From assembly GCF_000830005.1 (NCBI RefSeq), contig NZ_CP010407.1:3515001-3579000 (forward strand): 64,000 nucleotides of DNA, read 5' to 3'. Positions 1-64,000 of the stretch are shown piece after piece. Origin of the DNA: Streptomyces vietnamensis (GTDB taxonomy: Bacteria > Actinomycetota > Actinomycetes > Streptomycetales > Streptomycetaceae). Position 1 is the stretch's first letter, and every line of letters starts with the position of its first letter. Made by a program: the position numbers and the translations under genes. The notes beneath the pieces are model-generated. The model was given only the letters and a program-made list of their open reading frames with translations, searched no databases and was not told the DNA's origin.

Positions 1-1425
1 GTCTACACCGCCCCGACCTCGGTCCAGGGCGGCCAGTTCGGGTCCTTCGCGGCGCAGCCCCCGAAGGACGTCGTCCCGATCGGCAACCAGGACGGGAACG
101 CCAGCGGTCCCGAGGTCCTCACGCTGTCGCAGACGGGCACGCTGAGCCTGTACGCGGACGCCACGCCCACGGGCGGTTCGCGGGTCTGGCAGGGCTACGG
201 CTGGGGCATCTACAACAAGCTCGTCGCGCCCGGTGACGTGAACGACGACGGCCGCGCGGACCTGGTCGCCCGCGACCACGACGGCAACCTGTGGCTGTAC
301 TACGCGACCGGCAACCGCACCGCGCCGTTCTCCGCGCGGGTGAAGCTCGGCCCTGGCTGGAACGCCTACGACCAGCTCCTCGGCATCGGCGACGACAACG
401 GGGACGGCTGGGCGGACCTGCTGGGCCGCGACAGCTCCGGCACCCTGTGGTTCTACGCCGGTACGGGCGACAAGTCCAAGCCCTTCGCCACCCGCAAGTC
501 CATCGGCGGCGGCTGGGGGGTCTACAACCAGATCTTCCCCGTCGGCGACGACAACGGCGACGGCAACGGCGAGCTGATCGCCCGCGACGTCAAGGGCACG
601 CTCTGGTACTACACCGGCAAGGGCGACGGCACCCTCGGGACCCGCGTGCAGGTGAGCGACACGGGCGGCTGGGCCGAGGTCCCGCAGTTCGGCGGGGCGG
701 GCAACAACCCGGTCCTGGGCAACAAGGAAGGCGTCCTGGCGCGGGACAAGGCCGGGACGATGTTCTGGTACGGCGTCACCGGCGGCAAGCTGGGCACCCG
801 CAGCCAGGTCGGTGACACGGGCGGCTGGGCGGGGGCCGACTTCACGCACCTGTCCTCGATGGACATGGACGCCTCGTCCGACATCTCGGAGGTCTACCAG
901 GGCGTCCTCTACATCGCGAACAACCGCATCGGCAGCGGCTGGGGCGTCTACAACGCGATCGTCGGCCCGGGCGACCTGTCCGGCGACGGCAAGGGCGACC
1001 TGCTTGCCCGCGACACCTCCGGCAACCTGTACCTGTACAAGGGCAACGGCGCCGGCACGGCGCTCTCCTCCCGCATCAAGGTCGGCAGCGGCTGGGGCGG
1101 GTACAACAAGCTCGTCGGCGCGGGTGACTACACGGGCGACGGCCGCACGGACCTGCTGGCCCGCACCTCCGGCGGCGACCTGTACCTGTACCCGGGCACG
1201 GGCGTCGAGGCCACGCCGTTCGGAACCCGCAGGTTCATCGGCAGCGGCTGGAACGCGTACACCAAGATCGTCGCCCCCGGCGACCTCGACACCGACGGCA
1301 AGGCCGACCTGCTCGGCATCACCTCCGGCGGCGACCTCTACCGCTACCTGAACACCGCCCCCGCCAAGTTCTCCCTCCGGACCGGCCTCGGCTCGGGCTG
1401 GAGCATCTACAACAGCGTGTCCTGA
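1..1425 (+). CDS. FG-GAP/VCBS-repeat secreted protein, 5'-truncated by window edge
   Basis: The reading frame is open from base 1 to a TGA at 1423-1425, so the start and any signal peptide lie outside the window; 474 residues are visible. The sequence is a run of FG-GAP/VCBS-like propeller blades, each with an acidic calcium-loop motif such as GDVNDDGRADL, GDDNGDGWADL, GDLSGDGKGDL and GDYTGDGRTDL, separated by Gly-Trp-rich strands (GSGWGVYN). These blades usually build a seven-bladed extracellular beta-propeller that binds ligands or carries a catalytic domain; no catalytic domain is seen here. The next gene encodes a close paralogue with the same blade order, so the two are a tandem duplication. 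Function is unknown; an extracellular location is inferred from the paralogue's signal peptide. Confidence 0.85.
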   Translation, partial: VYTAPTSVQGGQFGSFAAQPPKDVVPIGNQDGNASGPEVLTLSQTGTLSLYADATPTGGSRVWQGYGWGIYNKLVAPGDVNDDGRADLVARDHDGNLWLYYATGNRTAPFSARVKLGPGWNAYDQLLGIGDDNGDGWADLLGRDSSGTLWFYAGTGDKSKPFATRKSIGGGWGVYNQIFPVGDDNGDGNGELIARDVKGTLWYYTGKGDGTLGTRVQVSDTGGWAEVPQFGGAGNNPVLGNKEGVLARDKAGTMFWYGVTGGKLGTRSQVGDTGGWAGADFTHLSSMDMDASSDISEVYQGVLYIANNRIGSGWGVYNAIVGPGDLSGDGKGDLLARDTSGNLYLYKGNGAGTALSSRIKVGSGWGGYNKLVGAGDYTGDGRTDLLARTSGGDLYLYPGTGVEATPFGTRRFIGSGWNAYTKIVAPGDLDTDGKADLLGITSGGDLYRYLNTAPAKFSLRTGLGSGWSIYNSVS

Positions 1426-1440
1426 CACCCCGGGACCCGA

Positions 1441-1481
1441 GGGCGCCCCGTACCGGACTCGGAGTCCGGTGCGGGGCGCCC
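1441..1481 (+). terminator. Strong intrinsic terminator hairpin
   Basis: About 20 bp of nearly perfect inverted repeat: GGGCGCCCCGTACCGGACTC pairs with the following arm at 1461-1481 with one G-T mismatch and almost no loop. It starts 15 bases after the stop codon of the first FG-GAP gene. Confidence 0.8.
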
Positions 1482-1671
1482 GTCGTTCATCCGGAGATCA
1501 CTGGCGCCAGGAGCGCGCGTGAGTACACTCGTGTCCAACATCCGGGGGGGGTGTTCCGACCTTCGAACGAGGTCGTCTCCACGTGCCCACTGGCCTGCGC
1601 TGACGCCGTTCGATGCTGTGCGAGCCCCCCTGTTTGGTTCCGTCGAACCTCTAGGTCCCTGGGGGGATCTC

Positions 1672-3360
1672 TTGCTGTTCCAGCGCTCCAAGCGTGCGCG
1701 CCGCGTCGCCGCGTGCACCGCTCTCGCCCTCTCCGCCGGCATGCTCCTCGCGGGCCCCGCGTCCGCCGACACCCCGGCTCCCGTCCCGTCGATCCAGAAG
1801 GAGGCGCCCTCCTTCACGCCGCCGAAGCTGGTGCTGCCGAAGGCGGACCGGGCCGGCACCGCCGCGGCCGACGCCACCTCCCTGCCGCTGTCCGACCTGG
1901 ACGGCGACGGCATCGAGGACATCATCTTCCGCACGACGGAGGGGCTGCTCTTCACGAGCACGTCCAGCGGTGGTGGCGACGTCTTCGACATCGGCCGTGA
2001 CTTCGACGTCGCCAAGGACATCATCCCGATCGGCCAGCAGGGCGGCACCTCGACCGCCCCCGAGGTGCTCGTCCTCTCCGAGAACGGCACGCTCACCCTG
2101 TTCCGCGACGCCGCCGAGACCGGCACCGCGTCCAAGTCCGTGGTGGGCACCGGCTGGCAGATCTACAACAAGATCACCTCGCCCGGTGACGTGAACGCGG
2201 ACGGCCGCGCCGACGTGCTCGCCCGCACCAAGGACGGCCAGCTGTACCTGTACCTGGCCACCGGCAACCTGTCCGCGCCGCTCGGCTCCCGGATCAGTGT
2301 CGGCAGCGGCTGGGGCGTCTACGACCAGCTCGTCGGCGTCGGCGACGCCACCGGCGACGGCAAGGCCGACCTGTACGCCCGTGACACCGCCGGCACCCTG
2401 TGGTTCTACGCCGGCACCGGCAGCACCACCGCGCCGTTCGGCGCCCGCAAGTCCATCGGCGGCGGCTGGGGCGGCTACAACCAGATCCTGCCCGCCGGCG
2501 ACGGTGAGGTCCTCGCCCGGGACAACGCGGGCACGCTGTTCTACTACCCGGGCACCGGCACCGGCACCCTGGCCCCGCGCCAGCAGATGGGCGCGGCCGG
2601 CGACTGGGTGGGCATCCAGCAGTTCGCGGGCGCCGGCAACAACCCGTACACGGGCAAGGAAGGGATCATCGCGACCACCGTCGGCGGCACGATGTACTGG
2701 TACTACAACAGCACCACCGGCAAGCTGGACCCGCGCATCGCGATGGGCGACGAGGGCATGTGGTCGGGTCTGAACCCGATCCACCTGTCCTCGCTCAACC
2801 CCGACGCCATGTCCGACATCGCCATCCAGCTCGACGGCGACATGTGGATCGACGACCACGACTTCGGCAGCGGCTGGGGCGTCTACAACGCGATCATCGG
2901 CGCCGGTGACCTGTCCGGCGACGGCAAGGGCGACCTGCTGGCCCGCGACCGCTCCGGCTACCTGTACCTGTACAAGGGCAACGGCACCGGCACCGCGCTC
3001 GCGACCCGCATCAAGGTCGGCAGCGGCTGGGGCACGTACAACAAGCTCGTCGGCGCGGGTGACTACACGGGCGACGGCCGCACCGACCTGATCGCCCGCA
3101 CCACGGGCGGCGACCTGTACCTGTACCCGGGCACGGGCGTCGCGACCACGCCGTTCAAGACGCGCGTGAAGATCGGCACCGGCTGGAACACCTACTCCAA
3201 GCTGGTCGCCCCCGGCGACCTCAACGCCGACGGCAAGGCCGACCTCCTGGGCATCACCTCGGGCGGCGACCTCTACCGCTACCTGAACACCGCGCCGGCC
3301 AAGTTCGGCACGCGGGTCAAGCTCGGCTCGGGCTGGGGCGGTTACAACACCGTCCAGTGA
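1672..3360 (+). CDS. FG-GAP/VCBS-repeat secreted protein
   Basis: This 562-residue protein is a paralogue of the preceding gene. I chose the TTG at 1672 as start because a GGGGGG ribosome site lies just before it (1661-1666) and because the protein then begins with a textbook signal peptide: a basic RSKRARR stretch, a hydrophobic core and a signal peptidase site after AGPASA (about residue 32). An upstream GTG at 1519 in the same frame would put 51 non-hydrophobic residues before the signal and is less likely. The mature part carries acidic FG-GAP motifs (DLDGDGIED, GDVNADGRAD, GDATGDGKAD, GDLSGDGKGD, GDYTGDGRTD, GDLNADGKAD) typical of a calcium-binding beta-propeller. The role is unknown; it is expected outside the cell. 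Confidence 0.85.
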   Translation: MLFQRSKRARRVAACTALALSAGMLLAGPASADTPAPVPSIQKEAPSFTPPKLVLPKADRAGTAAADATSLPLSDLDGDGIEDIIFRTTEGLLFTSTSSGGGDVFDIGRDFDVAKDIIPIGQQGGTSTAPEVLVLSENGTLTLFRDAAETGTASKSVVGTGWQIYNKITSPGDVNADGRADVLARTKDGQLYLYLATGNLSAPLGSRISVGSGWGVYDQLVGVGDATGDGKADLYARDTAGTLWFYAGTGSTTAPFGARKSIGGGWGGYNQILPAGDGEVLARDNAGTLFYYPGTGTGTLAPRQQMGAAGDWVGIQQFAGAGNNPYTGKEGIIATTVGGTMYWYYNSTTGKLDPRIAMGDEGMWSGLNPIHLSSLNPDAMSDIAIQLDGDMWIDDHDFGSGWGVYNAIIGAGDLSGDGKGDLLARDRSGYLYLYKGNGTGTALATRIKVGSGWGTYNKLVGAGDYTGDGRTDLIARTTGGDLYLYPGTGVATTPFKTRVKIGTGWNTYSKLVAPGDLNADGKADLLGITSGGDLYRYLNTAPAKFGTRVKLGSGWGGYNTVQ

Positions 3361-3380
3361 CCTGCGGGTTCGACCCTGCG

Positions 3381-3416
3381 GGCGCCCCGCACCGGATCAT
3401 CCGGTGCGGGGCGTCC
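3381..3416. terminator. Bidirectional terminator between convergent genes
   Basis: A 15-16 bp stem (GGCGCCCCGCACCGG against CCGGTGCGGGGCGTCC) closes a 5-base loop. It sits between the FG-GAP gene (+) and tam (-), so it probably ends transcripts from both sides. Confidence 0.75.
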
Positions 3417-3431
3417 CCGCGTTCACGCCCT

Positions 3432-4265
3432 TCAGGGCTTCTTGCGGGCGACGGCGAAGATGCGGCGGAAGGGGAAGACGGTGCCGTGCGGGCCGGGTGG
3501 GTAGGCCTCGCGGAGGAGCGCGCGGTACTGGGCGAGGAAGGCGTCGATCGCCTCCTGGTCGTCGGCCAGGGTGGTGAGGACGGGCCGCAGCGCGGTGCCC
3601 TTGACCCAGTCGAGGACGGGGTCCTCGCCCTGGAGCAGCTGGCAGTACGTGGTCTCCCAGACGTCCGTCTCGCAGCCGAGGTCGGTGAGGCGGGTGAGGT
3701 AGTCGGCGGTGTCGAGGATGTGGACGAAGCGGCGGCCCTGGTCGCCGAGGCGGGCCCGCCACTCGGGGGTCTCGCAGAGTTCGCCGAGCAGGGCGTGGCT
3801 GGGCGAGGTGAAGTTGCCGGGGACCTGGAAGGCGAGGGTGCCGCCGGGGCGGAGGCCGTCGATCCAGACGGCGAAGGACTCGGGGTGGTTGGGGACCCAC
3901 TGGAGGGCGGCGTTGGAGACGATCAGGTCGTAGGGCTCGTCGGGGGTCCAGTGGGCGGCGTCGGCGGGGCGGAAGTCGAGCCAGCCGCCGCCGCGGGTGG
4001 TGCCCGCCCAGTCCTTCTCGGCGCGTTCCAGCATCTCGGGCGAGAGGTCGAAGCCGGTGATGTGGGCGTCGGTCCACCGGTCGGCGAGGAGGGCCGTCAC
4101 GTTGCCGGGTCCGCAGCCGAGGTCGGCGATGCGGGCGGGCCTGTCCTGGGCGGGCAGCCGCGGTATTCGGGCGAGCAGGTCGAGGAACGGGCGGGTGCGG
4201 TGGCCGGAGTGACGGAGGTACTGCTGCGGATCCCAGGTCGGTGCGGCGGTTTCCACGGAATGCAT
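3432..4265 (-). CDS. tam: Trans-aconitate 2-methyltransferase
   Basis: This is a 277-residue SAM-dependent class I methyltransferase. Motif I, IADLGCGPGN, is at residues 46-55, followed by FDLSPEML and a substrate region with PGGTLAFQVPGN and YLTRL typical of Tam. The enzyme methylates trans-aconitate, an inhibitory by-product of citrate/aconitase chemistry, and so protects the TCA cycle. The ATG at 4265 was chosen because AAGGGGGC lies 6-10 bases upstream; the frame extends further up but without signals. The gene is divergent from a MarR regulator, the arrangement described for tam/tamR in Streptomyces coelicolor, where TamR responds to citrate-type ligands. That context makes the Tam assignment stronger than the methyltransferase fold alone would. 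Confidence 0.85.
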   Translation of the reverse strand: MHSVETAAPTWDPQQYLRHSGHRTRPFLDLLARIPRLPAQDRPARIADLGCGPGNVTALLADRWTDAHITGFDLSPEMLERAEKDWAGTTRGGGWLDFRPADAAHWTPDEPYDLIVSNAALQWVPNHPESFAVWIDGLRPGGTLAFQVPGNFTSPSHALLGELCETPEWRARLGDQGRRFVHILDTADYLTRLTDLGCETDVWETTYCQLLQGEDPVLDWVKGTALRPVLTTLADDQEAIDAFLAQYRALLREAYPPGPHGTVFPFRRIFAVARKKP

Positions 4266-4346
4266 GTTCGAAGCCCCCTTGCTGGCACGAGTTGCCGAAG
4301 CGGAACGAGTTCCGGCGGGGTCCCTTCCCCATAGTCCAGGAAAATA

Positions 4347-4393
4347 TATCTCGAAACCAAGATACTTGATATCGAGAAACTCGAACACAAGAG
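4347..4393. promoter_or_regulatory. TamR-type operator cluster between tam and tamR
   Basis: Three near-palindromic MarR-type sites follow each other at about one every 14-15 bases: TATCTCGAAACCAAGATA (4347-4364), CTTGATATCGAG (4365-4376) and CTCGAACACAAGAG (4379-4392). The middle one fits CTYGATATCRAG, a perfect palindrome in purine/pyrimidine terms. The cluster fills an AT-rich island between the two divergent start codons, where an autoregulatory MarR protein would bind. Confidence 0.7.
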
Positions 4394-4427
4394 ACTTTAT
4401 GTCAACAGACCCTCTACACTGATCGAC

Positions 4428-4925
4428 ATGGAGGACGAGGTCGACCGACTGGTCGCAGCATGGCGCCGCGAGCGCCCCGACCTCGACGTGGAACCGCTCG
4501 AGGTGCTCAGCCGTGTCTCGCGGCTCGCCCGCCACCTCGACCGCGCCCGTCGACTCGCCTTCTCCGAGCACCAGCTGGAGCCCTGGGAGTTCGACGTCCT
4601 CACCTCGCTGCGCCGCGCCGGAGCCCCGTACCAGCTCTCCCCCGGCCAGCTCCTCACCCAGACCCTGGTCACCTCGGGCACCATGACCAACCGCATCGAC
4701 CGGCTCACCAAGAAGGGCCTCGTCGAGCGGCTCCCCGATCCCAGCGACCGGCGCGGGGTCCTGGTCCGGCTCACCCCCGAGGGCCGCGACCGCGCCGACG
4801 AGGCGCTCGCCGGACTCCTCGCCCAGGAGCGCGCGATCCTGGCCCAGCTCTCCGGCGCCCAGCGCGGCGAACTGGCCTCGCTGCTACGCCGGCTGACCGC
4901 CCCGTTCGACAACATCCCCGGGTAG
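4428..4925 (+). CDS. tamR: MarR-family regulator, probable TamR
   Basis: This 165-residue winged-helix protein shows a MarR core at about residues 45-125: EFDVLTSLRRAG, the recognition region TSGTMTNRIDRLTKKGLVER, and the wing DPSDRRGVLVRLTPEGR. No clear ribosome site precedes the ATG, so the mRNA may have a very short or no leader. Divergence from tam and the shared operator cluster point to TamR, known in S. coelicolor to control tam and aconitase and to release DNA on binding citrate or trans-aconitate; the identity is inferred from context and family. Its last 42 bases overlap the 3' end of the convergent LuxR-type gene. Confidence 0.8.
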   Translation: MEDEVDRLVAAWRRERPDLDVEPLEVLSRVSRLARHLDRARRLAFSEHQLEPWEFDVLTSLRRAGAPYQLSPGQLLTQTLVTSGTMTNRIDRLTKKGLVERLPDPSDRRGVLVRLTPEGRDRADEALAGLLAQERAILAQLSGAQRGELASLLRRLTAPFDNIPG

Positions 4926-5654
4926 CACCGGCTCCGCGGGGCCCACGCCCGCCCGGCGGGCCAGCGCCACCGCCGCGAGCGTCGAGTGCACGCCCAGCTT
5001 CCCGAGCACGTTCTGCATGTGCGTACGGACGGTGTGCGGGGAGAGGAAGAGGCGCTCGGCGACCGCCTTGCGCCCCAGGCCCGCGACCATGCAGCGCAGC
5101 ACCTCCCGCTCGCGCGGGGTCAGCGACTCCACGAGCCGCTCGCTGTCCGTCCGGTGCTTGCGGGCCGCCGTCAGCTCCCGCAGGACCCCGGTGAGCAGCG
5201 CGGGCGGCAGATGCGTCTCGTCCCGCAGCACGCCCCGTACGACGGCGAGGAGCCGCTGCAGCGAGCAGTCCTTCGCGACCCAGCCGGAGGCCCCGGCCTG
5301 GAGTGCGAGCGCGGCCCGACGCGGGTCGTCCTTCTCCGCGAGGACGACCGTACGGAGCGCGGGCTGCAGCCGTCGTACGCCCGTGACCAGCGAGATCCCG
5401 TCCACGGAGCCCTCCCCGTCCTCGGGCACCGCGCGCGCCATGGCCGGCCCGGCGGGCCCCGCGCCCAGCTCGGCGTCGACGAGCAGCACGTCGAACCTGC
5501 GGCCCTCCGCCGCGCCGCGCTCCAGGCAGCGCAGGGCCGCCGGGCCGCTGCCGGCGGCGGCGACGTCGACATCGGGCTCCGCCGCGAGGGCGGCGGCCAG
5601 CGATTCGGCGAAGATGCGGTGGTCGTCCACCACCAGGACGCGGATGCGTGCCAC
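4884..5654 (-). CDS. LuxR-family two-component response regulator (orphan)
   Basis: This is a 256-residue NarL/LuxR-type response regulator. The receiver domain (about 1-130) keeps the acidic pair D10/D11 in VVDDHR, a phospho-acceptor D60 in VLLVDAELG and a lysine in VAKD. The C-terminal helix-turn-helix (about 185-245) contains LTPREREVLRCMVAGL and SPHTVRTHMQNVLGKL. The GTG at 5654 is preferred because GGGAG stands five bases upstream; a longer frame reaches 5819 without a better signal. No histidine kinase gene is adjacent, so its partner and targets are unknown. It lies just downstream of galTEK on the same strand but is separated from galK by about 250 bases. Confidence 0.85.
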   Translation of the reverse strand: MARIRVLVVDDHRIFAESLAAALAAEPDVDVAAAGSGPAALRCLERGAAEGRRFDVLLVDAELGAGPAGPAMARAVPEDGEGSVDGISLVTGVRRLQPALRTVVLAEKDDPRRAALALQAGASGWVAKDCSLQRLLAVVRGVLRDETHLPPALLTGVLRELTAARKHRTDSERLVESLTPREREVLRCMVAGLGRKAVAERLFLSPHTVRTHMQNVLGKLGVHSTLAAVALARRAGVGPAEPVLPGDVVERGGQPA

Positions 5655-5907
5655 GGACACTCCCAAGTGTCGAGGAACGGACCGACGCGGGTACGGCGCC
5701 GGAGGCGGGTCCGCCGGACGCACGGCCGCCGCCGTGCGTTGACTGCTACCCCGCTTCTGGCGCCGTACCCGACGGGTCTCGCCCCCTGAACAGCACCGGC
5801 CCCCACCGGCGCTGCCCAACAGAGTAGGGGCGGGGCGCCACGGCGGGGGCCGATTCGCGGAACTGTCCGAAGTCGTGGGAACGCGAGCGGTGGTCCGGGA
5901 GGGTCGT

Positions 5908-7056
5908 TCAGAGGCGGCGCGCGCCCGCCGCCGGGACCACCGGGAAGATCCCGGGGGCCGTGTACCCGGCCTCGGCGAAGGCCTTCCCGACGGCGGCGGA
6001 CACCGCCTCCGCCCGCTCGGCGTCGACGAGGACGACGGCCGAGCCGCCGAAGCCGCCGCCGGTCATCCGGGCGCCGAGCGCCCCCGCCGCGTTCGCCGCC
6101 TCGACGACCAGGTCCAGCTCGGGGCAGGAGACCCGCAGATCGTCCCGGAGGGAGGCGTGGCCCTCGGTGAGGACCGGGCCGACGGCCCGGGTGGCGCCGG
6201 CGTCGAGCAGCGCGATGGTCCGCTCGACCCGGGCGTTGTCGGAGACGACGTGCCGCACGTACCGCAGAATCGTCTCGTCGTTCAAACGTGCGAGCGCTTC
6301 GGGCGGATGCGCGGCGCTCACTTCGCGCAGGGTGGTGACGCCGAGCGCCCGCGCACCCGCTTCACACCCGGCGCGCCGCTCGGCGTACGCGCCGTCCCCG
6401 AGCGCGTGCTTCACGCGGGTGTCGACGACGAGCAGCTGGAGCCCCTCGCGCGCCAGGTCGAAGGGGACCTGACGGTACGAGAGGTCCCGGGTGTCCAGAT
6501 GGAGCGCGTGGCCCTCCTCCGCGCAGGCGGAGGCCATCTGGTCCATGACGCCGCAGGGCACGCCGACGAAGGCGTTCTCGGCGCGCTGGGCGAGCCGGGC
6601 GAGCTCGGGACGGGAGAGCCCGAGCCCGAACAGGTCGTTCAGTGCGAGCGCGGTGACGACCTCCAGGGACGCCGAGGAGGAGAGCCCGGCGCCGGTCGGA
6701 ACGGTCGAGGCGAGGTGGACGTCGGCCCCGGCGACCGGGTGACCGGCCTCCCGCAGCGCCCAGACGACCCCGGCCGGGTAGGCCGCCCAGCCGCCGCCGG
6801 AGAGCGGCTCCAGGGCGTCGACCTCCAACTGGACGATCCCGCCGTCGACATCGGCGGAGTGCAGGCGCAGGACGCCGTCCTCGCGGCGGGAGACGGCGGC
6901 GACGGTGGTGTGCGGCAGCGCGAGCGGCAGCACGAAGCCGTCGTTGAAGTCGGTGTACTCCCCGATGAGGTTGACCCGCCCGGGGGCGGCCCAGAGGCCG
7001 TCGGGCGCGGCGCCGTACAGCGCCTCGAAGTCGGCGGCGACACTCGTCGACGTCAT
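5908..7056 (-). CDS. galK: Galactokinase
   Basis: This 382-residue GHMP kinase phosphorylates galactose to galactose-1-phosphate, the first step of the Leloir pathway. The galactokinase signature [16 protein letters not shown] starts at residue 26, and the ATP-binding GHMP motif [11 protein letters not shown] and the C-terminal [10 protein letters not shown] motif are present. The ATG at 7056 has AGGAAGG upstream and overlaps the galE stop codon (ATGA), so the two are translationally coupled. It is the last gene of the galT-galE-galK operon. Confidence 0.95.
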
Positions 7057-8039
7057 GGCCGCGGTCCTTCCTGCTGTCGGGCGAACGCCCAGGCGTCGGC
7101 GACGACATCGGCCAGGTCCGGGCGGGACGGCGTCCAGCCGAGCCGCTCGCGGGCGGCCTCGGCGGAGGCGACCAGGACGGCCGGGTCGCCGGGACGGCGC
7201 TCGGCGGTGGTCTCCGGGATCGGGTGGCCGGTGACCTTGCGCACGGTCTCGACGACCTCGCGGACGGAGAAGCCGTTGCCGTTGCCGAGGTTGCAGACCA
7301 GGTGCTCGCCGGCCGGCACGGCGCCGTCGGTCATCGCGTCGAGGGCCAGGAGGTGGGCCTCGGCGAGGTCGGCGACGTGGATGTAGTCGCGGACGCAGGT
7401 GCCGTCCGGGGTCGGGTAGTCCTCGCCGTACACGGAGATCGCCTCGCGCCGGCCGAGGGCGACCTGCAGGACGAGCGGGATCAGGTGGGACTCGGGCTCG
7501 TGCCGCTCGCCGAGCGCGCCGTACGCCCCGGCGACGTTGAAGTAGCGCAGCGAGACGGCGGCCAGGCCGTGGGCGGCGCACTCCCCGCCGATCATGTGGT
7601 CGACGGCCAGCTTGCTCGCCCCGTACGGGCTGGTGGGCGCGGTCGGCGCGGTCTCGGTGATCGGCACGGTCTCCGGCTCGCCGTAGGTGGCGGCGGTGGA
7701 CGAGAAGACCAGCCTGCGGACCCCGGCGGCGCGCATGGCGGCGAGCAGGGCCATGGTGCCGCCGACGTTGTTCTCCCAGTACTTCTCGGGCTTGGCGACC
7801 GATTCGCCGACCTGGGAGCAGGCGGCGAAGTGCAGGACGCCGTCGTAGGAGCCGTCGAGCCACCGCGCGGCGTCCTGGATGCGGCCCTCGACGAACTCAG
7901 CGCCCTCGGGGACGGCTTCGGCGAAGCCGGTGGAGAGGTCGTCGAGGACGGTGACCCGGTGGCCCCGCTCCAGGAGGTGGGCGGCGACCACGCTGCCCAC
8001 GTACCCGGCCCCTCCCGTCACCAGATACTTCCGCGTCAT
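7053..8039 (-). CDS. galE: UDP-glucose 4-epimerase
   Basis: This 328-residue extended SDR interconverts UDP-galactose and UDP-glucose. The NAD-binding motif [10 protein letters not shown] lies at residues 7-16, the catalytic serine region is [11 protein letters not shown] and the catalytic YxxxK is YGASK. The length is normal for bacterial GalE. Its start overlaps the galT stop and its stop overlaps the galK start, so the three genes are read as one coupled unit. Confidence 0.95.
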
Positions 8040-9079
8040 GCGCTTGCCACCTCTCGGAGTCGTCGGGCCGCGTCCTCGGGCCGGATGTCGTTCATGAAAG
8101 CGCCCATGCCGGACTCGGTGCCCGCGAGGAACTTCAGCTTGCCAGAGGCCCGTCGGACGGTGAAAAGCTCCAGGTGCAGTCCGAAGTCCTCGCGCCGCTC
8201 GTCCGTGAAGGGCGCCTGGTGCCAGGCGGCGATGTAGGGCGTCGGCGGCTCGTCCGGGCCGAAGATCCGGTCGAAGCGCCTCAAGAGTTCCAGGTAGACC
8301 TGTGCGAACTCTGTGCGGGCCGCCTCGTCGAGGGCGAGCAGGTCGGGCACCCGGTTCTTGGGGTGGAGGTGGACCTCGTACGGCCAGTGGGCGGCGTACG
8401 GCACGAAGGCGATCCAGTGCTCGGTCTCCAGGACCACCCGCTCGGCGTCGGCCTTCTCGCGGGCGACGACGTCGTCGAAGAGGTTCCGTCCGGTCGCCGC
8501 CCGGTGCTCGTCGGCGCGGCGGCGCATGGCGGCCGTGCGGGGCGTGACGTACGGGAAGGCGTAGATCTGGCCGTGCGCGTGGGGCAGCGTGACGCCGATC
8601 TCCCGGCCGCGGTTCTCGAAGCAGTAGACCTGCTCGACTCCGGGCAGGGCGGAGAGCGCGGCGGTGCGGTCGGTCCAGGCGTCGAGGACGAGCCGGGCCC
8701 GCTCCTCGGTGAGGTCGGCGAAGGAGTCCGTGTGGTCGTCGGTGAAGCAGACGACCTCGCAGCGGCCGACGCCGCCGGAGAGGGAGGGGAAGCGGTTCTC
8801 GAAGACCACCACCTCGTACTCCTCCTCGGGGATCTCGCTCTCGCGGCCGTCCCGGGCGGGGCAGAGCGGGCAGGCGTCGGCCGGCGGGAGGTAGGTGCGG
8901 GCCTGCCGGTGCGAGGCGACGGCGACGTCGTCGCCGGTGAGCTCGTCGTACCGGATCTCGGAGCGGGAGACGACGGGGGTGAGGGGGCGGGGGTCGACGG
9001 CGGTGCGGACGGCGTCGTCGCGCGTGTCGTAGTAGATCAGCTCGCGCCCGTCGGCGAGCGTGGTGACGGTCTTCTTCAC
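8036..9079 (-). CDS. galT: Galactose-1-phosphate uridylyltransferase
   Basis: This 347-residue HIT-superfamily enzyme transfers UMP from UDP-glucose to galactose-1-phosphate. The active-site motif is [12 protein letters not shown] (His-x-His-x-Gln), and a zinc-type CPLC pair occurs near the N-terminus. The GTG start at 9079 has a GGAGG ribosome site seven bases upstream. It is the first gene of galT-galE-galK; the promoter should lie just upstream, where a pair of direct repeats is seen. Confidence 0.95.
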
Positions 9080-9097
9080 GGGGTGCCTCCGGGCGGA

Positions 9098-9134
9098 TCA
9101 AACAGAACCACGCATAAAGAATCACATTCAAACA
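9098..9134 (-). promoter_or_regulatory. Candidate gal operator: two TGTTTGA direct repeats
   Basis: Upstream of galT the AT-rich minus-strand leader holds TGTTTGA twice (complements at 9098-9104 and 9128-9134), exactly 30 bp apart, so on the same helix face. TGTTTG-type direct repeats are typical of DeoR-family sugar regulators. Streptomyces galP1 is known to be galactose-inducible and glucose-sensitive; assigning these repeats to that control is inference. Confidence 0.4.
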
Positions 9135-9146
9135 TCGCAGTCAATG

Positions 9147-9182
9147 GTGAAGCCGGGCCCCGCACCCGGGGCCCGGCTTCAC
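9147..9182 (-). terminator. Perfect terminator hairpin downstream of the second LuxR-type gene
   Basis: A perfect 15-bp stem (GTGAAGCCGGGCCCC at 9147-9161 against 9168-9182) closes a 6-base loop. It lies between the gal promoter region and the LuxR-type gene and should stop transcripts of the latter from running into galT. Confidence 0.75.
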
Positions 9183-9187
9183 CACCA

Positions 9188-9283
9188 CCTCAGGCCGTCG
9201 CTTCGGCCGTCGCCTCAGGCCGTCACCTCAGGCCGTCACCTCAGGCCGTCGACTCAGGCCGTCACCTCAGGCCGTCACCTCAG
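9188..9283. repeat. 13-bp tandem repeat array
   Basis: Seven copies plus a partial one of CCTCAGGCCGTCA follow head to tail (starts near 9188, 9201, 9213, 9226, 9239, 9252, 9265, 9278); the second copy is degenerate and one base short. The array begins inside the stop codon of the minus-strand LuxR-type gene and ends just before its terminator. The period is not a multiple of three and it is not translated. Confidence 0.9.
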
Positions 9284-9963
9284 AAGGAGCCGCGCTGCCC
9301 CGGCACCGCCCGGTCGAGCAGCCCCGTACGGGCCGCCAGGGCCGCCGCCTCAAGGCGCGAACCGACCCCCAGCTTCATCAGCACCCGCTGCACGTGCGTC
9401 CGCGCCGTGCTCGGCGCGATCCCCATGCCCGCCGCGATCAGCCGGGTGTCCTCGCCCTCCGCGACCCGCACCAGGACCTCCACCTCCCGCTGCGTGAGCA
9501 GCCGGAGCAGCCGCTGCGCCTCGTCGTCCGGCTGCGCCGAAGGGTGCAGCAGCTCCGCGAAGGCCCCCTGGAGCAGCTGCGGCGCCACCGCCGCCTCCCC
9601 CGCCCGCGCCTTCACCAGGGCGCGCTCGACGCCCTCGATGCGCTCGTCGTGGCGGACGTACCCCGAGGCCCCGGCCGCGAACGCCGCCGCGATCCCCCGC
9701 GGCGAGGGCACCGGGCCGAGCACCACGACGGCCACCTGCGGCCGCTCCCGCTTGATCCGTACGACCGGGTCGAAGGTCCCCGGCGCGTCCGGCGCCGCCG
9801 TGCCGAGGAGGCAGACCTCCGGCGCCCGGCCCACCACCAGCTCCGCGGCCCCCGCCACCGGCGCGGCCGCCGCGAGCACCCGGTGCCCGCGCAGCTTCAG
9901 CGCCGAGGCGAGTGCCTCCGCGAGCAGGCGGTGGTCGTCCACCACCACGAGGCGTACGCCCAT
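9280..9963 (-). CDS. LuxR-family regulator with degenerate receiver domain
   Basis: This 227-residue protein has response-regulator architecture. The receiver begins MGVRLVVVDDHR (D9/D10 kept), but the phospho-acceptor position is glycine (CLLGTAAPD, Gly54) and the usual lysine region reads GYVRHD, so normal phosphorylation is unlikely. The C-terminal LuxR helix-turn-helix is intact (LTQREVEVLVRVAEGE, APSTARTHVQRVLMKLG). I prefer the ATG at 9963 because GGGGGG sits 9 bases before it; the ATG at 9972 is almost on top of that site. Atypical receivers like this are often controlled by ligand or protein binding. No kinase is nearby and the target is unknown. Confidence 0.85.
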   Translation of the reverse strand: MGVRLVVVDDHRLLAEALASALKLRGHRVLAAAAPVAGAAELVVGRAPEVCLLGTAAPDAPGTFDPVVRIKRERPQVAVVVLGPVPSPRGIAAAFAAGASGYVRHDERIEGVERALVKARAGEAAVAPQLLQGAFAELLHPSAQPDDEAQRLLRLLTQREVEVLVRVAEGEDTRLIAAGMGIAPSTARTHVQRVLMKLGVGSRLEAAALAARTGLLDRAVPGQRGSF

Positions 9964-10183
9964 CCCGGTCATCCCCCCTACCTCCTGGCCGGCCGGATGT
10001 CCCGGCGGCCTGAAACCGGCAAACTACACGTTCCTCCACCCCGTATCACCCCCATCGCGGGCCGGGGACACCCGGGGGACGCCCGGCGGCAAGTCCCCCC
10101 GACCCGCTTCCACCTGGTGATCCGTCAGAACCGGTCGCCGGTCGGTCTGTCATGATCGACGCACAGTCGAAGAGGGGAAACAG

Positions 10184-10630
10184 ATGACCGTCCGCCGTCG
10201 CTCCATCGCCCTGGCCACCGCCGCGGCAGCCCTGATGATCCCGGCCGCGGCCGGCACCTCGCACGCCGCCGTCCCCAAGAGCGAGGTGTACCTGACCACG
10301 CCCTTCTCCAAGGTCGTCGCCGGATGGCAGTGGCGGAACGACCGCCTGGACCCGGTCATGATGTCCGTCCAGGACACCAACGCCGACGGCTACGCGGTCA
10401 GCATCCGGCTCATCACGGAGTCCGCGGGCGAGGGCCGCCACAAGTGGACCACCCACATGGTCACGAGCGGCGCCGGAACGGGCCTCAACCTCACGACCTA
10501 CGCGGTCACCAACGGCACCCCGCTGCGCGCCTGGGTCGAGACCTGCAAGTGGAAGGGCGGCTCCCCGGCCGACTGCCGCATCTCCAGGATCACGACCAAC
10601 CCGATCGACGACTCCTCCGTCTCGGGCTGA
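10184..10630 (+). CDS. Small secreted protein of unknown function
   Basis: This is a 148-residue protein with a clear Sec signal peptide (MTVRRRS, then an alanine-rich hydrophobic stretch, cleavage after GTSHA near residue 28). The mature part is about 120 residues, with two cysteines (VETCKWK and ADCRIS) that could form one disulfide. I recognise no domain. A GAGGGG ribosome site precedes the ATG. It stands alone and is followed by a strong terminator. Confidence 0.75.
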   Translation: MTVRRRSIALATAAAALMIPAAAGTSHAAVPKSEVYLTTPFSKVVAGWQWRNDRLDPVMMSVQDTNADGYAVSIRLITESAGEGRHKWTTHMVTSGAGTGLNLTTYAVTNGTPLRAWVETCKWKGGSPADCRISRITTNPIDDSSVSG

Positions 10631-10654
10631 CACCTCGGGCTGACCACCCACACA

Positions 10655-10696
10655 CGCGCGTGGGCCCCTCCGGTGATCCGGAGGGGCCCACGCGCG
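10655..10696. terminator. Bidirectional terminator between convergent genes
   Basis: A perfect 19-bp stem (CGCGCGTGGGCCCCTCCGG against its complement) closes a TGAT loop between the small secreted protein (+) and the PQQ-type propeller gene (-). Confidence 0.85.
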
Positions 10697-10713
10697 CGTT
10701 GTCGTACCGGCCG

Positions 10714-12537
10714 TCAGTGCCCGGCCGAGAAGGAGACCAGCAGGTACTCCTTGATGTCGTTGGTCGAGCTCGACTCCCGGGGCTTGCTGACCATGGTCTC
10801 CGAGATGAAGAACCGGCCGTCCCGGTAGAGGAGTTCGGCGCCGTTGAGGCTGAAGCTGGTCTCGGCGTTGTGGATCGTCTTGTCCGCCGGGTTCTCCAGG
10901 AGCAGCGTCTCCTTCATCGTGCCGCCGTCGACCGAGACGATCCGGCCGCCCTTGTCGTAGGGGGGCTCCTTGTAGACGATGAGGTTGCCGCCGTCCATCC
11001 GCAGCGGGACGGAGGTGAACCCGTCGCCGGCGTCGGCCTTCTCCGGCACCGTGCGCCCGGTGGCCAGGTCGAAGGCGATGATCTCGTTGGTCTCGCTGCC
11101 GTACTCGCCGGTGCTGCCCTCGTGCTCCTCGGTCGGCACGTAGAGACGGCCGTTGCCGACGAGCGCCTGCGAGCAGGCCTCGACCTTGGTCGAACGGCAG
11201 CGGGCCGCGTACTGGTCCGCGTCCGCCGTGATCTTCGCCTTCAGCTTCCCGGTCTTCTCGTCGATGGAGAAGAAGTCCGAGATGCCGCTGCCGTCGCCGG
11301 CGGTCTCGCCGACGTCGGCCGCGACGACCAGCGGCTTGGTGGAGACGACCGAGGCGTACTTCACGCCGGGCGGCATCTTGTACTGCGAGAGCGGGGCGCC
11401 CGTGGTCGGGTTGAGGTTCTGGATCAGCACGTTCGGGTTGTCGTACGAGCCGCACTTGCGGACCGCGACGAGGCCCTCGCCGCCGCCGTAACCCAGGTCG
11501 TAGCAGTTCTGGTCGTTGGGCTGCGGCTTCCAGCGCGGGTTGCCGTTGGCGAGGTCGAAGGCGGCGCCGCCGTCGGTGCCGCCGGCCGCGACGGTCGCCC
11601 CGCTGAGCGTGACCTCGCTGAACCGGACCTTCTGGTCGCCGGCGGAGCCGCCGGTGACCGAGGTGGACCACAGCAGCTTGCCGGTGTTCAGGTCGACCAC
11701 GCCGACCTCGGTGCAGTTCTGGTAGAAGCGGGGCGCCACGCGCTTGGCGGCCTCGAAGAGGATCGCCGCCTTGTTGTCGGCGGTGACGTGCCGCGAGGCG
11801 CCGCAGACCTGGCCGGTCAGCGGCAGCGTCCACAGGACGGTGGGCTTGTCCAGGTCGTAGGCGACGAGCGAGTTCACGCCCGGCTTCACGAACGCCTTGT
11901 CGGTGAGCCAGGAGCCGGAGACGTCGGTGAGGTCCGCGACCTTCGGCTCCGCGACCGTGTAGGCCATCTTCGCCTTGGTGTCCGCCGGGACCTTCTCCTT
12001 GCCGCCACCGCCGAGCCCGTTGCCGCCGGTGGCCCCGCCACCGCCGGTGCCCTGCGAGGTGCCGCCCGAGCCCTTGGCCTCGTTGCCGCCGTCACCGCCG
12101 CCGGAGTTGGCGTACCAGATGCCGACGCCGATGATCAGGACGACGGCGACGACCGCCGCGATGACGATCTGCAGCTGCGCCGACAGCTTCTTGCCGCCGC
12201 CGGGTGCCGGGGGCGGGGCGGGCTGGGCGTAGCCGCCGTACTGCGGCTGCTGAGGCTGCGTCGGGTAGCCGTACGGGGGCTGGACCGGCTGCTGCTGCGG
12301 GTAGCCGCCGTACTGCGGGGGCTGTTGGGGCTGCTGCGGCTGCTGGGGCGCGGTGGGGTACCCGTACGGCTGCTGAGGCGGCTGCTGCGGGTAGCCGTAG
12401 CCCGGCTCCGGCTGGGCCGGCGGCTGCTGCGGATAGCCGTAACCGGGCTCCGGCTGCTGCTGCGGGGGCGTCGGCGCGCCGAAGCCGCCCTGCGGGTCCG
12501 GGGGTTGGTTCGGCGGGGGCGGGGGTGGCTGCGTCAT
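10714..12537 (-). CDS. Membrane-anchored PQQ-type beta-propeller protein (paralogue 2)
   Basis: This 607-residue protein has three parts. Residues 1-115 are Pro/Gln/Gly/Tyr-rich repeats (PGYGYPQQPP), presumably cytoplasmic; residues 121-143 are a single hydrophobic helix; the rest is an extracytoplasmic PQQ-like propeller with strands such as TVLWTLPLTG, GKLLWSTSVTG and NPRWKPQP. PQQ-like blades resemble BamB and can act as interaction scaffolds; no cofactor-dependent dehydrogenase motif is seen. It lies 13 bases downstream of a paralogue with the same layout, so the two form an operon born by duplication. Function is unknown; a sensor or envelope-assembly scaffold is possible. Confidence 0.85.
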   Translation of the reverse strand: MTQPPPPPPNQPPDPQGGFGAPTPPQQQPEPGYGYPQQPPAQPEPGYGYPQQPPQQPYGYPTAPQQPQQPQQPPQYGGYPQQQPVQPPYGYPTQPQQPQYGGYAQPAPPPAPGGGKKLSAQLQIVIAAVVAVVLIIGVGIWYANSGGGDGGNEAKGSGGTSQGTGGGGATGGNGLGGGGKEKVPADTKAKMAYTVAEPKVADLTDVSGSWLTDKAFVKPGVNSLVAYDLDKPTVLWTLPLTGQVCGASRHVTADNKAAILFEAAKRVAPRFYQNCTEVGVVDLNTGKLLWSTSVTGGSAGDQKVRFSEVTLSGATVAAGGTDGGAAFDLANGNPRWKPQPNDQNCYDLGYGGGEGLVAVRKCGSYDNPNVLIQNLNPTTGAPLSQYKMPPGVKYASVVSTKPLVVAADVGETAGDGSGISDFFSIDEKTGKLKAKITADADQYAARCRSTKVEACSQALVGNGRLYVPTEEHEGSTGEYGSETNEIIAFDLATGRTVPEKADAGDGFTSVPLRMDGGNLIVYKEPPYDKGGRIVSVDGGTMKETLLLENPADKTIHNAETSFSLNGAELLYRDGRFFISETMVSKPRESSSTNDIKEYLLVSFSAGH

Positions 12538-12550
12538 CGGTCCGTGTACC

Positions 12551-14416
12551 TCACTTGCTGAAGGCCATCATGGTCTTGACCTGCATCTCGTCCTTGTCGT
12601 TGGACGCCGACACACGTCCGGCCGCCACCACGAAGGTGCCGCTGCCGTAGGCGAAGCCCGGGTCGTAGAAGTCGCTCTCGACATCGGCGGTCGAGGCCGG
12701 GTGCTGGAGCAGGATCTTCGGCGCGCCGCCGGTCGGGGCGAGGGTGGCGACGGCGCCGCCCTTGTCGTACGACGGGGCGACGTGCAGCAGGACCTGCCCG
12801 CCCTCCATGCGCAGCGGCGTCATCGACTGCTCGCCGGGGGCCTTGGAGCGCCACTTGGCCTTGCCGGTCTTCAGGTCGAAGGCGATGACCTCGTTGGCCG
12901 TGCCGTAGCTGGTCTCGGTGGCCATGTAGAAGGTGTTCGCGTCGGCCGCGACACCGGTGCAGCCCTGGAGGTTGCGGCCGAAGATGACCAGGCCGCCTCC
13001 GCACGAGGGCGCGAACTTGTCGTTGCCGCCCTGGATCTGCGAGCGGAGCTTGCCGTTCGCGTCGAGCGCGAAGATGGACCACTTCTTCTGCTCGCGCTGG
13101 GTGGCCGAGACGACCAGCGGGTCGACCGAGTAGACCTTGTCGACCTCCCAGTTCGCCTCCAGCTGGAAGGTGAACTTCGGCTTGCCCGTGTTGGGGTCGA
13201 CCTGGCCGATCGCCTGGAGCTTCTTCGTCGTGCTGCCCGAGGGGCAGTCCATGGCGGCGATCAGCTTGCTGCCGCCGGCGTAGGCGAAGGGCTTGCAGCC
13301 GCTGTCGGGGCTCTTGAAGAGCTGGTGGCCGTCGGCGAGCGAGAAGCCGTACGCGCTGCTGGAGCCGGCCGCGGTGACCGTGTTGCCGCTGATGGCCAGG
13401 GTGTTGTCGGAGAAGGCGAAGAAGCCCGTGGGCTTCGGGACGGCCTTCTTCCAGCCGGGCTTGCCGGTCTTGAGGTCGATCTTCTGGAGCTGGGTGCACT
13501 TGGCGCCGTCCTTGGCGCTCTCGGCGTACCCGAAGACCATGGAGCCGTCGGCGGCGGGCTCCGGCGGGACCGCGCACAGCTCGAACGGCAGGTCGACGTG
13601 CCACTTGGACTTGCCGTCGCTCAGGCCGTAGCCGTCGACGCCCTTGTACATCGCCTTGACGACGGTGTCGCCGACGATCCACGGGCCGAAGACGTCGGAG
13701 CCGTTGCGGGGCAGGTCGACGTTGTTCTTGAGCAGCCAGTTGACCTTCGCCTCGCCGGCCTGGCGGCCCGCGTTGAGGTCGTCCTCGCCCTTGCCGCCGT
13801 CGCCCGAACCGTCGCCCTGGTCCACCGACTCGGTGGGCTTCGGGGCGGCGGTGGAGGTGGCCGTGGCGGTCGGCTTGGCGACCGGGTCCTCGTCGTCGCC
13901 CCCGCCGACGACGGCCCAGGTCGTGACGGCGGCGACCAGGACGGCCGCGGCGGCCACGCCGGCGACCACACCGGTGCGGCCCTTGAACGGACCGCCGCCG
14001 CCGGGCGCCGGCGGCGGGGTGGGGGCGCCCTGGTACATCGGCTGGGTGGGGTAGCCGCCGTAGGGATTCTGCTGCTGACCGTACGGACCGGGCTGACCCG
14101 GCTGGCCCTGCTGCGGGTAGCCGTAGGGCGGCTGTGCCGGCTGCCCGTAGGGACCGGGCTGGCCGTACGGACCGGGCTGCGGCGCCTGCCCCGGCTGCTG
14201 CGGGTAGCCGTAACCGGGCTGCGGCGCCTGCCCGTACGGGCCGGGCGCGGCAGGCGGCGGGGACTGCGGCGCGGGCGGGGTCTGCGGTGCCTGCGGCGGG
14301 ACCGGCGGCGCCTGCGGCGGCACGGGCGGCGTGGCCGGACCCTGGTTCGGGGCCTGGTTCGGGTCCTGGGGGGCTCCGAAGCCCCCCGGCGGCTGGTTGC
14401 TGGGCGGCTGGGTCAT
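12551..14416 (-). CDS. Membrane-anchored PQQ-type beta-propeller protein (paralogue 1)
   Basis: This 621-residue protein is the first gene of the duplicated pair. Residues 1-140 are a Pro/Gln/Gly/Tyr low-complexity region (PGPYGQPGPYGQP, NPYGGYPTQP), residues 150-170 a transmembrane helix, and the remainder a PQQ-like propeller (GKPGWKKAVPK, GKAKWRSKAPGE). The ATG at 14416 was chosen because AGGGGGA lies about eight bases upstream and because the MTQPP start matches the paralogue. The low-complexity half of such proteins often interacts with other cytoplasmic proteins in actinobacteria, but nothing here fixes a function. Confidence 0.85.
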   Translation of the reverse strand: MTQPPSNQPPGGFGAPQDPNQAPNQGPATPPVPPQAPPVPPQAPQTPPAPQSPPPAAPGPYGQAPQPGYGYPQQPGQAPQPGPYGQPGPYGQPAQPPYGYPQQGQPGQPGPYGQQQNPYGGYPTQPMYQGAPTPPPAPGGGGPFKGRTGVVAGVAAAAVLVAAVTTWAVVGGGDDEDPVAKPTATATSTAAPKPTESVDQGDGSGDGGKGEDDLNAGRQAGEAKVNWLLKNNVDLPRNGSDVFGPWIVGDTVVKAMYKGVDGYGLSDGKSKWHVDLPFELCAVPPEPAADGSMVFGYAESAKDGAKCTQLQKIDLKTGKPGWKKAVPKPTGFFAFSDNTLAISGNTVTAAGSSSAYGFSLADGHQLFKSPDSGCKPFAYAGGSKLIAAMDCPSGSTTKKLQAIGQVDPNTGKPKFTFQLEANWEVDKVYSVDPLVVSATQREQKKWSIFALDANGKLRSQIQGGNDKFAPSCGGGLVIFGRNLQGCTGVAADANTFYMATETSYGTANEVIAFDLKTGKAKWRSKAPGEQSMTPLRMEGGQVLLHVAPSYDKGGAVATLAPTGGAPKILLQHPASTADVESDFYDPGFAYGSGTFVVAAGRVSASNDKDEMQVKTMMAFSK

Positions 14417-14480
14417 CAGCGGTTCCCCCTTGACGTGAACGGGCTTTCTTTCTACCACTCACGGCATGGCGCAAAAGCGA

Positions 14481-14513
14481 CCGGTCCGCCCCTTGTACCC
14501 AAGGGAGGACCGG
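14481..14513 (-). terminator. Terminator hairpin after the ABC-F gene
   Basis: CCGGTCC...CCCCTTG pairs with CAAGGGAGGACCGG with one bulge and a 4-base loop. It lies 42 bases past the stop codon of the ABC-F ATPase gene on the minus strand, before the next gene of the same direction. Confidence 0.6.
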
Positions 14514-14554
14514 CCTGTGATGCCCTCGTTATGCGTCGCGGACGCGAAGTGCGG

Positions 14555-16360
<1,806 letters not shown>

Positions 16361-16456
16361 GTTGACTCCTGTACGGGGTGATCGATCGACGTCCAGGGTA
16401 CGTGGGCCGGGGCCGTGGCCGGGGCGCCAGGACGCAGGACCTGGGCCGCCGACGTC

Positions 16457-16573
16457 GCAGCGACGCGCGACCCGGTCACCAAGACGTACACCTGCACCGG
16501 CGTCCACCGGGACCGGCTGGGGCTCGCTGTGCCCTTCCCCATCGACATCGACCTCACCGAGATCGACGAGATG
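16457..16573 (+). pseudogene. Possible Uma2-type C-terminal remnant
   Basis: A short stretch on the plus strand reads VTKTYTCTGVHRDRLG then LAVPFPIDIDLTEIDEM, which resembles the C-terminal end of Streptomyces Uma2-family (DUF820) restriction-endonuclease-fold proteins. No N-terminal part or catalytic residues are present. Its end overlaps the 3' end of the acyltransferase gene on the other strand. I read it as a decayed gene tail; the family match is from memory of the motif and is uncertain. Confidence 0.4.
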
Positions 16574-17843
16574 TGGGCCGCTCCACCAGGAGCCAGCCCG
16601 CCAGCGTCATCGCCACCGCCGCCGGGGCGGTGACGCGGACCGCGACCAGGGTCGCCGTGTGGCCCTCCAGAAGGCCGCCGAGGCCGGTCATCGACAGGCC
16701 GAGGACCCCGAACAGGGCCAGCGTGACGCCCAAGGCGGCCAGTGGCGCGGAGCCGCCCTCGCGGCGGGCCGGGGCCGGGGCCTCGAAGCGGCGGAAGACG
16801 GACACCAGGAGCGCCGTGAGGAGTGCCGCCGCAGCGAACCGGAGCGGGACCTGCGCCCACCAGGCGGCCGAGGCCGGGGGCGGGAGTTCCACGCCGAGGC
16901 CGAGCAGTGCCCCGTACACTCCGAGCATGGCCGTCAGGTGCCACAGGAACGCCGTCATCGCGATCCCGTTCGCGGCGACCACCGTCCGCCACACCCCGGC
17001 GCGGGCCACGAACCGCGCCCCCGGGCCCTTCAGGAGCTCGACCGCGCCGACCAGCCACAGGCCGTGGCAGAGCAGGGCGAGGGTCGGCGGCGCCATGTTC
17101 GACACCTTCTCCCCCGGCATGCCGACCATCGACAGCGGGTACGGCCCGAGGGCGACCAGCGCGGTCGCTCCGAGAAGGCCCGCGCCGGCGAGCAGGGCCG
17201 GGCGGCGGATCATGCCGTCGGCGCGGAGGAAGCCGAGCTGGTGGACCGCGAGCCACACGAACGCGAAGTTCAGGAACTCCACGAAGGGCACGTCCGCCGC
17301 GAACCGCAGCACGTCCACCACGACCGCCCCGCCGACGAGCGCGCCGAACGCGCCCCAGCCCCACCGCTCGTGCAGCCGCAGCAGCGGCGGCGTGAAGGCC
17401 ACCATCGCGAGGTAGATCCCGATGAACCACAGCGGCTGGGTGACGAGCCGCAGCGCGACCCCGGTGAGCCCTCCGTCCGCGCCGGACAGCTGGAGCACGA
17501 GCGCGGCCGCGCCCCACACCCCGACGAACACCATCGTCGGCCGCAGCAGCCGCTGGAGCCGGGCCCGCAGGAAGGCCGCATACTGCGGGCGCGAGCGGTG
17601 GGCGAGGGCGTGCGAGAAGCCGCCGACGAAGAAGAACACCGGCATCACCTGGAACACCCAGGTCACCACCTGGAGCCCCGGCACGACGGCGAGCAGGTTC
17701 CCGACCTGCCCGTCGGCGGTGACGGCCGCCATCAGCCAGTGCCCGAGCACGACGACGGCGAGCGAGGCGACCCGGAGCAGGTCGACGTACCGGTCGCGCG
17801 AGGCCGGGGTGGCCTCGGCGAGTTCACGCGCGCTGATTCCCAT
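16554..17843 (-). CDS. Acyltransferase-3 family membrane protein
   Basis: This is a 429-residue polytopic membrane protein with about ten hydrophobic segments. It opens with YVDLLRVASLAVVVLGHW, the N-terminal acyltransferase-3 motif in which the conserved His follows the first helix, and continues with QVMPVFFFVGGFSHAL, also typical. The family transfers acyl groups to sugars, glycans or antibiotics at the membrane. The usual arginine of the R-x-Y/R motif is present in the DRYVDLLR segment. No neighbouring biosynthetic genes define a substrate. Confidence 0.85.
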   Translation of the reverse strand: MGISARELAEATPASRDRYVDLLRVASLAVVVLGHWLMAAVTADGQVGNLLAVVPGLQVVTWVFQVMPVFFFVGGFSHALAHRSRPQYAAFLRARLQRLLRPTMVFVGVWGAAALVLQLSGADGGLTGVALRLVTQPLWFIGIYLAMVAFTPPLLRLHERWGWGAFGALVGGAVVVDVLRFAADVPFVEFLNFAFVWLAVHQLGFLRADGMIRRPALLAGAGLLGATALVALGPYPLSMVGMPGEKVSNMAPPTLALLCHGLWLVGAVELLKGPGARFVARAGVWRTVVAANGIAMTAFLWHLTAMLGVYGALLGLGVELPPPASAAWWAQVPLRFAAAALLTALLVSVFRRFEAPAPARREGGSAPLAALGVTLALFGVLGLSMTGLGGLLEGHTATLVAVRVTAPAAVAMTLAGWLLVERPTSRRSR

Positions 17844-18138
17844 GGAGGTACGGTCCCGTGGCCGCCCGGCGGGGCGACAGGGCGCGCGTACTCAACCGGC
17901 GCCTGAGTACGGGCGGCGGCCCCGCCCCTCGCGCCGGGCGAGCGAGGCGCCCCGGTGGGCGGCCGCGGCGGAGGCCCCGGGCGAAGGCGACCGGAAGGGG
18001 TCGGGGGCCGTGCGGACCAACCGGGGTCATCGCGTCGGCCACGCGGGCGACGGCCGGGCGAGGCTGCCCCGTACCGGGGCGGCGGGTCGCCATGGTCGTC
18101 CCATGTCACCGACTCCCGAGACTCCCGAGGAGAGGCCC

Positions 18139-19113
18139 ATGCGTCGCGTCCCCCGCCTGGCCGCCGTGGCCGCCGCCACCGCCGCCCTCACCGTGCTCGC
18201 CGCAGGACCCGCGTCGGCCGTCGACCCGACCGTCACGGACCCGCGCATCGTCGCCCACTTCGACTTCGCCGCCGGGGAGACCCCGGAGAACATCGCCCTC
18301 GCGCCCGACGGCTCCGCCTACCTGACCTTCGCCTACGCCCACAAGGTGGTGCGGGTCGGCAAGGACGGGTCCGGGCCGACGGACGTCGCGACCTTCCCCA
18401 CGGTGGTCGACCCGCCGGCGGCCCTCGTCACGGGCATCGCCCGCGCCCACGACGGCACCCTGTACGTCAACTACGCCACCGGCACCGCCGACGAGAACGG
18501 CATCTGGCGCATCCGCCCCGACGGCAGCGCGCCCCAGCGGATCGTGAAGGTGCCGATGAGCGGCTTCCCCAACGGTCTCGCCCTCGACGAGAAGTGCAAC
18601 ACCCTGTACGCCGCCGACTCGGCACGCGGCCGCGTGTGGAGCGCACCGGTGCCCGCAGGGGACGAAGAGGTGGCGGCGACGGTCTGGGCCGACGACGCGG
18701 CCCTCCGACCGACCGAGAAGCTCCCCTTCGGCGCCAACGGCCTGAAGATCCACGACGGCGCCGTCTGGGTGTCCAACACCGCCCACGGGACCCTGCTCCG
18801 CATCCCGATCGGGAAGGACGGGACCGCGGGCCCGATCCGGACCCGGGCGACCGGGCTCACCGGGATCGACGACTTCGCCTTCACCGGCCACGGCGACACG
18901 GTCCTCGCCGCGCTGATCCAGGCCGACAAGCTGGAGCTCGTCCGTCCCGACGGCACCCACAAGACCGTCCTCACCGGCACGGACGGCCTCGACGGCCCGA
19001 CCTCCGTGGCGGTCCGCGCCAAGACCGTCTACGTCCCCAGCGCGGCCTACTTCGACACCGTGAACCCGGACCCGAACCTCCTCCTGGCCCGGATCTCCAG
19101 GAACAAGCTCTGA
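18139..19113 (+). CDS. Secreted SMP-30/gluconolactonase-like propeller protein (copy 1)
   Basis: This 324-residue protein has a Sec signal peptide (MRRVPRL, hydrophobic core, cleavage after AGPASA). The mature part is a six-bladed propeller of the SMP-30/NHL kind, with PENIALAPDGSAYL, GIARAHDGTLYVNYATG, NGLALDEKCNTLYAAD and GANGLKIHDGAVWVSN. Family members are lactonases or ligand-binding propellers; metal ligands cannot be assigned with confidence by eye. The ATG at 18139 is preferred because GAGGAGAGG precedes it and the signal peptide then starts at once; an upstream ATG at 18103 would add 12 residues. A second copy follows directly. Confidence 0.85.
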   Translation: MRRVPRLAAVAAATAALTVLAAGPASAVDPTVTDPRIVAHFDFAAGETPENIALAPDGSAYLTFAYAHKVVRVGKDGSGPTDVATFPTVVDPPAALVTGIARAHDGTLYVNYATGTADENGIWRIRPDGSAPQRIVKVPMSGFPNGLALDEKCNTLYAADSARGRVWSAPVPAGDEEVAATVWADDAALRPTEKLPFGANGLKIHDGAVWVSNTAHGTLLRIPIGKDGTAGPIRTRATGLTGIDDFAFTGHGDTVLAALIQADKLELVRPDGTHKTVLTGTDGLDGPTSVAVRAKTVYVPSAAYFDTVNPDPNLLLARISRNKL

Positions 19114-19261
19114 CCGGCCTCATACGACGCCCCCGGGGCCGTGCGGCCCAACCGGGCTCATCGCGTCGGCCACGCGGGCGACGGCCGGGCGAGGCTGCCC
19201 CCTGCCGGGGGCGGCGGGTCGCCATGGTCGTCCCATGTCACCGACTCCCGAGGAGAGGCCC

Positions 19262-20233
19262 ATGCGCCGCATTCCCCGCCTGGCCGCCGCCACCGCGGCC
19301 GCCGCCGCCCTCACCGTGCTCGCCGGCGGCCCCGCGTCGGCCGTCGACCCGACCGTCACGGACCCGCACATCGTCGCCCACTTCGACTTCGCCGCCGGCG
19401 AGACGCCGGAGAACATCGCCCTCGAACCCGACGGCTCCGCCGACATCACCCTCGCCTTCGCGCACAAGGTCGTCCGCGTCGCCAAGGACGGCACCAAGAC
19501 GCCCGTCGCCGAGCTCCCCACGGTGGCGAACCCGCAGACGCCGAACCTCGGCGCCGCCCTCGCCCTCGGCATCGCCCGCGCCCACGACGGCACCCTGTAC
19601 GTCGCCTACGCCACCGGCACCGCCGAGACCGGCATCTGGCGCATCGCCCCCGGCGGCGGCGCGCCGCGGCAGATCGCCCAGCTGCCCGCCGACGCGTTCC
19701 CCAACGGCATCGCCCTCGACGAGCACTGCGACACCCTCTACGCCGCCGATTCGAACCGCGGCGAGGTGTGGAGCATCCCGCTGGACGGCGGAGACCCCTT
19801 CGTCTGGGCCTCGGGGCCGGAGCTCGCGCCGTCCCCGCAGCTCCCCTTCGGCGCCAACGGCCTCAAGCTCCACGACGGCGCCGTCTGGGTGTCCAACACG
19901 GCCCAGAGCACCCTGCTCCGCATCCCGTTCGAGGAGGACCGGAGCGCGGGTCCCATCGAGACCCGGGCCACCGGGCTCACCGGGATCGACGACTTCACCT
20001 TCGCCGGCCACGACGACACGGTCCTCGCCGCACTGAACACGGTCAACAAGCTGGAGCTCGTACGCCCCGACGGCACCCACAAGACCGTCCTCACCGAGGC
20101 AGACGGGCTCGACAACCCGACCTCCGCGGCCGTACGCGCCAAGACCCTCTACGTGAACAGCGCGGCCTTCTTCGACACCGTGGCCCCGGACCCGAACCTC
20201 CTCCTGGCCCGGATCTCCAGGAACAAGCTCTAG
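19262..20233 (+). CDS. Secreted SMP-30/gluconolactonase-like propeller protein (copy 2)
   Basis: This 323-residue paralogue of the preceding gene has the same signal peptide (MRRIPRL...GGPASA) and propeller strands (PENIALEPDGSADI, GIARAHDGTLYVAYATG, NGIALDEHCDTLYAAD). It differs mainly in loop regions, so the pair may be diverging in ligand preference. The ATG at 19262 has GAGGAGAGG before it. Its TAG stop shares bases with the stop of the convergent ispE gene (CTAG), leaving no room for a terminator between them. Confidence 0.85.
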   Translation: MRRIPRLAAATAAAAALTVLAGGPASAVDPTVTDPHIVAHFDFAAGETPENIALEPDGSADITLAFAHKVVRVAKDGTKTPVAELPTVANPQTPNLGAALALGIARAHDGTLYVAYATGTAETGIWRIAPGGGAPRQIAQLPADAFPNGIALDEHCDTLYAADSNRGEVWSIPLDGGDPFVWASGPELAPSPQLPFGANGLKLHDGAVWVSNTAQSTLLRIPFEEDRSAGPIETRATGLTGIDDFTFAGHDDTVLAALNTVNKLELVRPDGTHKTVLTEADGLDNPTSAAVRAKTLYVNSAAFFDTVAPDPNLLLARISRNKL

Positions 20234-21174
20234 AGGACCGTCGCGCCCGGCGCCGGAGACGTCGTCGGGCGGGCCGCACGGCAGGTGCCGGAGGCGGTGA
20301 GGGCGGCGGCTACCGTGGCCGCCGCCTCCGCGTCCTTCACCAGGAACGCCGTCGTCGGGCCCGAGCCCGAGACCAGCGCCGCGAGCGCGCCCGCCTCCGT
20401 GCCGACCGTCAGGGTCTCGGCGAGCGACGGGCGCAGGGAGAGCGCCGGAGCCTGGAGGTCGTTGGCGAGGGTGGCGGCGAGAGCGGTGGTGTCGCCGGTC
20501 GCCAGGGCCTCCAGGAGCGCCGGGGAGGCGGCCGGCTCGGGGACGTCCACGCCCTCCGCGAGGCGGTCGAACTCGCCGTACACCGCCGGCGTCGAAAGAC
20601 CGCCGTCGGCGACGGCGAACACCCAGTGGAAGGTGCCCCCGACCGGCAGCTCCGTCAGCTTCTCGCCGCGCCCGGTGCCGAGCGCCGCCCCGCCGACGAG
20701 GCTGAACGGCACGTCGGAGCCGAGTTCGGCGCAGATCTCCAGGAGCGTCTCGCGCGGGCTGTCCAGGCCCCAGAGCGCGTCGCAGGCGAGCAGCGCGCCC
20801 GCGCCGTCCGCGCTGCCGCCGGCCATGCCGCCGGCGACCGGGATGTCCTTCTTGATGTGCAGGTGCACGTCGGGGGAGATGCCGTGCCGGGCGGCGAGCA
20901 GTTCGGCGGCGCGCGCGGCCAGGTTGCTGCGGTCCAGCGGCACCTTGTCGGCGTCCGGACCCTCGCAGGTGACGGTCAGCTCGGCGGCGGGGGTGGCGGT
21001 GACCTCGTCGTACAGGGAGACGGCGAGGAACACGTTGGCCAGGTCGTGGAAGCCGTCGGGGCGGGCGGCGCCGACCGCGAGCTGGACGTTGACCTTCGCC
21101 GGGACGCGTACGGTCACGCCGGGCGCGGCGGCCGACGCGGACCGGGCGCCCCGGGACTCCGTACCGCCGCTCAT
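20230..21174 (-). CDS. ispE: 4-diphosphocytidyl-2-C-methyl-D-erythritol kinase
   Basis: This 314-residue GHMP kinase carries out the fourth step of the MEP isoprenoid pathway, phosphorylating CDP-methylerythritol. Diagnostic motifs are [12 protein letters not shown] near the N-terminus, the ATP loop [18 protein letters not shown], and [10 protein letters not shown] near the C-terminus. Its ATG overlaps the rsmA stop codon (ATGA), so it is translationally coupled to rsmA, a conserved pairing in actinobacteria. It starts with an unusual Ser/Ala/Gly-rich extension of about 18 residues; an internal start is possible. Confidence 0.95.
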
Positions 21175-22055
21175 GCCTTCGCCTCCGGCTTGTTCTCCGC
21201 GATCCGTGCGAACTCCTCGACCGTCAGCGACTCGCCCCGCGCCTGCGGCGAGATCCCGGCCTTCACCAGGGCCTCCTCCGCCGCCGCGGGCGAGCCCGCC
21301 CAGGTCGCCAGGGCGGCGCGCAGGGTCTTGCGGCGCTGCGCGAAGGCCGCGTCGACGACCGCGAAGACCTCCTGCCGGGTGGCGGTGGTCGGCAGCGGTT
21401 CGGTGCGGCGGACGAGGGAGACGAGGCCGGAGTCGACGTTCGGCGCGGGCCAGAACACGTTGCGGCCGATGGCGCCGGCGCGCTTGACCTCGGCGTACCA
21501 GTTGGCCTTGACGGAGGGGACCCCGTACACCTTGTTGCCGGGCTTCGCGGCGAGCCGGTCGGCGACCTCGGCCTGGACCATGACGAGGGTCCGCTCGATG
21601 GTCGGGAACCGCTCCAGCATGTGGAGCAGGACGGGCACGGCCACGTTGTACGGCAGGTTCGCGACGAGCGCGGTGGGCGGCGGGCCCGGGAGCTCCTCGA
21701 CGTGCATCGCGTCGGAGTGGACGAGCGCGAAGCGGTCCTTCTTCTGCGGCATGCGGGCGGCGATCGTCGACGGCAGCGCGGCGGCGAGGACGTCGTCGAT
21801 CTCGACGGCCGTCACGCGGTCGGCGGCCTCCAGGAGGGCCAGGGTGAGGGAGCCGAGTCCGGGACCCACCTCCACGACCACGTCGTCGGGCCGCACCTCG
21901 GCCGTGCGGACGATCCGCCGGACGGTGTTGGCGTCGATGACGAAGTTCTGGCCCTTCTGCTTCGTGGGGCGCACGCCGAGGGCGGCGGCCAGCTCACGGA
22001 TGTCGGCGGGGCCGAGGAGGGCGTCGGGGCTTTCGGGGCCGGTGGTGGTGCTCAC
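21171..22055 (-). CDS. rsmA: 16S rRNA (A1518/A1519) dimethyltransferase
   Basis: This is the 294-residue KsgA/RsmA enzyme, which dimethylates two adjacent adenines in helix 45 of 16S rRNA late in ribosome assembly. It shows [13 protein letters not shown], the SAM motif [11 protein letters not shown] and the N6-adenine motif [11 protein letters not shown]. The start is taken as the GTG at 22055. It belongs to the conserved rpfB-rsmA-ispE order. A short-sequence repeat occupies its upstream leader. Confidence 0.95.
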
Positions 22056-22120
22056 CGGTACAGCGTACGGGGCGCGGGTGGGGCCGACCTACGGCTCACC
22101 GGTACGGGCCCGCCCTGCCC

Positions 22121-22178
22121 GGCCCACGGCCCACGGCCCACGGCCCACGGGTACGGGTACGGGTACGGGTACGGGTAC
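22121..22178. repeat. Short tandem repeats: GGCCCAC x4 then GGGTAC x5
   Basis: Four perfect 7-bp copies (22121-22148) are followed by five perfect 6-bp copies (22149-22178). The array fills the 130-base gap between rpfB and rsmA and lies in the rsmA leader. A GTACCC-type sequence in the end of rpfB can pair with it. Confidence 0.95.
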
Positions 22179-22187
22179 GGGCGGCGG

Positions 22188-23477
22188 CTACCCGTGGGTG
22201 AGCCGGCGCCCGCAGTGGGGCCAGGGGCTCGCCCCCCGCTGCACGTACAGCTTCTTCGCGCGGAAGGTCTGTTCGGCGGCGGGCGCGTTCTGGGCGGTGC
22301 CGGTGCCGCCGAGGGCGTGCCAGGTGCCGGGGTCGAACTGGTAGAGCCCGCCGTACGTCCCCGAGGGGTCGACCGCGTTCGGGCGGCCGCCGGACTCGCA
22401 GGCGGCGAGGGCGCCCCAGTCGAGGCCGTCGGCGCCGGCGACGGAGGTGGGCAGCGGCCGGGTGCCGATCCGCACCTTGCGGCTGACGGGCTCGCGGACG
22501 ATCTCCTCGCCGGTCCTACGGGGCCGCTGCCTGACGCCGTTGACCGTGCGCAGGCTGTACGTGACGCGGCGGACGCCCGGGACGCCCTGCCGTTCGACGG
22601 CCTCGGTGCCCGCGAAGAGCTCGGGGTCGCGGACCTGCTCGACGGCGTACGGGACGGACTCCTCCCGCACCTGCTTGGAGCCGGTGATGCGGAGCACGTT
22701 CACGGTCTGGCCGTCGCGGGGGAAGGAGTCGGCCGGGACGGAGGTGGTGTCCTGGCCGGAGAGGGTGATCCCGGCCTCGGTGAGGGCTTCCCGGACGGTG
22801 GCGGCGTTCGTGCGGATGGTCCGTTCGCGCCCGTCGGCCAGGAAGGTGACGGCCCGCTCGGTGCGGACGTCGAGGGCGAGGCCCTGGCGGGAGATGGTGG
22901 CGCCGCGGGAGGCCGAGAGGTAGGCGCCCTCGGCACGGACCCCGAGCTGGCGCAGGGCGCCCTCGACGGTCCCGGCGGTCGTCCAGACCTGGCGGCGCTG
23001 CCCGTCGAGGGTGAGGGAGACCGGCCGGCCGTAGCGGACGACGATCTCGTCGCCGCTGGCCAGGGCCTCGCCGGGGCCGGGGGCGACGATGTCGTGGTCG
23101 CCGACGGCGACGCCCTCGTCGGCGAGGAGCTCCCGCACGTCGTCGGCGAAGGTGTGGAGGGTGCGGGGGACGCCGTCGACGGTGAGCTCGACGGCCTTGT
23201 CGTCGGCGACGAAGGCGCTGGTGCCGCCGGCGAGGAAGGCGACGACGAGGGCCTGCGGAACGAGTTTCCGCAGGCCCTCGCCCGTGCCGCCGGAGGCCTT
23301 GCGGCGGCGGGCGGCCCGGCGGGCCCCGGCGCGGGAGCCCTGCCCGGGCACGACGGCGGGGGCGGGCAGGAGGCCCGGCACGACGAGGGGCGCCGTCTGC
23401 GTCGGCTGCTCGTGGACGGGCAGGGTCGCGCCCGCGCCCCGCCGTCCGACTCGGTGACTGCCCTGGGAAGTGCTCAC
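22188..23477 (-). CDS. rpfB: Resuscitation-promoting factor RpfB (cell-wall lytic transglycosylase)
   Basis: This 429-residue protein follows the RpfB plan. There is an N-terminal cytoplasmic stretch of about 70 residues, a hydrophobic anchor (QALVVAFLAGG), three DUF348 repeats (VELTVDGVPRTLHTF; VSLTLDGQRRQVWTT; VTFLADGRERTIRT), a G5 domain (VPYAVEQVRDPELF...GVPGVRRVTY) and a C-terminal lysozyme-like Rpf domain with the catalytic glutamate in AACESGG and GLYQFDPGTWHALGG. Rpf enzymes cleave peptidoglycan and promote spore germination and growth. The start is a GTG at 23477. The long basic N-terminus before the membrane helix is typical of Streptomyces forms. Confidence 0.95.
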   Translation of the reverse strand: MSTSQGSHRVGRRGAGATLPVHEQPTQTAPLVVPGLLPAPAVVPGQGSRAGARRAARRRKASGGTGEGLRKLVPQALVVAFLAGGTSAFVADDKAVELTVDGVPRTLHTFADDVRELLADEGVAVGDHDIVAPGPGEALASGDEIVVRYGRPVSLTLDGQRRQVWTTAGTVEGALRQLGVRAEGAYLSASRGATISRQGLALDVRTERAVTFLADGRERTIRTNAATVREALTEAGITLSGQDTTSVPADSFPRDGQTVNVLRITGSKQVREESVPYAVEQVRDPELFAGTEAVERQGVPGVRRVTYSLRTVNGVRQRPRRTGEEIVREPVSRKVRIGTRPLPTSVAGADGLDWGALAACESGGRPNAVDPSGTYGGLYQFDPGTWHALGGTGTAQNAPAAEQTFRAKKLYVQRGASPWPHCGRRLTHG

Positions 23478-23559
23478 GAGGCCGGGACACTAGCCCCGAC
23501 GACCGCTACTCTCCCGGACGACCCGACTACGACACGTAACCGTTATGGATCGGTGATGC

Positions 23560-24429
23560 TCAGTAGTCGAAGGCGCGGGCCGTGTTCACTGCGATCGCCT
23601 CGGCCAGCTCGTTCTCCCCGATCCCGCGCACCTCGGCCATGGCCCGGACGGTGACCGGGATCAGGTATGGGGCGTTCGGGCGGCCGCGGAAGGGCGCCGG
23701 GGTGAGGAAGGGGGCGTCGGTCTCGACGAGGACCAGTTCGAGCGGGGCGACCGCGAGCGCGTCCCGCAGGTACTGGGCGTTCTTGAAGGTGACGTTGCCG
23801 GCGAAGGACATGTAGTAGCCCTTGGCGGCGCAGATCTCGGCCATGGCGGCGTCGCCGGAGTAGCAGTGGAAGACGGTCCGCTCGGGGGCGCCCTCCTCGT
23901 CCAGGACGCGCAGGACGTCGGCGTGGGCCTCCCGGTCGTGGATGACGAGGGCCTTGCCGTGGCGCTTGGCGATCTCGATGTGGGCGCGGAAGGAACGCTC
24001 CTGCGCGGCGATGCCCTCGGGGCCCGTACGGAAGAAGTCGAGGCCGGTCTCGCCGACGCCGCGCACGTACGGCAGGGCGGCGAGCCGGTCGATCTCGCCC
24101 AGGGCGTCGTCGAGGGCAGAGTCGCCGCCGCCCGGGCGGGCACCCTGGCGGGACCAGCCGTCCGGGTCGCCGAGGACGATCCGCGGGGCTTCGTTCGGGT
24201 GCAGCGCGACGGCGGCGTGCACGTTCTCGTGGGCGGCGGCCGTCTCGGCGGCCCACTGCGAGCCCTTCACGTCGCAGCCGACCTGGACGACGGTGGTCAC
24301 GCCGACGGCGGCGGCCTTGACGAGGGCCTCCTCGACGGTCCCTGACTGCAGGTCCATGTGGGTGTGCGAGTCCGCGACCTCCACGAGGAGGGGTTCGGGC
24401 AGCGGCGGCGGGGCGTCCTTGGCACTCAT
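23560..24429 (-). CDS. tatD: TatD-family metal-dependent DNase
   Basis: This 289-residue TIM-barrel hydrolase has every expected metal-site motif: DSHTHMD near residue 20, VALHPNEAPR, GETGLDFF, VIHDREAH, FHCYSGD and ETDAPFLTP. TatD proteins are 3'-5' exonucleases acting in DNA repair or turnover. Its start codon sits inside a 13-bp inverted repeat and no standard ribosome site is visible, so the mRNA may be leaderless or structured at the start. It lies in the conserved block with rpfB, rsmA and rsmI. Confidence 0.9.
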   Translation of the reverse strand: MSAKDAPPPLPEPLLVEVADSHTHMDLQSGTVEEALVKAAAVGVTTVVQVGCDVKGSQWAAETAAAHENVHAAVALHPNEAPRIVLGDPDGWSRQGARPGGGDSALDDALGEIDRLAALPYVRGVGETGLDFFRTGPEGIAAQERSFRAHIEIAKRHGKALVIHDREAHADVLRVLDEEGAPERTVFHCYSGDAAMAEICAAKGYYMSFAGNVTFKNAQYLRDALAVAPLELVLVETDAPFLTPAPFRGRPNAPYLIPVTVRAMAEVRGIGENELAEAIAVNTARAFDY

Positions 24430-24459
24430 GGCCCCGATCGTACGAGGGCCATGAGTGCC
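24421..24459 (-). promoter_or_regulatory. Inverted repeat enclosing the tatD start codon
   Basis: GGCACTCATGGCC (24421-24433) is perfectly complementary to 24447-24459. The tatD ATG (24427-24429) lies in one arm, so a transcript starting upstream would fold its initiation codon into a 13-bp stem. Confidence 0.6.
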
Positions 24460-24514
24460 GACGCGCGGGGTTACCGGTGGCCTCCTGGTGACACCGGAGC
24501 GGGTCGCGTGTGGA

Positions 24515-24943
24515 CTACTGGTGACGTCGGAAGGGGTGGAAGAGGTCGGACAGGTGCCAGTGGTGCGGTACCGGCGGCGCCGGCGGCTTCTCGGGAACGT
24601 CCTCGGTCAGCTCCTGGCCGATGGGTCCGGCCGGCGAGACGGGCTTCGTCGCCCGCGCCCCGTGCTGGTGCTTCTCGGTCGCGGCGACCAGGTCGAGCAC
24701 CGACGACACCTGCCCCGCGCGCATGATGCGGACGACGTGTCCGCCGCAGTTCATGCAGGTGGGGCTGGACAGCGGGGAAGGGACCCGCTCTCCGTCGGCC
24801 TTGTAGACGACGAATTCCTGGCCGGCGGCGTCGACGTGGTGCTCGATGTCGTACGCCTGCTCCCAGCCGTATCCACAGCGCATGCAGGCGAAGGCGTACG
24901 CCTCATGGGCGACGGATATGCCGGTGCCGGTGATCTCGCTCAT
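24515..24943 (-). CDS. Zinc-ribbon-like protein of unknown function
   Basis: This 142-residue protein has two CxxC pairs, FACMRCGYGW (residues 20-29) and TCMNCGGHVV (about 62-71), spaced as in a zinc ribbon. The tail is proline-rich (EKPPAPPVPHHWH) and ends in a His/Arg-rich segment. I know it only as a conserved Streptomyces hypothetical. The ATG at 24943 is chosen because GGAGAGGAG lies 6-14 bases upstream; the frame extends to 25039 without signals. It sits alone between tatD and rsmI. Confidence 0.7.
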   Translation of the reverse strand: MSEITGTGISVAHEAYAFACMRCGYGWEQAYDIEHHVDAAGQEFVVYKADGERVPSPLSSPTCMNCGGHVVRIMRAGQVSSVLDLVAATEKHQHGARATKPVSPAGPIGQELTEDVPEKPPAPPVPHHWHLSDLFHPFRRHQ

Positions 24944-24955
24944 GCCAGCTCCTCT

Positions 24956-24969
24956 CCACTGATCAGTGG
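24956..24969. promoter_or_regulatory. 14-bp perfect palindrome upstream of the zinc-ribbon gene
   Basis: CCACTGATCAGTGG is a perfect palindrome directly before the ribosome site of the zinc-ribbon gene. It could be an operator or a leader hairpin; no regulator gene is adjacent. Confidence 0.35.
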
Positions 24970-25081
24970 ACGCCTTTTCGGGCCGGAGCGCATCAGCGGG
25001 GAAGGAACCATGGAAGGCTTTTGGTCCTTCCCTTGCCAAGCGCCCTAGGAAGAGTCCCGGCGCCGGGTTCGGCTTTGCCTT

Positions 25082-25960
25082 TCAGATTAGTCCTTTGCCC
25101 TTTCCAGGGCTCGACGCGTCCGCATTCTTTGCCGCCACCACGGCATCGAACACCTCCCGCTTGGGAAGTCCCGCCTCCGCCGCGACGGCGGCGATCGCCT
25201 CCTTGCGGCGCTCCCCCGCCTCCTCGCGCACCCGCACCCTGCGCACCAGCTCCTCCGCGTCGAGCTCGGCGGGGCCGGTCTCCGGGGCGCCCTCGACGAC
25301 GACGGTGATCTCGCCGCGCACGCCCTCCTTCGCCCAGTCCGCGAGCTCGCCGAGCGGGCCGCGCTTGACCTCCTCGTACGTCTTGGTCAGCTCGCGGCAG
25401 ACGGCGGCCCGGCGGTCGGCGCCGAAGACCTCGGCCATCGCGGCGAGGGTGTCGTCGAGGCGGTGCGGGGCCTCGAAGTAGACGAGGGTCCGTCGCTCGT
25501 CCGCGACCTCGCGGAGGCGGCCCAGGCGCTCGCCGGCCTTCCTCGGCAGGAAGCCCTCGAAGCAGAAGCGGTCCACGGGGAGCCCGGAGAGGGCGAGCGC
25601 GGTGAGCACGGCGGACGGGCCGGGGACGGCCGTCACCTTGATGTCCTGCTCGACGGCGGCGGCGACGAGCCGGTAGCCGGGGTCGGAGACGGACGGCATG
25701 CCCGCGTCGGTCACGAGCAGCACCCGGGCGCCGCCGACCAGGGCCTCGACGAGCTCCGGCGTACGGGCGGACTCGTTGCCCTCGAAGTACGAGACGACCC
25801 GGCCCGTGGTGTGGATGCCGAGCGCCCGGGTGAGGCCGCGCAGCCTCCGGGTGTCCTCGGCGGCCACGATGTCCGCGCTCTGCAGCTCGGTGGCGAGCCG
25901 GGGCGGGGCGTCCGCGATGTCACCGATGGGGGTCCCTGCGAGTACCAGCGTTCCTGTCAC
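25082..25960 (-). CDS. rsmI: 16S rRNA (cytidine-1402-2'-O)-methyltransferase
   Basis: This is a 292-residue RsmI of the tetrapyrrole-methylase fold. Signature segments are LVLAGTPIGDIADAPPR at the N-terminus, AAEDTRRLRGL, YFEGNE, VTDAGMPSVSDPG and VPGPSAVLTALALSGLP. It 2'-O-methylates C1402 of 16S rRNA at the decoding centre. I favour the GTG at 25960, which follows GGGAGG by nine bases; an ATG at 25969 lies directly on that site. It is divergent from pmt. Confidence 0.92.
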   Translation of the reverse strand: MTGTLVLAGTPIGDIADAPPRLATELQSADIVAAEDTRRLRGLTRALGIHTTGRVVSYFEGNESARTPELVEALVGGARVLLVTDAGMPSVSDPGYRLVAAAVEQDIKVTAVPGPSAVLTALALSGLPVDRFCFEGFLPRKAGERLGRLREVADERRTLVYFEAPHRLDDTLAAMAEVFGADRRAAVCRELTKTYEEVKRGPLGELADWAKEGVRGEITVVVEGAPETGPAELDAEELVRRVRVREEAGERRKEAIAAVAAEAGLPKREVFDAVVAAKNADASSPGKGKGLI

Positions 25961-26021
25961 ATGCGACATCCTCCCAGCCCGGACAGGCGACGCGCACAGG
26001 CGCGTTCCCTACGATGGCGCG

Positions 26022-27770
26022 GTGACCAGTACCGCACCCGAGGCCCTGGAGGGCCAGCACCCCGTGGCGGCGCCCGTGGCAGAGCCCTCTTCATGGCAGC
26101 AGAGGCTGCGGCGCTTCGGCTACGTGCCGCCCGCCGGAGAGCCGATCGGGCTGCGGGAGCGGCTCGTCCCCCCGTACACCCGGCCGTCCGAGCGGACGTG
26201 GTCGCTCCTCGGCATCGGCCCCGGCGGCGCCGAGCGGCTGTGGCGGCTGCTGGCCTGGGGCGGTCCGCTCCTGGTCACGGCGGTCGCGGGCCTGCTGCGG
26301 TTCTGGAACCTGGGCAAGCCGCACGCGGTGATATTCGACGAGACGTACTACGCCAAGGACTCCTGGGCCCTGATCAACCAGGGGTACGAGGGGGCCTGGC
26401 CGAAGGACATCGACAAGACGATCCTGAAGGACCCGGGGTCGGTCCTGATCCCGACCGACCCCGGCTATGTCGTGCACCCGCCGATGGGCAAATGGGTGAT
26501 CGGCGTCGGCGAGAAGCTCTTCGGCTTCGAGCCCTTCGGCTGGCGCTTCATGGTGGCGCTGCTCGGCACGCTGTCCGTGCTGATGCTGTGCCGGATCGGC
26601 CGCCGCCTGTTCCGCTCGACGTTCCTGGGCTGTCTGGCGGGCCTGCTGCTCGCCGTCGACGGGCTGCACTTCGTGATGAGCCGCACGGCGCTGCTCGACC
26701 AGGTGCTGATGTTCTTCGTGCTCGCCGCCTTCGGCTGCCTAGTCCTCGACAGGGACCGGACGCGGGCGCGGCTCGCGGCCGCGCTCCCCGAGGACGAGGA
26801 GGGCGTGCTCCGGCCGGACGCGGAGATCGCGGAGGGCCTGCGCCTGGGCTGGCGGCCGTGGCGCCTCGCGGCCGGTGTCTCCCTCGGTCTCGCGGCGGCG
26901 ACCAAGTGGAACGGCCTGTACGTGATGGTGGGCTTCGGCCTGCTCACGGTCCTGTGGGACGTCGGCGGCCGCCGCACGGCCGGCGCGGTCCGCCCGTACC
27001 TCGCGGTGATCAAGAAGGACCTGGTCCCGGCGTTCGTGTCGGTGGTGCCGGTGGCGATCGGGACGTACCTGGCGACCTGGACGGGGTGGCTGGTCACCGA
27101 CAAGGGCTACTTCCGGCACTGGGCCGAGGACCACGACAAGGCGGTCGGCGGCGGCACCTGGGGCTGGCTCCCGGACTGGCTGCGCAGCCTCTGGCACTAC
27201 GAGTCCGAGGTGTACACCTTCCACGTCGGCCTCACCTCGCCGCACACCTACCAGTCGAACCCCTGGTCCTGGATCGTCCTCGGCCGCCCCGTCTCGTACT
27301 TCTACGAGTCCCCCGCCCCCGGCACGGCGGGCTGCCCGGCCACCGCGAAGGAGAAGTGCGCCCAGGAGGTCCTGGCCCTCGGCACCCCGCTCCTGTGGTG
27401 GGCGGCGTGCTTCGCGATCCTCTACGTCCTGTGGCGCTGGGCCTTCCGCCGCGACTGGCGCGCGGGCGCGATCGCCTGCGGCATCGCGGCCGGCTGGCTC
27501 CCCTGGTTCCTTTACCAGGAACGCACCATCTTCCTTTTCTACGCGGTCGTCTTCGTGCCTTTCCTGTGCCTGGCGGTGGCCATGATGCTGGGCGCGATCA
27601 TCGGCCCCCGCGGTTCATCGGAAAGACGCCGGACTTTCGGCGCGGTGGCGGCGGGATGTCTCGTCCTGCTCATCGTCTGGAATTTCATCTACTTCTGGCC
27701 CATCTACACCGGGACTCCCATTCCGATGGACCAGTGGCGGGCGCGGATCTGGCTCGACACCTGGGTGTAG
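26022..27770 (+). CDS. pmt: Protein O-mannosyltransferase (PMT family)
   Basis: This 582-residue polytopic GT39 enzyme transfers mannose from polyprenyl-phosphate-mannose to secreted proteins, the actinobacterial form of dolichyl-phosphate-mannose protein mannosyltransferase. The catalytic acidic motif is VIFDETYYAKD in the first extracytoplasmic loop, followed by about nine further membrane segments. The start is a GTG at 26022 with a weak ribosome site; about 70 cytoplasmic residues precede the first helix. The last 19 codons lie in the attachment site of the downstream integrative element, whose copy restores the reading frame. The ending PIPMDQWRARIWLDTWV is therefore partly element-encoded, while the displaced original end (QWRNRMWLDTWV) is found at 37.7 kb. 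Confidence 0.92.
   Translation: MTSTAPEALEGQHPVAAPVAEPSSWQQRLRRFGYVPPAGEPIGLRERLVPPYTRPSERTWSLLGIGPGGAERLWRLLAWGGPLLVTAVAGLLRFWNLGKPHAVIFDETYYAKDSWALINQGYEGAWPKDIDKTILKDPGSVLIPTDPGYVVHPPMGKWVIGVGEKLFGFEPFGWRFMVALLGTLSVLMLCRIGRRLFRSTFLGCLAGLLLAVDGLHFVMSRTALLDQVLMFFVLAAFGCLVLDRDRTRARLAAALPEDEEGVLRPDAEIAEGLRLGWRPWRLAAGVSLGLAAATKWNGLYVMVGFGLLTVLWDVGGRRTAGAVRPYLAVIKKDLVPAFVSVVPVAIGTYLATWTGWLVTDKGYFRHWAEDHDKAVGGGTWGWLPDWLRSLWHYESEVYTFHVGLTSPHTYQSNPWSWIVLGRPVSYFYESPAPGTAGCPATAKEKCAQEVLALGTPLLWWAACFAILYVLWRWAFRRDWRAGAIACGIAAGWLPWFLYQERTIFLFYAVVFVPFLCLAVAMMLGAIIGPRGSSERRRTFGAVAAGCLVLLIVWNFIYFWPIYTGTPIPMDQWRARIWLDTWV
27714..27740. other. Left attachment site core (attL)
   Basis: The 27-bp identity begins ACTCCCATTCCGATGG and ends GTGGCGG. 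It lies within the last codons of pmt (IPMDQWR region). Sequence left of it is chromosomal; sequence right of it up to the terminator is element-borne but resembles a pmt gene end. Confidence 0.8.
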
Positions 27771-27785
27771 CAGGGGAATTGCACG

Positions 27786-27816
27786 AGGAGGGCGCGACCG
27801 GTGGTCGCGCCCTCCT
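27786..27816 (+). terminator. Terminator after pmt, element-borne copy
   Basis: AGGAGGGCGCGACC pairs perfectly with 27803-27816 across a 3-base loop. A homologous but longer hairpin follows the displaced pmt tail at 37781-37831, so the element brought its own terminator. Confidence 0.8.
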
Positions 27817-27956
27817 GGTTGTTGTCGGTGGCTGACGGTGGGCCCCGGCGACCCCTCGACGGCCCACAGACGGCCCGGACGGCCCCGATATCGCCCGCCT
27901 CATCGCCGCTCCATCGGTACGATCCGACCCAACTGTCATGACGAGGAGGGCGGGGC

Positions 27957-28355
27957 ATGGACAGGCAGCGCGACGACGACTACGGCCCACACAGCTACGA
28001 CTACGGGCTCTCCTACGAACCGGACCCTTTCGCTCCGCCGGGCCCCATTGACGATCCCGACTCATGGGAACTCGACTTCCGGGAGCAAGACCCGAACGAG
28101 GATCACGCTGAAGCAACGTGGGAGCAGGCTTTTCGCGAGGGGCACATCACCCGCGAACAGCTCGCCCAACGGCACCGCTTCCGCGAGCAACCATCGGCTC
28201 CGATGCCTCGCCGGGACCCGGCAGTGTTCCGGCGGGCGATCGAGAACGTCCAAGGGAAGCTCGCTGACCCCAACCTGGCTCCGGAGGAACGAGCTCTGCA
28301 GGAGCAGATTCTGGGCTGGCTGCAGGAGGACCTCCGAGCCGCAGAGGCCGAGTAG
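27957..28355 (+). CDS. Acidic hypothetical protein, first element gene
   Basis: This 132-residue protein has a very acidic, Tyr/Pro-rich N-terminal half (DDDYGPHSYDYG, DPFAPPGPIDDPD) and a helical C-terminal half with Gln/Glu/Arg-rich segments (EEATWEQAF-like, NVQGKLADPNLAPEERALQ). A GAGGAGGGCGGGG ribosome site precedes the ATG. I recognise no family. It stands alone at the left end of the element and is followed by a hairpin. Confidence 0.65.
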   Translation: MDRQRDDDYGPHSYDYGLSYEPDPFAPPGPIDDPDSWELDFREQDPNEDHAEATWEQAFREGHITREQLAQRHRFREQPSAPMPRRDPAVFRRAIENVQGKLADPNLAPEERALQEQILGWLQEDLRAAEAE

Positions 28356-28362
28356 CGGGAAG

Positions 28363-28423
28363 GGCTTTTCAGAGGGGAGGGACGGCGGCTCACCCTTGGT
28401 CGGCCACCCCCTCCTGAAAAGCC
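28363..28423 (+). terminator. Terminator-like inverted repeat
   Basis: GGCTTTTCAG (28363-28372) pairs with CTGAAAAGCC (28414-28423), and flanking GGGGAGG/CCTCCC runs extend the stem. It starts a few bases after the stop codon of the preceding gene. Confidence 0.5.
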
Positions 28424-28459
28424 TCTCCTACCTCTCGTCCTAGAGAGTTGAGGGGAAAC

Positions 28460-28565
28460 AGCGTCCGCAGCGTCCGCAGCCCTTCCCGTGCCGTTCCTGA
28501 CCTGCGGTTTCCGTGCGGACGCTAAACAAAATGTATAGCGTCCGTCAGCGTCCGCAGCGTCCGCA
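28460..28565. repeat. Repeat module 1: AGCGTCCGC words around CTGACCTGC
   Basis: Two AGCGTCCGC copies (28460, 28469) precede the core CTGACCTGC at 28497-28505. After it come one inverted copy (TGCGGACGCT, 28514-28523) and three direct copies (28537, 28547, 28556). The same word flanks the core at 34551-34662. Confidence 0.85.
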
Positions 28566-28579
28566 AGATCTCCTCTCCT

Positions 28580-28613
28580 CTAAGAGCATCACCCCAGGTC
28601 AGAGCGCTCTTAG
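28580..28613. repeat. Repeat module 2: CTAAGAGC inverted around AGGTCAG
   Basis: CTAAGAGC (28580-28587) and its exact complement GCTCTTAG (28606-28613) enclose AGGTCAG (28596-28602), a shortened, inverted form of the shared core. Confidence 0.75.
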
Positions 28614-28758
28614 AGCAAAGTGGCCGCCGGACGCTAGACCTCCCGTGCCACGCCACCGCGTACAGACAAGAGGAGCACGCCCCCCGCACGGGGTACTCCT
28701 CTTGTCTGTGCGCGGCTACCGCTCAGGGCGTCCTCGGCTCCGAGGGCGGAGCACTGGC

Positions 28759-28870
28759 GCTTGTCTTGTCGCTTGTCTTGTCGCTTGTCGCCCCGCAGGT
28801 CAGAGGACTTAGGCCGCGCCAAGGCCAGCGTGCAGCGCGTCTCCGGACAGGCGACAAGACAAGCGACAAG
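28759..28870. repeat. Repeat module 3: GCTTGTCTTGTC words around GCAGGTCAG
   Basis: GCTTGTCTTGTC occurs twice plus a partial copy (28759-28790), then the core in inverse orientation, GCAGGTCAG (28795-28803), then the complementary words GCGACAAGACAAGCGACAAG at 28851-28870. Confidence 0.85.
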
Positions 28871-29060
28871 GCACGGAGCGCATAGTGGCCGGCCGCACAG
28901 GCAAAAGGAGCACCCCGTCCCGGCGAGGCGGTGCTCCTCTTGTTCTTCGGCGACTTGTCGCCGCCCAAGGGGCGTGCCGCTGTGCGGCTCCCCTTTTCAC
29001 GCCCGAAGGCGCGCACAACAACAGACACAGGCCCCTCTCTTTTTCTTAAGTAGGAACCGC

Positions 29061-29270
29061 TGCGTCACCTGCGTCACCACCGGCCCGAAAACGGCCTCTG
29101 AGCTGCACCGGCAGGGGTGACGCAGAGCCCAAATGCCTGCGTCACCTTGCGTCACCTGCGTCACCCCGTGACGGACGGCTGCGTCACCGGTGACGCAGGC
29201 CCCCACCCCTCTGCGTCACCGAAACCCACAGGTCAACGCCACCGATGACGCTGATGACGCGATGACGCAG
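29061..29270. repeat. Repeat module 4: TGCGTCACC iteron array
   Basis: Seven exact TGCGTCACC copies (29061, 29070, 29138, 29148, 29157, 29180, 29212) and two inverted copies GGTGACGCA (29116, 29189) precede AGGTCA (29230-29235). Three TGACGC words follow. Nine exact 9-bp sites in 160 bp is what a plasmid iteron origin looks like. Confidence 0.85.
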
Positions 29271-29332
29271 AAATCCCCACCTCGGACACACACCGACTGC
29301 CTATCGCCATCCTCGATAGCATCGACTCCCTG

Positions 29333-29425
29333 CACCCCTGCTAGACCTAGCAGTCATTGCCGCTAGGTCTAGCAGGGGTGCTAGCGGCCTATCCGTGGGC
29401 TGACCTGCGGACTAGCATCTAGCAC
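29333..29425. repeat. Repeat module 5 with a 19-bp perfect inverted repeat
   Basis: CACCCCTGCTAGACCTAGC (29333-29351) is exactly complementary to 29362-29380 with a 10-base loop. Then GTGCTAG (29378) and CTAGCAC (29419) enclose the core CTGACCTGC at 29400-29408. CTAG-containing words recur throughout. No gene ends here, so a terminator role is unlikely for the large hairpin. Confidence 0.85.
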
Positions 29426-29498
29426 GAGACAGGCAAGAGCCCCGGTTCGCGGAGGAACTCGGGGCTCAAGGGCCGGGATGGCCCGCTAGCTTCGGTCG

Positions 29499-30746
29499 CT
29501 ACTGCGGCAGAAATCCCGGCTTCTCTCGCCCGAGCGCCTGGAGGCGTGCGAGGTAGTCCTGGGCGGCCGGTTCGGTGCTGTACCGGCGCTTCACTTCTGC
29601 AGCGAGTTCACGGCTCGTCATGATGAGCGAGGGGACCGACTGTCTGTCACCCTGGAGCGCCCGCTCTCCCATGATGAGCGCCTGCTCCAGATCTCCCTCG
29701 CGGGCCGCAGTCACGCCGAGCGTTACCCGCGCCTCCGCGTTGCGCATGGGCGAGCGCTCCGTCCCGTCGAAGTCCGTGCCCGCGCGGAGCACTTCCTCGG
29801 CGAGGTTCCGGGCCAGCTTGTCCTCGCCCACCAGGCGGTAGCAGTCCATCGAGTAGAAGTCGAACTTCGCGGGGTCGACCACGAAGTGGTTGTCCAGGTT
29901 CTCCGGGTGCGGCATCCCTTCGAGCAGCCGCCGGCCTTTGTCGAGGGCGACCTCGACCTGTCGGCGGTCACCGAGCCGCGCCCATGCCTTCGCCTCTTGT
30001 CCCGCGAGCTGCACTGCGACGCCGTGGTGAGCGGCGACTTCCGCACCGGCCTGAGCCGCGGCGATGACTCCCCGGTAGTCACCGGTCGTGAGAGCGAACC
30101 ATGCCCGCATCTCATGCGCCCATCCGGCAACCTCAGCGTGATCCGCCTCCGTGGCGATCGAGAGCGCCGCCCGGCGCGTCGACTCAGCCGCGTGGCGGTC
30201 GCCAGAGTCGTACTCCACGCAGCCCACGAGCAGAGCCAGCCACCCGGAGAGCGCCAGCACCTCCCGATGCTGAGCAAGGGTGAGGCTCTTCGAGTGCAGC
30301 TCTACAACCCTGCGGAGCCACTGACGACCCTCGATCAGCAACTGGCTGCTCGGCATGAACGGGTACTCGGAGCAGAGGCGGTCTGTCGTGATCCGCAGGG
30401 CGTCGAGCGTCGCATTGTCGACGTCGGACCGGTTGAGTCGACTGACGATCTCCAACGTCTCCATACCGCTCGCCGCCAAGATCTCGCTGTCCCCGTCCCG
30501 CCGAGACGGCGCCGGGAACAACGCGTTCGTCACAGTGCCGAACACGGCCGCGATGATGGGGCGATAGAAGTCGTTCGGGAGAGCGCCGGCCTCCCACCGC
30601 TTCCACTGCCGGATCATGCTGTCGTCGGACGGGAGCTCCGAGGGGGCATGGGCCCGAAGAGCCCTCACCGCATCCCGTTGTGACCAGTCGCGCGCCGCTC
30701 GCTCACCAGCGATGCGCCGTGCCCATGCAGGCCTGTCGTCGCCCAT
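29499..30746 (-). CDS. XRE-type regulator with TPR-like C-terminal part
   Basis: In this 415-residue protein, residues 10-85 form a helix-turn-helix-like domain (WSQRDAVRALRAHAPSELPSD, then MIRQWKRWEAG). The remainder is alpha-helical with tetratricopeptide-like repeats (LALSGWLALLVG, AGWAHEMRAWFALTTGDY, VTLGVTAAREGDLEQALIMGERAL). This layout is common among Streptomyces regulators that may sense a peptide or small ligand through the TPR part. It is transcribed leftwards and shares a promoter area with gntR upstream. Its likely job is control of the element; its targets are unknown. Confidence 0.75.
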   Translation of the reverse strand: MGDDRPAWARRIAGERAARDWSQRDAVRALRAHAPSELPSDDSMIRQWKRWEAGALPNDFYRPIIAAVFGTVTNALFPAPSRRDGDSEILAASGMETLEIVSRLNRSDVDNATLDALRITTDRLCSEYPFMPSSQLLIEGRQWLRRVVELHSKSLTLAQHREVLALSGWLALLVGCVEYDSGDRHAAESTRRAALSIATEADHAEVAGWAHEMRAWFALTTGDYRGVIAAAQAGAEVAAHHGVAVQLAGQEAKAWARLGDRRQVEVALDKGRRLLEGMPHPENLDNHFVVDPAKFDFYSMDCYRLVGEDKLARNLAEEVLRAGTDFDGTERSPMRNAEARVTLGVTAAREGDLEQALIMGERALQGDRQSVPSLIMTSRELAAEVKRRYSTEPAAQDYLARLQALGREKPGFLPQ

Positions 30747-30862
30747 GTGCCCTCTCTTCCGAGTGCTTACCGCGAGTCTGGCCGATCGACCGGGGGGACA
30801 CGCAAGGGACAGTCCGGGGACACCGGTGCCGTCCCCTCGTCCGCAGAGATGCCACTACATGT

Positions 30863-30874
30863 GCCACTAGTGGC
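30863..30874. promoter_or_regulatory. 12-bp perfect palindrome upstream of the XRE/TPR gene
   Basis: GCCACTAGTGGC contains the ACTAGT centre also found in the GntR operator at 31293-31318, with a partial extra GCCACTA copy 12 bases to its left. It may be a second GntR site controlling the XRE/TPR gene. Confidence 0.45.
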
Positions 30875-30906
30875 CCATACTCCGTCTCCATCAAGCTAGG
30901 CACAGA

Positions 30907-31236
30907 TCAAGCACGGCCTGACTCGGAGCGCCCCTCCAGCGCTGCGACTCGTTCAGTCAACGCCTGAATCTGGGAGCGGATTTCCTTGAGCTCGTCGTCC
31001 TTATCGACCGCCTCACCACCACTCACGAAGTTACCCATGTTCCCTGCCGAGATGATCGCCCCCTCAGTACGCAGGATCGCGAGACCGTTCTGGATGGTCT
31101 GGCCGGCGAAGCCAAACCGCTCGACCAACTCCCTTTGGGTAGGCAGCCGCTCGCCGGGCTTCATCTTCTTGACTTCCTCGCGGAGCGCATCGGCCACCTG
31201 AGCGGCCTTCGACTTCGGAACCCCAGTGCCAGTCAT
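30907..31236 (-). CDS. Short GntR-family repressor
   Basis: This 109-residue protein consists of a GntR winged helix (residues 8-75: KAAQVADALREEVKKMKPGERLPTQRELVERF, shown here in pieces as VADALREEV and LPTQRELVERFG) followed by a heptad-like coiled coil (LKEIRSQIQALTERVAALEG). It lacks an effector domain, as do KorSA-type repressors of Streptomyces integrative elements. Divergent from the replication operon and adjacent to a 26-bp palindrome, it is probably an autoregulated repressor of element excision or replication. Confidence 0.8.
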   Translation of the reverse strand: MTGTGVPKSKAAQVADALREEVKKMKPGERLPTQRELVERFGFAGQTIQNGLAILRTEGAIISAGNMGNFVSGGEAVDKDDELKEIRSQIQALTERVAALEGRSESGRA

Positions 31237-31261
31237 GCCCTGAGGGTACCCACTAGAGCGA

Positions 31262-31318
31262 ACTAGTGCACGCTATTGCGCAACGCTTGACGACTAGCGT
31301 GCACTAGTGCACGCTAGT
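31262..31318. promoter_or_regulatory. GntR operator: 26-bp perfect palindrome plus an extra half-site
   Basis: Bases 31293-31318 form a perfect 26-bp palindrome centred on ACTAGT, with arms ACTAGCGTGC. The half-site ACTAGTGCACGCTA occurs in it (31303-31316) and again at 31262-31275. TTGACG (31287-31292) abuts the palindrome and could be the -35 box of the rightward operon promoter, so a bound repressor would block it. Confidence 0.7.
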
Positions 31319-31361
31319 TAACAGATCGAGCCCAGCAAGACCGGGCCCGACCAAAGAGAAA

Positions 31362-31382
31362 CCCCTGGTCAGAGGCCAGGGG
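31362..31382. repeat. Degenerate core-like inverted repeat
   Basis: CCCCTGG (31362-31368) and CCAGGGG (31376-31382) enclose TCAGAGG, so GGTCAGAG is again framed by an inverted word as in modules 2 and 3. It lies in the leader of the rightward operon and could also be an attenuator hairpin. Confidence 0.4.
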
Positions 31383-31448
31383 ATAGCAGGGAGCGGCGCT
31401 CGCGGCCAAGCAAAGTCACCGCTCCCCGACCCACGAAGGGGTACTCCC

Positions 31449-31838
31449 ATGATGCCTGTTTCCCTTGCTCTGCGGTTAGCCGGTCGCCCGGTCGGCGGTC
31501 ACGTCGACGCGTTCGGCGCCCCCGACCCGAACGAGCCGGTGCGGATCAGCGTCCCCGTCACGGCGCACGTGTCGTTCGCGGAGCTGCTGACGCTGCTGGT
31601 GACGACCCCGGGTGTGTGCCTGGACTACGCGGACCTGGTCAAGGACGACGTCGTACGCGACTCGGTGCGGTTCGCGCTGATCACCACGGACCTCCTCTCG
31701 CTGGACCAGCGGTCCGAGCGCGTCATGGCCGTCTACCGGGGCGACGCGCCCGGGAGCCACGCCCTGCCGCCGTTCGAGTACCTGCGGTGCGTCGGCTCCG
31801 CGATCACCCGCGTGTTCGGAGTGGAGGCGGCGCTGTGA
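31449..31838 (+). CDS. Hypothetical protein, first gene of the element's rightward operon
   Basis: This 129-residue protein has no recognised domain. It contains VRISVPVTAHVSFAELLTLL and a conserved-looking tail PPFEYLRCVGSAITRVFG. A GAAGGGG ribosome site lies eight bases before the ATG pair at 31449/31452. Its stop codon overlaps the GTG of the next gene, placing it in a tightly coupled four-gene operon with HTH, HNH and ATPase genes. Confidence 0.65.
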   Translation: MMPVSLALRLAGRPVGGHVDAFGAPDPNEPVRISVPVTAHVSFAELLTLLVTTPGVCLDYADLVKDDVVRDSVRFALITTDLLSLDQRSERVMAVYRGDAPGSHALPPFEYLRCVGSAITRVFGVEAAL

Positions 31839-32287
31839 CGATCGCACCCGAAACCCCGTTGAACCTGCCCGCCCCGACGCCCGTCGAGGGCAACCTGCGG
31901 CTGGCGGCAGCCATCGTCGAGGCCGACCTGACCTACGCCGAACTCGCCGAACAGCTCCAGGTCGACCCCAAGACCGTGGAACGGTGGGTGAACGAGCCCG
32001 GACGCCGCCCCTACGCCCGTCACGCCCACGCCGTCGCCCGCGCCCTGGGAACGACCGTGTGGGACCTGTGGCCCGCCATGCGGCCGAAGGAGCTGGCCCC
32101 GCAGGCGCCCGCCGTGGTGCCGGTGCCGCCGGTCCTGCTGGCGGCCGCCCGGGACGCGCTGAGCCGGGTCGAGAACCTCGACCTCGGCACGGCGAGCCCG
32201 ACCGCCATGGCCATGCACCTGGGTTCCCTGTCCGCCGCGCTGCGGACCGTGCTCGATCTGGTCGACGTCTCCGGGGTGACCGGATGA
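31835..32287 (+). CDS. Helix-turn-helix protein
   Basis: This 150-residue protein has an XRE-like helix-turn-helix at about residues 30-80 (LTYAELAEQLQVDPKTVERW, then ARHAHAVARALGTTVWDLWP). This motif pattern is widespread in Streptomyces regulators. The C-terminal part is helical (LLAAARDALSRVENLDLG). The GTG start overlaps the previous stop (GTGA) and its stop overlaps the next start (ATGA), so it is co-translated with both neighbours. It may act on the element's origin or promoters. Confidence 0.75.
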   Translation: MTIAPETPLNLPAPTPVEGNLRLAAAIVEADLTYAELAEQLQVDPKTVERWVNEPGRRPYARHAHAVARALGTTVWDLWPAMRPKELAPQAPAVVPVPPVLLAAARDALSRVENLDLGTASPTAMAMHLGSLSAALRTVLDLVDVSGVTG

Positions 32288-32841
32288 GCCTGCACGCCTC
32301 TCCGCGGCTCAACGCCGCCCGTCGTCGCGGCCGCAAGGCGCAGCTCGCGGCCCGCGACGGCTGGCGGTGCGCCTACTGCCGGCACCCGTTCAAGGACCTT
32401 CGTGAGGCGACGATGGACCACGTCGTGCCGATCTCGCTCTACCGGACGTGGTCCGCGAACGCCCTCGTGCTCGCCTGCCAGCCCTGCAACCACATCAAGG
32501 CCGACCGACTGTTCCTCTCGCTCGCGCTGCTGCTCGTCTGGTCGACCGGCCCCGTGTTCACGGGTGTTCAGCCGACCGACGCCCCGACCGACCTGCCGTC
32601 CCCTGCGCCCGACCCGTCGGCCGACTCGGAGCCGATCCGGTTCGGGCCGGATCAAGTCGACTGGCTGGCGCTCGCGCGGATCGTTCACGCCCGTTCATCG
32701 GCCGCACGGTCTACCGCTGACCAGGCAAAGCATCGCGAACCGGCCGAGCGTCGCGTGCGGATCGGTCGACTCGACCAGCGGCGGCGTGCGGCCCGGATGA
32801 ACACCTGTGAGCAGTCGACCGATCGAGGGGTGAGCGCGTGA
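32284..32841 (+). CDS. HNH endonuclease-fold protein
   Basis: This 185-residue protein has a complete HNH finger: CAYC (C29, C32), then MDHVVPISLY (H46), N59, and CQPCNH (C65, C68, H70). Such small HNH proteins nick or cut DNA; in phages they assist terminase, and in elements they may open an origin. The basic C-terminal half (RRVRIGRLDQRRRAAR) could bind DNA. It is coupled by 4-base overlaps to the HTH gene before and the ATPase gene after. Restriction, packaging interference and origin nicking are all possible. Confidence 0.8.
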   Translation: MSLHASPRLNAARRRGRKAQLAARDGWRCAYCRHPFKDLREATMDHVVPISLYRTWSANALVLACQPCNHIKADRLFLSLALLLVWSTGPVFTGVQPTDAPTDLPSPAPDPSADSEPIRFGPDQVDWLALARIVHARSSAARSTADQAKHREPAERRVRIGRLDQRRRAARMNTCEQSTDRGVSA

Positions 32842-34502
32842 ACAGCACCACCAAGCCGGTGAACGGGACCGCCCGACCGACCGGTCCCGACCGGTCGGTC
32901 GACCCGGCGCCCGTGAACACCGGGCAGTCGGCCGTGAACACCGGACGGGGAGCGGTGAACACGCGCCCGCCGGTCGACGACGGGGGCAAGAAGCCGTCGG
33001 CCGCCGTGCGGCTGGTCGCCCTCGCCCGTGAGCGGTACCGGTTCGTCATGTCGACCGACGGCCGTCCCTACGCGGTCGCGGTCGACGGCCCGAACGTCGC
33101 CCTGCCCCTGCGGGGTCGGTCCGGTGTCCGGCAGCGTCTCGCCCGCCTGTACGCGGAGACGTTCGACGGCGACGTGGCCTCGCAGTCCGCGCTGGCGGAC
33201 GCGATGACCGTGCTGGAGGGAATCGCCGAGTCGGACGACCCGGTACAGGTGCACCTGCGGGTCGGGCACGACGACGCCGGGACGATCGTGGTCGACCTCG
33301 GCACCGCCGACGGTCGCGCGGTCACCGTCACCGCCGGCGGCTGGCACGTCGTCGAGCGCTCCCCGGTCCTCTTCCGCCGGTCCGGGGCCATGGCACCCAT
33401 GCCCGCACCGGTCCTTCTCGGCGACGGGCTGTCCATGCTCCACAGCCTGCTGAACATGGACGAGTCCGCCTTCCGCCAGCTCGTCACGTGGCTGATCGCC
33501 GCGTGGATGCCGACCATCCCCCACCCCGTCCTCACCTTCAAGGGCGAGCAGGGCACCGGGAAGTCCGCCGCCGCGCAGATGATGGTCAACCTGATCGATC
33601 CCTCCCCGGCCGCGAAGCGCTCGCAGCCCCGGGACATCAAGGTGTGGGCCACGCAGGCGTTCAGCTCCTGGGCCCTGTGCCTGGACAACATCTCCGCCAT
33701 CCCCCCGTGGCTGTCGGACACCCTGTGCAAGGCCGTCACGGGCGACGCGATCGTGGACCGGGCCCTCTACACCGACGACGACGTCGTGGTCCTCTCCTTC
33801 CGGCGCGTGCTGGCCATGACGACCATCGACGCCGGAGCTCTCGCCGGAGACCTCGCCGAGCGACTGCTCATGCTCGACCTCCAGTTGATCGAACCGGAGC
33901 AGCGGCGTACGGAGGAGGAGTTGGCGACCGCGTTCGAGACGATCCGGCCGGCCGTCCTCGGCTCGCTCTTCGACCTCCTCGCGTCCGTCCTCGCCGTCCT
34001 GCCGCACGTGAAGCTGGACGCGCTCCCGCGCATGGCCGACTTCGCCCGCGTCCTCGCGGCCGTCGACCAGGTCATGGAGTGGACGACGCTGGACGACTAC
34101 CTCGCCGCGTCCGCGAACGTCGCCGGAGACGCCCTGGAGGGCGACCCGTTCGGCGCCGCACTCGCCTCCCTGGTGGAGCAGTGCGGCACGTGGACCGGGA
34201 CTGCCGCCCAGCTCCTGGAGCACGTCCCGCCTCCGGGCGGCATCCGGCCGCCCACGTGGCCCAAGGACGCCACCCGCGCCAGCGGGAAGGTCAAGCGCCT
34301 CGCCCCGCTCCTGCGGTCGATCGGCATCACCGTGGACGACACGCAACGTAGCCAGGACCGGCACCGCAGCAGGCTCCTTGTCCTGACCCGGACCGACCTC
34401 GCACAGGAGACAGCGTCCGCAGTGTCCGCGCCCCCGACCGGCCCTCTCTGGCCCGACGTGGCTCCGATCGGTCAGGGGGGCACGGTCCCTGACCTGGACT
34501 GA
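32838..34502 (+). CDS. AAA+/helicase-like ATPase, probable replication protein of the element
   Basis: This 554-residue protein has a Walker A GEQGTGKS at residues 236-243, a Walker B-like WALCLDNIS near 280, and an arginine-rich SFRRVLAMTTID segment downstream. The order resembles primase-associated superfamily 3/AAA+ helicases of phages and plasmids, although no primase domain is visible. Residues 1-55 are low-complexity (APVNTGQSAVNTGRGAVNT) and are encoded by repeats that may themselves be binding sites. The end of the gene contains two AGCGTCCGC/AGTGTCCGC words like those of the repeat modules. It is the fourth gene of the coupled operon. Confidence 0.7.
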   Translation: MNSTTKPVNGTARPTGPDRSVDPAPVNTGQSAVNTGRGAVNTRPPVDDGGKKPSAAVRLVALARERYRFVMSTDGRPYAVAVDGPNVALPLRGRSGVRQRLARLYAETFDGDVASQSALADAMTVLEGIAESDDPVQVHLRVGHDDAGTIVVDLGTADGRAVTVTAGGWHVVERSPVLFRRSGAMAPMPAPVLLGDGLSMLHSLLNMDESAFRQLVTWLIAAWMPTIPHPVLTFKGEQGTGKSAAAQMMVNLIDPSPAAKRSQPRDIKVWATQAFSSWALCLDNISAIPPWLSDTLCKAVTGDAIVDRALYTDDDVVVLSFRRVLAMTTIDAGALAGDLAERLLMLDLQLIEPEQRRTEEELATAFETIRPAVLGSLFDLLASVLAVLPHVKLDALPRMADFARVLAAVDQVMEWTTLDDYLAASANVAGDALEGDPFGAALASLVEQCGTWTGTAAQLLEHVPPPGGIRPPTWPKDATRASGKVKRLAPLLRSIGITVDDTQRSQDRHRSRLLVLTRTDLAQETASAVSAPPTGPLWPDVAPIGQGGTVPDLD

Positions 34503-34550
34503 CACCGCCGGACCGGGCCGCGAAATAGCGGCCCGGACACGGCCGGAGCT

Positions 34551-34662
34551 GCGGACGCTACAGCCGTCCAGTGTCCGCAGCGTCCGCCCTAGCGTCCGCA
34601 CCTCTCACAGTCTCTGACCTGCACGAACGATTGAGTGCGGACGCTAGGGGGCTGCGGACGCT
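34551..34662. repeat. Repeat module 6: AGCGTCCGC words around CTGACCTGC
   Basis: Left of the core CTGACCTGC (34614-34622) stand one inverted and three direct 9-bp words (34551, 34570, 34579, 34591); right of it two inverted ones (34636, 34654). The word is the same as in module 1, 6 kb away. The module lies between the ATPase gene and the excisionase gene. Confidence 0.85.
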
Positions 34663-34743
34663 GCGATACACCGAATCTCTAGGACGGCTACCGGCACCAC
34701 TCCCACCCCGCCCCACGCCGGACACGAGGAGTAACCAACTCTC

Positions 34744-34965
34744 ATGGTCAGCAAGCCGATCGAGACCCTGCGCGCCGGGCTTCCGGACCGCTATCTCACC
34801 CCCGAGGACATCGCAGCGATGTTCGCCGTCCCTATCGAGACCGTCTACCACTGGCGCAAGCAGCGCACCGGCCCGCCCGGTTTCCGTGTCGGCCGCCACG
34901 TCCGCTACGACCCTGCTGCTGTCCGCACCTGGGTCCAGCACCAGGAAGCCACCGACGCCGCCTGA
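34744..34965 (+). CDS. xis: Excisionase-like helix-turn-helix protein
   Basis: This 73-residue protein has a MerR-like helix-turn-helix of the excisionase class: YLTPEDIAAMFAVPIETVYHWRKQ, then GFRVGRHVRYDPAAVRTWV. GAGGAG lies 13-18 bases before the ATG. Small proteins of this kind next to a tyrosine integrase normally act as recombination directionality factors; here about 560 bases of repeats and a tRNA-like sequence separate it from int. Confidence 0.8.
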   Translation: MVSKPIETLRAGLPDRYLTPEDIAAMFAVPIETVYHWRKQRTGPPGFRVGRHVRYDPAAVRTWVQHQEATDAA

Positions 34966-35012
34966 CGCGCCGGCCGAGCGGAAGGTAGAGCCCCTCCCGC
35001 TACCCGTGACGG

Positions 35013-35178
35013 CGTCACACCCCCGTCACGCCCCACCGTCACACCCCCGCCGGAGCCGCTCAGGTAGGGGGAGCCCTTTACCCCGGTAGAGGGGGCGGTA
35101 AAGGTCGCTGACCTGCGAGGTAAGGCGGGTAAAGGGGGCGGAGTCACGGCGGTCACGCCCGCGTCACGGCCGTCACGG
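35013..35178. repeat. Repeat module 7: two nested word families around one core
   Basis: The core CTGACCTGC (35108-35116) is flanked on both sides by GGTAAAGG-type words (left GGTAGAGGGGGCGGTAAAGG at 35085-35104; right two copies within 35119-35141). Outside these, GTCAC words occur on both sides (left near 35013, 35024, 35037; right near 35143, 35152, 35163, 35171). Confidence 0.8.
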
Positions 35179-35238
35179 AGCCGATAACCCCGGGGCGCCT
35201 CGCTCTCACTGGCCCCGGTGGGGCCCGGCGGGCCATGT

Positions 35239-35321
35239 GGCTGCCGCCCGGGATTCGAACCCGGGGTTCCGCAGCCGGGCGAACCGGCGTACGGAGTCCT
35301 CGGCCGCTAGACGACGACAAC
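35239..35321 (-). tRNA. tRNA-like sequence with abnormal anticodon arm (possible pseudo-tRNA)
   Basis: On the minus strand GTTGTCG (35321-35315) can pair with CGGCAGC (35246-35240) as a 7-bp acceptor stem. It is followed by TC, a tRNA-Glu-like D arm (GTCTAGCGGCCGAGGAC) and a T arm with the GGTTCGAATCC consensus. The anticodon region is about seven bases too long and folds as one long stem with a TTCG tip, so no normal anticodon loop is visible; the T stem has six pairs rather than five, and CCA is not encoded in place. It is probably a decayed or repurposed tRNA. Confidence 0.45.
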
Positions 35322-35340
35322 CGCGCGCAGCCTATCCGGC

Positions 35341-35417
35341 CAGGGAGGCAGGGAGAACTCCCTGACCGCCTCCCTGCCGGTGACCTGCACAAAGCCTCAT
35401 CCAGGGAGGCAGGGAGG
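35341..35417. repeat. Repeat module 8: CAGGGAGG words around GTGACCTGC
   Basis: CAGGGAGGCAGGGAG (35341-35355) and the inverted CCTCCCTG stand left of GTGACCTGC (35380-35388); CAGGGAGGCAGGGAGG (35402-35417) stands right. A further inverted GCCTCCCTCCCTG lies near 35472, just before int. Confidence 0.8.
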
Positions 35418-35523
35418 CACGCTCCCCAGCCGCCCCGAAACCCCTTCATAGCCGCTTCCACGGCACCCCCATGCCTCCCTCCCTGAAGGCAGGCACCCCA
35501 CCAACCGAGAGGACGCAGCCCAC

Positions 35524-36774
35524 ATGGCTGGCCACATCCAAGACCGCTGGTACAAGACCGAGAAGGGCCCCGACGACAAGCCCCGCCGGGTCAAATCCGA
35601 CCGCTACGGCACGGGCATGCGCTACCGGGCCCGATACATCGGCCCCGACGGCACGGAGAAGTCCAAGAGCTTCCCCGACAAGCAGAAGCGCCTCGCCGAG
35701 CTGTGGCTGATCGAGACGGCGGCCGACATGGCGCGGGGACAGTACGTCGACCCACGGGCGGGCCGCGTCACCTTCCGGCAGTTCGCGGAGAAGTGGGTGG
35801 CGACGCACACGACCGAGGTGAACAGCCGCGAGGCCGCCGAGCGAAGGCTCCGCCTGCACGCGTTCCCGTACATCGGGACCAGGCCACTCGCGTCGTTCCA
35901 GCCCGGTCACATCCGCACGTGGCTCGGCGAGTTGGAGTCCAGCGTGCCCGCGGCCTCCCACCGCCGGATCGTCTTCGGCACCGTCTCGGCCGCGTTCAGC
36001 GCGGCCCTGGACGACGGACTCATCTCGAAGAACCCGTGCAAGGCCAAGTCCATCCAGATCCCGAAAGCCAGCCACACCCGCGTCGTCCCCTGGACGGCAG
36101 CCCAGGTGTTCGGCGTGCGGGCCGCCCTGCCGGAGCGTCTGAGGGCCTCCGTGGACGCGGCCGGCGGATGCGGACTGCGGCAGGGAGAAGTCTTCGGCCT
36201 GTCCGAGGACGAGGTGGACCACGACGGCGGCTGGATCTCCGTGGAGCATCAGCTCAAGCGGATCCGGGGCAAGTTCGTCTTCGCTCTCCCGAAGGGTGGC
36301 AAGGTGCGAGACGTGCCCCTTCCTCCGTCCGTGTCGGCCGCGCTTCAGGCGCACTCGGAGCGGCACCCGCCCGTCAAGGTCACGCTCCCCTGGCGAACCC
36401 CCGACGGGCCGCTCGTGACCAAGTCGCTCCTCTTCACCGGGGCGGCCGGCGGCCACATCCGGGTGAGCCACTTCAACGACTTCATGTGGAAGCCCGCTCT
36501 CGCCGCTGTGGGCATCATCCCGGAGCCGGAGGAGGGCGAGCGGTACGCGTCGGCCCCGGAACACGGCATGCACGCCCTGAGGCACTTCTACGCCTCCGTG
36601 CTCCTGGACGCCGGCGAGAACATCCGGGCCCTGAGCCAGTACCTCGGCCACGCCGACCCCGGGTTCACGCTCCGGACGTACACGCACCTCATGTCGAGTA
36701 GCGAGGGGCGGACCCGCAAGGCAGTGGAGAGCCTATACGACTTGTCTCACGAATTCGACAGCGCGTACGAATAG
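35524..36774 (+). CDS. int: Tyrosine recombinase integrase
   Basis: This 416-residue integrase has an N-terminal AP2-like arm-binding region (RYRARYIGPDGTEKSKSF), a SAM-like core-binding domain (TFRQFAEKWVATH) and a complete catalytic domain: R219 in CGLRQGE, K257 in LPKGGKVRDVPLP, H350-x-x-R353 in MHALRHFYAS, H376 in LGHADPG and Y386 in RTYTHLM. It should catalyse integration into the pmt 3' end, whose core repeat lies 0.9 kb downstream. GAGAGGACG precedes the ATG. A hairpin follows the stop codon. Confidence 0.95.
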   Translation: MAGHIQDRWYKTEKGPDDKPRRVKSDRYGTGMRYRARYIGPDGTEKSKSFPDKQKRLAELWLIETAADMARGQYVDPRAGRVTFRQFAEKWVATHTTEVNSREAAERRLRLHAFPYIGTRPLASFQPGHIRTWLGELESSVPAASHRRIVFGTVSAAFSAALDDGLISKNPCKAKSIQIPKASHTRVVPWTAAQVFGVRAALPERLRASVDAAGGCGLRQGEVFGLSEDEVDHDGGWISVEHQLKRIRGKFVFALPKGGKVRDVPLPPSVSAALQAHSERHPPVKVTLPWRTPDGPLVTKSLLFTGAAGGHIRVSHFNDFMWKPALAAVGIIPEPEEGERYASAPEHGMHALRHFYASVLLDAGENIRALSQYLGHADPGFTLRTYTHLMSSSEGRTRKAVESLYDLSHEFDSAYE

Positions 36775-36782
36775 AAAAGCGC

Positions 36783-36812
36783 GTGCGGGCCGCGATGCAT
36801 CGGGGCCCGCAC
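36783..36812 (+). terminator. Terminator hairpin after int
   Basis: GTGCGGGCC (36783-36791) pairs with GGCCCGCAC (36804-36812) across a 12-base loop, nine bases past the integrase stop codon. Confidence 0.6.
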
Positions 36813-36875
36813 ACGCAGCCGTCGACACGCCCCTAGAAACCAATCCCCCCTTGGAGGAATTCCCATACTTGCCAC

Positions 36876-37497
36876 ATGACAAGCGACCATCATCAGCACC
36901 GCTGGAATATTTTTTTCGCACTCATCGGCATCGCCGGCTTGATCGTAGCCATTTTTTTTTGGCATTAAATCAGACGATACCAAACAGGTGGACGTGAAGA
37001 CCCCAAACCCCGTCGTCGCCGACGAACCTTCCAGGGGCACCCCCTCACCCACCCCACCAAGTAAGACCCCGGCCGCCCCTCGACCACTTGAGACGAAATA
37101 CCTGGTGGACATGGAGGCCTTGAGTGCAAGCTACGGCACGGACCCAGGCTCCGTAGAACTGCGCGGGGAAACATTCCCTCAAAGCATCGCCCTCCGAGTC
37201 GACAAGAACTCCATCCCAGCCAATGAAGTCGAGTACAACCTCGGCGGCCAGTGGAAGGCTTTTGATGCGACCATCGGAGTTACCGACCCCTCCCCCACAG
37301 GGGGACGGTTGACATTTGAGATTTTCGGCGACGGCCGAAGCTTGCGAAGCACTGAACTAGGGAAGGGGACTCCCGTCAAAATCCATATCGGAGTGACAGG
37401 GATTCAGACTTTGAAATTGAAAGTAAAATTCACTGCGGGTGAGTACTACAACGATTACTCTTACGGAGCGTGGGGGGACGCCCGACTCTCCAAGTAG
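36876..37497 (+). CDS. Membrane-anchored NPCBM-domain protein, frame-shifted at a T9 tract
   Basis: From the ATG at 36876 the frame encodes a basic/His-rich start and a transmembrane helix (FFALIGIAGLIVAIFF), then stops at 36966-36968 right after nine Ts (36952-36960). From there the other frame continues (GIKSDDTKQVDVKTP) to 37497. It forms a Pro-rich linker and an NPCBM/NEW2-like beta-sandwich (VEYNLGGQWKAFDATIGV, LTFEIFGDGRSL, LKLKVKFTAGEYYNDYSYG). With eight Ts the two parts read as one 206-residue protein, so the gene is switched off, slips, or carries a sequencing error. The downstream part alone could start at GTG 36988 without an anchor. Low GC and the T runs mark it as foreign. Confidence 0.7.
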
Positions 37498-37717
37498 GTC
37501 GCCTACTCCACGCCAGTGCCGCTGCTCCCGCAACGGGGATCAAGTGCGCTGGACACCTCGACCACGAGCTGATCACGCGGGCAACCGATCCATGATCACG
37601 GCCCCAAGACGGCCCAGCAGCGCCCGCCAGACTGCGAGCACTGAAGAAATCGCTGGTCACGACCCTAGGGCCGTGGAGTCGCGAGGCTTCATCTACTTCT
37701 GGCCCCTCTACACCGGC
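37498..37717. other. Right-end spacer of the element
   Basis: I see no gene or clear repeat here. The last 31 bases (from 37687) already resemble pmt codons (TTCATCTACTTCTGGCCC is shared with 27684-27701), so attP carried a captured pmt end. Confidence 0.6.
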
Positions 37718-37774
37718 ACTCCCATTCCGATGGACCAGTGGCGGAACAGGATGTGGCTCGACACCTGGGTGTAG
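37687..37774 (+). pseudogene. Displaced 3' end of pmt
   Basis: The last 29 codons of pmt (reading FIYFWPLYTGTPIPMDQW, then RNRMWLDTWV and TAG) stand here without the rest of the gene. The matching end of the intact gene reads RARIWLDTWV. This is the chromosomal tail cut off by integration. Confidence 0.85.
37718..37744. other. Right attachment site core (attR)
   Basis: The sequence is identical over 27 bp to 27714-27740. Beyond it the displaced original pmt end and its terminator follow. Confidence 0.8.
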
Positions 37775-37780
37775 CGGGGA

Positions 37781-37831
37781 GACCACGAGCGGGAGGGCGC
37801 GACCGGTGGTCGTGCCCTCCCGCTCGTGGTC
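37781..37831 (+). terminator. Original pmt terminator
   Basis: A 24-bp stem (GACCACGAGCGGGAGGGC... against 37808-37831) with one G-T pair closes a 3-base loop. Its inner part matches the terminator at 27786-27816. Confidence 0.85.
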
Positions 37832-37843
37832 ACTCGCCCGTGG

Positions 37844-38248
37844 TCACTCGCCGTAGAAGTGCGCCAGGAGGAGCACCGACAGCGCGAGGCCGGCGCCGGC
37901 CATCACCTTGGCCGCCGTCGGCCGCCGTCGTGGGTCCGCCGCGGCGGCCAGCCAGAGCTGCAGCACCGAGGGGAAGAAGACGAACATCCCCGCCATGGCG
38001 GCGATGTAGCTCCACACGAGCAGGAACACCGAGATGACTCCGATGGCCGAGACGAAGCCCGACGAACCGGCGTGGAGGAACAGCGGTACGGCGGTCACCC
38101 CGGCGGTCGCGAGGACCAGGGAAAGAAGGGAAGGATCGGCGAAGCCCTGGTCCAGCCACGCGATCGACGCGGCCACGGGAGTGAGCGCGGCGAGCAGCAC
38201 GAGGCCGAACTGCCATGGATGAACACCGTTTCGCGCATCGACGTGCAT
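37844..38248 (-). CDS. Small four-helix membrane protein
   Basis: This 134-residue protein has four hydrophobic segments (FGLVLLAALTPVAAS; LLSLVLATAGVTAVPLFL; VSAIGVISVFLLVWSYIAAMAGMF, split here; VMAGAGLALSVLLLA). I recognise no family. It is the first chromosomal gene right of the element and runs convergent to the pmt terminator. Confidence 0.65.
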   Translation of the reverse strand: MHVDARNGVHPWQFGLVLLAALTPVAASIAWLDQGFADPSLLSLVLATAGVTAVPLFLHAGSSGFVSAIGVISVFLLVWSYIAAMAGMFVFFPSVLQLWLAAAADPRRRPTAAKVMAGAGLALSVLLLAHFYGE

Positions 38249-38408
38249 GCCCCGCCCCCGATCCAGATGACTTGAACGTGTTCAAATCATCGTAGCCGAG
38301 AAGGGCGGGCCGATGGGTCGGGTGTGACGGATATGGCGACAGTTGCTCGACACGCGAAGGTCCTGACTGCTTGACTCGTCGGTCCACCTGGGGAGGGGAG
38401 GCGCAGTC

Positions 38409-40046
38409 ATGCGCAGCGGAGCCAAGGTCGCGATCGTCGGGGGCGTGTTCGCCGTCGTGGCGAGCGGGGTCGGCTACGGGGGTTACAACCTCTGGAACGG
38501 GGTCACGGGCGGCGACACGAACGTCAAGGGCCTCGCGGACGAGGCGCCGAGGACGGGCCCGGTCACCGGTGAGGAAGTCACGCGGACCGCAGGGGACTTC
38601 CTGGCCGCCTGGGCCGCCGGGGAGTCGGACCGGGCGGCCCAGCTGACGAACGACCCGGTCACGGCGGGGCCCGCGGTCGCCGCGTACCGGGAGGGCGCGA
38701 AGGTCTCGAAGGCGGTCATCACGCCGGGCACGCCGGTCGGGGCGAGGGTGCCGTTCACGGTACGGGCGACGATCTCGCACGAGGGCGTCTCCAAGGACTG
38801 GTCGTACTCCTCCGAACTGACCGTGGTGCGCGGCCAGTCCACCGGCCGCCCGCTGGTGAAGTGGCAGCCGGCCGTCCTCCACCCGAAGCTGACCGCCTCC
38901 GGCACCCTGCGGACGGGCGTCGCGAAGACCGCCGAGGTGAAGGCCGTCGACCACGACGGCGTGGAGCTTACGGCGGAGAAGTACCCCTCGCTCGGGCCGG
39001 TCCTGAACGAACTGCGCAGGCGGTACGCGTCGAAGGCGGGTGGCACCCCCGGCGTCGAGACCTGGATCGACTCGGGCACGGCGGGCGTCGCCGACACCCC
39101 CCTCCTCGTCCTGTCGAAGGGCAGGCCGGGCACCCTGGAGACCACCATCGACGCGGGCGTCCAGGCGGCGGCCGAGAAGGCCGTCAAGGAGTTCGACTCG
39201 GCCTCGGTGGCCGCGATCGAGCCGTCGACGGGGGCGATACGGGCGGTCGCCAACAATCCCGCCAAGGAATTCAACACCGCGCTCATGGGGCAGCAGGCCC
39301 CCGGTTCGACGATGAAGATCGTCACGGCGACGATGATGATGCAGAACGGTCTGGCGACGCCCGGCACCCGGGTCGAGTGTCCTTCCGACGTCCTGTCGCG
39401 GGGCAGGACCTTCCAGAACCTCGACAGGTTCAGCATCACCGGCGGCACCCTCACCGAGGCCTTCAGCCGCTCCTGCAACACCGCCTTCATCAAGGCGATC
39501 ACCAAGCTCAGTGACAAGGGCATCGCGGACACCGCCCTCGGCGCGACCGCCCGCGACTCCTTCGGCATCGGCCAGACGTGGAACATCGGCGTCCAGGCCG
39601 CGGACGGCTCCGTGCCCGAGTCCGCGGGCGCCGAGACGCCCGCCTCGTACATCGGCCAGGGCAAGATCACGATGAGCGCCCTGAACGTCGCCTCGCTCTC
39701 CGCGACCGCGAAGAACGGCGGCTTCCTCCAGCCGTACCTGGTGGCGCGGAAGGTCGACGACCGCGAGTTCGCGAAGGCGGACCGGCTGGCCCCCGAGATC
39801 GCGGCCGGCCTGCGCCGGATGATGCGGGAGACGGCGACGAACGGCACCGCCGCGAAGGCGATGACGGGGGTCCCCTCCCCGAAGGGCGCGAAGACCGGAT
39901 CGGCCGAGCTCGACGGCCAGGCCACGTCCAACAGCTGGTTCACCGGCTACTCGGGCGACCTCGCGGCCGCGGCCGTCGTCCAGTCGGGCGGTCACGGCGG
40001 CGACGCGGCGGGCCCGGTGGTCGCGCGGGTCCTCAAGGCGGGGTGA
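38409..40046 (+). CDS. Penicillin-binding protein with NTF2-like domain
   Basis: This 545-residue bitopic transpeptidase starts with a membrane anchor at about residues 7-28, then an NTF2-like/MecR1 domain (VTRTAGDFLAAWAAGESDRA, about 55-165). The transpeptidase follows with S300-T-M-K303 in APGSTMKI, S355-C-N357 in SRSCNTAF and K495-T-G497. Such proteins cross-link peptidoglycan peptides, and Streptomyces has several. No FtsW-type partner is adjacent. The ATG follows GGGGAGG. Confidence 0.93.
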   Translation: MRSGAKVAIVGGVFAVVASGVGYGGYNLWNGVTGGDTNVKGLADEAPRTGPVTGEEVTRTAGDFLAAWAAGESDRAAQLTNDPVTAGPAVAAYREGAKVSKAVITPGTPVGARVPFTVRATISHEGVSKDWSYSSELTVVRGQSTGRPLVKWQPAVLHPKLTASGTLRTGVAKTAEVKAVDHDGVELTAEKYPSLGPVLNELRRRYASKAGGTPGVETWIDSGTAGVADTPLLVLSKGRPGTLETTIDAGVQAAAEKAVKEFDSASVAAIEPSTGAIRAVANNPAKEFNTALMGQQAPGSTMKIVTATMMMQNGLATPGTRVECPSDVLSRGRTFQNLDRFSITGGTLTEAFSRSCNTAFIKAITKLSDKGIADTALGATARDSFGIGQTWNIGVQAADGSVPESAGAETPASYIGQGKITMSALNVASLSATAKNGGFLQPYLVARKVDDREFAKADRLAPEIAAGLRRMMRETATNGTAAKAMTGVPSPKGAKTGSAELDGQATSNSWFTGYSGDLAAAAVVQSGGHGGDAAGPVVARVLKAG

Positions 40047-40101
40047 CCGAGTGCCGGAACTCTGTCGCGTGGCCCGTACACCGACCGCTAGCGTGCGGGC
40101 C

Positions 40102-40599
40102 ATGACGACCGACGAGGACACCGCCTCCGCCGCCCACCCCCAGTTCGCCGCCGCCCTCCGGGAGCTGGGTCTCGACGTCGAGATCCGCCGCTTCCCGGAC
40201 GAGACCCGGACCGCCCAGCAGGCCGCCGAGGCCATCGGCTGCGCGGTCGGCGAGATCGTGAAGTCGCTGATCTTCGCGGCCGACGGGGTGCCGGTCCTCG
40301 TCCTGATGGACGGCGCGTCGCGGGTGGACGTCGAGCGCGTACGGCAGGAGCTGGGCGCGGAGAAGGTGACCCGAGCGGACGCGAAGGTGGTCCGGGAGAC
40401 GACGGGGTACGCGATCGGGGGCGTCCCGCCGTTCGGGCACCGGACGCGGACGCGGGTCCTCGCCGACCGGGGCATCCTCGACCACGAGGTGGTGTGGGCG
40501 GCGGCGGGCACCCCGCACACGGTGTTCGCGCTGGACCCGAAGACGCTGGTCACGCACGCCGGTGGCACGCTCGTGGACGTCCGCGAGCCCGTGAAGTGA
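40102..40599 (+). CDS. YbaK/ProX-type aminoacyl-tRNA deacylase
   Basis: This 165-residue YbaK-fold protein shows TAQQAAEAIGCAVGEIVKSLIF with the conserved lysine, FGHRTRTRVLADRGI, and the GTPHTVFALDP end motif. The family hydrolyses mischarged tRNAs such as Cys- or Ala-tRNA-Pro. The ATG at 40102 lacks a clear ribosome site; translation may be leaderless. Its stop overlaps the GTG of the EamA gene, so the two are coupled. A second, more distant YbaK-fold gene lies at 44.8 kb. Confidence 0.88.
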   Translation: MTTDEDTASAAHPQFAAALRELGLDVEIRRFPDETRTAQQAAEAIGCAVGEIVKSLIFAADGVPVLVLMDGASRVDVERVRQELGAEKVTRADAKVVRETTGYAIGGVPPFGHRTRTRVLADRGILDHEVVWAAAGTPHTVFALDPKTLVTHAGGTLVDVREPVK

Positions 40600-41447
40600 C
40601 CCCGCTCGTCACGCTGGCGGTCCTGCTCGCGGCCGTCACGCACGCGAGCTGGAACGCGATCGCGCACCACATCAAGGACCAGCTGCTCTCCTTCACGCTG
40701 ATATCCGGCGGCGGGGCGCTGATCGGTCTGGCCGTGGCCTGCTTCGCACCGCCGCCGGCGGCGGGGGCGTGGCCGTACCTGGTCGCCTCGGCGGCCCTGC
40801 ACGTCGGGTACATGGCCCTGCTCATGCGGTCGTTCTCGCTCGGGGACTTCGGCCAGATGTACCCGATCGCCCGCGGTACGGCCCCGCTGGTCGTGACCGT
40901 CCTCGCGGCGGTCTTCCTCCACGAGGTGCCGGGCGGCTGGCAGCTGCTCGGGGTGGCGGTGGCCTGCGCGGGCCTGACGGGCCTCGCCCTGTGGGGCATC
41001 CGGGGCGGTGGGAGTCGCCCGCACTGGCCGGCGCTGCTGGCGGCGGGTGCGACGGGCCTGGCGATCGCGCTGTACACGGTCGTCGACGGCGTCGGCGTCC
41101 GCGCCTCCGGCACCCCGCTGGGGTACATCGGGTGGCTGATGGTCCTGGAGGGCCTCGCGATCCCGGCGTACGCCCTGTGGACCCGCCGCGCGGCCCTCCT
41201 CCCCGAACTCCGCCCGTACGCGGCCCGGGGTCTGCTCGGCGCGGCCCTGTCGGTCGCGGCGTACGCCCTGGTCCTGTGGGCCCAGACGAAGGCCCCGCTG
41301 GCCCCGATCGCCGCGCTCCGCGAGTCCTCCATCATCGTGGGCGCGGCCATCGGCGCCCTCTTCTTCAAGGAACGCTTCGGCGCCCCGAGGATCGCGGCGG
41401 CGGGCCTGATGGTGGTGGGGATCGGGCTGATGCTGCGGGCGGGGTGA
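40596..41447 (+). CDS. EamA-family (DMT) membrane transporter
   Basis: This 283-residue protein has ten hydrophobic segments arranged as two EamA repeats. The first is THASWNAIAHH...MYPIARGTAPLVVTVLAAVF; the second ends ALRESSIIVGAAIGALFFKERFG. EamA proteins export amino acids or related metabolites. The GTG start overlaps the preceding stop codon (GTGA). The substrate is unknown. Confidence 0.88.
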   Translation: MTPLVTLAVLLAAVTHASWNAIAHHIKDQLLSFTLISGGGALIGLAVACFAPPPAAGAWPYLVASAALHVGYMALLMRSFSLGDFGQMYPIARGTAPLVVTVLAAVFLHEVPGGWQLLGVAVACAGLTGLALWGIRGGGSRPHWPALLAAGATGLAIALYTVVDGVGVRASGTPLGYIGWLMVLEGLAIPAYALWTRRAALLPELRPYAARGLLGAALSVAAYALVLWAQTKAPLAPIAALRESSIIVGAAIGALFFKERFGAPRIAAAGLMVVGIGLMLRAG

Positions 41448-41546
41448 CCCGGCGGTGGTGCCGCACGCGATGACGGGACCGGTCGGCTGAGCATCGCAGA
41501 TCGGTGAGTCGGCTCCCAGCCGTCACGACACTTGCCTGATGGGCCG

Positions 41547-42064
41547 TCAGTCGCCCAGCACCTCCGCGAAGTGCGTGTGCACCGCGAGCAGGCCGCCGTC
41601 CACGCGGAGGGTGGCGCCCGTGATCCAGGAGGCGTCCGTGGAGGCCAGGAAGGCCACCGCCGCCGCCACGTCCTCCGGGGCGCCGACGCGGCCCAGGGGG
41701 TACACGCGGGTGGCCAGGGCGGCGAGTCGGTCCTCCTTGCCCGTCCAGGCCCTCGTCGCGATCGTGCCCGGGTTGATCCGGTTGACCCGGACCCCGCGCG
41801 GGGCGGCGTCGCCCGCCAGGGTGCGGGTCAGCGACGCCAGGGCCGCCTTCGCCGCGCTGTAGGCGTGGTTGCCGAAGTCCGCCTCCGCGTTGACCGAGCC
41901 GATCGTGACGATCGCCCCGCGTCCGCCGGCCGCCGCGAGGTGCGGCAGGGCCGCCCGTGAGCAGCGGACCGCGCCCATCAGCGTGACGTCCGGCTGGCCG
42001 GTCCAGCCCTCGTCCGGTTCGTCCTCGAAGCGGTCCCGGTCGGCGCCGCCGCACGGATTGTCCA
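41547..42064 (-). pseudogene. SDR oxidoreductase lacking its N-terminal half
   Basis: The C-terminal two-thirds of a classical SDR is present: VTLMGAVRCSRAALPHL, IVTIGSVNAE, YSAAKAALASLTRTLA (YxxxK) and VNRINPGTIATR, ending LRVDGGLL. The nucleotide-binding TGxxxGxG segment and about 80 residues are missing. The break falls near 42064, where DNA of different composition begins, so the gene was cut by an insertion or deletion. An ATG at 42064 could start a fragment, but it would not bind cofactor. Confidence 0.75.
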
Positions 42065-42131
42065 TGTTTAGGACGGGCCGATCGGTGCAGACGAGGTTAT
42101 AGAACATCGGCGCGCTGACAAGAGGGTGCTC

Positions 42132-42398
42132 ATGAGCATCATCGGCTGGATAGTGCTGGGCCTGCTCGCGGGAATCATCGCGAAGGCCCTGATGCCGGGC
42201 CGGGACCCCGGTGGTTTCATCCTTACGATACTGATCGGAATTTCCGGCGCCCTTTTGGGAGGTTGGCTCGGCAAGGTCATTTTCGACGTCGACTCGATCG
42301 ACGGTTTCTTCGAGCTTTCCACGTGGATAGCCGCCATTGTGGGGTCTCTCATCCTCCTGGGGCTCTATCGCCTGGTGGCCAGCAGGCGACATTCATGA
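42132..42398 (+). CDS. GlsB/YeaQ/YmgE-family stress membrane protein
   Basis: This 88-residue protein has three hydrophobic segments and the family pattern (IIGWIVLGLLAGIIAKALMPGRDPGG; ISGALLGGWLGKVIF, split in short pieces here). The aspartate/glycine-rich loop MPGRDPGGF is diagnostic of transglycosylase-associated (GlsB) proteins, which are induced by stress. The ATG at 42132 follows AGAGGG by five bases. It is coupled to the small gene downstream. Confidence 0.88.
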   Translation: MSIIGWIVLGLLAGIIAKALMPGRDPGGFILTILIGISGALLGGWLGKVIFDVDSIDGFFELSTWIAAIVGSLILLGLYRLVASRRHS

Positions 42399-42568
42399 AA
42401 CTCACCCGTCGCCGGTGGAGTCCCAGGGCCCTGACGTGCCGCGCTTCCACGCGGATGACGGGGTGGGGCCTGCGGGTGGCGGCACGGGGCGGGCGGTGGA
42501 TGGCCGGGCGGCTGGTGCGTGCCGGGTCGCACGCCCTGTTGCCGCGATGGCTCCGGGTCGAGGCCTGA
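42395..42568 (+). CDS. Small arginine-rich protein coupled to the GlsB gene
   Basis: This is a 57-residue frame whose ATG overlaps the GlsB stop (ATGA). The product is very basic (LTRRRWSPRALTCRAS, GGRWMAGRLVRAGSHALL) with no recognised domain. The start/stop overlap supports translation, but the composition could also arise by chance in high-GC DNA. Confidence 0.4.
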   Translation: MKLTRRRWSPRALTCRASTRMTGWGLRVAARGGRWMAGRLVRAGSHALLPRWLRVEA

Positions 42569-42613
42569 CATCCGGACATACGGAGAACGAGAAGAGGTCG
42601 GAGGTGAACAGGA

Positions 42614-42787
42614 ATGGCCATGGAGAAGAAGGCCCGGAACGTCGGCAAGAAGATGAAGGGCAAGGTGAAGGAAGGCACCGGCAAGGCAGTCGGTAACGAG
42701 AGCATGGAGGTCAAGGGAAAGGCCGAGCAGGCCGCTGCGGACGCCAAGCAGACCGGCCAGAAGGCCAAGGACACGCTCGGGCACTGA
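42614..42787 (+). CDS. CsbD-family stress protein
   Basis: This 57-residue hydrophilic, lysine-rich protein contains KMKGKVKEGTGKAVGNESM and VKGKAEQAAADAKQTG, the CsbD pattern. CsbD proteins are induced by general stress; the molecular role is unknown. A purine-rich AGGTGAACAGGA precedes the ATG at 42614; an in-frame ATG two codons on is an alternative. It follows GlsB, another stress protein, on the same strand. Confidence 0.85.
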   Translation: MAMEKKARNVGKKMKGKVKEGTGKAVGNESMEVKGKAEQAAADAKQTGQKAKDTLGH

Positions 42788-42850
42788 GCGTTTTCGACGA
42801 GGCCACTGATCGGGGGACGCCGACTGGACCGAGGTGAGGGCCGCAACGCA

Positions 42851-42912
42851 CAAGGCTCCCGTGCCGTCGGGGGAGGTGTTCGACGTCTCGACCCACCGGC
42901 ACGGGAGCCTTG
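42851..42912. terminator. 16-bp perfect inverted repeat
   Basis: CAAGGCTCCCGTGCCG (42851-42866) is exactly complementary to 42897-42912 across a 30-base loop. It lies 63 bases after the CsbD gene and directly before the transposase remnant. It may be a terminator or a relic of an insertion end. Confidence 0.5.
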
Positions 42913-43170
42913 TCGGTTCCCTGTCCTGCCGCACTCGACCTCCCGCATGCCCTGGTCGAGTGGGTCACCACCGGACTCAAACGCCCGCCGGGCGGTGAAC
43001 TCACCCTCACCCAACGCACCGCCAACCAGGCCCCGGCCGCGGCGAGGGCGCCGGTCGAACGCGGCATGGCACGCCTGAAGTCCTGGCAGATCTTCCGCAG
43101 ATCCCGCACCAGCCCCAACCGCATGAGCGTCATCACCGAAGCCGTCCTCATCCTGGAGCGGCAACGCTGA
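42910..43170 (+). pseudogene. IS5-type transposase C-terminal remnant
   Basis: The frame carries the end of a DDE transposase: RTANQAPAAARAPVERGMAR, LKSWQIFRRSRTSPNRM and VLILERQR. The last glutamate of the DDE triad is likely the E in VERGMARLK. The N-terminal two-thirds with the two aspartates is absent, so this is a decayed copy. It marks past IS activity between the truncated SDR and the dioxygenase. Confidence 0.75.
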
Positions 43171-43282
43171 AAACGCTCTGTGAAACCTTTTCGCAACACG
43201 CCGTTCATCGAATTCCCGGACGAATGCTCGGAGACAGTCGGAGAGCGTAAATTCTCGGCCATTCGGCCTGGGCCGAAACCCT

Positions 43283-43312
43283 TTGACACCCGTCCGCCGC
43301 CGAGAGCACGAT
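43283..43312 (+). promoter_or_regulatory. Candidate promoter of the dioxygenase gene
   Basis: A consensus TTGACA at 43283-43288 is followed after 18 bases by CACGAT, a fair -10 box. It lies 40-70 bases before the dioxygenase start codon. Confidence 0.4.
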
Positions 43313-43351
43313 CCACCCCGCCGACTATTGCTTTTGACCCAGGGGGAGACA

Positions 43352-44110
43352 ATGGCTTCGCAGCAGCACGGGGACGATTCGTACGAGTCCGGCGTCGAGG
43401 AGATCTGCTCCTCCCTTTCCTCCCGGAGTTTCGATCTGATCTCCGGCGACAAGGTGAAGTCGCTCCTCCTGCGGCGCTCCGAGACCGCCCTCGACGACCT
43501 GGAGTCCTTCCGCGAGAGCTGGTCCCGCATGCCGCTCGACGGGTACATGGCGGACGGCGGGCGCTACCGCCGGCGCCGGCACGCCACGCTGAGCGCGCCC
43601 CCGGCGAGCGCCGACTACCGCGTCGAGCCCCACCAGCCGCACTACCAGGGCCTCGACTACAACAACCTCAACGGCGGCGTCGCCCGGCACTACGAGCCGT
43701 TCGAGGAGCAGAGCCTGCGCGGCGCCACCATGGACAGCCTGCTCACGCTGGGCTGCGACATCTTCGGCCGCCTCGCCCCGTACTCGGGCTGGCACATCGA
43801 GGCCCACCAGTTCCGCATCGAGGTGAACGGCGAGGAGGTCGGCCTGCCGACCCCGGAGGGCGTCCACCGCGACGGCGTCACCTTCGTCCTGATGGCGATG
43901 ATCGGCCGCTCGAACGCCACCGGCGGCGAGAGCACCGTCTTCAACCTGGACAAGCAGCCGGTGGAGAAGTTCTCCCTCACCGACGTCCTCGACGTGGCGC
44001 TCGTCAACGACGAGCGGGTCTACCACGGCGTCACGCCCATCGAGCAGATCGATCCCGCCCTCCCGGCCTCGCGCGACGTGCTCGTGATCACCTACCGTCA
44101 CAAGCCGTAA
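43352..44110 (+). CDS. 2OG-Fe(II) dioxygenase of the amino-acid hydroxylase type
   Basis: This 252-residue protein matches the 2OG-Fe dioxygenase family that includes bacterial isoleucine 4-hydroxylase. The iron triad is readable as H172-x-D174 in GVHRDGVTF and H225 in RVYHGVTPI, and R241 in SRDVLVITYRH should bind 2-oxoglutarate. Other family marks are YNNLNGGVARHYEPF and GRSNATGGESTVF. AGGGGGAG lies before the ATG. A LysE-type amino acid exporter follows 81 bases downstream, which supports a free amino acid as substrate; which one is unknown. Confidence 0.8.
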   Translation: MASQQHGDDSYESGVEEICSSLSSRSFDLISGDKVKSLLLRRSETALDDLESFRESWSRMPLDGYMADGGRYRRRRHATLSAPPASADYRVEPHQPHYQGLDYNNLNGGVARHYEPFEEQSLRGATMDSLLTLGCDIFGRLAPYSGWHIEAHQFRIEVNGEEVGLPTPEGVHRDGVTFVLMAMIGRSNATGGESTVFNLDKQPVEKFSLTDVLDVALVNDERVYHGVTPIEQIDPALPASRDVLVITYRHKP

Positions 44111-44191
44111 GTGTCCGGAGCACGGTACGGCGCGGGGGCGGCCACCACGGCGCCCCCGCGCCCGTTCCCACCTGAGTGAGAAGACGGGAAA

Positions 44192-44809
44192 ATGGGTCAG
44201 CTAATCGCCGTAGCGGTCATCACCATTCTGGCAGTCATCAGTCCCGGCGCGGACTTCGCGATGACCGTGCGGAACAGTTATCTGTACGGGCGGACCGCCG
44301 GTGTTCTCGCCGCCGTCGGCATTTCCCTGGGCGTTCTCGTCCACGTCACCTACACCATGCTGGGCGTGGGACTTCTGGTGACCCGTACCCCGATGCTTTT
44401 CACGGCGATGAAACTGATCGGCGCCGCGTACCTGGTGTACATCGGGTACAAGACCTTCGTCACCAAGGCCCAGGTGGACATCGACCTGTCGAGCGACGCC
44501 GGCCTCTCGAAGGCGGGGGCGCTGCGCACCGGGTTCCTGACGAACGCGCTCAACCCGAAGACCATGCTCTTCGTGCTGAGCACCTACACCCAGGTCGTCA
44601 GCGCCGACACCCCGCTCTTCCAGCAGATCGGCTACGGCCTGTTCATGTCGCTCGCGCACCTGGTCTGGTTCGCGCTGGCCGCCGTGCTCTTCTCCAACCA
44701 GTCCCTGCGCACCCGGCTGTTGCAGCGGCAGAGCGTGCTCAACAAGGTCATCGGGACCATCCTCGTCGGCCTGGGGATGGTGCTCGCCCTCACGCCGTCC
44801 GTGGCCTGA
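44192..44809 (+). CDS. LysE/RhtB-family amino acid exporter
   Basis: This 205-residue protein has six hydrophobic segments and the LysE pattern: AVISPGADFAMTVRNS near the N-terminus, LIGAAYLVYIGYKTF, and TGFLTNALNPKTMLF. Family members export basic or neutral amino acids and their derivatives. Position and strand suggest co-expression with the upstream dioxygenase, so it may export the hydroxylated product. Confidence 0.9.
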   Translation: MGQLIAVAVITILAVISPGADFAMTVRNSYLYGRTAGVLAAVGISLGVLVHVTYTMLGVGLLVTRTPMLFTAMKLIGAAYLVYIGYKTFVTKAQVDIDLSSDAGLSKAGALRTGFLTNALNPKTMLFVLSTYTQVVSADTPLFQQIGYGLFMSLAHLVWFALAAVLFSNQSLRTRLLQRQSVLNKVIGTILVGLGMVLALTPSVA

Positions 44810-44816
44810 GGCGCGG

Positions 44817-45377
44817 TCAGGAGGAGACCCGTTCCACGCGCGGTTCGGCGATCGTCCGGTAGTCCTCGGTGGCCAGGGCCAGCGAGCGGTCGAGCCGGGC
44901 CGCGTTGAAGAAGAACTCCGGGTGGACCAACAGGTCCGGGTCCACGATCAGTTCGAGGCGCTCGTCGAAGGCGAACGGCAGGATCGTGCCGCTCGGGGAG
45001 CCCGCGAGCTCCTCGGCGATCTCCGGGGAGGCGAAGGAGACGTACGTGCCGCCGTACAGCGCCTTGACGGCGTTCAGGTCGATGCGCCGGTCGCCGGGGA
45101 CGACGACGAGCGCGAAGCGCTTCTCCTTCTTGCCGATCTTCACCATGGCGATGATGCACTTGGCCGCCCGGTCGAGCGTGTGGCCCCGGAGCGCGCTGAC
45201 CGCCTCGGTGGCGCCCTCGGGGGCGTGCTCGATCACCCGGTAGGCCGCGCCGCGCTCGTCGAGCAGGGCGAGCAGCTTCTCGTACGTGTCGACGCCCGCG
45301 GCATCCGCGACACCTGCGACATCCGTGACGCCCATGGCATCCGTGACACCCGTGGCGTCCGTGGCATCCGTGGTCAT
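44817..45377 (-). CDS. YbaK/PrdX-type deacylase-like protein with repeat N-terminus
   Basis: This 186-residue protein has a YbaK-like domain from about residue 30 (YRVIEHAPEGATEAVSALRG, AAKCIIAMVKIGKKEKRFAL, VVPGDRRIDLNAVKAL). The first 28 residues are a low-complexity repeat of about six residues (GVTDAM, GVTDVA, GVADAA), encoded by roughly 18-bp repeats. An AGGAGGAACC site precedes the ATG at 45377. The family edits mischarged tRNA or binds related substrates. It is convergent with the LysE gene. Confidence 0.82.
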   Translation of the reverse strand: MTTDATDATGVTDAMGVTDVAGVADAAGVDTYEKLLALLDERGAAYRVIEHAPEGATEAVSALRGHTLDRAAKCIIAMVKIGKKEKRFALVVVPGDRRIDLNAVKALYGGTYVSFASPEIAEELAGSPSGTILPFAFDERLELIVDPDLLVHPEFFFNAARLDRSLALATEDYRTIAEPRVERVSS

Positions 45378-45393
45378 TCGGTTCCTCCTGGTT

Positions 45394-46485
45394 TCAACTG
45401 GTCTGGTTCTCCGGCGCGTTGACCCTACGCCTGTTGTCCATGTGCCGGAGCAGCGCGACACCCGCCCCGTCCAGTTCGTACAGCACCCGTACGCCCTCCC
45501 TGCGCCGCCGCACCACGCCCGCGGCGACCAGGGCGGTGAGGTGCTCGGAGACGGTGCTCGGGGCCAGGCCCAGGGTCGCGGCGAGGTCCGAGGTGGTGGT
45601 GGGCGCGACGAGGCCGCGGACGACGCCGGCCCGGCTGCGGCCGAGCAGGATCTCCAGGCGGTCCCCGCGCGCGGGCCCCTCGGCGAGGCCCCGGCGGGCC
45701 GGCGGGGGCGTCTCCCCGAGCAGGACGGCGGCCCCCTCGGCCTGGTAGGCGACGGCCGTCGTGCCGTCCGGGGCGGACGCGGAGTACGGGGCTCCCTTGC
45801 CGAACACCAGGGGGACGAGGACGAGTCGGGAGACGCACGGCACCGCGGTCCGGCCGCTCACCACGGGCCCGACGTGCAGCCTCAGCACGTCACCTTTCCG
45901 GGTGAGCCGCCGTCCGCGCAGGGAGCCGAGCAGCCGCTCCGGGCCCTGGGTGGCGAGGATCCGGGCCCGCAGCAGGATGTCCTCCTCCGTGGCGACCCGC
46001 AGGGGCGCGGCGTACGGGGCCAGGGCCGCCCGCCAGTACCGGGGGATGAACTCGCACAGTTCGGCGAGGCGGGCCGCCGGGTCCGCGTACAGGGTCCCCA
46101 GCTCGGCGGGGACGCCCTGCGGGAACCACTGCTCCAGCTCCTCCCGGACGCGGGCCGGGGGAACGGCGGCGAGGGCCGCGAGGTCCGCCGTCAGCTCGCC
46201 CCTGGACGGGTCCGGGACGGCGAGGAGGAAGGAGGGGAGGGCGCCGCCGCGGGCGCGGTACAGATGGACGAGCCAGCCCGGGATGGTCACCCCGGCCCGG
46301 GTCAGCGAACGGCGGGCCGCCCGGTCCCAGTTGGTGTACGGCCAGGGCGCGAGGCCGCGCCGGGTGGAGAGCAGCCCGATGCTGCCGTACGTCTCCCAGA
46401 GCCGGCTGTCGGCGATCCGGACCGTTCCGTACCCGGACCGCCGCAGCGGAATCTCGATCACCACGCACCCCCGCGCTCGCTCCAT
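45394..46485 (-). CDS. ArsR-type winged-helix regulator with large N-terminal domain
   Basis: This protein has about 363 residues. The C-terminal 75 are an ArsR winged helix (LVAPTTTSDLAATLGLAPST, VSEHLTALVAAGVVRRRREG, VRVLYELDGAG). The N-terminal 280 match the DUF5937-like region of Streptomyces regulators (WPYTNWDRAARRSL, LRLHVGPVVSGRTAVPCVSR). No metal-binding cysteine motif is seen, so this is not a metal sensor of the ArsR/SmtB kind. The start is taken at the ATG 46485; a GTG about 21-24 bases inside is an alternative. Target genes are unknown. Confidence 0.8.
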   Translation of the reverse strand: MERARGCVVIEIPLRRSGYGTVRIADSRLWETYGSIGLLSTRRGLAPWPYTNWDRAARRSLTRAGVTIPGWLVHLYRARGGALPSFLLAVPDPSRGELTADLAALAAVPPARVREELEQWFPQGVPAELGTLYADPAARLAELCEFIPRYWRAALAPYAAPLRVATEEDILLRARILATQGPERLLGSLRGRRLTRKGDVLRLHVGPVVSGRTAVPCVSRLVLVPLVFGKGAPYSASAPDGTTAVAYQAEGAAVLLGETPPPARRGLAEGPARGDRLEILLGRSRAGVVRGLVAPTTTSDLAATLGLAPSTVSEHLTALVAAGVVRRRREGVRVLYELDGAGVALLRHMDNRRRVNAPENQTS

Positions 46486-46622
46486 GGTCGGTGGAGCGGG
46501 CACACGGTATCGGCCAGGTGGCCGGGGACGGCCCGTCGGCCGCTCACAATGTCAAGTCGCCGCCCGGGGAACGGATTTCAGCCTGAGGAGACCTTCTTTT
46601 TCAGCCTGAGGGGACCTCTTCT

Positions 46623-47825
46623 TCAGCCCGTCACCGAGCGCACCGCGCGCACCAGGGCCTGGGCGCGCGGGTCGGCCGTGACCGTCTTCCGCATGCCGTT
46701 GGTGACGTACCCGAAGGCGATCCCCGTGTCCGGGTCGGCGAAGCCGAGGGAGCCGCCGCGGCCGGGGTGGCCGAAGGAGGACGGGCCGAGGAGCGGGGAG
46801 GCCGGGCCGTGCAGCATGTGGCCGAGGCCGAAGCGGGTGCCGACCAGGAGGACCCGGTCCGGGCCCGCGGACTCCTCCGTACCGGCCAGGGTGAGCGTCG
46901 CCGGGGCGAAGAGGCGCTCGGCACCGTCGACGGGGCCGAGGGTGGCGGCGTAGAAGCGGGCGAGCGCGCGGGCGGTGGCGACGCCCGCCGAGCCGGGCAG
47001 TTCGGCGGCCCGGTAGACGGGGTCGTTCTCGTCGGGCTTGGGGTCGATGACCCCGAAGGCGCGCCGGGTGAGGGAGCCGGGGTCCTGGTAGGCCTCGGTG
47101 ACGGAGCGCTTGGGGCGGAGCTTGAGGGCGCCGCTGCCGGGCGGGTCGATCTCCTCGACGGGGCCGAGCCGGCCGACCCGGTGGGCCTCGGCCTCGGGCA
47201 GGCCGATCCACAGGTCGAGGCCGAGGGGGCCGGTGATCTCCTCGGCGACCCAGCGGCCGATGGTGCGGCCGGTGACCCGGTGGACCAGGCCGGAGAGCAG
47301 CCAGCTGAAGGTGTGGGCGTGGTAGCCGTGGGCGGTGCCGGGCTCCCAGGCGGGGGCCTGGGCGGCTATCGCCTCCGTCGCGGTCGACAGGTCGACCGCC
47401 TCGGCGAGGGTGAGCGGGCGGTCGAGGACGGGGACGCCGGCCCGGTGCGCTAGCAGCTGCCGTACGGTCACGCGGTCCTTGCCGTGGGCCTTGAACTCGG
47501 GCCAGTACGCGGCGACGGGGGCGTCCAGGTCGAGCAGCCCGCGCTGGTGCAGGAGCAGGGGGACGGCGGCGGAGACGCCCTTGGTGGCGGAGCGGACGAC
47601 CTGGGCGGTGTCCGCCGTCCACGGCTCCGTGCCGTCGGCGTCCTTCGTGCCCGCCCACAGGTCGACGACCCGCACGCCGTCCCGGTGGACGGCGACGGCC
47701 GCCCCGCGCTCGCCCCGCTGCTCGAAGTTGCGCAGGAACGCGTCCCTGACCGGCTCCCAGCCCGCCGCCACCGTGCCCTGGACGTCCACCTGACCCACAC
47801 TCTCTCTCGTACGACCGACTCCCAT
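46623..47825 (-). CDS. Beta-lactamase-fold serine hydrolase
   Basis: This is a 400-residue protein of the class C beta-lactamase/esterase EstB type. The nucleophile motif is S79-A-T-K82 in VVRSATKGVS; HGYHAHTFSW supplies the tyrosine region, and the C-terminal FGHPGRGGSLGFADPDTGIAF replaces the KTG box, as in EstB-like esterases. It may act as an esterase or D-amino-peptidase; no signal peptide is visible, so it is probably cytoplasmic. The ATG at 47825 has a poor ribosome site and a GTG about ten codons inside is possible. Confidence 0.85.
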   Translation of the reverse strand: MGVGRTRESVGQVDVQGTVAAGWEPVRDAFLRNFEQRGERGAAVAVHRDGVRVVDLWAGTKDADGTEPWTADTAQVVRSATKGVSAAVPLLLHQRGLLDLDAPVAAYWPEFKAHGKDRVTVRQLLAHRAGVPVLDRPLTLAEAVDLSTATEAIAAQAPAWEPGTAHGYHAHTFSWLLSGLVHRVTGRTIGRWVAEEITGPLGLDLWIGLPEAEAHRVGRLGPVEEIDPPGSGALKLRPKRSVTEAYQDPGSLTRRAFGVIDPKPDENDPVYRAAELPGSAGVATARALARFYAATLGPVDGAERLFAPATLTLAGTEESAGPDRVLLVGTRFGLGHMLHGPASPLLGPSSFGHPGRGGSLGFADPDTGIAFGYVTNGMRKTVTADPRAQALVRAVRSVTG

Positions 47826-47881
47826 GGTGCAACGCGGGGGGAGAAAGCCTGATTCCGGGGTCAGGCGGACGTCGGGCGAGG

Positions 47882-48409
47882 TCAGACGAGGTCGAACGTG
47901 ACGCGCCTCACGATCCTGGGGGTCGTGGCGATCGTCTCGGAGTGGAGCGAGCCGCGAGCCTTGTCGTACCTCCCGGTGCCGCCGGTGATCGCGTTGTCGA
48001 AGGGCCCCTGGGAGACGTAGTTGTAGTACATCCCCTGCACGGTGATCTGCCCCTCCGGGAGGGTGTAGGTCACGATGCACTGCTCCGCTTCGTCGACCAA
48101 CATCGGGTCCCCGCTCCGGGTGGTGGTGCAGGTGCCGTCGGTGTCGCCGACCTTGTTGTCCGCCTCGTCGAGGAGGTCCGAGTGGATGACGACCCGATCG
48201 CCCTGCAGGACGCTGCCGGGGACGGCGGGGGTGACGGGGAAGCGGTGCAGCTCCTGCACCACGGACTTGAGCGAGAAGGTCCGGGCTTTGCCCCCGACGT
48301 GGGCGGAACCGGTGTCCGTCGCGGCGGCGCCCGCGACGGGGGCGCAGGCGAGGAGGGTGACCAGGGCGGTGGCCGCTCCGAGGCAGGCGGATCTGATGGG
48401 GCGCATCAT
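47882..48409 (-). CDS. Secreted allene-oxide-cyclase/dirigent-like barrel protein
   Basis: This 175-residue protein has a signal peptide (MMRPIRSACLG, hydrophobic core, cleavage near VAGAAA). The mature domain has the barrel pattern of allene oxide cyclase-like proteins: GDRVVIHSDLLDEADNKVG, CIVTYTLPEGQITVQGMYY, and GPFDNAITGGTGRYDKARGS. Bacterial members are secreted and of unknown function. The ATG at 48409 follows AGGAG by five bases. The nearest gene on the same strand is the serine hydrolase downstream. Confidence 0.8.
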   Translation of the reverse strand: MMRPIRSACLGAATALVTLLACAPVAGAAATDTGSAHVGGKARTFSLKSVVQELHRFPVTPAVPGSVLQGDRVVIHSDLLDEADNKVGDTDGTCTTTRSGDPMLVDEAEQCIVTYTLPEGQITVQGMYYNYVSQGPFDNAITGGTGRYDKARGSLHSETIATTPRIVRRVTFDLV

Positions 48410-48563
48410 GCGACTCCTGAGGTTGGACATTCGGGGATGGCCGGAATGACCGGATGGCGAACTCTCATCCGATTCCGTTCGATTCCCTTCATAGCCCCGG
48501 CTCCGCCGCCGCACGGAGCACCCCGGCACGACCCACCGGCACATCCAGCCGGTCGGACCAAAG

Positions 48564-49325
48564 TCAGGCGACGGAGCTCGGTACGAAGCCGAACGGCAGC
48601 TCCAGGCGGTGCCGGGCCATCGTCTCCTCGTCCGAGAGGATCGCGGCGGTGGGACCGTCCTCCGCGATCACGCCCTCGCTGAGGATGACCGAGCGCGGGC
48701 AGAGCTCCAGGGCGTACGGCAGGTCGTGGGTGACCATGAGGACGGTGACGTCGAGCGTGCGGAGGATGTCGGCGAGCTCGCGGCGGGAGGCCGGGTCCAG
48801 GTTGGAGGACGGCTCGTCGAGGACGAGGATCTCCGGCTCCATGGCGAGGACGGTCGCGACGGCGACCCGGCGGCGCTGCCCGAAGGAGAGGTGGTGCGGC
48901 GGCCGGTCGGCGAACTCCGCCATGCCGACCCTCGCGAGGGCCTTCTGGACGACCGCTTCGAGCTCGGCGCCCCGGATGCCCGCCGCCGCCGGGCCGAAGG
49001 CCACGTCCTCGCGGACGGTCGGCATGAACAGCTGGTCGTCGGGGTCCTGGAAGACGATGCCGACCTTCCGCCGGATCTCGGCCATGTGCTTCTTGCCGAC
49101 CGGAAGCCCGGCGACGGTGACGCTGCCCGCGCCGCCGGTGAGGATGCCGTTGAGGTGGAGGACGAGGGTGGTCTTGCCGGCGCCGTTGGGACCGAGGAGG
49201 GCGACCCGCTCGCCGCGCCCGACGGTCAGGTCCACGCCGAAGAGGGCCTGGTGGCCGTCGGGGTACGCGTACGCGAGGCCGGAGACCTCGAGCGAGGGGG
49301 CGGTCACGGGGTCCATCCCAGTCAT
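48564..49325 (-). CDS. cbiO: Energy-coupling factor transporter ATPase CbiO
   Basis: This 253-residue ABC ATPase has Walker A GPNGAGKTT, the Q-loop VGIVFQDPDDQLFMPTV typical of ECF/CbiO proteins, the signature LSFGQRRRVAVATVLAMEP and the Walker B LVLDEPSSNLDP. It powers cobalt or nickel uptake with CbiM and CbiQ. Its ATG overlaps the cbiQ stop codon (ATGA). It is the last gene of cbiM-cbiQ-cbiO. Confidence 0.93.
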   Translation of the reverse strand: MTGMDPVTAPSLEVSGLAYAYPDGHQALFGVDLTVGRGERVALLGPNGAGKTTLVLHLNGILTGGAGSVTVAGLPVGKKHMAEIRRKVGIVFQDPDDQLFMPTVREDVAFGPAAAGIRGAELEAVVQKALARVGMAEFADRPPHHLSFGQRRRVAVATVLAMEPEILVLDEPSSNLDPASRRELADILRTLDVTVLMVTHDLPYALELCPRSVILSEGVIAEDGPTAAILSDEETMARHRLELPFGFVPSSVA

Positions 49326-50083
49326 AGGGTCCATCCCAGGAGGCAGATCAGGAGTGCGGAGAGCGGCAGGGCGGCGGCGTACGTCCACTGGGCGCGGGTG
49401 GCGGTGACCTCGTCGATGACCGGCATGGTGCCGCTGTAGCCGCGGCTGACCATGGCGAGGTGGACGCGTTCGCCGCGCTCGTACGAGCGGATGAAGAGCG
49501 CGCCGGCGGACTTGGCGAGGACGCCCCAGTGGCGGACGCCCTTCGCCTCGAAGCCGCGCGAGCGGCGGGCGACGGACATGCGGCGCATCTCGTCGGTGAT
49601 GACGTCGCCGTACCGGATCATGAACGAGGCGATCTGGACGAGCAGCGGCGGCAGTTTGAGCCGCTGGAGGCCGAGGACCAGGGCCCGCAGTTCGGTGGTG
49701 GAGGCGAGGAGCACGGAGGCGGCGACGCCGAGGGTGCCCTTGGCGAGGACGTTCCAGGCGCCCCACAGGCCGGGGACGCTCAGCGAGACCCCGAGGACCT
49801 CCGTCTGCTCGCCGGGGACCACGAAGGGCATGAGCAGCGCGAACGCGACGAACGGGATCTCGATGAGGAGCCGTCGCAGCAGGAAGCCGGCCGGGACGCG
49901 GGCCCGCCCGGCGACGACGCCGAGCAGGACCGCGTACAGGGCGAAGGCCCAGACGGCCTCGCGGGGCGTCGAGACGACGACCACGACGAAGCCGAGGACG
50001 GCGGCGAGCTTGGTGTGCGGGGGCAGCTCGTGGACCGGCGAGTGCCCGTGCCGGTAGAGCTTGTGCGCGTGCCCCGCCCCCAT
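49322..50083 (-). CDS. cbiQ: Energy-coupling factor transporter transmembrane protein CbiQ
   Basis: This 253-residue protein has about five or six membrane helices. The coupling motif of CbiQ-type T components appears as RRSRGFEAKG and VSRGYSGTMP, the Ala-Arg-Gly-type helices that contact the ATPase. It starts one base after the cbiM stop codon and its stop overlaps the cbiO start. Confidence 0.92.
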   Translation of the reverse strand: MGAGHAHKLYRHGHSPVHELPPHTKLAAVLGFVVVVVSTPREAVWAFALYAVLLGVVAGRARVPAGFLLRRLLIEIPFVAFALLMPFVVPGEQTEVLGVSLSVPGLWGAWNVLAKGTLGVAASVLLASTTELRALVLGLQRLKLPPLLVQIASFMIRYGDVITDEMRRMSVARRSRGFEAKGVRHWGVLAKSAGALFIRSYERGERVHLAMVSRGYSGTMPVIDEVTATRAQWTYAAALPLSALLICLLGWTL

Positions 50084-50084
50084 G

Positions 50085-51110
50085 TCACGCCTCCAGGGCG
50101 GCGGTCTTGCGGCGGCGGACGACCCAGAAGGCGCCGGTGCCGACGGCCAGGGTCGCGCCGACGCCGATCGCGCCGGCGAGGCCGCCGGAGAGGCGGGGGG
50201 CCTCGATGCCCTTGACGCCGTAGTCGGCGAGCGGGGAGTCCGCGGCGGCGTGCTTCTCCACGTTCTTGTCGATGCCCTGGTCGGCGGCGACCTTCTCCAG
50301 GCCGTCGGGGCTGGCGGAGGCGTAGAAGGAGACGAAGCCGGCGAGGACGAGGGCGGTGACGACGCCGCCGATCCACAGCTTCTTCGGGGAGCCCTTCGCG
50401 ACGGGCCTCGCGGAAGGGGCCGCGTCGACCAGCTCGCCGTCCACGCGGAGCTTGAGCGGCGCGGTCAGGCCGCGGGCGCCGTACACCAGGTCGGGGCGGA
50501 CGGCGACGACGGCGCCGACGGTCAGCATGGTGATGACGGCCTCGCCGACGCCGATGAGGACGTGCACGCCGACCATGGCCGTGAGGACCTTGGAGACGGG
50601 GACGTCGGTGGTGCCGCCGATCGCGTAGATCAGGGTGAAGACGGTCGCCGCGGCCGGTACGGAGACGAGCGCGGCGGCGAACGAGGCCACGGTCACCGAG
50701 CGGCGGGTGCGCGGCAGGACGAGGACCAGGCCGCGGAAGAGCGCGTAGGCCACGACGACGGTGACGACGCCCATGACGGTGATGTTCACGCCGAGGGCGG
50801 TGAGGCCGCCGTCGGCGAAGAGGATGCCCTGCATGAGCAGGACGACGGCGATGCACAGGACTCCGGTCCAGGGCCCGACGAGGATCGCGGCGAGCGCCCC
50901 GCCGAGGAGGTGTCCGCTGGTCCCGGCGGCGACCGGGAAGTTCAGCATCTGGACGGCGAAGATGAAGGCCGCGACGAGGCCGGCGAGCGGGGCCGTCCTC
51001 TCGTCGAGTTCCTTGCGGGCTCCACGCAGGCCGGCGGCGACGGCGCCGGCGGCGACGACACCGGCGGCGGCCGATACGGGGGCGTTGATGAATCCGTCAG
51101 GTACATGCAC
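50085..51110 (-). CDS. cbiM: ECF transporter substrate component CbiM fused to a PDGLE domain
   Basis: This 341-residue protein begins MHVPDGFINAP; the N-terminal His-x-Pro-Asp-Gly is the metal-binding tip of CbiM/NikM. FPVAAGTSGHLLGGALA and GDGGLTALGVNI-like loops follow, with about seven helices to residue 215. The C-terminal part carries one more helix and SFYASASPDGLEKVA (residues 261-275), a PDGLE domain that replaces the separate CbiN subunit. The GTG at 51110 is chosen so that His is residue 2, as the family requires. Cobalt and nickel cannot be told apart from the protein, but a Nur-like box upstream favours nickel. Confidence 0.93.
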   Translation of the reverse strand: MHVPDGFINAPVSAAAGVVAAGAVAAGLRGARKELDERTAPLAGLVAAFIFAVQMLNFPVAAGTSGHLLGGALAAILVGPWTGVLCIAVVLLMQGILFADGGLTALGVNITVMGVVTVVVAYALFRGLVLVLPRTRRSVTVASFAAALVSVPAAATVFTLIYAIGGTTDVPVSKVLTAMVGVHVLIGVGEAVITMLTVGAVVAVRPDLVYGARGLTAPLKLRVDGELVDAAPSARPVAKGSPKKLWIGGVVTALVLAGFVSFYASASPDGLEKVAADQGIDKNVEKHAAADSPLADYGVKGIEAPRLSGGLAGAIGVGATLAVGTGAFWVVRRRKTAALEA

Positions 51111-51131
51111 GTCCGGAATGATAAGGCGTTC

Positions 51132-51148
51132 CTGCGAAGAGCTTGCAA
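51132..51148 (-). promoter_or_regulatory. Nur-like box upstream of cbiM
   Basis: On the minus strand TTGCAA, five bases and TCGCAG form an imperfect dyad close to the published Streptomyces Nur (nickel uptake regulator) box TTGCAA-N5-TTGCAA. It lies 22-38 bases before the cbiM start codon, where repressor binding would block transcription. One half-site deviates at two positions. Confidence 0.4.
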
Positions 51149-51300
51149 GAGCGCATCGATGACAGGACGGCGGCGCGCGGGGGCGCGTGACCCTGCCCAC
51201 ACCCCCGGCCGTATGCGCATGCGGCGCGCGCTCGCCGGGAAGAAGAAGGGACATTGGCCGACAATTAGTCGATAAGAGGACAACACGTGAGGAGCCCCCG

Positions 51301-51660
51301 ATGGCCGGCGCGCACGACCGCAGAGTCGACGACCATGCCAAGGGACGCATCATCAGCGACGCCCCGCTCTCCCGCCCGGTCCCGGTGTCCCTCCGTTACG
51401 ATCCCGACTCCTCCCCGGCGACGGTCCGCTTCGGCTTCCCCGGCGCCGTCGAGTGGTCCTTCCCCCGCGCCCTCCTGGAGACCGGCATGCGCGCCCCGAC
51501 CCGCCGCGGCGACATCGGGGTCTGGCCCTGCGGCCGCGTCCAGACGGTCGTCGAGCTCCACACGGGGGACGGGGTCACCGTCGTCCAGTTCGACACCACG
51601 GCCCTGCTCCGCTTCCTGAAGCACACGTACGCCGCCAGTACGTCGATGACGACACACTGA
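51301..51660 (+). CDS. SsgA-like sporulation/cell-division protein
   Basis: This 119-residue protein of the SALP family is found only in morphologically complex actinobacteria. It shows VPVSLRYDPDSSPATVRFGF, VEWSFPRALLETGMRAPT, GDIGVWPC and VVQFDTTALLRFLKHTY. SALPs direct septum placement and peptidoglycan maintenance during sporulation. The ATG at 51301 has GAGGAG ahead. It is divergent from cbiM. Which SALP (SsgB-G) it is cannot be told by eye. Confidence 0.88.
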   Translation: MAGAHDRRVDDHAKGRIISDAPLSRPVPVSLRYDPDSSPATVRFGFPGAVEWSFPRALLETGMRAPTRRGDIGVWPCGRVQTVVELHTGDGVTVVQFDTTALLRFLKHTYAASTSMTTH

Positions 51661-51712
51661 CGGCGTACGGATCAGGCGTACGGAGCGATCCGGCGTACGG
51701 AGCGATCCGGCG

Positions 51713-53887
51713 TCAGACCTTCACGAGGTCCGGCTTCGCGGCACCGCCCTCGCTCGCGGGCGCGGACTTCGCGAGGCCCTCGCCCTCCACGTCCACGTTC
51801 GGCAGGAGCCGGTCCAGCCACTTCGGCAGCCACCAGGCCTTGTGGCCGAGGAGCGCCAGCACGGCCGGGACGATCGCCATGCGGACCACGAAGGCGTCGA
51901 AGAGGACCGCGACGGCCAGGCCGAAGCCGATCATCTTGACCATCTGGTCGTCCATGCCGATGAAGCCGGAGAAGACCGCGATCATGATCACCGCGGCGGC
52001 GGTGACCACCCGGGCGCTGTGCCGGAAGCCGGTCACGATCGCCTCGCCGGGCCGCTCGCCGTGCACGTACGCCTCGCGCATCCGGGTGACGAGGAAGACC
52101 TCGTAGTCCATCGCGAGGCCGAAGACGACGCCCACCATGAAGATCGGCATCATCGACATGATCGGGCCGGTCTGCTCGACCCCGAAGAGGCTGCCGAGCC
52201 AGCCCCACTGGAAGACCGCGACGACCGCGCCGAGGGCCGCGACCACCGAGAGCAGGAAGCCGAGGGCCGCCTTCAGGGGGACGAGGACCGAGCGGAAGAC
52301 CAGGGTCAGGAGCACGAAGGCGAGGCCGACGACGAGGGCCAGGTAGGGCACCAGGGCGTCGTTCATCTTCTGCGAGAAGTCGATGTTCATCGCGGTGGCG
52401 CCGGTGACGAGGACGTCGTCGCCGGTGGCGTCGCGGATGTCGTGGACCAGGTTCTCGGTGGCGGTCGAGGACGGCCGGTCCTTCGGGACCACGGTGATCA
52501 TGGCGGCGTCGCCGGCCTTGTTCGGGGTCGCCGGGGTGACCGCGGCCCAGCCGTCGAGGCCCTTGATCGTGGAGACCGTCCGGTCGGCGGTCGCCTTGTC
52601 GCCGTCCACGACGACGAGCAGCGGGCCGTTGAAGCCGGGGCCGAAGCCGTCGGACAGCGCGTCGTACGCCCGGCGCTCGGAGGTGGAGGTCGGCTTCACG
52701 CCGTCGTCCGGGAGGCCCATCTCCAGGGAGGCGGCGGGCACGGCGATCGCGCCGAGGCCGAGGACGCCGACGATCAGGACCATCAGCGGGCGGCGGATGA
52801 CGAAGCGGGCCCAGCGGGTGCCGCCGTTGGGCTTGGCGTCCTTCTGGAGGTCGTTCTTCGGTCCCTTGCGCTGCTTGCGGCCGACGACCTTGTTCCCGGC
52901 GAAGCCGAGCAGGGCGGGGATCAGGGTGAGCGCGATCAGTACGGCGATCACGACCGTGCCGGCGGCGGCGAAGCCCATCTTCGACAGCATCGGGATGTTG
53001 ACGACGGCCAGGCCGACCAGGGCGATGACGACGGTGAGTCCGGCGAAGACGACGGCGGAGCCGGCCGTGCCGACCGCGCGGCCCGCGGCCTCCTCGTGGT
53101 CCCGGCCCTCGGCGAGCTCCGCGCGGTAGCGGGAGACGATGAAGAGGGCGTAGTCGATGCCGACGGCGAGGCCGATCATCGACGCGAGCGTGGAGGTGGT
53201 GGTGCCGAGGTCCAGGACGTTCGCGAGCGCGGTGATCGTCGAGACGCCGATGCCGACGCCGATGACCGCCGTGAGCAGCGGGAGCCCGGCCGCGACGAGC
53301 GAGCCGAAGGTGATGACGAGCACGATGCTGGCGAGGACGATGCCGATGGCCTCGCTCGCGCCCTGCTCGGGCATGGTCTGGAGGGCGTCGCCGCCGATCT
53401 CGACGGTCAGCCCCTTGCCCTGGGCGTCGTGACCGGCGTCCTTGAGGGCCTCGCGGGTCTCGTCGGTCAGCTCCATCCCGTTGACCTTGTAGGAGACCGA
53501 GACGTAGGCGGTGGAGCCGTTCTGCGAGACGGCGTGCGCGGTGTACGGGTCGGTGACCTGGACGATCTGGTCCGAGCCGGACTTGAGCGCGGCGACGGTC
53601 TCCTCGACGACGGCCTTGTGCGCCGGGTCGGTCATCTTCTCGCCCGCGGGGGCCTTGAAGACGACACGGGCGGTGGCCCCGTCGGCTCCGGCGCCGGGGA
53701 AGCGCTCTTCGAGCAGGTCGAAGGCGCGCTGGGCCTCGGTGCCGGGTATCGAGAAGGAGCTGGAGGTCGGGGTGGGGGCGGTGGCGGCACCGACGCCGGC
53801 GAGGGCGAGGAGCGCCACCCAGAGGAGGGCGACGAGCCGGCGGCGCCGGAAGGCGGCGCGGCCCAGCTTGTAGAGGAACGTGGCCAC
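51713..53887 (-). CDS. MMPL-family RND transporter
   Basis: This 724-residue membrane protein has 12 predicted helices in two halves, each with a large extracytoplasmic loop after the first helix. Family motifs are VGIDYALFIVSRYRAEL in the first half and FGLAMDYEVFLVTRMREAY in the second, whose aspartates relay protons. MMPL proteins in actinobacteria export lipids, antibiotics or other hydrophobic molecules. The GTG at 53887 is used because GGGAG lies upstream. A TetR gene 98 bases upstream on the same strand probably controls it. Confidence 0.92.
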   Translation of the reverse strand: MATFLYKLGRAAFRRRRLVALLWVALLALAGVGAATAPTPTSSSFSIPGTEAQRAFDLLEERFPGAGADGATARVVFKAPAGEKMTDPAHKAVVEETVAALKSGSDQIVQVTDPYTAHAVSQNGSTAYVSVSYKVNGMELTDETREALKDAGHDAQGKGLTVEIGGDALQTMPEQGASEAIGIVLASIVLVITFGSLVAAGLPLLTAVIGVGIGVSTITALANVLDLGTTTSTLASMIGLAVGIDYALFIVSRYRAELAEGRDHEEAAGRAVGTAGSAVVFAGLTVVIALVGLAVVNIPMLSKMGFAAAGTVVIAVLIALTLIPALLGFAGNKVVGRKQRKGPKNDLQKDAKPNGGTRWARFVIRRPLMVLIVGVLGLGAIAVPAASLEMGLPDDGVKPTSTSERRAYDALSDGFGPGFNGPLLVVVDGDKATADRTVSTIKGLDGWAAVTPATPNKAGDAAMITVVPKDRPSSTATENLVHDIRDATGDDVLVTGATAMNIDFSQKMNDALVPYLALVVGLAFVLLTLVFRSVLVPLKAALGFLLSVVAALGAVVAVFQWGWLGSLFGVEQTGPIMSMMPIFMVGVVFGLAMDYEVFLVTRMREAYVHGERPGEAIVTGFRHSARVVTAAAVIMIAVFSGFIGMDDQMVKMIGFGLAVAVLFDAFVVRMAIVPAVLALLGHKAWWLPKWLDRLLPNVDVEGEGLAKSAPASEGGAAKPDLVKV

Positions 53888-53985
53888 GGGGGCGTACTCC
53901 CAGGGTGGGGCGGGACAGGGCATGGGGAGCCGGCCCGACGGCGTGAGCGGTTCGTCGTCAGGTGGAGAGGTGGAGCTTCAGGTGA

Positions 53986-54558
53986 TCAGACGCCGAGTGA
54001 GGGGAGCACCACGGCGTCGAAGTAGGCGCTGAGGAAGGCGCGGTCGACCGGCTGATCCTCGATCAGCGGGCGGGCGATGAACGCACCGATCAGCATGTGC
54101 GGGACGAGCTTCAGCGCCGGGTTGTCGGCTTTGATCTCGCCCCGGCGGACCGCTCGGCGCAGCACCTCGTCGAGGCCGTTCATCTCGGGTTCGATGAGCA
54201 GCTCGCGCAGCGCCCGGTGCAGTTCGGGGTTGGTGTGGACGGCATGGGCGAGACCCCGCATCAGCGCGGCGTCCTTGTCCATCTGGCAGTCGTCGGTGTG
54301 GGCGATCATCTCCTGGATGTCGCCGCGGAGCGAGCCGGTGTCGATCTCGGTGATGTCGACCGGCTTGTTGTGCCGCATGGCCCGGGCGACCAGCTCCGGC
54401 TTGCTCCCCCACTGGCGGTAGAGGGTGGCCTTGCTGGAGTGGGTGCGGGAGGCGACGGCGTCCATGGTGAGGGCGTCGTAGCCGACCTCACGGAGGAGTT
54501 CGAGCACGGCCGCGTACAGCTCGGACTCCCGCTCGGGAGTGAGTCTGCTGCGTGCCAT
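53986..54558 (-). CDS. TetR-family regulator
   Basis: This 190-residue protein has an N-terminal TetR helix-turn-helix (ELLREVGYDALTMDAVASRT, then SSKATLYRQWGSKPEL) and a helical ligand-binding domain of the TetR_C type (VRRGEIKADNPALKLVP, MLIGAFIARPLI). Located directly upstream of the MMPL transporter and next to two identical palindromes, it is most likely the efflux repressor and autoregulated. The ATG at 54558 begins MARSRL. Confidence 0.92.
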   Translation of the reverse strand: MARSRLTPERESELYAAVLELLREVGYDALTMDAVASRTHSSKATLYRQWGSKPELVARAMRHNKPVDITEIDTGSLRGDIQEMIAHTDDCQMDKDAALMRGLAHAVHTNPELHRALRELLIEPEMNGLDEVLRRAVRRGEIKADNPALKLVPHMLIGAFIARPLIEDQPVDRAFLSAYFDAVVLPSLGV

Positions 54559-54576
54559 GGCCGGTCTCCGATCCGA

Positions 54577-54640
54577 ACGAAACGGTTTCGTACACCAGGA
54601 ACGATATACCCACCCCCTCAGCGAAACGAAACCGTTTCGT
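54577..54640. promoter_or_regulatory. Twin TetR operators ACGAAAC(G/C)GTTTCGT
   Basis: ACGAAACGGTTTCGT (54577-54591) and its exact complement ACGAAACCGTTTCGT (54626-54640) lie with centres 49 bp apart between the divergent tetR and tricorn genes. Each is a perfect 7-bp inverted repeat about a single central base. Confidence 0.8.
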
Positions 54641-54733
54641 ACGTGTCCTGGGCCACATCGTGCGCGCATTCACAAGGACGCCCGCATACACGTACGAGTT
54701 GCCTCACCCCCTCCGCGCGGAAAGCATGAGGAG

Positions 54734-57700
54734 GTGAGTGACGACGTCGCGTATCTCCGTTTCCCGCACCTCCACGACGACCTGCTGTGCTTCGCCGCCG
54801 AGGACGATCTCTGGCTCGCCCCGCTCGCCCCCGAGGGCGAGCGCCCCGACCGGGCCTGGCGCCTCACGGTCGACCGGACGCGGGTCGGGCACCCGCGCTT
54901 CTCGCCGGACGGGCGGCACATCGCGTACACGAACTGGCGCAGCCTCGACCCCGAGATCCATCTCGTCCCCATCGACGGCGGCACCGCCCGGCGGCTGACC
55001 TACTGGGGCTCCACCGACACCCGGGTCTGCGGCTGGACGCCCCCCGACAAGGACGGCCGCTCCGACATCCTCGCCGTCTCCTCGCACGGGCAGCCCTTCT
55101 CGTACTACTCCTGGGCGTACACCGTCCCCACCGACGGCTCCCCCGGCCTCCGCCTGCCCTGGGGCCCCGTCTCGGACATAGCGGTCACCGACGACACCGC
55201 GATCACCGGGAACGACGGCGAGCGCCGCAGCCTCCTGCTCACCGGGAAGCCGCCGCACGAGCCGGCCGCCTGGAAGCGGTACCTGGGCGGCGCCACCGGC
55301 CGCCTCTGGCTCCACGGCGAACGGCTGCTGCCCGACCTCGGCGGGCACATCGACGCCCCCATGACCGTCGGCGGGCGGATCGCCTTCCTCTCCGACCACG
55401 AGGGCATCGGCAACCTCTACTCCTGCCGGCCCGACGGCACCGACCTGCGCCGTCACACCGACCACGACGACTTCTACGCCCGGCACGCCTCCAGCGACGG
55501 CCGCCGGGTCGTCTACCAGTGCGCGGGCGAGCTGTGGATCGTCGACGCCCTCACCGCCGACTCCCGCCCCCGCAAGCTGGAGGTGCGGCTCGGCGGCCAG
55601 CGCGTCGGCCGCCGCTGCTACCAGGTGCCGGCCGCCCACCACATCGACGCGCTCTCCGTCGACGAGACCGGCCGGGCCTCCGCCGTCTCCGTGCGCGGCA
55701 GCCTGTACTGGCTGACGCACCGCGACGGCCCCGCCCGCACCATCATCGACTCCCCCGGCGTCCGGGTCCGGCTCCCCGAGATGCTCGGCAGCGGCGGCCA
55801 GGTCGCGTACGTCACCGACGCCGAGGGCGAGGACGCCGTCGAGGTCGCCTATCTGCCGCGCGCCAGCGGCGACCGGCCGCCCCGCAGGCTCGCCTCGGGC
55901 GACCTCGGCCGGGTCGAGGAACTCGTCTCCGACCCGGACGGCGAGCGGCTCGCGATCGCCTCCCACGACGGCCGGCTCCTCCTCCTCGACGCCACCGAGG
56001 AGTCCAACGGCGAGGTCACCGAGCTGATCCGCTCCGTCAACGGACCCGTCCGCGACCTCGCCTTCTCCCCCGACGGCGACTGGCTCACCTGGTCCCACCC
56101 GGGCATCGGCCGCTCCCTGCGCTCCATCAAGATGGCCCGGATCTCGGGCCCCGGCGCCCGCACCGTCGTCGACGTCACCAACGGCCGCTTCGAGGACGAG
56201 AACCCGGTCTTCACCCGCGACGGCCGCTACCTCGCCTTCCTCTCCTGGCGGGGCTTCGACCCGGTGTACGACGTGCACACCGGCGACCTGTCCTTCCCGC
56301 TCGGCTGCCGCCCCTACCTCGTCCCGCTCTCCTCCGCCACGCCCTCCCCCTTCGCACTGCTCCCCGACGGGCGCCCGGCGGCCGGCGGCCTCGACCCCAC
56401 GGACGAGGACGCCGAGACCGCCGACGGCACCGTCACCGTCGAGATCGAGGGGCTCCCCGACCGGGTCACGCCCTTCCCGGTCGCCGCCTCCAAGTACTCG
56501 GCGCTGCACCCGGTCAGCGGCGGCGGCCTGGTCTGGCTGCGCTGGCCCATCTCGGGCGCGCTCGGCGAGACCTTCGCCAACCCGGCCGACACCTCCGGCA
56601 AGCCCACCCTGGAGCACTTCTCCATCACCAAGGCCCGCAAGAGCGAACTCGCCAAGGACCTCGACTGGTTCGCGGTCAGCGGCGACGGCACCCGGCTCGT
56701 CGTCGCCGACGACGGCGAACTGCGGGCCGTGCCCGCCACCGAGTCCGGCGACGGCGACTCCACCGTCTACCTGGACCTGCGGCGCATCCTGCACGAGATC
56801 GACCCGGGCGCCGAATGGCGGCAGGCCTTCGACGAGGCCGGCCGGATCGTCCGCGCCTACTTCTGGGAGCCCGACATGGGCGGCGTCGACTGGACGGCCG
56901 TCCTCGACCAGTACCGGCCGCTCGTCGAACGGGTCGCGTCCCCCGACGAGTTCGCCGACCTGCTCCGCGAGGTCATGGGCGAACTCGGCACCTCGCACGC
57001 GTACGTCACGCCCGCCCGCCGCAACGAGGGACCGCCGCACTACCAGCGGCCGATGGGCCTGCTCGGCGCCAACCTCGTGCCGCGGGAAGCCGGTTGGACG
57101 GTCAAACGCATCCTCCCCGGCGAGTCCTCCGACTCCAAGGCCCGCTCCCCGCTCGCCGGCACCGGCATCCGCGAGGGCGCCGTCCTCACCCACGTCGACG
57201 GCCGGCCCGTCGACCCGGTCACCGGCCCGTACCCGCTGCTCTCCGGCACCGGCGGCACCACCGTCGAGCTCACCTTCACCCCCGCCGAGGGCGAGGGCCG
57301 CGCCCGCCGCGTCGCCGTCGTCCCGCTCATCGACGAACGGCCCCTGCGCTACCACGACTGGGTCGCCAAACGCCGTGCGGTGGTACGGGAGCTCAGCGGC
57401 GGCCGCTGCGGCTACCTCCACATCCCCGACATGGGCGGCTCCGGCTGGGCCCAGTTCAACCGCGACCTGCGCTGGGAGGTCTCCCGTCCCGCCCTCATCG
57501 TCGACGTGCGCGGCAACGCCGGCGGCAACATCAGCGAACTCGTCGTCGAGAAACTGACCCGCAAGATCCTCGGCTGGGACCTCACGAGGAACGCCCAGCC
57601 CGTGTCGTACGCCTCCAACGCCCCGCGCGGCCCCGTCGTCGCCCTCGCCGACGAGGCCACCTCCTCCGACGGCGACATGATCACCGCCGCGTTCAAGATC

Positions 57701-58036
57701 CTCGGCCTCGGCCCCGTCGTCGGGCAGCGCACCTGGGGCGGGGTCGTCGGCATGACCGGCCGCCACCGGCTCGGCGACGGCACCCAGATCACCGTCCCGA
57801 TGAACGCGGCCTGGTTCCCCGAGTACGGCTGGTCCCTGGAGAACCACGGCGTCGAACCCGACCTCGCGGTCCTGCGCACCCCCCTCGACTGGGCCGAGGG
57901 CCGGCACGCCCAGCTCGACGACGCGGTCCACATCGCCCTCGCGCTCCTCGACGAGACCCCCGCGGCGAGCCCCCCGGGCTACGAGTCACTGCCGGACCGC
58001 TCCCGCCCGAAACTGCCCCCGAGGCCCGACGCCTAG
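54734..58036 (+). CDS. Tricorn protease
   Basis: This 1100-residue cytoplasmic peptidase degrades oligopeptides released by the proteasome or other proteases. It contains two N-terminal beta-propellers (residues 1-680; DVAYLRFPHLHDDLLCF, FSPDGRHIAYTNWRS, SPDGDWLTW), a helical domain, a PDZ domain at about 770-865 (GTGIREGAVLTHVDGRPVDP) and a C-terminal S41 catalytic domain with VDVRGNAGGN and the nucleophile serine region DEATSSDGDM near residue 977. The GTG at 54734 is taken as start; GAGGAG directly abuts it, which is an unusual spacing. Two TetR operators lie 94-157 bases upstream. Confidence 0.92.
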   Translation: MSDDVAYLRFPHLHDDLLCFAAEDDLWLAPLAPEGERPDRAWRLTVDRTRVGHPRFSPDGRHIAYTNWRSLDPEIHLVPIDGGTARRLTYWGSTDTRVCGWTPPDKDGRSDILAVSSHGQPFSYYSWAYTVPTDGSPGLRLPWGPVSDIAVTDDTAITGNDGERRSLLLTGKPPHEPAAWKRYLGGATGRLWLHGERLLPDLGGHIDAPMTVGGRIAFLSDHEGIGNLYSCRPDGTDLRRHTDHDDFYARHASSDGRRVVYQCAGELWIVDALTADSRPRKLEVRLGGQRVGRRCYQVPAAHHIDALSVDETGRASAVSVRGSLYWLTHRDGPARTIIDSPGVRVRLPEMLGSGGQVAYVTDAEGEDAVEVAYLPRASGDRPPRRLASGDLGRVEELVSDPDGERLAIASHDGRLLLLDATEESNGEVTELIRSVNGPVRDLAFSPDGDWLTWSHPGIGRSLRSIKMARISGPGARTVVDVTNGRFEDENPVFTRDGRYLAFLSWRGFDPVYDVHTGDLSFPLGCRPYLVPLSSATPSPFALLPDGRPAAGGLDPTDEDAETADGTVTVEIEGLPDRVTPFPVAASKYSALHPVSGGGLVWLRWPISGALGETFANPADTSGKPTLEHFSITKARKSELAKDLDWFAVSGDGTRLVVADDGELRAVPATESGDGDSTVYLDLRRILHEIDPGAEWRQAFDEAGRIVRAYFWEPDMGGVDWTAVLDQYRPLVERVASPDEFADLLREVMGELGTSHAYVTPARRNEGPPHYQRPMGLLGANLVPREAGWTVKRILPGESSDSKARSPLAGTGIREGAVLTHVDGRPVDPVTGPYPLLSGTGGTTVELTFTPAEGEGRARRVAVVPLIDERPLRYHDWVAKRRAVVRELSGGRCGYLHIPDMGGSGWAQFNRDLRWEVSRPALIVDVRGNAGGNISELVVEKLTRKILGWDLTRNAQPVSYASNAPRGPVVALADEATSSDGDMITAAFKILGLGPVVGQRTWGGVVGMTGRHRLGDGTQITVPMNAAWFPEYGWSLENHGVEPDLAVLRTPLDWAEGRHAQLDDAVHIALALLDETPAASPPGYESLPDRSRPKLPPRPDA

Positions 58037-58563
58037 GGCCTGTCCGACCCTGAACCGCCGGACAGGCCCCGGACGGTCGTCAGGTCCAGCTCGTACGCGG
58101 TGCACGGCTCGCCGTCGAGCGTCATGCCGCCCACGGCCCCGAACCCGGCCCGGGCGAGCACGGCGCTCGACGCGTCGTTGCCCACGGTCACGACGGCGGT
58201 CAGCCGGCTGAGCCCGTACTCCTCGACGGCCAGCCGGCACACCTCCCGCACCCCGCGGGTGGCGAGCCCCCGCCCGGTCGCCTTCTCGGCGAGCCGGTAG
58301 CCGAGCTCGGCGCTGCCCGCGTCGGCGTCCACCTCGACGAGGTTGACCCGCCCGACGATCTCCCCGCCCTCGGCGACGAGCACGTGGAAGTGGATCTCGC
58401 CCGCCTCCTGCGCCTCGATCAGCTCCCGGAGCCGGGCGTCGAACTCCTCGAAGTAGGCGTCCCCCCGGTCGGGCACGCGCGCGGCGAAGTACGCCCGGTT
58501 CTCCCGCTCGAAGGCGAGCAGGGCGGGTGCGTGGTCGGGTCGGAGTCGCTCAAGTACGGCCAT
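58033..58563 (-). CDS. GNAT-family N-acetyltransferase
   Basis: This 176-residue protein is of the RimJ/RimL type: LRPDHAPALLAFERENRAYF near the start, IVGRVNLVEVDADAGSAELG, the acetyl-CoA loop EKATGRGLATRGVREVC and LTAVVTVGNDASSAVLARAGF. It probably acetylates a protein N-terminus or a small amine. The ATG at 58563 has no good ribosome site. Its stop shares bases with the tricorn stop (CTAG). Confidence 0.9.
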   Translation of the reverse strand: MAVLERLRPDHAPALLAFERENRAYFAARVPDRGDAYFEEFDARLRELIEAQEAGEIHFHVLVAEGGEIVGRVNLVEVDADAGSAELGYRLAEKATGRGLATRGVREVCRLAVEEYGLSRLTAVVTVGNDASSAVLARAGFGAVGGMTLDGEPCTAYELDLTTVRGLSGGSGSDRP

Positions 58564-58633
58564 GGCGATCACCGTACGAAGATCCGGCCCCTCGGACGTA
58601 CAGCTTTTCGGTCCCTCACGGCCGGCCACGGCA

Positions 58634-58665
58634 GAAGGCGCACCCGGGGCCCCGGGTGCGCCTTC
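58634..58665. terminator. Perfect 32-bp palindromic terminator
   Basis: GAAGGCGCACCCGGGG (58634-58649) is exactly complementary to the next 16 bases. It lies just past the stop of the small minus-strand gene at 58684. Confidence 0.75.
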
Positions 58666-58683
58666 CTCAAGGACGGGCCGACG

Positions 58684-58869
58684 TCAGGCGTCGTAGTCCA
58701 TGTCGAGACGGTCCTGCTCCTCCTGCTGGGCCCGGCGGGTCTCCTCGTCGGCGCGCCCGCGGCCCTGGGAGGCACGCTGGGAGGCCTCGTCCTTCGCCTT
58801 GCCGGCGGCCTGCTTGGCCTTCTCCGCCGCCTGCTTGGCCTTGTCCTTGAACTGGTCCTGCATGCCCAT
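58684..58869 (-). CDS. Small helical, charged protein
   Basis: This 61-residue protein is rich in Lys, Ala, Gln and Glu (QFKDKAKQAAEKAKQAAGKA, KDEASQRASQ), consistent with one long amphipathic helix of the CsbD-like or apolipoprotein-like kind. AGGAG lies nine bases before the ATG. Similar short stress-type proteins are frequent in Streptomyces. A perfect terminator follows. Confidence 0.7.
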   Translation of the reverse strand: MGMQDQFKDKAKQAAEKAKQAAGKAKDEASQRASQGRGRADEETRRAQQEEQDRLDMDYDA

Positions 58870-58979
58870 GGAAGTTCACTCCTAGAAGGGGTGCGAGGGG
58901 GGTCGGGGCGATGTGCCCCTCGGGCTCGACCAGCCTCGCACGAGCGAACACTCCACGCATTTCGATCGGTTACGGACGG

Positions 58980-59870
58980 CTACCGCGCCGAGGAACCCTC
59001 CGCCCGCGCCTGCTCGTCCGCAGCCCCGCCCGCACCCACCAGCCCCTTGGAGACCGAGCTCAGGCGCGGCTCGAAACGCCGCATCTCGCGCTGCCCGACC
59101 GTGGCGATCAGGCTCGGCAGGTAGCCGCGGACCGACTGCATCCCGCGCAGCCACCACTGTGCGTACACATGGGCCGAGCGCCGCTCGATGCCCGCGACGA
59201 TCCGGTCGACGGCCGGGCCGAGGGGGTACGTGCGGTTCGAGGGCCACGGCAGCCGCTGCCGCAGCTCCTTCATCACGTCGTCCTGGTCCGCGCCCCGCAC
59301 CATGTCCGTGTCGGTCCAGGACAGATAGCCGACGCCGACCTTCACGCCCTTGTACGCGACCTCGGCGCGCAGGCTGTGCGCGAAGGCCTCGACGCCCGAC
59401 TTGGAGGCGCAGTACGCCGTCATCATCGGGGCGGGCGTGATCGCGGCGAGCGAGGCGATCTGGAGGAAGTACCCGCGCGACTCCATGAGGACCGGCAGGA
59501 ACGCCCGGCCCGTCACCGCGCCGCCGATCAGGTTGACCTCGATGACCCGCCGCCAGGCGACCGGGTCGGAGTCGACGAACGGACCGCCCGCCGCGACACC
59601 GGCGTTGGCGACGACGATGTCGACCTTCCCGAACCGTTCCTTCACCTCGGCCGCGACCCGGGCCATCGCCTCGTGGTCGGTGACGTCGGCGTGCCACCAG
59701 TCGGCCTCGGTGTGCAGCCGCCCGGCGACCTCCTTCAGCTGCTCCGGCTCCAGACCGACCAGCGCGATCTTCGCGCCGCGCGCGGAGAGCTTGCGGGCGA
59801 GGAGCTCCCCGACCCCGCGGGCCCCGCCGGTGACGACCGCGACCTGTCCTTCCAGGCTCACCCTGCTCAT
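58980..59870 (-). CDS. Short-chain dehydrogenase/reductase
   Basis: This 296-residue classical SDR has TGGARGVGE (residues 15-23) for NAD(P) binding, IVVANAGVAAGGP, the catalytic serine in LQIASLAAITP and Y-x-x-x-K in YCASKSG. The C-terminal extension after residue 210 is typical of SDRs of the SadH kind. Its ATG overlaps the hydrolase stop codon, so it is the third gene of a coupled monooxygenase-hydrolase-SDR operon and probably oxidises or reduces an alcohol/ketone in that path. Confidence 0.9.
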   Translation of the reverse strand: MSRVSLEGQVAVVTGGARGVGELLARKLSARGAKIALVGLEPEQLKEVAGRLHTEADWWHADVTDHEAMARVAAEVKERFGKVDIVVANAGVAAGGPFVDSDPVAWRRVIEVNLIGGAVTGRAFLPVLMESRGYFLQIASLAAITPAPMMTAYCASKSGVEAFAHSLRAEVAYKGVKVGVGYLSWTDTDMVRGADQDDVMKELRQRLPWPSNRTYPLGPAVDRIVAGIERRSAHVYAQWWLRGMQSVRGYLPSLIATVGQREMRRFEPRLSSVSKGLVGAGGAADEQARAEGSSAR

Positions 59871-60784
59871 GCCCCTGCCTCCTCGTTCTCCTTGACGCCC
59901 AGGTACGTCAGGGTCAGTTCGCGGATCTGCGCGGTGACGGCCTCCGGGGCCTCCACCGGTGTCATGTGGCCCATGCCCGCCAGCGTGACGAGGCCCGTGC
60001 AGTGCGGCAGCGCCTCCGCCATCGCATGGGAGTGGACGGGCGGAGTGAGCCGGTCGGCGGTGCCGACGAGGACGGCCACCGGCAGCCGCAGCTCCCGGAG
60101 GCCCGCTTCGAGGTCGAGCCCGGCCAGGACCTGCGACCAGCCGTGGCGGGCGCCGCGCGGGCAGGCGTGCACGATCCGGGCACAGGCCTCGACGCGCTCC
60201 GGCGCCGAACCCGGTCCCATCGTCGCGTACCTCAGGACCTTCTTCGAGACGGCGTTCACCGGGCCGAGCGGCGCCTTCGCGCCGAGGACGGCCTTGGTCA
60301 GCCGGCTGCGCAGCCCGCCGGGCCCGAGCGGGACGACGGTGGCCTCGGCGGTCAGCCGCGAGGGGCCGGTGGAGCAGAGCAGGACGGCGGCGGCGTGCTG
60401 CCGGAAGCCGGGCCGCCGTGCGGCCGCCATGACCGTCATGCCGCCCATGGAGTGGCCGGCGATCACGGCCCGCTCGCCGGGACCGAGGGTGGCGGCGAGC
60501 ACCGCCTCCAGGTCGTCGGCGAGCGCCGTCGTGGAGTAGCCCGCGCCGCCGGTCGCGGCGGGCGCCGGGGAGCGGCCGTGGCCGCGCTGGTCGTAGGCGA
60601 TGACCCGGTGGTCGGCGGCGAGGGCCCGTATCTGCTCGGTCCAGAAGGCGATCGAGCAGGTCCAGCCGTGGGAGAGGACCACGGCGGGCGCGCCCTCGGG
60701 GCCGTACACCTCGACGTGGATCGGGGAGCCGTCGGCGGAGACGGCGGTGAGCGCGCGGGGCGCGGGAAGGCTCTGGAGCGTCAC
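59867..60784 (-). CDS. Alpha/beta hydrolase
   Basis: This 305-residue protein has the oxyanion motif LSHGWTCS, RGHGRSPAPA, the nucleophile elbow AGHSMGGMT, an acid in LVGTADRLTPP and the final His in AGMGHMTPVEAPE. It should cleave esters or lactones. The GTG start at 60784 overlaps the stop of the monooxygenase gene, and its stop overlaps the SDR start. In this context it would split the ester formed by a Baeyer-Villiger enzyme. Confidence 0.9.
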   Translation of the reverse strand: MTLQSLPAPRALTAVSADGSPIHVEVYGPEGAPAVVLSHGWTCSIAFWTEQIRALAADHRVIAYDQRGHGRSPAPAATGGAGYSTTALADDLEAVLAATLGPGERAVIAGHSMGGMTVMAAARRPGFRQHAAAVLLCSTGPSRLTAEATVVPLGPGGLRSRLTKAVLGAKAPLGPVNAVSKKVLRYATMGPGSAPERVEACARIVHACPRGARHGWSQVLAGLDLEAGLRELRLPVAVLVGTADRLTPPVHSHAMAEALPHCTGLVTLAGMGHMTPVEAPEAVTAQIRELTLTYLGVKENEEAGA

Positions 60785-62328
60785 TTGGCGGTCTCCTTCT
60801 TCCGGGAGGTACGGGCGGACTTCGGGGCCGGCTCGGGCTTGGGCGCCGGCGCCGGCCTGGGCGCGCGGATCACCTCGTACTCGGAGAGGTCGACCTGCCG
60901 GGTCTCGCGCCGGAACTCGGCCGTGGTGCCCGGCCACAGGGTGGTGTTGCGGCCGTTGGCGTCGAGGTACCAGCTGTTGCAGCCGCCGGCCTTCCAGACG
61001 GTCCGCTCCATCCGGGACTGGACCTTGCGGTTCCAGGCGTTCACGGCGGAGGGGCGGACGGCGAGGGCGGTGCGGCCGCCGAGGATGTCGATCTGGCGGA
61101 GGTAGTCGGCCATGTAGTTCAGCTGGGACTCGATCATGAGGATCATGGAGGAGTTCCCGAGGCCGGTGTTCGGCCCGATGATCATCATGAGGTTGGGGAA
61201 GCCGCCGGCGGTGGCCCCGCGCAGCACCTTGACCCCGTCCTTCCAGGACTCGGCGAGCGTGTGCCCCTCGGCGCCGACGACGCGGGACGCGATCGGGATG
61301 TCGGTGACGTGGAAGCCCGTGCCGAAGACGATCGCGTCGACCTCGGTCTCGGTGCCGTCGGCGGCGATCACGGTCGAGCCGCGGACCTCGCGGAGCCCGG
61401 AGGCGACGACGTCCACATTGGGCTGGGCGAGCGCCGGGTAGTACGTGTTGGAGAGCAGGATCCGCTTGCAGCCGATGCGGTACGAGGGCGTCAGCTTGGC
61501 CCGCAGCTCCGGGTCCTTGATGGAGCGCGCGATGTTGGCCTTGGCGAGCTTCTCGACCAGGCCGAGTTCGTTCGGGTGCTTGGTGAAGGCGCCGACCTGC
61601 AGCTCGCGGATGCCCCAGAGGAGGCCCCGGCGCAGGGTCGCCGTGGCCGGGAGCGTGCGGTGGAGCCAGCGCTCGGCGCCGCTGATCGAGCGGTCCATGC
61701 GGGGCATGACCCACGGGGGCGTGCGCTGGAAGAGGGTGAGCCTGCCGACCTCGCGCTGGATCTCCGGCACGATCTGGATGGCGGAGGCGCCGGTGCCGAC
61801 CATGGCGACGCGCTTGCCGCGCAGGTCGTAGTCGTGGTCCCACCGCGCCGAGTGGAAGACCTTGCCGGGGAAGTCGGCGAGGCCCGGGATGTCGGGGATC
61901 TGCGGGTCGGAGAGCGGCCCGGCGGCGGAGATGAGGACCTCGGCGCTGAAGGTGCCGCCGCTGGTCTCGATCTCCCAGCGCAGCGCCTCCGCGTCCCACT
62001 CCGCCCGCAGCATCTCGTGGTTCAGGCGCAGGTGCGGACGGATCCCGAAGGTGTCGGTGACGTGCTCCAGGTAGGCGCGGATGTGGCGCTGTCCGGAGAA
62101 GGTCCGGGGCCAGTCCGGGTTGGGCGCGAAGGAGAAGGAGTAGAGGTGGGAGGGGACGTCGCAGGCGCAGCCGGGGTAGCTGTTGTCGCGCCAGGCGCCG
62201 CCCACGGAGTCGGCCCGCTCCAGGACGACGAAGTCGGTGATCCCCTCGCGGCGCAGCCGGACGGCGGCCCCGATGCCGCCGAATCCCGACCCGATCACCG
62301 CCACCCGTACGTGCTCGTGCTTCGCCAT
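60781..62328 (-). CDS. Flavin-containing (Baeyer-Villiger-type) monooxygenase
   Basis: This 515-residue class B flavoprotein has the FAD motif GSGFGGIGAAVRL near residue 13, the BVMO-like fingerprint FPGKVFHSARWDHD (FxGxxxHxxxWD), the NADPH motif GTGASAIQ and the second Rossmann-associated ATGxH-like FGTGFHVTDIP. The enzymes insert oxygen next to a ketone, giving esters or lactones. The last 35 residues are a Pro/Lys-rich tail (APRPAPAPKPEPAPK). The ATG at 62328 follows GGGAGG. Divergent from a MerR regulator. Gene order matches the mycobacterial mymA-lipR-sadH type. Confidence 0.92.
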   Translation of the reverse strand: MAKHEHVRVAVIGSGFGGIGAAVRLRREGITDFVVLERADSVGGAWRDNSYPGCACDVPSHLYSFSFAPNPDWPRTFSGQRHIRAYLEHVTDTFGIRPHLRLNHEMLRAEWDAEALRWEIETSGGTFSAEVLISAAGPLSDPQIPDIPGLADFPGKVFHSARWDHDYDLRGKRVAMVGTGASAIQIVPEIQREVGRLTLFQRTPPWVMPRMDRSISGAERWLHRTLPATATLRRGLLWGIRELQVGAFTKHPNELGLVEKLAKANIARSIKDPELRAKLTPSYRIGCKRILLSNTYYPALAQPNVDVVASGLREVRGSTVIAADGTETEVDAIVFGTGFHVTDIPIASRVVGAEGHTLAESWKDGVKVLRGATAGGFPNLMMIIGPNTGLGNSSMILMIESQLNYMADYLRQIDILGGRTALAVRPSAVNAWNRKVQSRMERTVWKAGGCNSWYLDANGRNTTLWPGTTAEFRRETRQVDLSEYEVIRAPRPAPAPKPEPAPKSARTSRKKETAK

Positions 62329-62459
62329 GCCGCCTCCCGCGCGCCCGGCCAATTACGCCAGCAATCACTGGCACAGTCGGGACTGTAGAGCAGCTCCATA
62401 CCGAGCGGTAGGGGTACGGCGAGGGAAAGTTACCGGCGGTACAACTTAGGCTGGCGGGT

Positions 62460-63203
62460 GTGGCAGAAGGATCACGTCCCGAGACGGACGCACAGGACGA
62501 CCCGCGCGAGCCGAACGCCGGCGTACCCGCGCCCCACACGGGCGGGCCGGCCGCGGGCACACCCGCGCCCCGCGAGTACCGCATGGAGGAACTCGCCTCC
62601 GCCGCCGGCATCACCGTGCGCACCCTGCGCTTCTACCGCGAGCGCGGCCTGATCCCGCCGCCCCGCCGCGAGGGCCGCATCGCCTGGTACGACGACAACC
62701 ACCTGGCCCGGCTGCGCACCATCGCCGCCCTCCTGGAGCGCGGCCACACCCTCAACGGCATCGCCGACCTCACCACCGCCTTCGAGAGCGGCCGCAACGT
62801 CCGCGAGGTCCTCGCCCTCCCCGCCCCCTCCGAGGAGGAGCCGGTCCGCCTCACCCCCGAGGAGCTCGCCGACCACTTCGCCGGCGAGGTCACCGCCGAG
62901 AACCTCGCCGCCGCCCTCGACCTCGGCTACCTCGTCACCGACGGCGAGGAGATCGTCCACATCAGCCGCCGACTGCTCGACGTCTCCGCCGCCCTGGTCC
63001 GGGAGGGCGTCCCGCTCGCCGAGGTCCTCAAGGCGGGCGCCCGCGTCCGCGAACACGCCGACGCCCTCGCCGAGCTCTTCACCGAACTCCTGCGCGCCCA
63101 CGCGAAGGACGACGACCTGTGGCGGCTGCGCCCGCTGGCGAAGAGCGTGGTGGAGGCGGAGCTCTCACTGGCACTCGACAGGCGGCTGCGCGAGACCCCC
63201 TGA
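62460..63203 (+). CDS. MerR-family regulator
   Basis: In this 247-residue protein an N-terminal Pro/Gly-rich extension of about 39 residues precedes a MerR DNA-binding domain (YRMEELASAAGITVRTLRFY, residues 40-59; RERGLIPPPRREGRIAWYDD). The C-terminal domain is helical (LADHFAGEVTAENLAAALDL). No cysteine cluster is seen, so the effector is unlikely to be a metal or redox. The GTG at 62460 has no ribosome site and the mRNA may be leaderless; an ATG at 62583 inside would remove the extension. It faces the monooxygenase operon across 131 bases and probably regulates it. Confidence 0.88.
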   Translation: MAEGSRPETDAQDDPREPNAGVPAPHTGGPAAGTPAPREYRMEELASAAGITVRTLRFYRERGLIPPPRREGRIAWYDDNHLARLRTIAALLERGHTLNGIADLTTAFESGRNVREVLALPAPSEEEPVRLTPEELADHFAGEVTAENLAAALDLGYLVTDGEEIVHISRRLLDVSAALVREGVPLAEVLKAGARVREHADALAELFTELLRAHAKDDDLWRLRPLAKSVVEAELSLALDRRLRETP

Positions 63204-63220
63204 CGGCCCCGCGCCCCGCC

Positions 63221-64000
63221 CTAGAGCTCGTAGACGGCGGTCACGGGGGCGTGGTCGCTCCACCGCTCGGCATGGGTGGCGGCCCGCTCGACGTAGGCCT
63301 TGACGGCCTTGGCGGCGAGCCCGGGGGTGGCGATCTGGTAATCGATCCGCCAGCCGCTGTCGTTGTCGAAGGCGCGCCCGCGGTAGGACCACCAGGAGTA
63401 GGGCCCCTCCTGCTCGGGGTGGAGCGCCCGCACGACGTCGACGTAGCCGCCGTCGCCCTCGTCGAGGACCCGGCTCAGCCATTCCCGCTCCTCGGGCAGG
63501 AAGCCGGCGTTCTTCTTGTTGGACTTCCAGTTCTTGAGGTCGGCCTCGCGGTGGGCGATGTTCCAGTCGCCGCAGACGACGACCTCGCGCCCCTCGGCGG
63601 CGGCACGGGTCCTGAGCTCCTTGAGGTAGGGCAGGAACTCGCTCATGAACCGGTACTTCTCGTCCTGGCGCTCGGTGCCGACCTCGCCGGAGGGCAGGTA
63701 GAGGCTGGCGACGGTCACGCCGGGCAGGTCGGCCTCGACGTACCGGCCGCTGGAGTCGAACTCGGCGGACCCGAAGCCGATCCGTACGGCGTCGGGCTCG
63801 CGGCGGGTGTAGAGGGAGACGCCGGCGCGCCCCTTGGCGGCGGCGGGGGCGTGGACGGTGAACCAGCCCTCGGGGCTGCGCACCTCCTCGGGCAGCTGCG
63901 CCTCCTCGGCGCGGACCTCCTGGAGGCAGACGGCGTCGGCGGAGGTGCCGGCCAGCCACTCGACGAAGCCCTTCTTGGCGGCGGCGCGGAGACCATTGAC
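63221..64000 (-). CDS. xthA: Exodeoxyribonuclease III, 5'-truncated by window edge
   Basis: The visible 259 codons start inside the protein (VNGLRAAAKKGFVEWLAG) and include CLQEVRAEE with the catalytic glutamate, RIGFGSAEFDSSGRYVEAD, VCGDWNIAHREADLKN, WWSYRGRAFDNDSGWRIDYQ and the final WSDHAPVTAVYEL. These are the metal- and phosphate-binding motifs of the ExoIII/APE family of AP endonucleases in base excision repair. The start codon lies beyond base 64000, judging by family length only a few residues away. Confidence 0.95.
   Translation of the reverse strand, partial: VNGLRAAAKKGFVEWLAGTSADAVCLQEVRAEEAQLPEEVRSPEGWFTVHAPAAAKGRAGVSLYTRREPDAVRIGFGSAEFDSSGRYVEADLPGVTVASLYLPSGEVGTERQDEKYRFMSEFLPYLKELRTRAAAEGREVVVCGDWNIAHREADLKNWKSNKKNAGFLPEEREWLSRVLDEGDGGYVDVVRALHPEQEGPYSWWSYRGRAFDNDSGWRIDYQIATPGLAAKAVKAYVERAATHAERWSDHAPVTAVYEL

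Follow-up and report, generated by a model that had tools for sequence, protein, structure and literature searches.

A tra-less integrative element of Streptomyces vietnamensis carrying putative replication and transfer sites that resemble those of several conjugative elements

Introduction

In Staphylococcus aureus, non-conjugative plasmids carry two or three oriT variants that mimic those of pWBG749-family plasmids (PMC4652767). Each combines a fixed core with a variable repeat that determines which helper is matched, and a single replicon holds several variants, each matching a different conjugative subfamily; the system is relaxase-based. The island SGI1 depends for its replication and mobilisation on helper IncC plasmids (PMC7433901, PMC7826253), a single helper family that uses T4SS transfer. 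For pWTY27, a required 300-bp origin with a RepA footprint at 405-509 has been proven, and its clt is bound by Tra and required in cis for transfer (PMC3583192). This plasmid is self-transferable, with one origin next to RepA/RepB (prim-pol) and one clt of repeated words at the 3′ end of an FtsK-like gene, each with its own protein. Frankia elements without tra or rep have been viewed as possibly remnants or mobilizable elements (PMC3218068) and it has been suggested that defective AICEs could be helper-mobilised (PMC9513070); the portions of these two accounts covered here name no cis-site basis. A 2022 survey of Streptomyces ICEs treats as an open question whether an element can hijack the TraB of another and points out that pSAM2 had no described clt (PMC9513070).

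Here we describe an integrative element within a 64,000-nucleotide stretch of S. vietnamensis DNA (the window, meaning the whole stretch analysed). Like the S. aureus plasmids it carries several variants of a site with a fixed core and variable repeats. Unlike them it has collected both putative transfer and putative replication sites, with the core common to both kinds, and its presumed helpers would use an FtsK-like double-stranded DNA translocase. Helper-specific site arrays set it apart from the accounts of defective AICEs, and it would resemble SGI1 in being an integrated element with helper-dependent replication and transfer.

Results

Extent and gene content of the element

The element spans about 27.7 to 37.8 kb of the window (~10.1 kb). 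Its attachment repeats and genes are:

27684..27812, no strand, left attachment repeat, at the 3′ end of the upstream gene
29499..30746, - strand, NsdA-family TPR-like regulator, which recurs in elements of this kind
30907..31236, - strand, small GntR-family regulator
31835..32287, + strand, HTH protein
32284..32841, + strand, HNH protein
32838..34502, + strand, replication ATPase Rep, 554 aa
34744..34966, + strand, excisionase-like HTH_17 protein
35524..36774, + strand, tyrosine integrase
37688..37816, no strand, right attachment repeat

The two repeats are identical at 96 of 129 bases without gaps, with exact blocks of 27, 22, 21 and 18 bp. The upstream gene at the left repeat is presumably mannosyltransferase-like. 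A tRNA-Arg-like gene (35239-35317) was also weighed as the attachment site but rejected, as no exact repeat of at least 13 bp lies within 26-40 kb.

With Int, Xis, a replication protein and paired attachment repeats, the element resembles AICEs and their tra-less or defective kin, and its integrase is 82-85% identical to those of the tra-bearing AICEs L060 and L061. Rep shows 40-42% identity to pFP11 and pSTS2 proteins; it had no Pfam match, and a PDB sequence search using the Rep alignment returned none. No prim-pol was found in the element, and by gene order the HNH protein, directly upstream of Rep, occupies the prim-pol slot of AICEs. The FtsK/SpoIIIE-like Tra of an AICE was likewise not found there. 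An HMM scan for Tra and prim-pol over 1110 ORFs of at least 150 aa from the element and 19 relatives detected neither (best Tra match, E 0.004), while recovering 7 of 7 positive-control loci at E<1e-20. No relaxase was among the Pfam matches of the ten ORFs scanned in the element.

A common core is flanked by module-specific inverted words

Seven non-coding modules were recognised in the element:

28460..28636, + strand, own-type putative origin, word AGCGTCCGC; opposed cores at 28497+ (exact) and 28594- (one-off), inner pair CTAAGAGC
28760..28871, - strand, foreign putative clt-type site, word GCTTGTC; core at 28795-
28893..29290, + strand, foreign putative origin, word TGCGTCACC; variant cores at 29098+ (one-off) and 29228- (two-off)
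29332..29425, + strand, foreign putative clt-type site, word CTAGC; core at 29400+
34553..34662, + strand, second own-type putative origin, word AGCGTCCGC, directly after rep; single core at 34614+
35063..35136, + strand, foreign putative clt-type site, word GGTAAAGG; core at 35108+
35341..35417, + strand, foreign putative clt-type site, word CAGGGAGG; core at 35380+

An earlier note on this DNA had described at least eight modules, each with a fixed core between repeats of its own word. The exact core CTGACCTGC lies where that note had placed it (28497+, 28795-, 29400+, 34614+ and 35108+), as do the variants at 28594- (CTGACCTGG), 29228- (TTGACCTGT) and 35380+ (GTGACCTGC); we add a further variant, CTGAGCTGC, at 29098+. 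The count falls to seven because the CTAAGAGC words (28580, 28606) form an inner inverted pair in the right half of a AGCGTCCGC module, a nesting also seen in relatives L003, L005, L006, L007 and L016. Repeats do stand on both sides of the core, though inverted across it rather than merely repeated. The contrast that had been drawn with iteron origins using one word per origin does not hold for the single module, which has one word; the novelty is the collection of modules.

CTGACCTGC occurs at 200 exact places (115+85) in the 9,153,777 bp of the genome, so that 0.216 would be expected in the 10.1-kb element; the five observed are indeed far above chance (P ~3e-6). Genome-wide, the core alone is hardly enriched (115+85, against 81+86 for a reversed control pattern), and it is the core together with flanking words that is. 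An inverted 7-mer word with at least three copies within 70 bp accompanies 5/5 exact cores of the element and 0/21 ordinary chromosomal cores, the latter from 20 stretches all within the first 0.96 Mb of C1; at a stricter cut of at least four copies, three of the five pass. Across 76 related loci, chosen by Rep or Prim-Pol protein and never by word, at least four copies surround 51 of 116 CTGACCTGC occurrences, compared with 807 of 47,923 occurrences for all remaining 9-mers with that composition. The word classes and the thresholds were chosen after inspection of the data, and automated module calls erred both ways (spurious at L001 4913, displaced core at L002 506, missed in L216). The proposal that the modules encode structured RNAs found no support, the ten Rfam matches on the element all being below gathering scores.

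Origin-type modules track the replication helicase

The word AGCGTCCGC follows the element's own rep and recurs in relatives of Rep. TGCGTCACC follows VapE-type helicases elsewhere and stands in the window without one. The TGCGTCACC segment is 85% identical over 399 bp to a counterpart in AICE L181 of this genome, where it follows the VapE-type helicase, and 70.5-71.7% identical to three plasmid sites. The word is not sparser where the matching rep is missing, with a mean of 12.0 copies in eight such carriers and 11.5 in 15 rep-linked loci. A hairpin was seen by eye upstream within this segment.

Rep-linked words adjoin replication operons and follow helicase type. Among prim-pol-selected loci, those with a DUF3631 helicase have a CGCTAC/CGCCAC-type word in 17/17 cases and those with one family of D5/P4-type helicase an AGTCSCT-type word in 14/17; among word-selected loci, 12 of 13 with a VapE-type helicase have TGCGTCACC. 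VapE-type helicases at just 36-39% identity to the reference (L081, L105, L223-L225) had no called module, nor had the one P4-type locus of the prim-pol-selected set. Of 60 prim-pol-selected stretches, 23 are without a recognised helicase; among these, L064 alone has a module of the listed classes (a tra word), and L065 has another word.

The first AGCGTCCGC module and the TGCGTCACC module display the opposed cores of prim-pol replicon origins of the pWTY27/pFP11 type. In pWTY27 itself CTGACCTGC lies at 380+ and 519-, inside the required 300 bp and just outside the RepA footprint, and the origin shares the inverted words. The portion of the pWTY27 paper covered here makes no mention of this core (PMC3583192). 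The suggestion that the modules are origins recognised by a shared core-binding protein with varying partners therefore fits the AGCGTCCGC and TGCGTCACC modules, which are built like a proven origin, and fails by linkage for the other four; the core-binding protein itself is hypothetical. In the origin-type modules the role of varying partner most likely falls to the replication helicase.

The other four modules match sites that follow tra genes

Tra-linked words lie about 70-150 bp after FtsK-like transfer genes. The GCTTGTC pattern follows a Tra_TTGTC gene at 17 of 24 places (core to Tra stop 68-83 bp, once 379) and CAGGGAGG a Tra_CAGGG gene at 14 of 18 (76-80 bp). The CTAGC site is 78% identical over 97 bp to L181 5927-6022, just beyond a tra stop ending at 5925 (core distances in this class, 72-75 bp), and the GGTAAAGG site recurs downstream of Tra_L072-class genes, at 148 bp in L185 (the L072 locus) and at 123 bp in L186. 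Taken together, 37 of 52 pattern places have a same-strand Tra gene upstream, and in 37/37 the best-matching Tra reference is of the word's own class, five of the references having been drawn from the same loci as tested. Five of the 15 unlinked places (L126, L128, L134, L140, L162) have no connection to any known tra-less relative. No tra gene was found in the window element itself. For CTAGC the reversed-pattern control gave many matches and was uninformative. In the prim-pol-selected set the word was present at threshold in 1/5 Tra_TTGTC loci (a second, L070, by eye), 1/6 Tra_L183 loci and 0/3 of TraB type. Two further words, GTGTGGG and GGCCAC, stand outside the Tra-class assignments.

Because matching sites directly follow FtsK-like transfer genes, the GCTTGTC, CTAGC, GGTAAAGG and CAGGGAGG modules are not origins by linkage, and the idea that every module is an origin was abandoned. 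Their position and the analogy with pWTY27 suggest that such core-bearing sites act as clt. The proven pWTY27-type clt is without the core, and a blastn query of two pWTY27 repeat words spaced by N found nothing. A reading in which all modules are origins and a replication factor, not Tra, reads the tra-adjacent words has the common core in its favour but is very unlikely, as these words follow Tra class across different helicases (TTGTC and CAGGG each occur with both DUF3631 and VapE) and sit at the clt position of pWTY27.

Tra-less relatives carry tra-words

In the window element the own-type origin (AGCGTCCGC) stands together with a foreign one (TGCGTCACC) and with four sites of clt type, all putative. 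Among tra-less relatives picked by Rep alone, 12/12 have at least one tra-word and 7/12 at least two classes; adding the window and three word-found elements gives 16/16 and 9/16, and trimming to 10.5 kb around Rep gives 14/15 and 8/15. None of 49 tra-bearing loci has more than one class, where loci were ended by contig ends or the fetched stretch and tra-bearing ones measure 5.9-14 kb. Same-Rep relatives with Tra and prim-pol (L009, L010, L013, L014) have a tra-word at threshold in 0/4. Plasmid L018, outside the 49-locus set, is an exception, having its own TraB as well as foreign TTGTC and CTAGC words whose cores are degenerate. Three further Rep-found elements are all tra-less; two have several foreign sites at threshold and the third on closer reading only.

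L200 is a 9.4-kb element with an integrase and exact att repeats of at least 30 bp at tRNA-Arg, in which no tra or rep gene was found. It has about ten site types, one of them 81% identical over 70 bp to the proven pWTY27 clt. In the same genome as the window, AICE L181 combines a CTAGC-class Tra with a VapE-type helicase.

Discussion

The element seems likely to be an integrative satellite of conjugative elements in actinomycetes, served by several helpers through double-stranded-DNA conjugation. No transfer machinery of its own was found, and it carries sites of helper type, which helpers may use; replication and transfer sites of several conjugative elements side by side suggest that it hitches on whichever is present. 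Its integrase and excisionase would probably allow it to integrate and excise. It has one replication ATPase with its own putative AGCGTCCGC origin, neither a transfer translocase nor a prim-pol having been found in it, and its foreign sites resemble those of several unrelated helpers (a VapE-type origin and four clt-type sites, each of a different FtsK-like Tra class). In a cell that also contains an active matching conjugative element, helper Rep would replicate the excised satellite, and a matching helper Tra, binding its own word, would move it to a recipient, so that excision, replication and transfer would be served in trans.

Iterons in trans are classic incompatibility determinants, and the sites could instead form a decoy array that titrates the Rep and Tra of rivals, excluding them or blocking their transfer. 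Helper-triggered SGI1 replication is reported to promote incompatibility and plasmid loss (PMC7433901). We think this improbable, because several foreign tra-words stand together in tra-less elements while the tra-bearing AICEs, which also compete, never show more than one class (0/49; L018 excepted). The TGCGTCACC segment, kept over 399 bp from ~19 bp after the L181 helicase stop with its words undecayed, exceeds what titration needs, and a single integrated copy should titrate weakly.

More improbable still, the sites could be functionless relics left by one integration after another. Streptomyces does offer documented accretion at a single site (PMC9513070) and the two foreign sites of L018 have degenerate cores, but here the words are undecayed, and no tra coding match lies beside the foreign sites (tblastn at 1e-8 and HMM, which short remnants could escape). 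Of the two alignable copies, one starts 2 bp and the other ~19 bp past the stop codon of its L181 counterpart. L200 has a single clean att pair around its about ten site types, and relatives with integrases 54-94% identical hold differing sets.

A tentative and rather doubtful proposal is that the 9-bp core serves in origin and clt as a site of strand initiation (priming), read by a prim-pol common to such elements. On this view, these Tra classes would couple FtsK-type transfer to replication at clt, and satellites without a prim-pol would keep the core because the prim-pol of any helper could fire it. A single class of cis-site would thus unite a word for helper specificity with a core for common priming, in replication and transfer alike.

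In the open-access literature we found neither the shared core nor clt/origin arrays of tra-less Streptomyces elements described, though subscription papers may hold a prior mention; the matches listed by a text search for the 9-mer were all unrelated. For several helicase classes and no fewer than four core-bearing Tra classes, the words that apparently set Rep and Tra specificity become readable, and collecting such words seems to be what a group of tra-less elements is built for. Mobilisation of double-stranded DNA in trans can thereby be tested directly, the words offer a code for predicting the helper that moves a given satellite, and the role of the shared core is testable in a known origin.

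The integrative element and its modules

The ~10-kb integrative element lies in a piece of Streptomyces-like chromosome and is bounded by imperfect repeats (27684-27812 and 37688-37816) with an ungapped identity of 96/129 bases. Its genes specify a tyrosine integrase with an excisionase-like protein and a replication ATPase (Rep), as well as an NsdA-family protein, an HTH protein, an HNH protein and a small regulator of the GntR family. The Rep, of 554 aa, is 40-42% identical to its counterparts in pFP11 and pSTS2, and its relatives are found mainly in named Streptomyces. An FtsK-like transfer protein (Tra) and a prim-pol were searched for in the element and neither was found; when 1110 ORFs of at least 150 aa, from this element and 19 relatives, were scanned with HMMs, again neither came up (best E for Tra 0.004), while the positive controls scored strongly in 7/7 loci. 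Further features are:

28358-28425: hairpin GGCTTTTCAG ... CTGAAAAGCC, seen by eye near the site array, as also near arrays of other satellites (L200, ~7890 and ~8765; L216, ~14020)
32284-32841: HNH-protein gene, immediately 5' of rep here and in tra-less relatives, the slot of prim-pol in actinomycete integrative conjugative elements (AICEs)
35004-35060 and 35143-35178: GTCAC-type repeats flanking the GGTAAAGG site, which could be another helper word
35239-35317 (-): tRNA-Arg(tcg)-like gene between two sites of the transfer (clt) type, possibly a trace of nested integration; no tRNA is predicted at this position in the relatives scanned, though L012 4138-4224 is 80% similar

All the cores listed in the earlier note were found at their places, and the excess it claimed is real, with five exact copies in 10.1 kb against 0.216 expected from the 200 in the genome (P ~3e-6). 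The words do flank the core on both sides, as described there, but they are inverted across it and not merely repeated. Such flanks were seen at 0/21 ordinary chromosomal cores, all within the first 0.96 Mb, and among 76 loci that had been selected only by a protein, 51/116 cores were flanked, against 807/47,923 for other 9-mers of the same composition. The repeat CTAAGAGC, taken previously for a separate module, is by comparison with relatives an inner inverted pair nested in the right-hand half of module AGCGTCCGC.

Rep-linked modules follow the helicase type

Modules linked to rep genes are likely to be replication origins. A Prim-Pol domain search covered 61 genomes, and 60 of the listed matches were fetched with their flanks, blind to the words; a helicase was recognised in 37/60. 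CGCTAC/CGCCAC-type words accompanied 17/17 DUF3631 helicases, at the end of the helicase gene or just 3' of it, and AGTCSCT-type words accompanied 14/17 members of one D5/P4-type family, mostly upstream of prim-pol. No module was called at two distant VapE-type loci and one further P4-type locus of this set, or at L223-L225, three stretches whose VapE-type helicases share 37-39% identity with the references. Among word-selected loci, TGCGTCACC was found with 12/13 VapE-type helicases, while pFP11 and pSTS2 carry GCGTCCC words. Opposed pairs of cores are common, spaced mostly 100-230 bp apart.

The plasmid pWTY27 provides an experimental anchor. According to the available text of its description (PMC3583192), replication needs a 300-bp sequence (321-620) plus repA and repB (prim-pol), the RepA footprint covers 405-509, and a 149-bp piece (382-530) did not restore replication. 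We find CTGACCTGC at 380 (+) and 519 (-), both just beyond the footprint, and the non-functional piece cuts through the core at 380. This is no proof of a role for the core, because the outer words are missing from the piece too.

Tra-linked modules follow the Tra class

Four further words mark modules that look like clt sites. Patterns for each were searched in 199 genomes, the window's own places being counted in, and in 37 of the 52 places found the core follows an FtsK/SpoIIIE-like gene, at a near-constant distance from its stop codon.

Table. Tra-linked words: pattern places; reversed-pattern controls; stop-to-core distance; expected word at threshold in prim-pol-selected loci with that Tra
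GCTTGTC (Tra_TTGTC): 24; 1; 68-83 bp (once 379); 1/5, plus L070 by eye
CAGGGAGG (Tra_CAGGG): 18; 0; 76-80 bp; 3/4
CTAGC (Tra_CTAGC): 6; many; 72-75 bp; 3/3
GGTAAAGG (Tra_L072 class): 4; 0; 123/148 bp; 1/1

The best-matching Tra reference was of the class of that word in 37/37 linked places, five of the references coming from these very loci. Identity between Tra classes is 25-30%, against mostly 65-90% within them, with L166 at 40%. The words track Tra and not the helicase, since the TTGTC and CAGGG classes are each found with DUF3631 as well as VapE helicases. The 15 unlinked places comprise the window's own four, six in tra-less relatives already known and five outside these (L126, L128, L134, L140, L162). 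In the prim-pol-selected set 22 loci had Tra matches; none held a word of another class at threshold, and the expected word was called in 1/6 for Tra_L183 and 0/3 for the TraB type.

The proven clt of pWTY27 consists of 16 bp of the tra gene and the following 159 bp, in the available text of PMC3583192. Its place is that of the tra-linked modules, but its words are TGACACC and the core is absent.

Several sites show other arrangements. A second half-core like CACCTGCGnAAAC follows 3' of the right-hand words at several Tra_CTAGC/L183-class sites (L180, L181, L057, L073). The small rep/FtsK plasmid record L214, dimer-like in appearance, has CAGGGAGG modules with GTGACCTGC at 7304 and 15506, far from the tra gene, and further core-bearing modules with GGCCAC-like words lie at L192 7313 and L002 4364.

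Tra-less elements carry foreign sites

The window element contains two copies of its own putative origin, together with one putative origin and four clt-type sites that are foreign to it. The same genome contains an AICE, L181, whose helicase matches the foreign origin and whose Tra matches CTAGC, and two of the foreign sites resemble sites there: the origin is 85% identical over 399 bp and the CTAGC site 78% over 97 bp, the alignments starting ~19 bp and 2 bp, respectively, after L181 stop codons.

Twelve tra-less relatives were picked by Rep alone (L001-L008, L011, L012, L015, L016). With pattern-based calls for the four core-bearing classes only, at thresholds set after inspection, at least one tra-word was present in 12/12 and at least two classes in 7/12; adding the window and three word-found relatives (L189, L190, L192) gave 16/16 and 9/16. 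Two loci were not counted because their contigs, equal in length to those of L007 and L005, repeat these (L193 and L194, respectively), and two more because they are of a different kind (L094, L196). Two calls were in error (L001 4913, spurious; L002 506, core displaced). More than one class was seen in 0/49 tra-bearing loci. Trimming to 10.5 kb around Rep, in 15 stretches with this Rep, left tra-words in 14/15 and at least two classes in 8/15. Among four relatives in which this kind of Rep is accompanied by Tra and prim-pol (L009, L010, L013, L014), tra-words at threshold were seen in 0/4. The plasmid L018, outside both sets, has TraB, yet GCTTGTC and CTAGC words foreign to it are present, their cores degenerate.

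The element L200, found through its CAGGGAGG site, spans 9.4 kb between exact repeats of at least 30 bp of a tRNA-Arg 3' end. It has an integrase and NsdA-like (89%) and GntR-like (74%) genes as in the window; tra, helicase and prim-pol were not found, including by the HMM scan. Codon-bias ORF picking gave no gene in its 3.4-kb array, which runs GGTAAAGG, CAGGGAGG, TraB type, GTGTGGG, three origins of the CGCTAC/CGCCAC type with a second inverted set, GCTTGTC (words only), TGCGTCACC and CTAGC. Over 70 bp the TraB-type site shares 81% identity with pWTY27 9842-9911, a stretch within the proven clt.

A later Rep-only search of 199 genomes gave three more elements, with Rep at 72-77% identity and all without tra and prim-pol. 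L215 carries TraB-type, CAGGGAGG and TGCGTCACC sites and L217 carries CTAGC, GGTAAAGG and TGCGTCACC; L216 had no foreign sites at threshold, closer reading revealing CAGGGAGG and CTAGC words. Of five stretches with Rep at 58-60% identity, four have prim-pol (L218-L221) and two of those TraB; the fifth, L222, matches Rep only in part and yielded neither prim-pol nor Tra nor any module. A lone weak CTAGC call in L221 was unsupported on closer reading.

Discussion

The nearest parallel, from the accessible text of PMC4652767, comes from S. aureus, where plasmids carry two or three variants of oriT in which a fixed core is combined with a variable IR2 and the specificity factor SmpO. Reviews of IMEs and hitchers treat, in their available text, other kinds of mobilisation and describe no IME belonging to the double-stranded TraB system (PMC5704250, PMC11389934). 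Chromosomal clt-like sites bound by TraB are reported in the accessible part of PMC3218068, as are Frankia elements without tra or rep, regarded as possible remnants or mobilizable, and a 2022 Streptomyces survey raises, in its available text, the question whether TraB can be hijacked (PMC9513070). The portions of the open-access literature searched contain no description of such site arrays or of the common core.

It is possible that the sites are decoys, or that they are remnants. Both readings account more poorly for several tra-words occurring together in tra-less elements and being absent together from tra-bearing AICEs. No decay is evident in the foreign TGCGTCACC origin, whose words average 12.0 in eight carriers lacking that rep and 11.5 in 15 rep-linked loci. 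Most likely, each word is the address of a single helper protein, Rep or Tra, while the core would be the element common to the modules, lying in pWTY27 beyond the Rep-bound stretch. By gathering such addresses a satellite could become replicable and movable by whichever helper resides in the cell.
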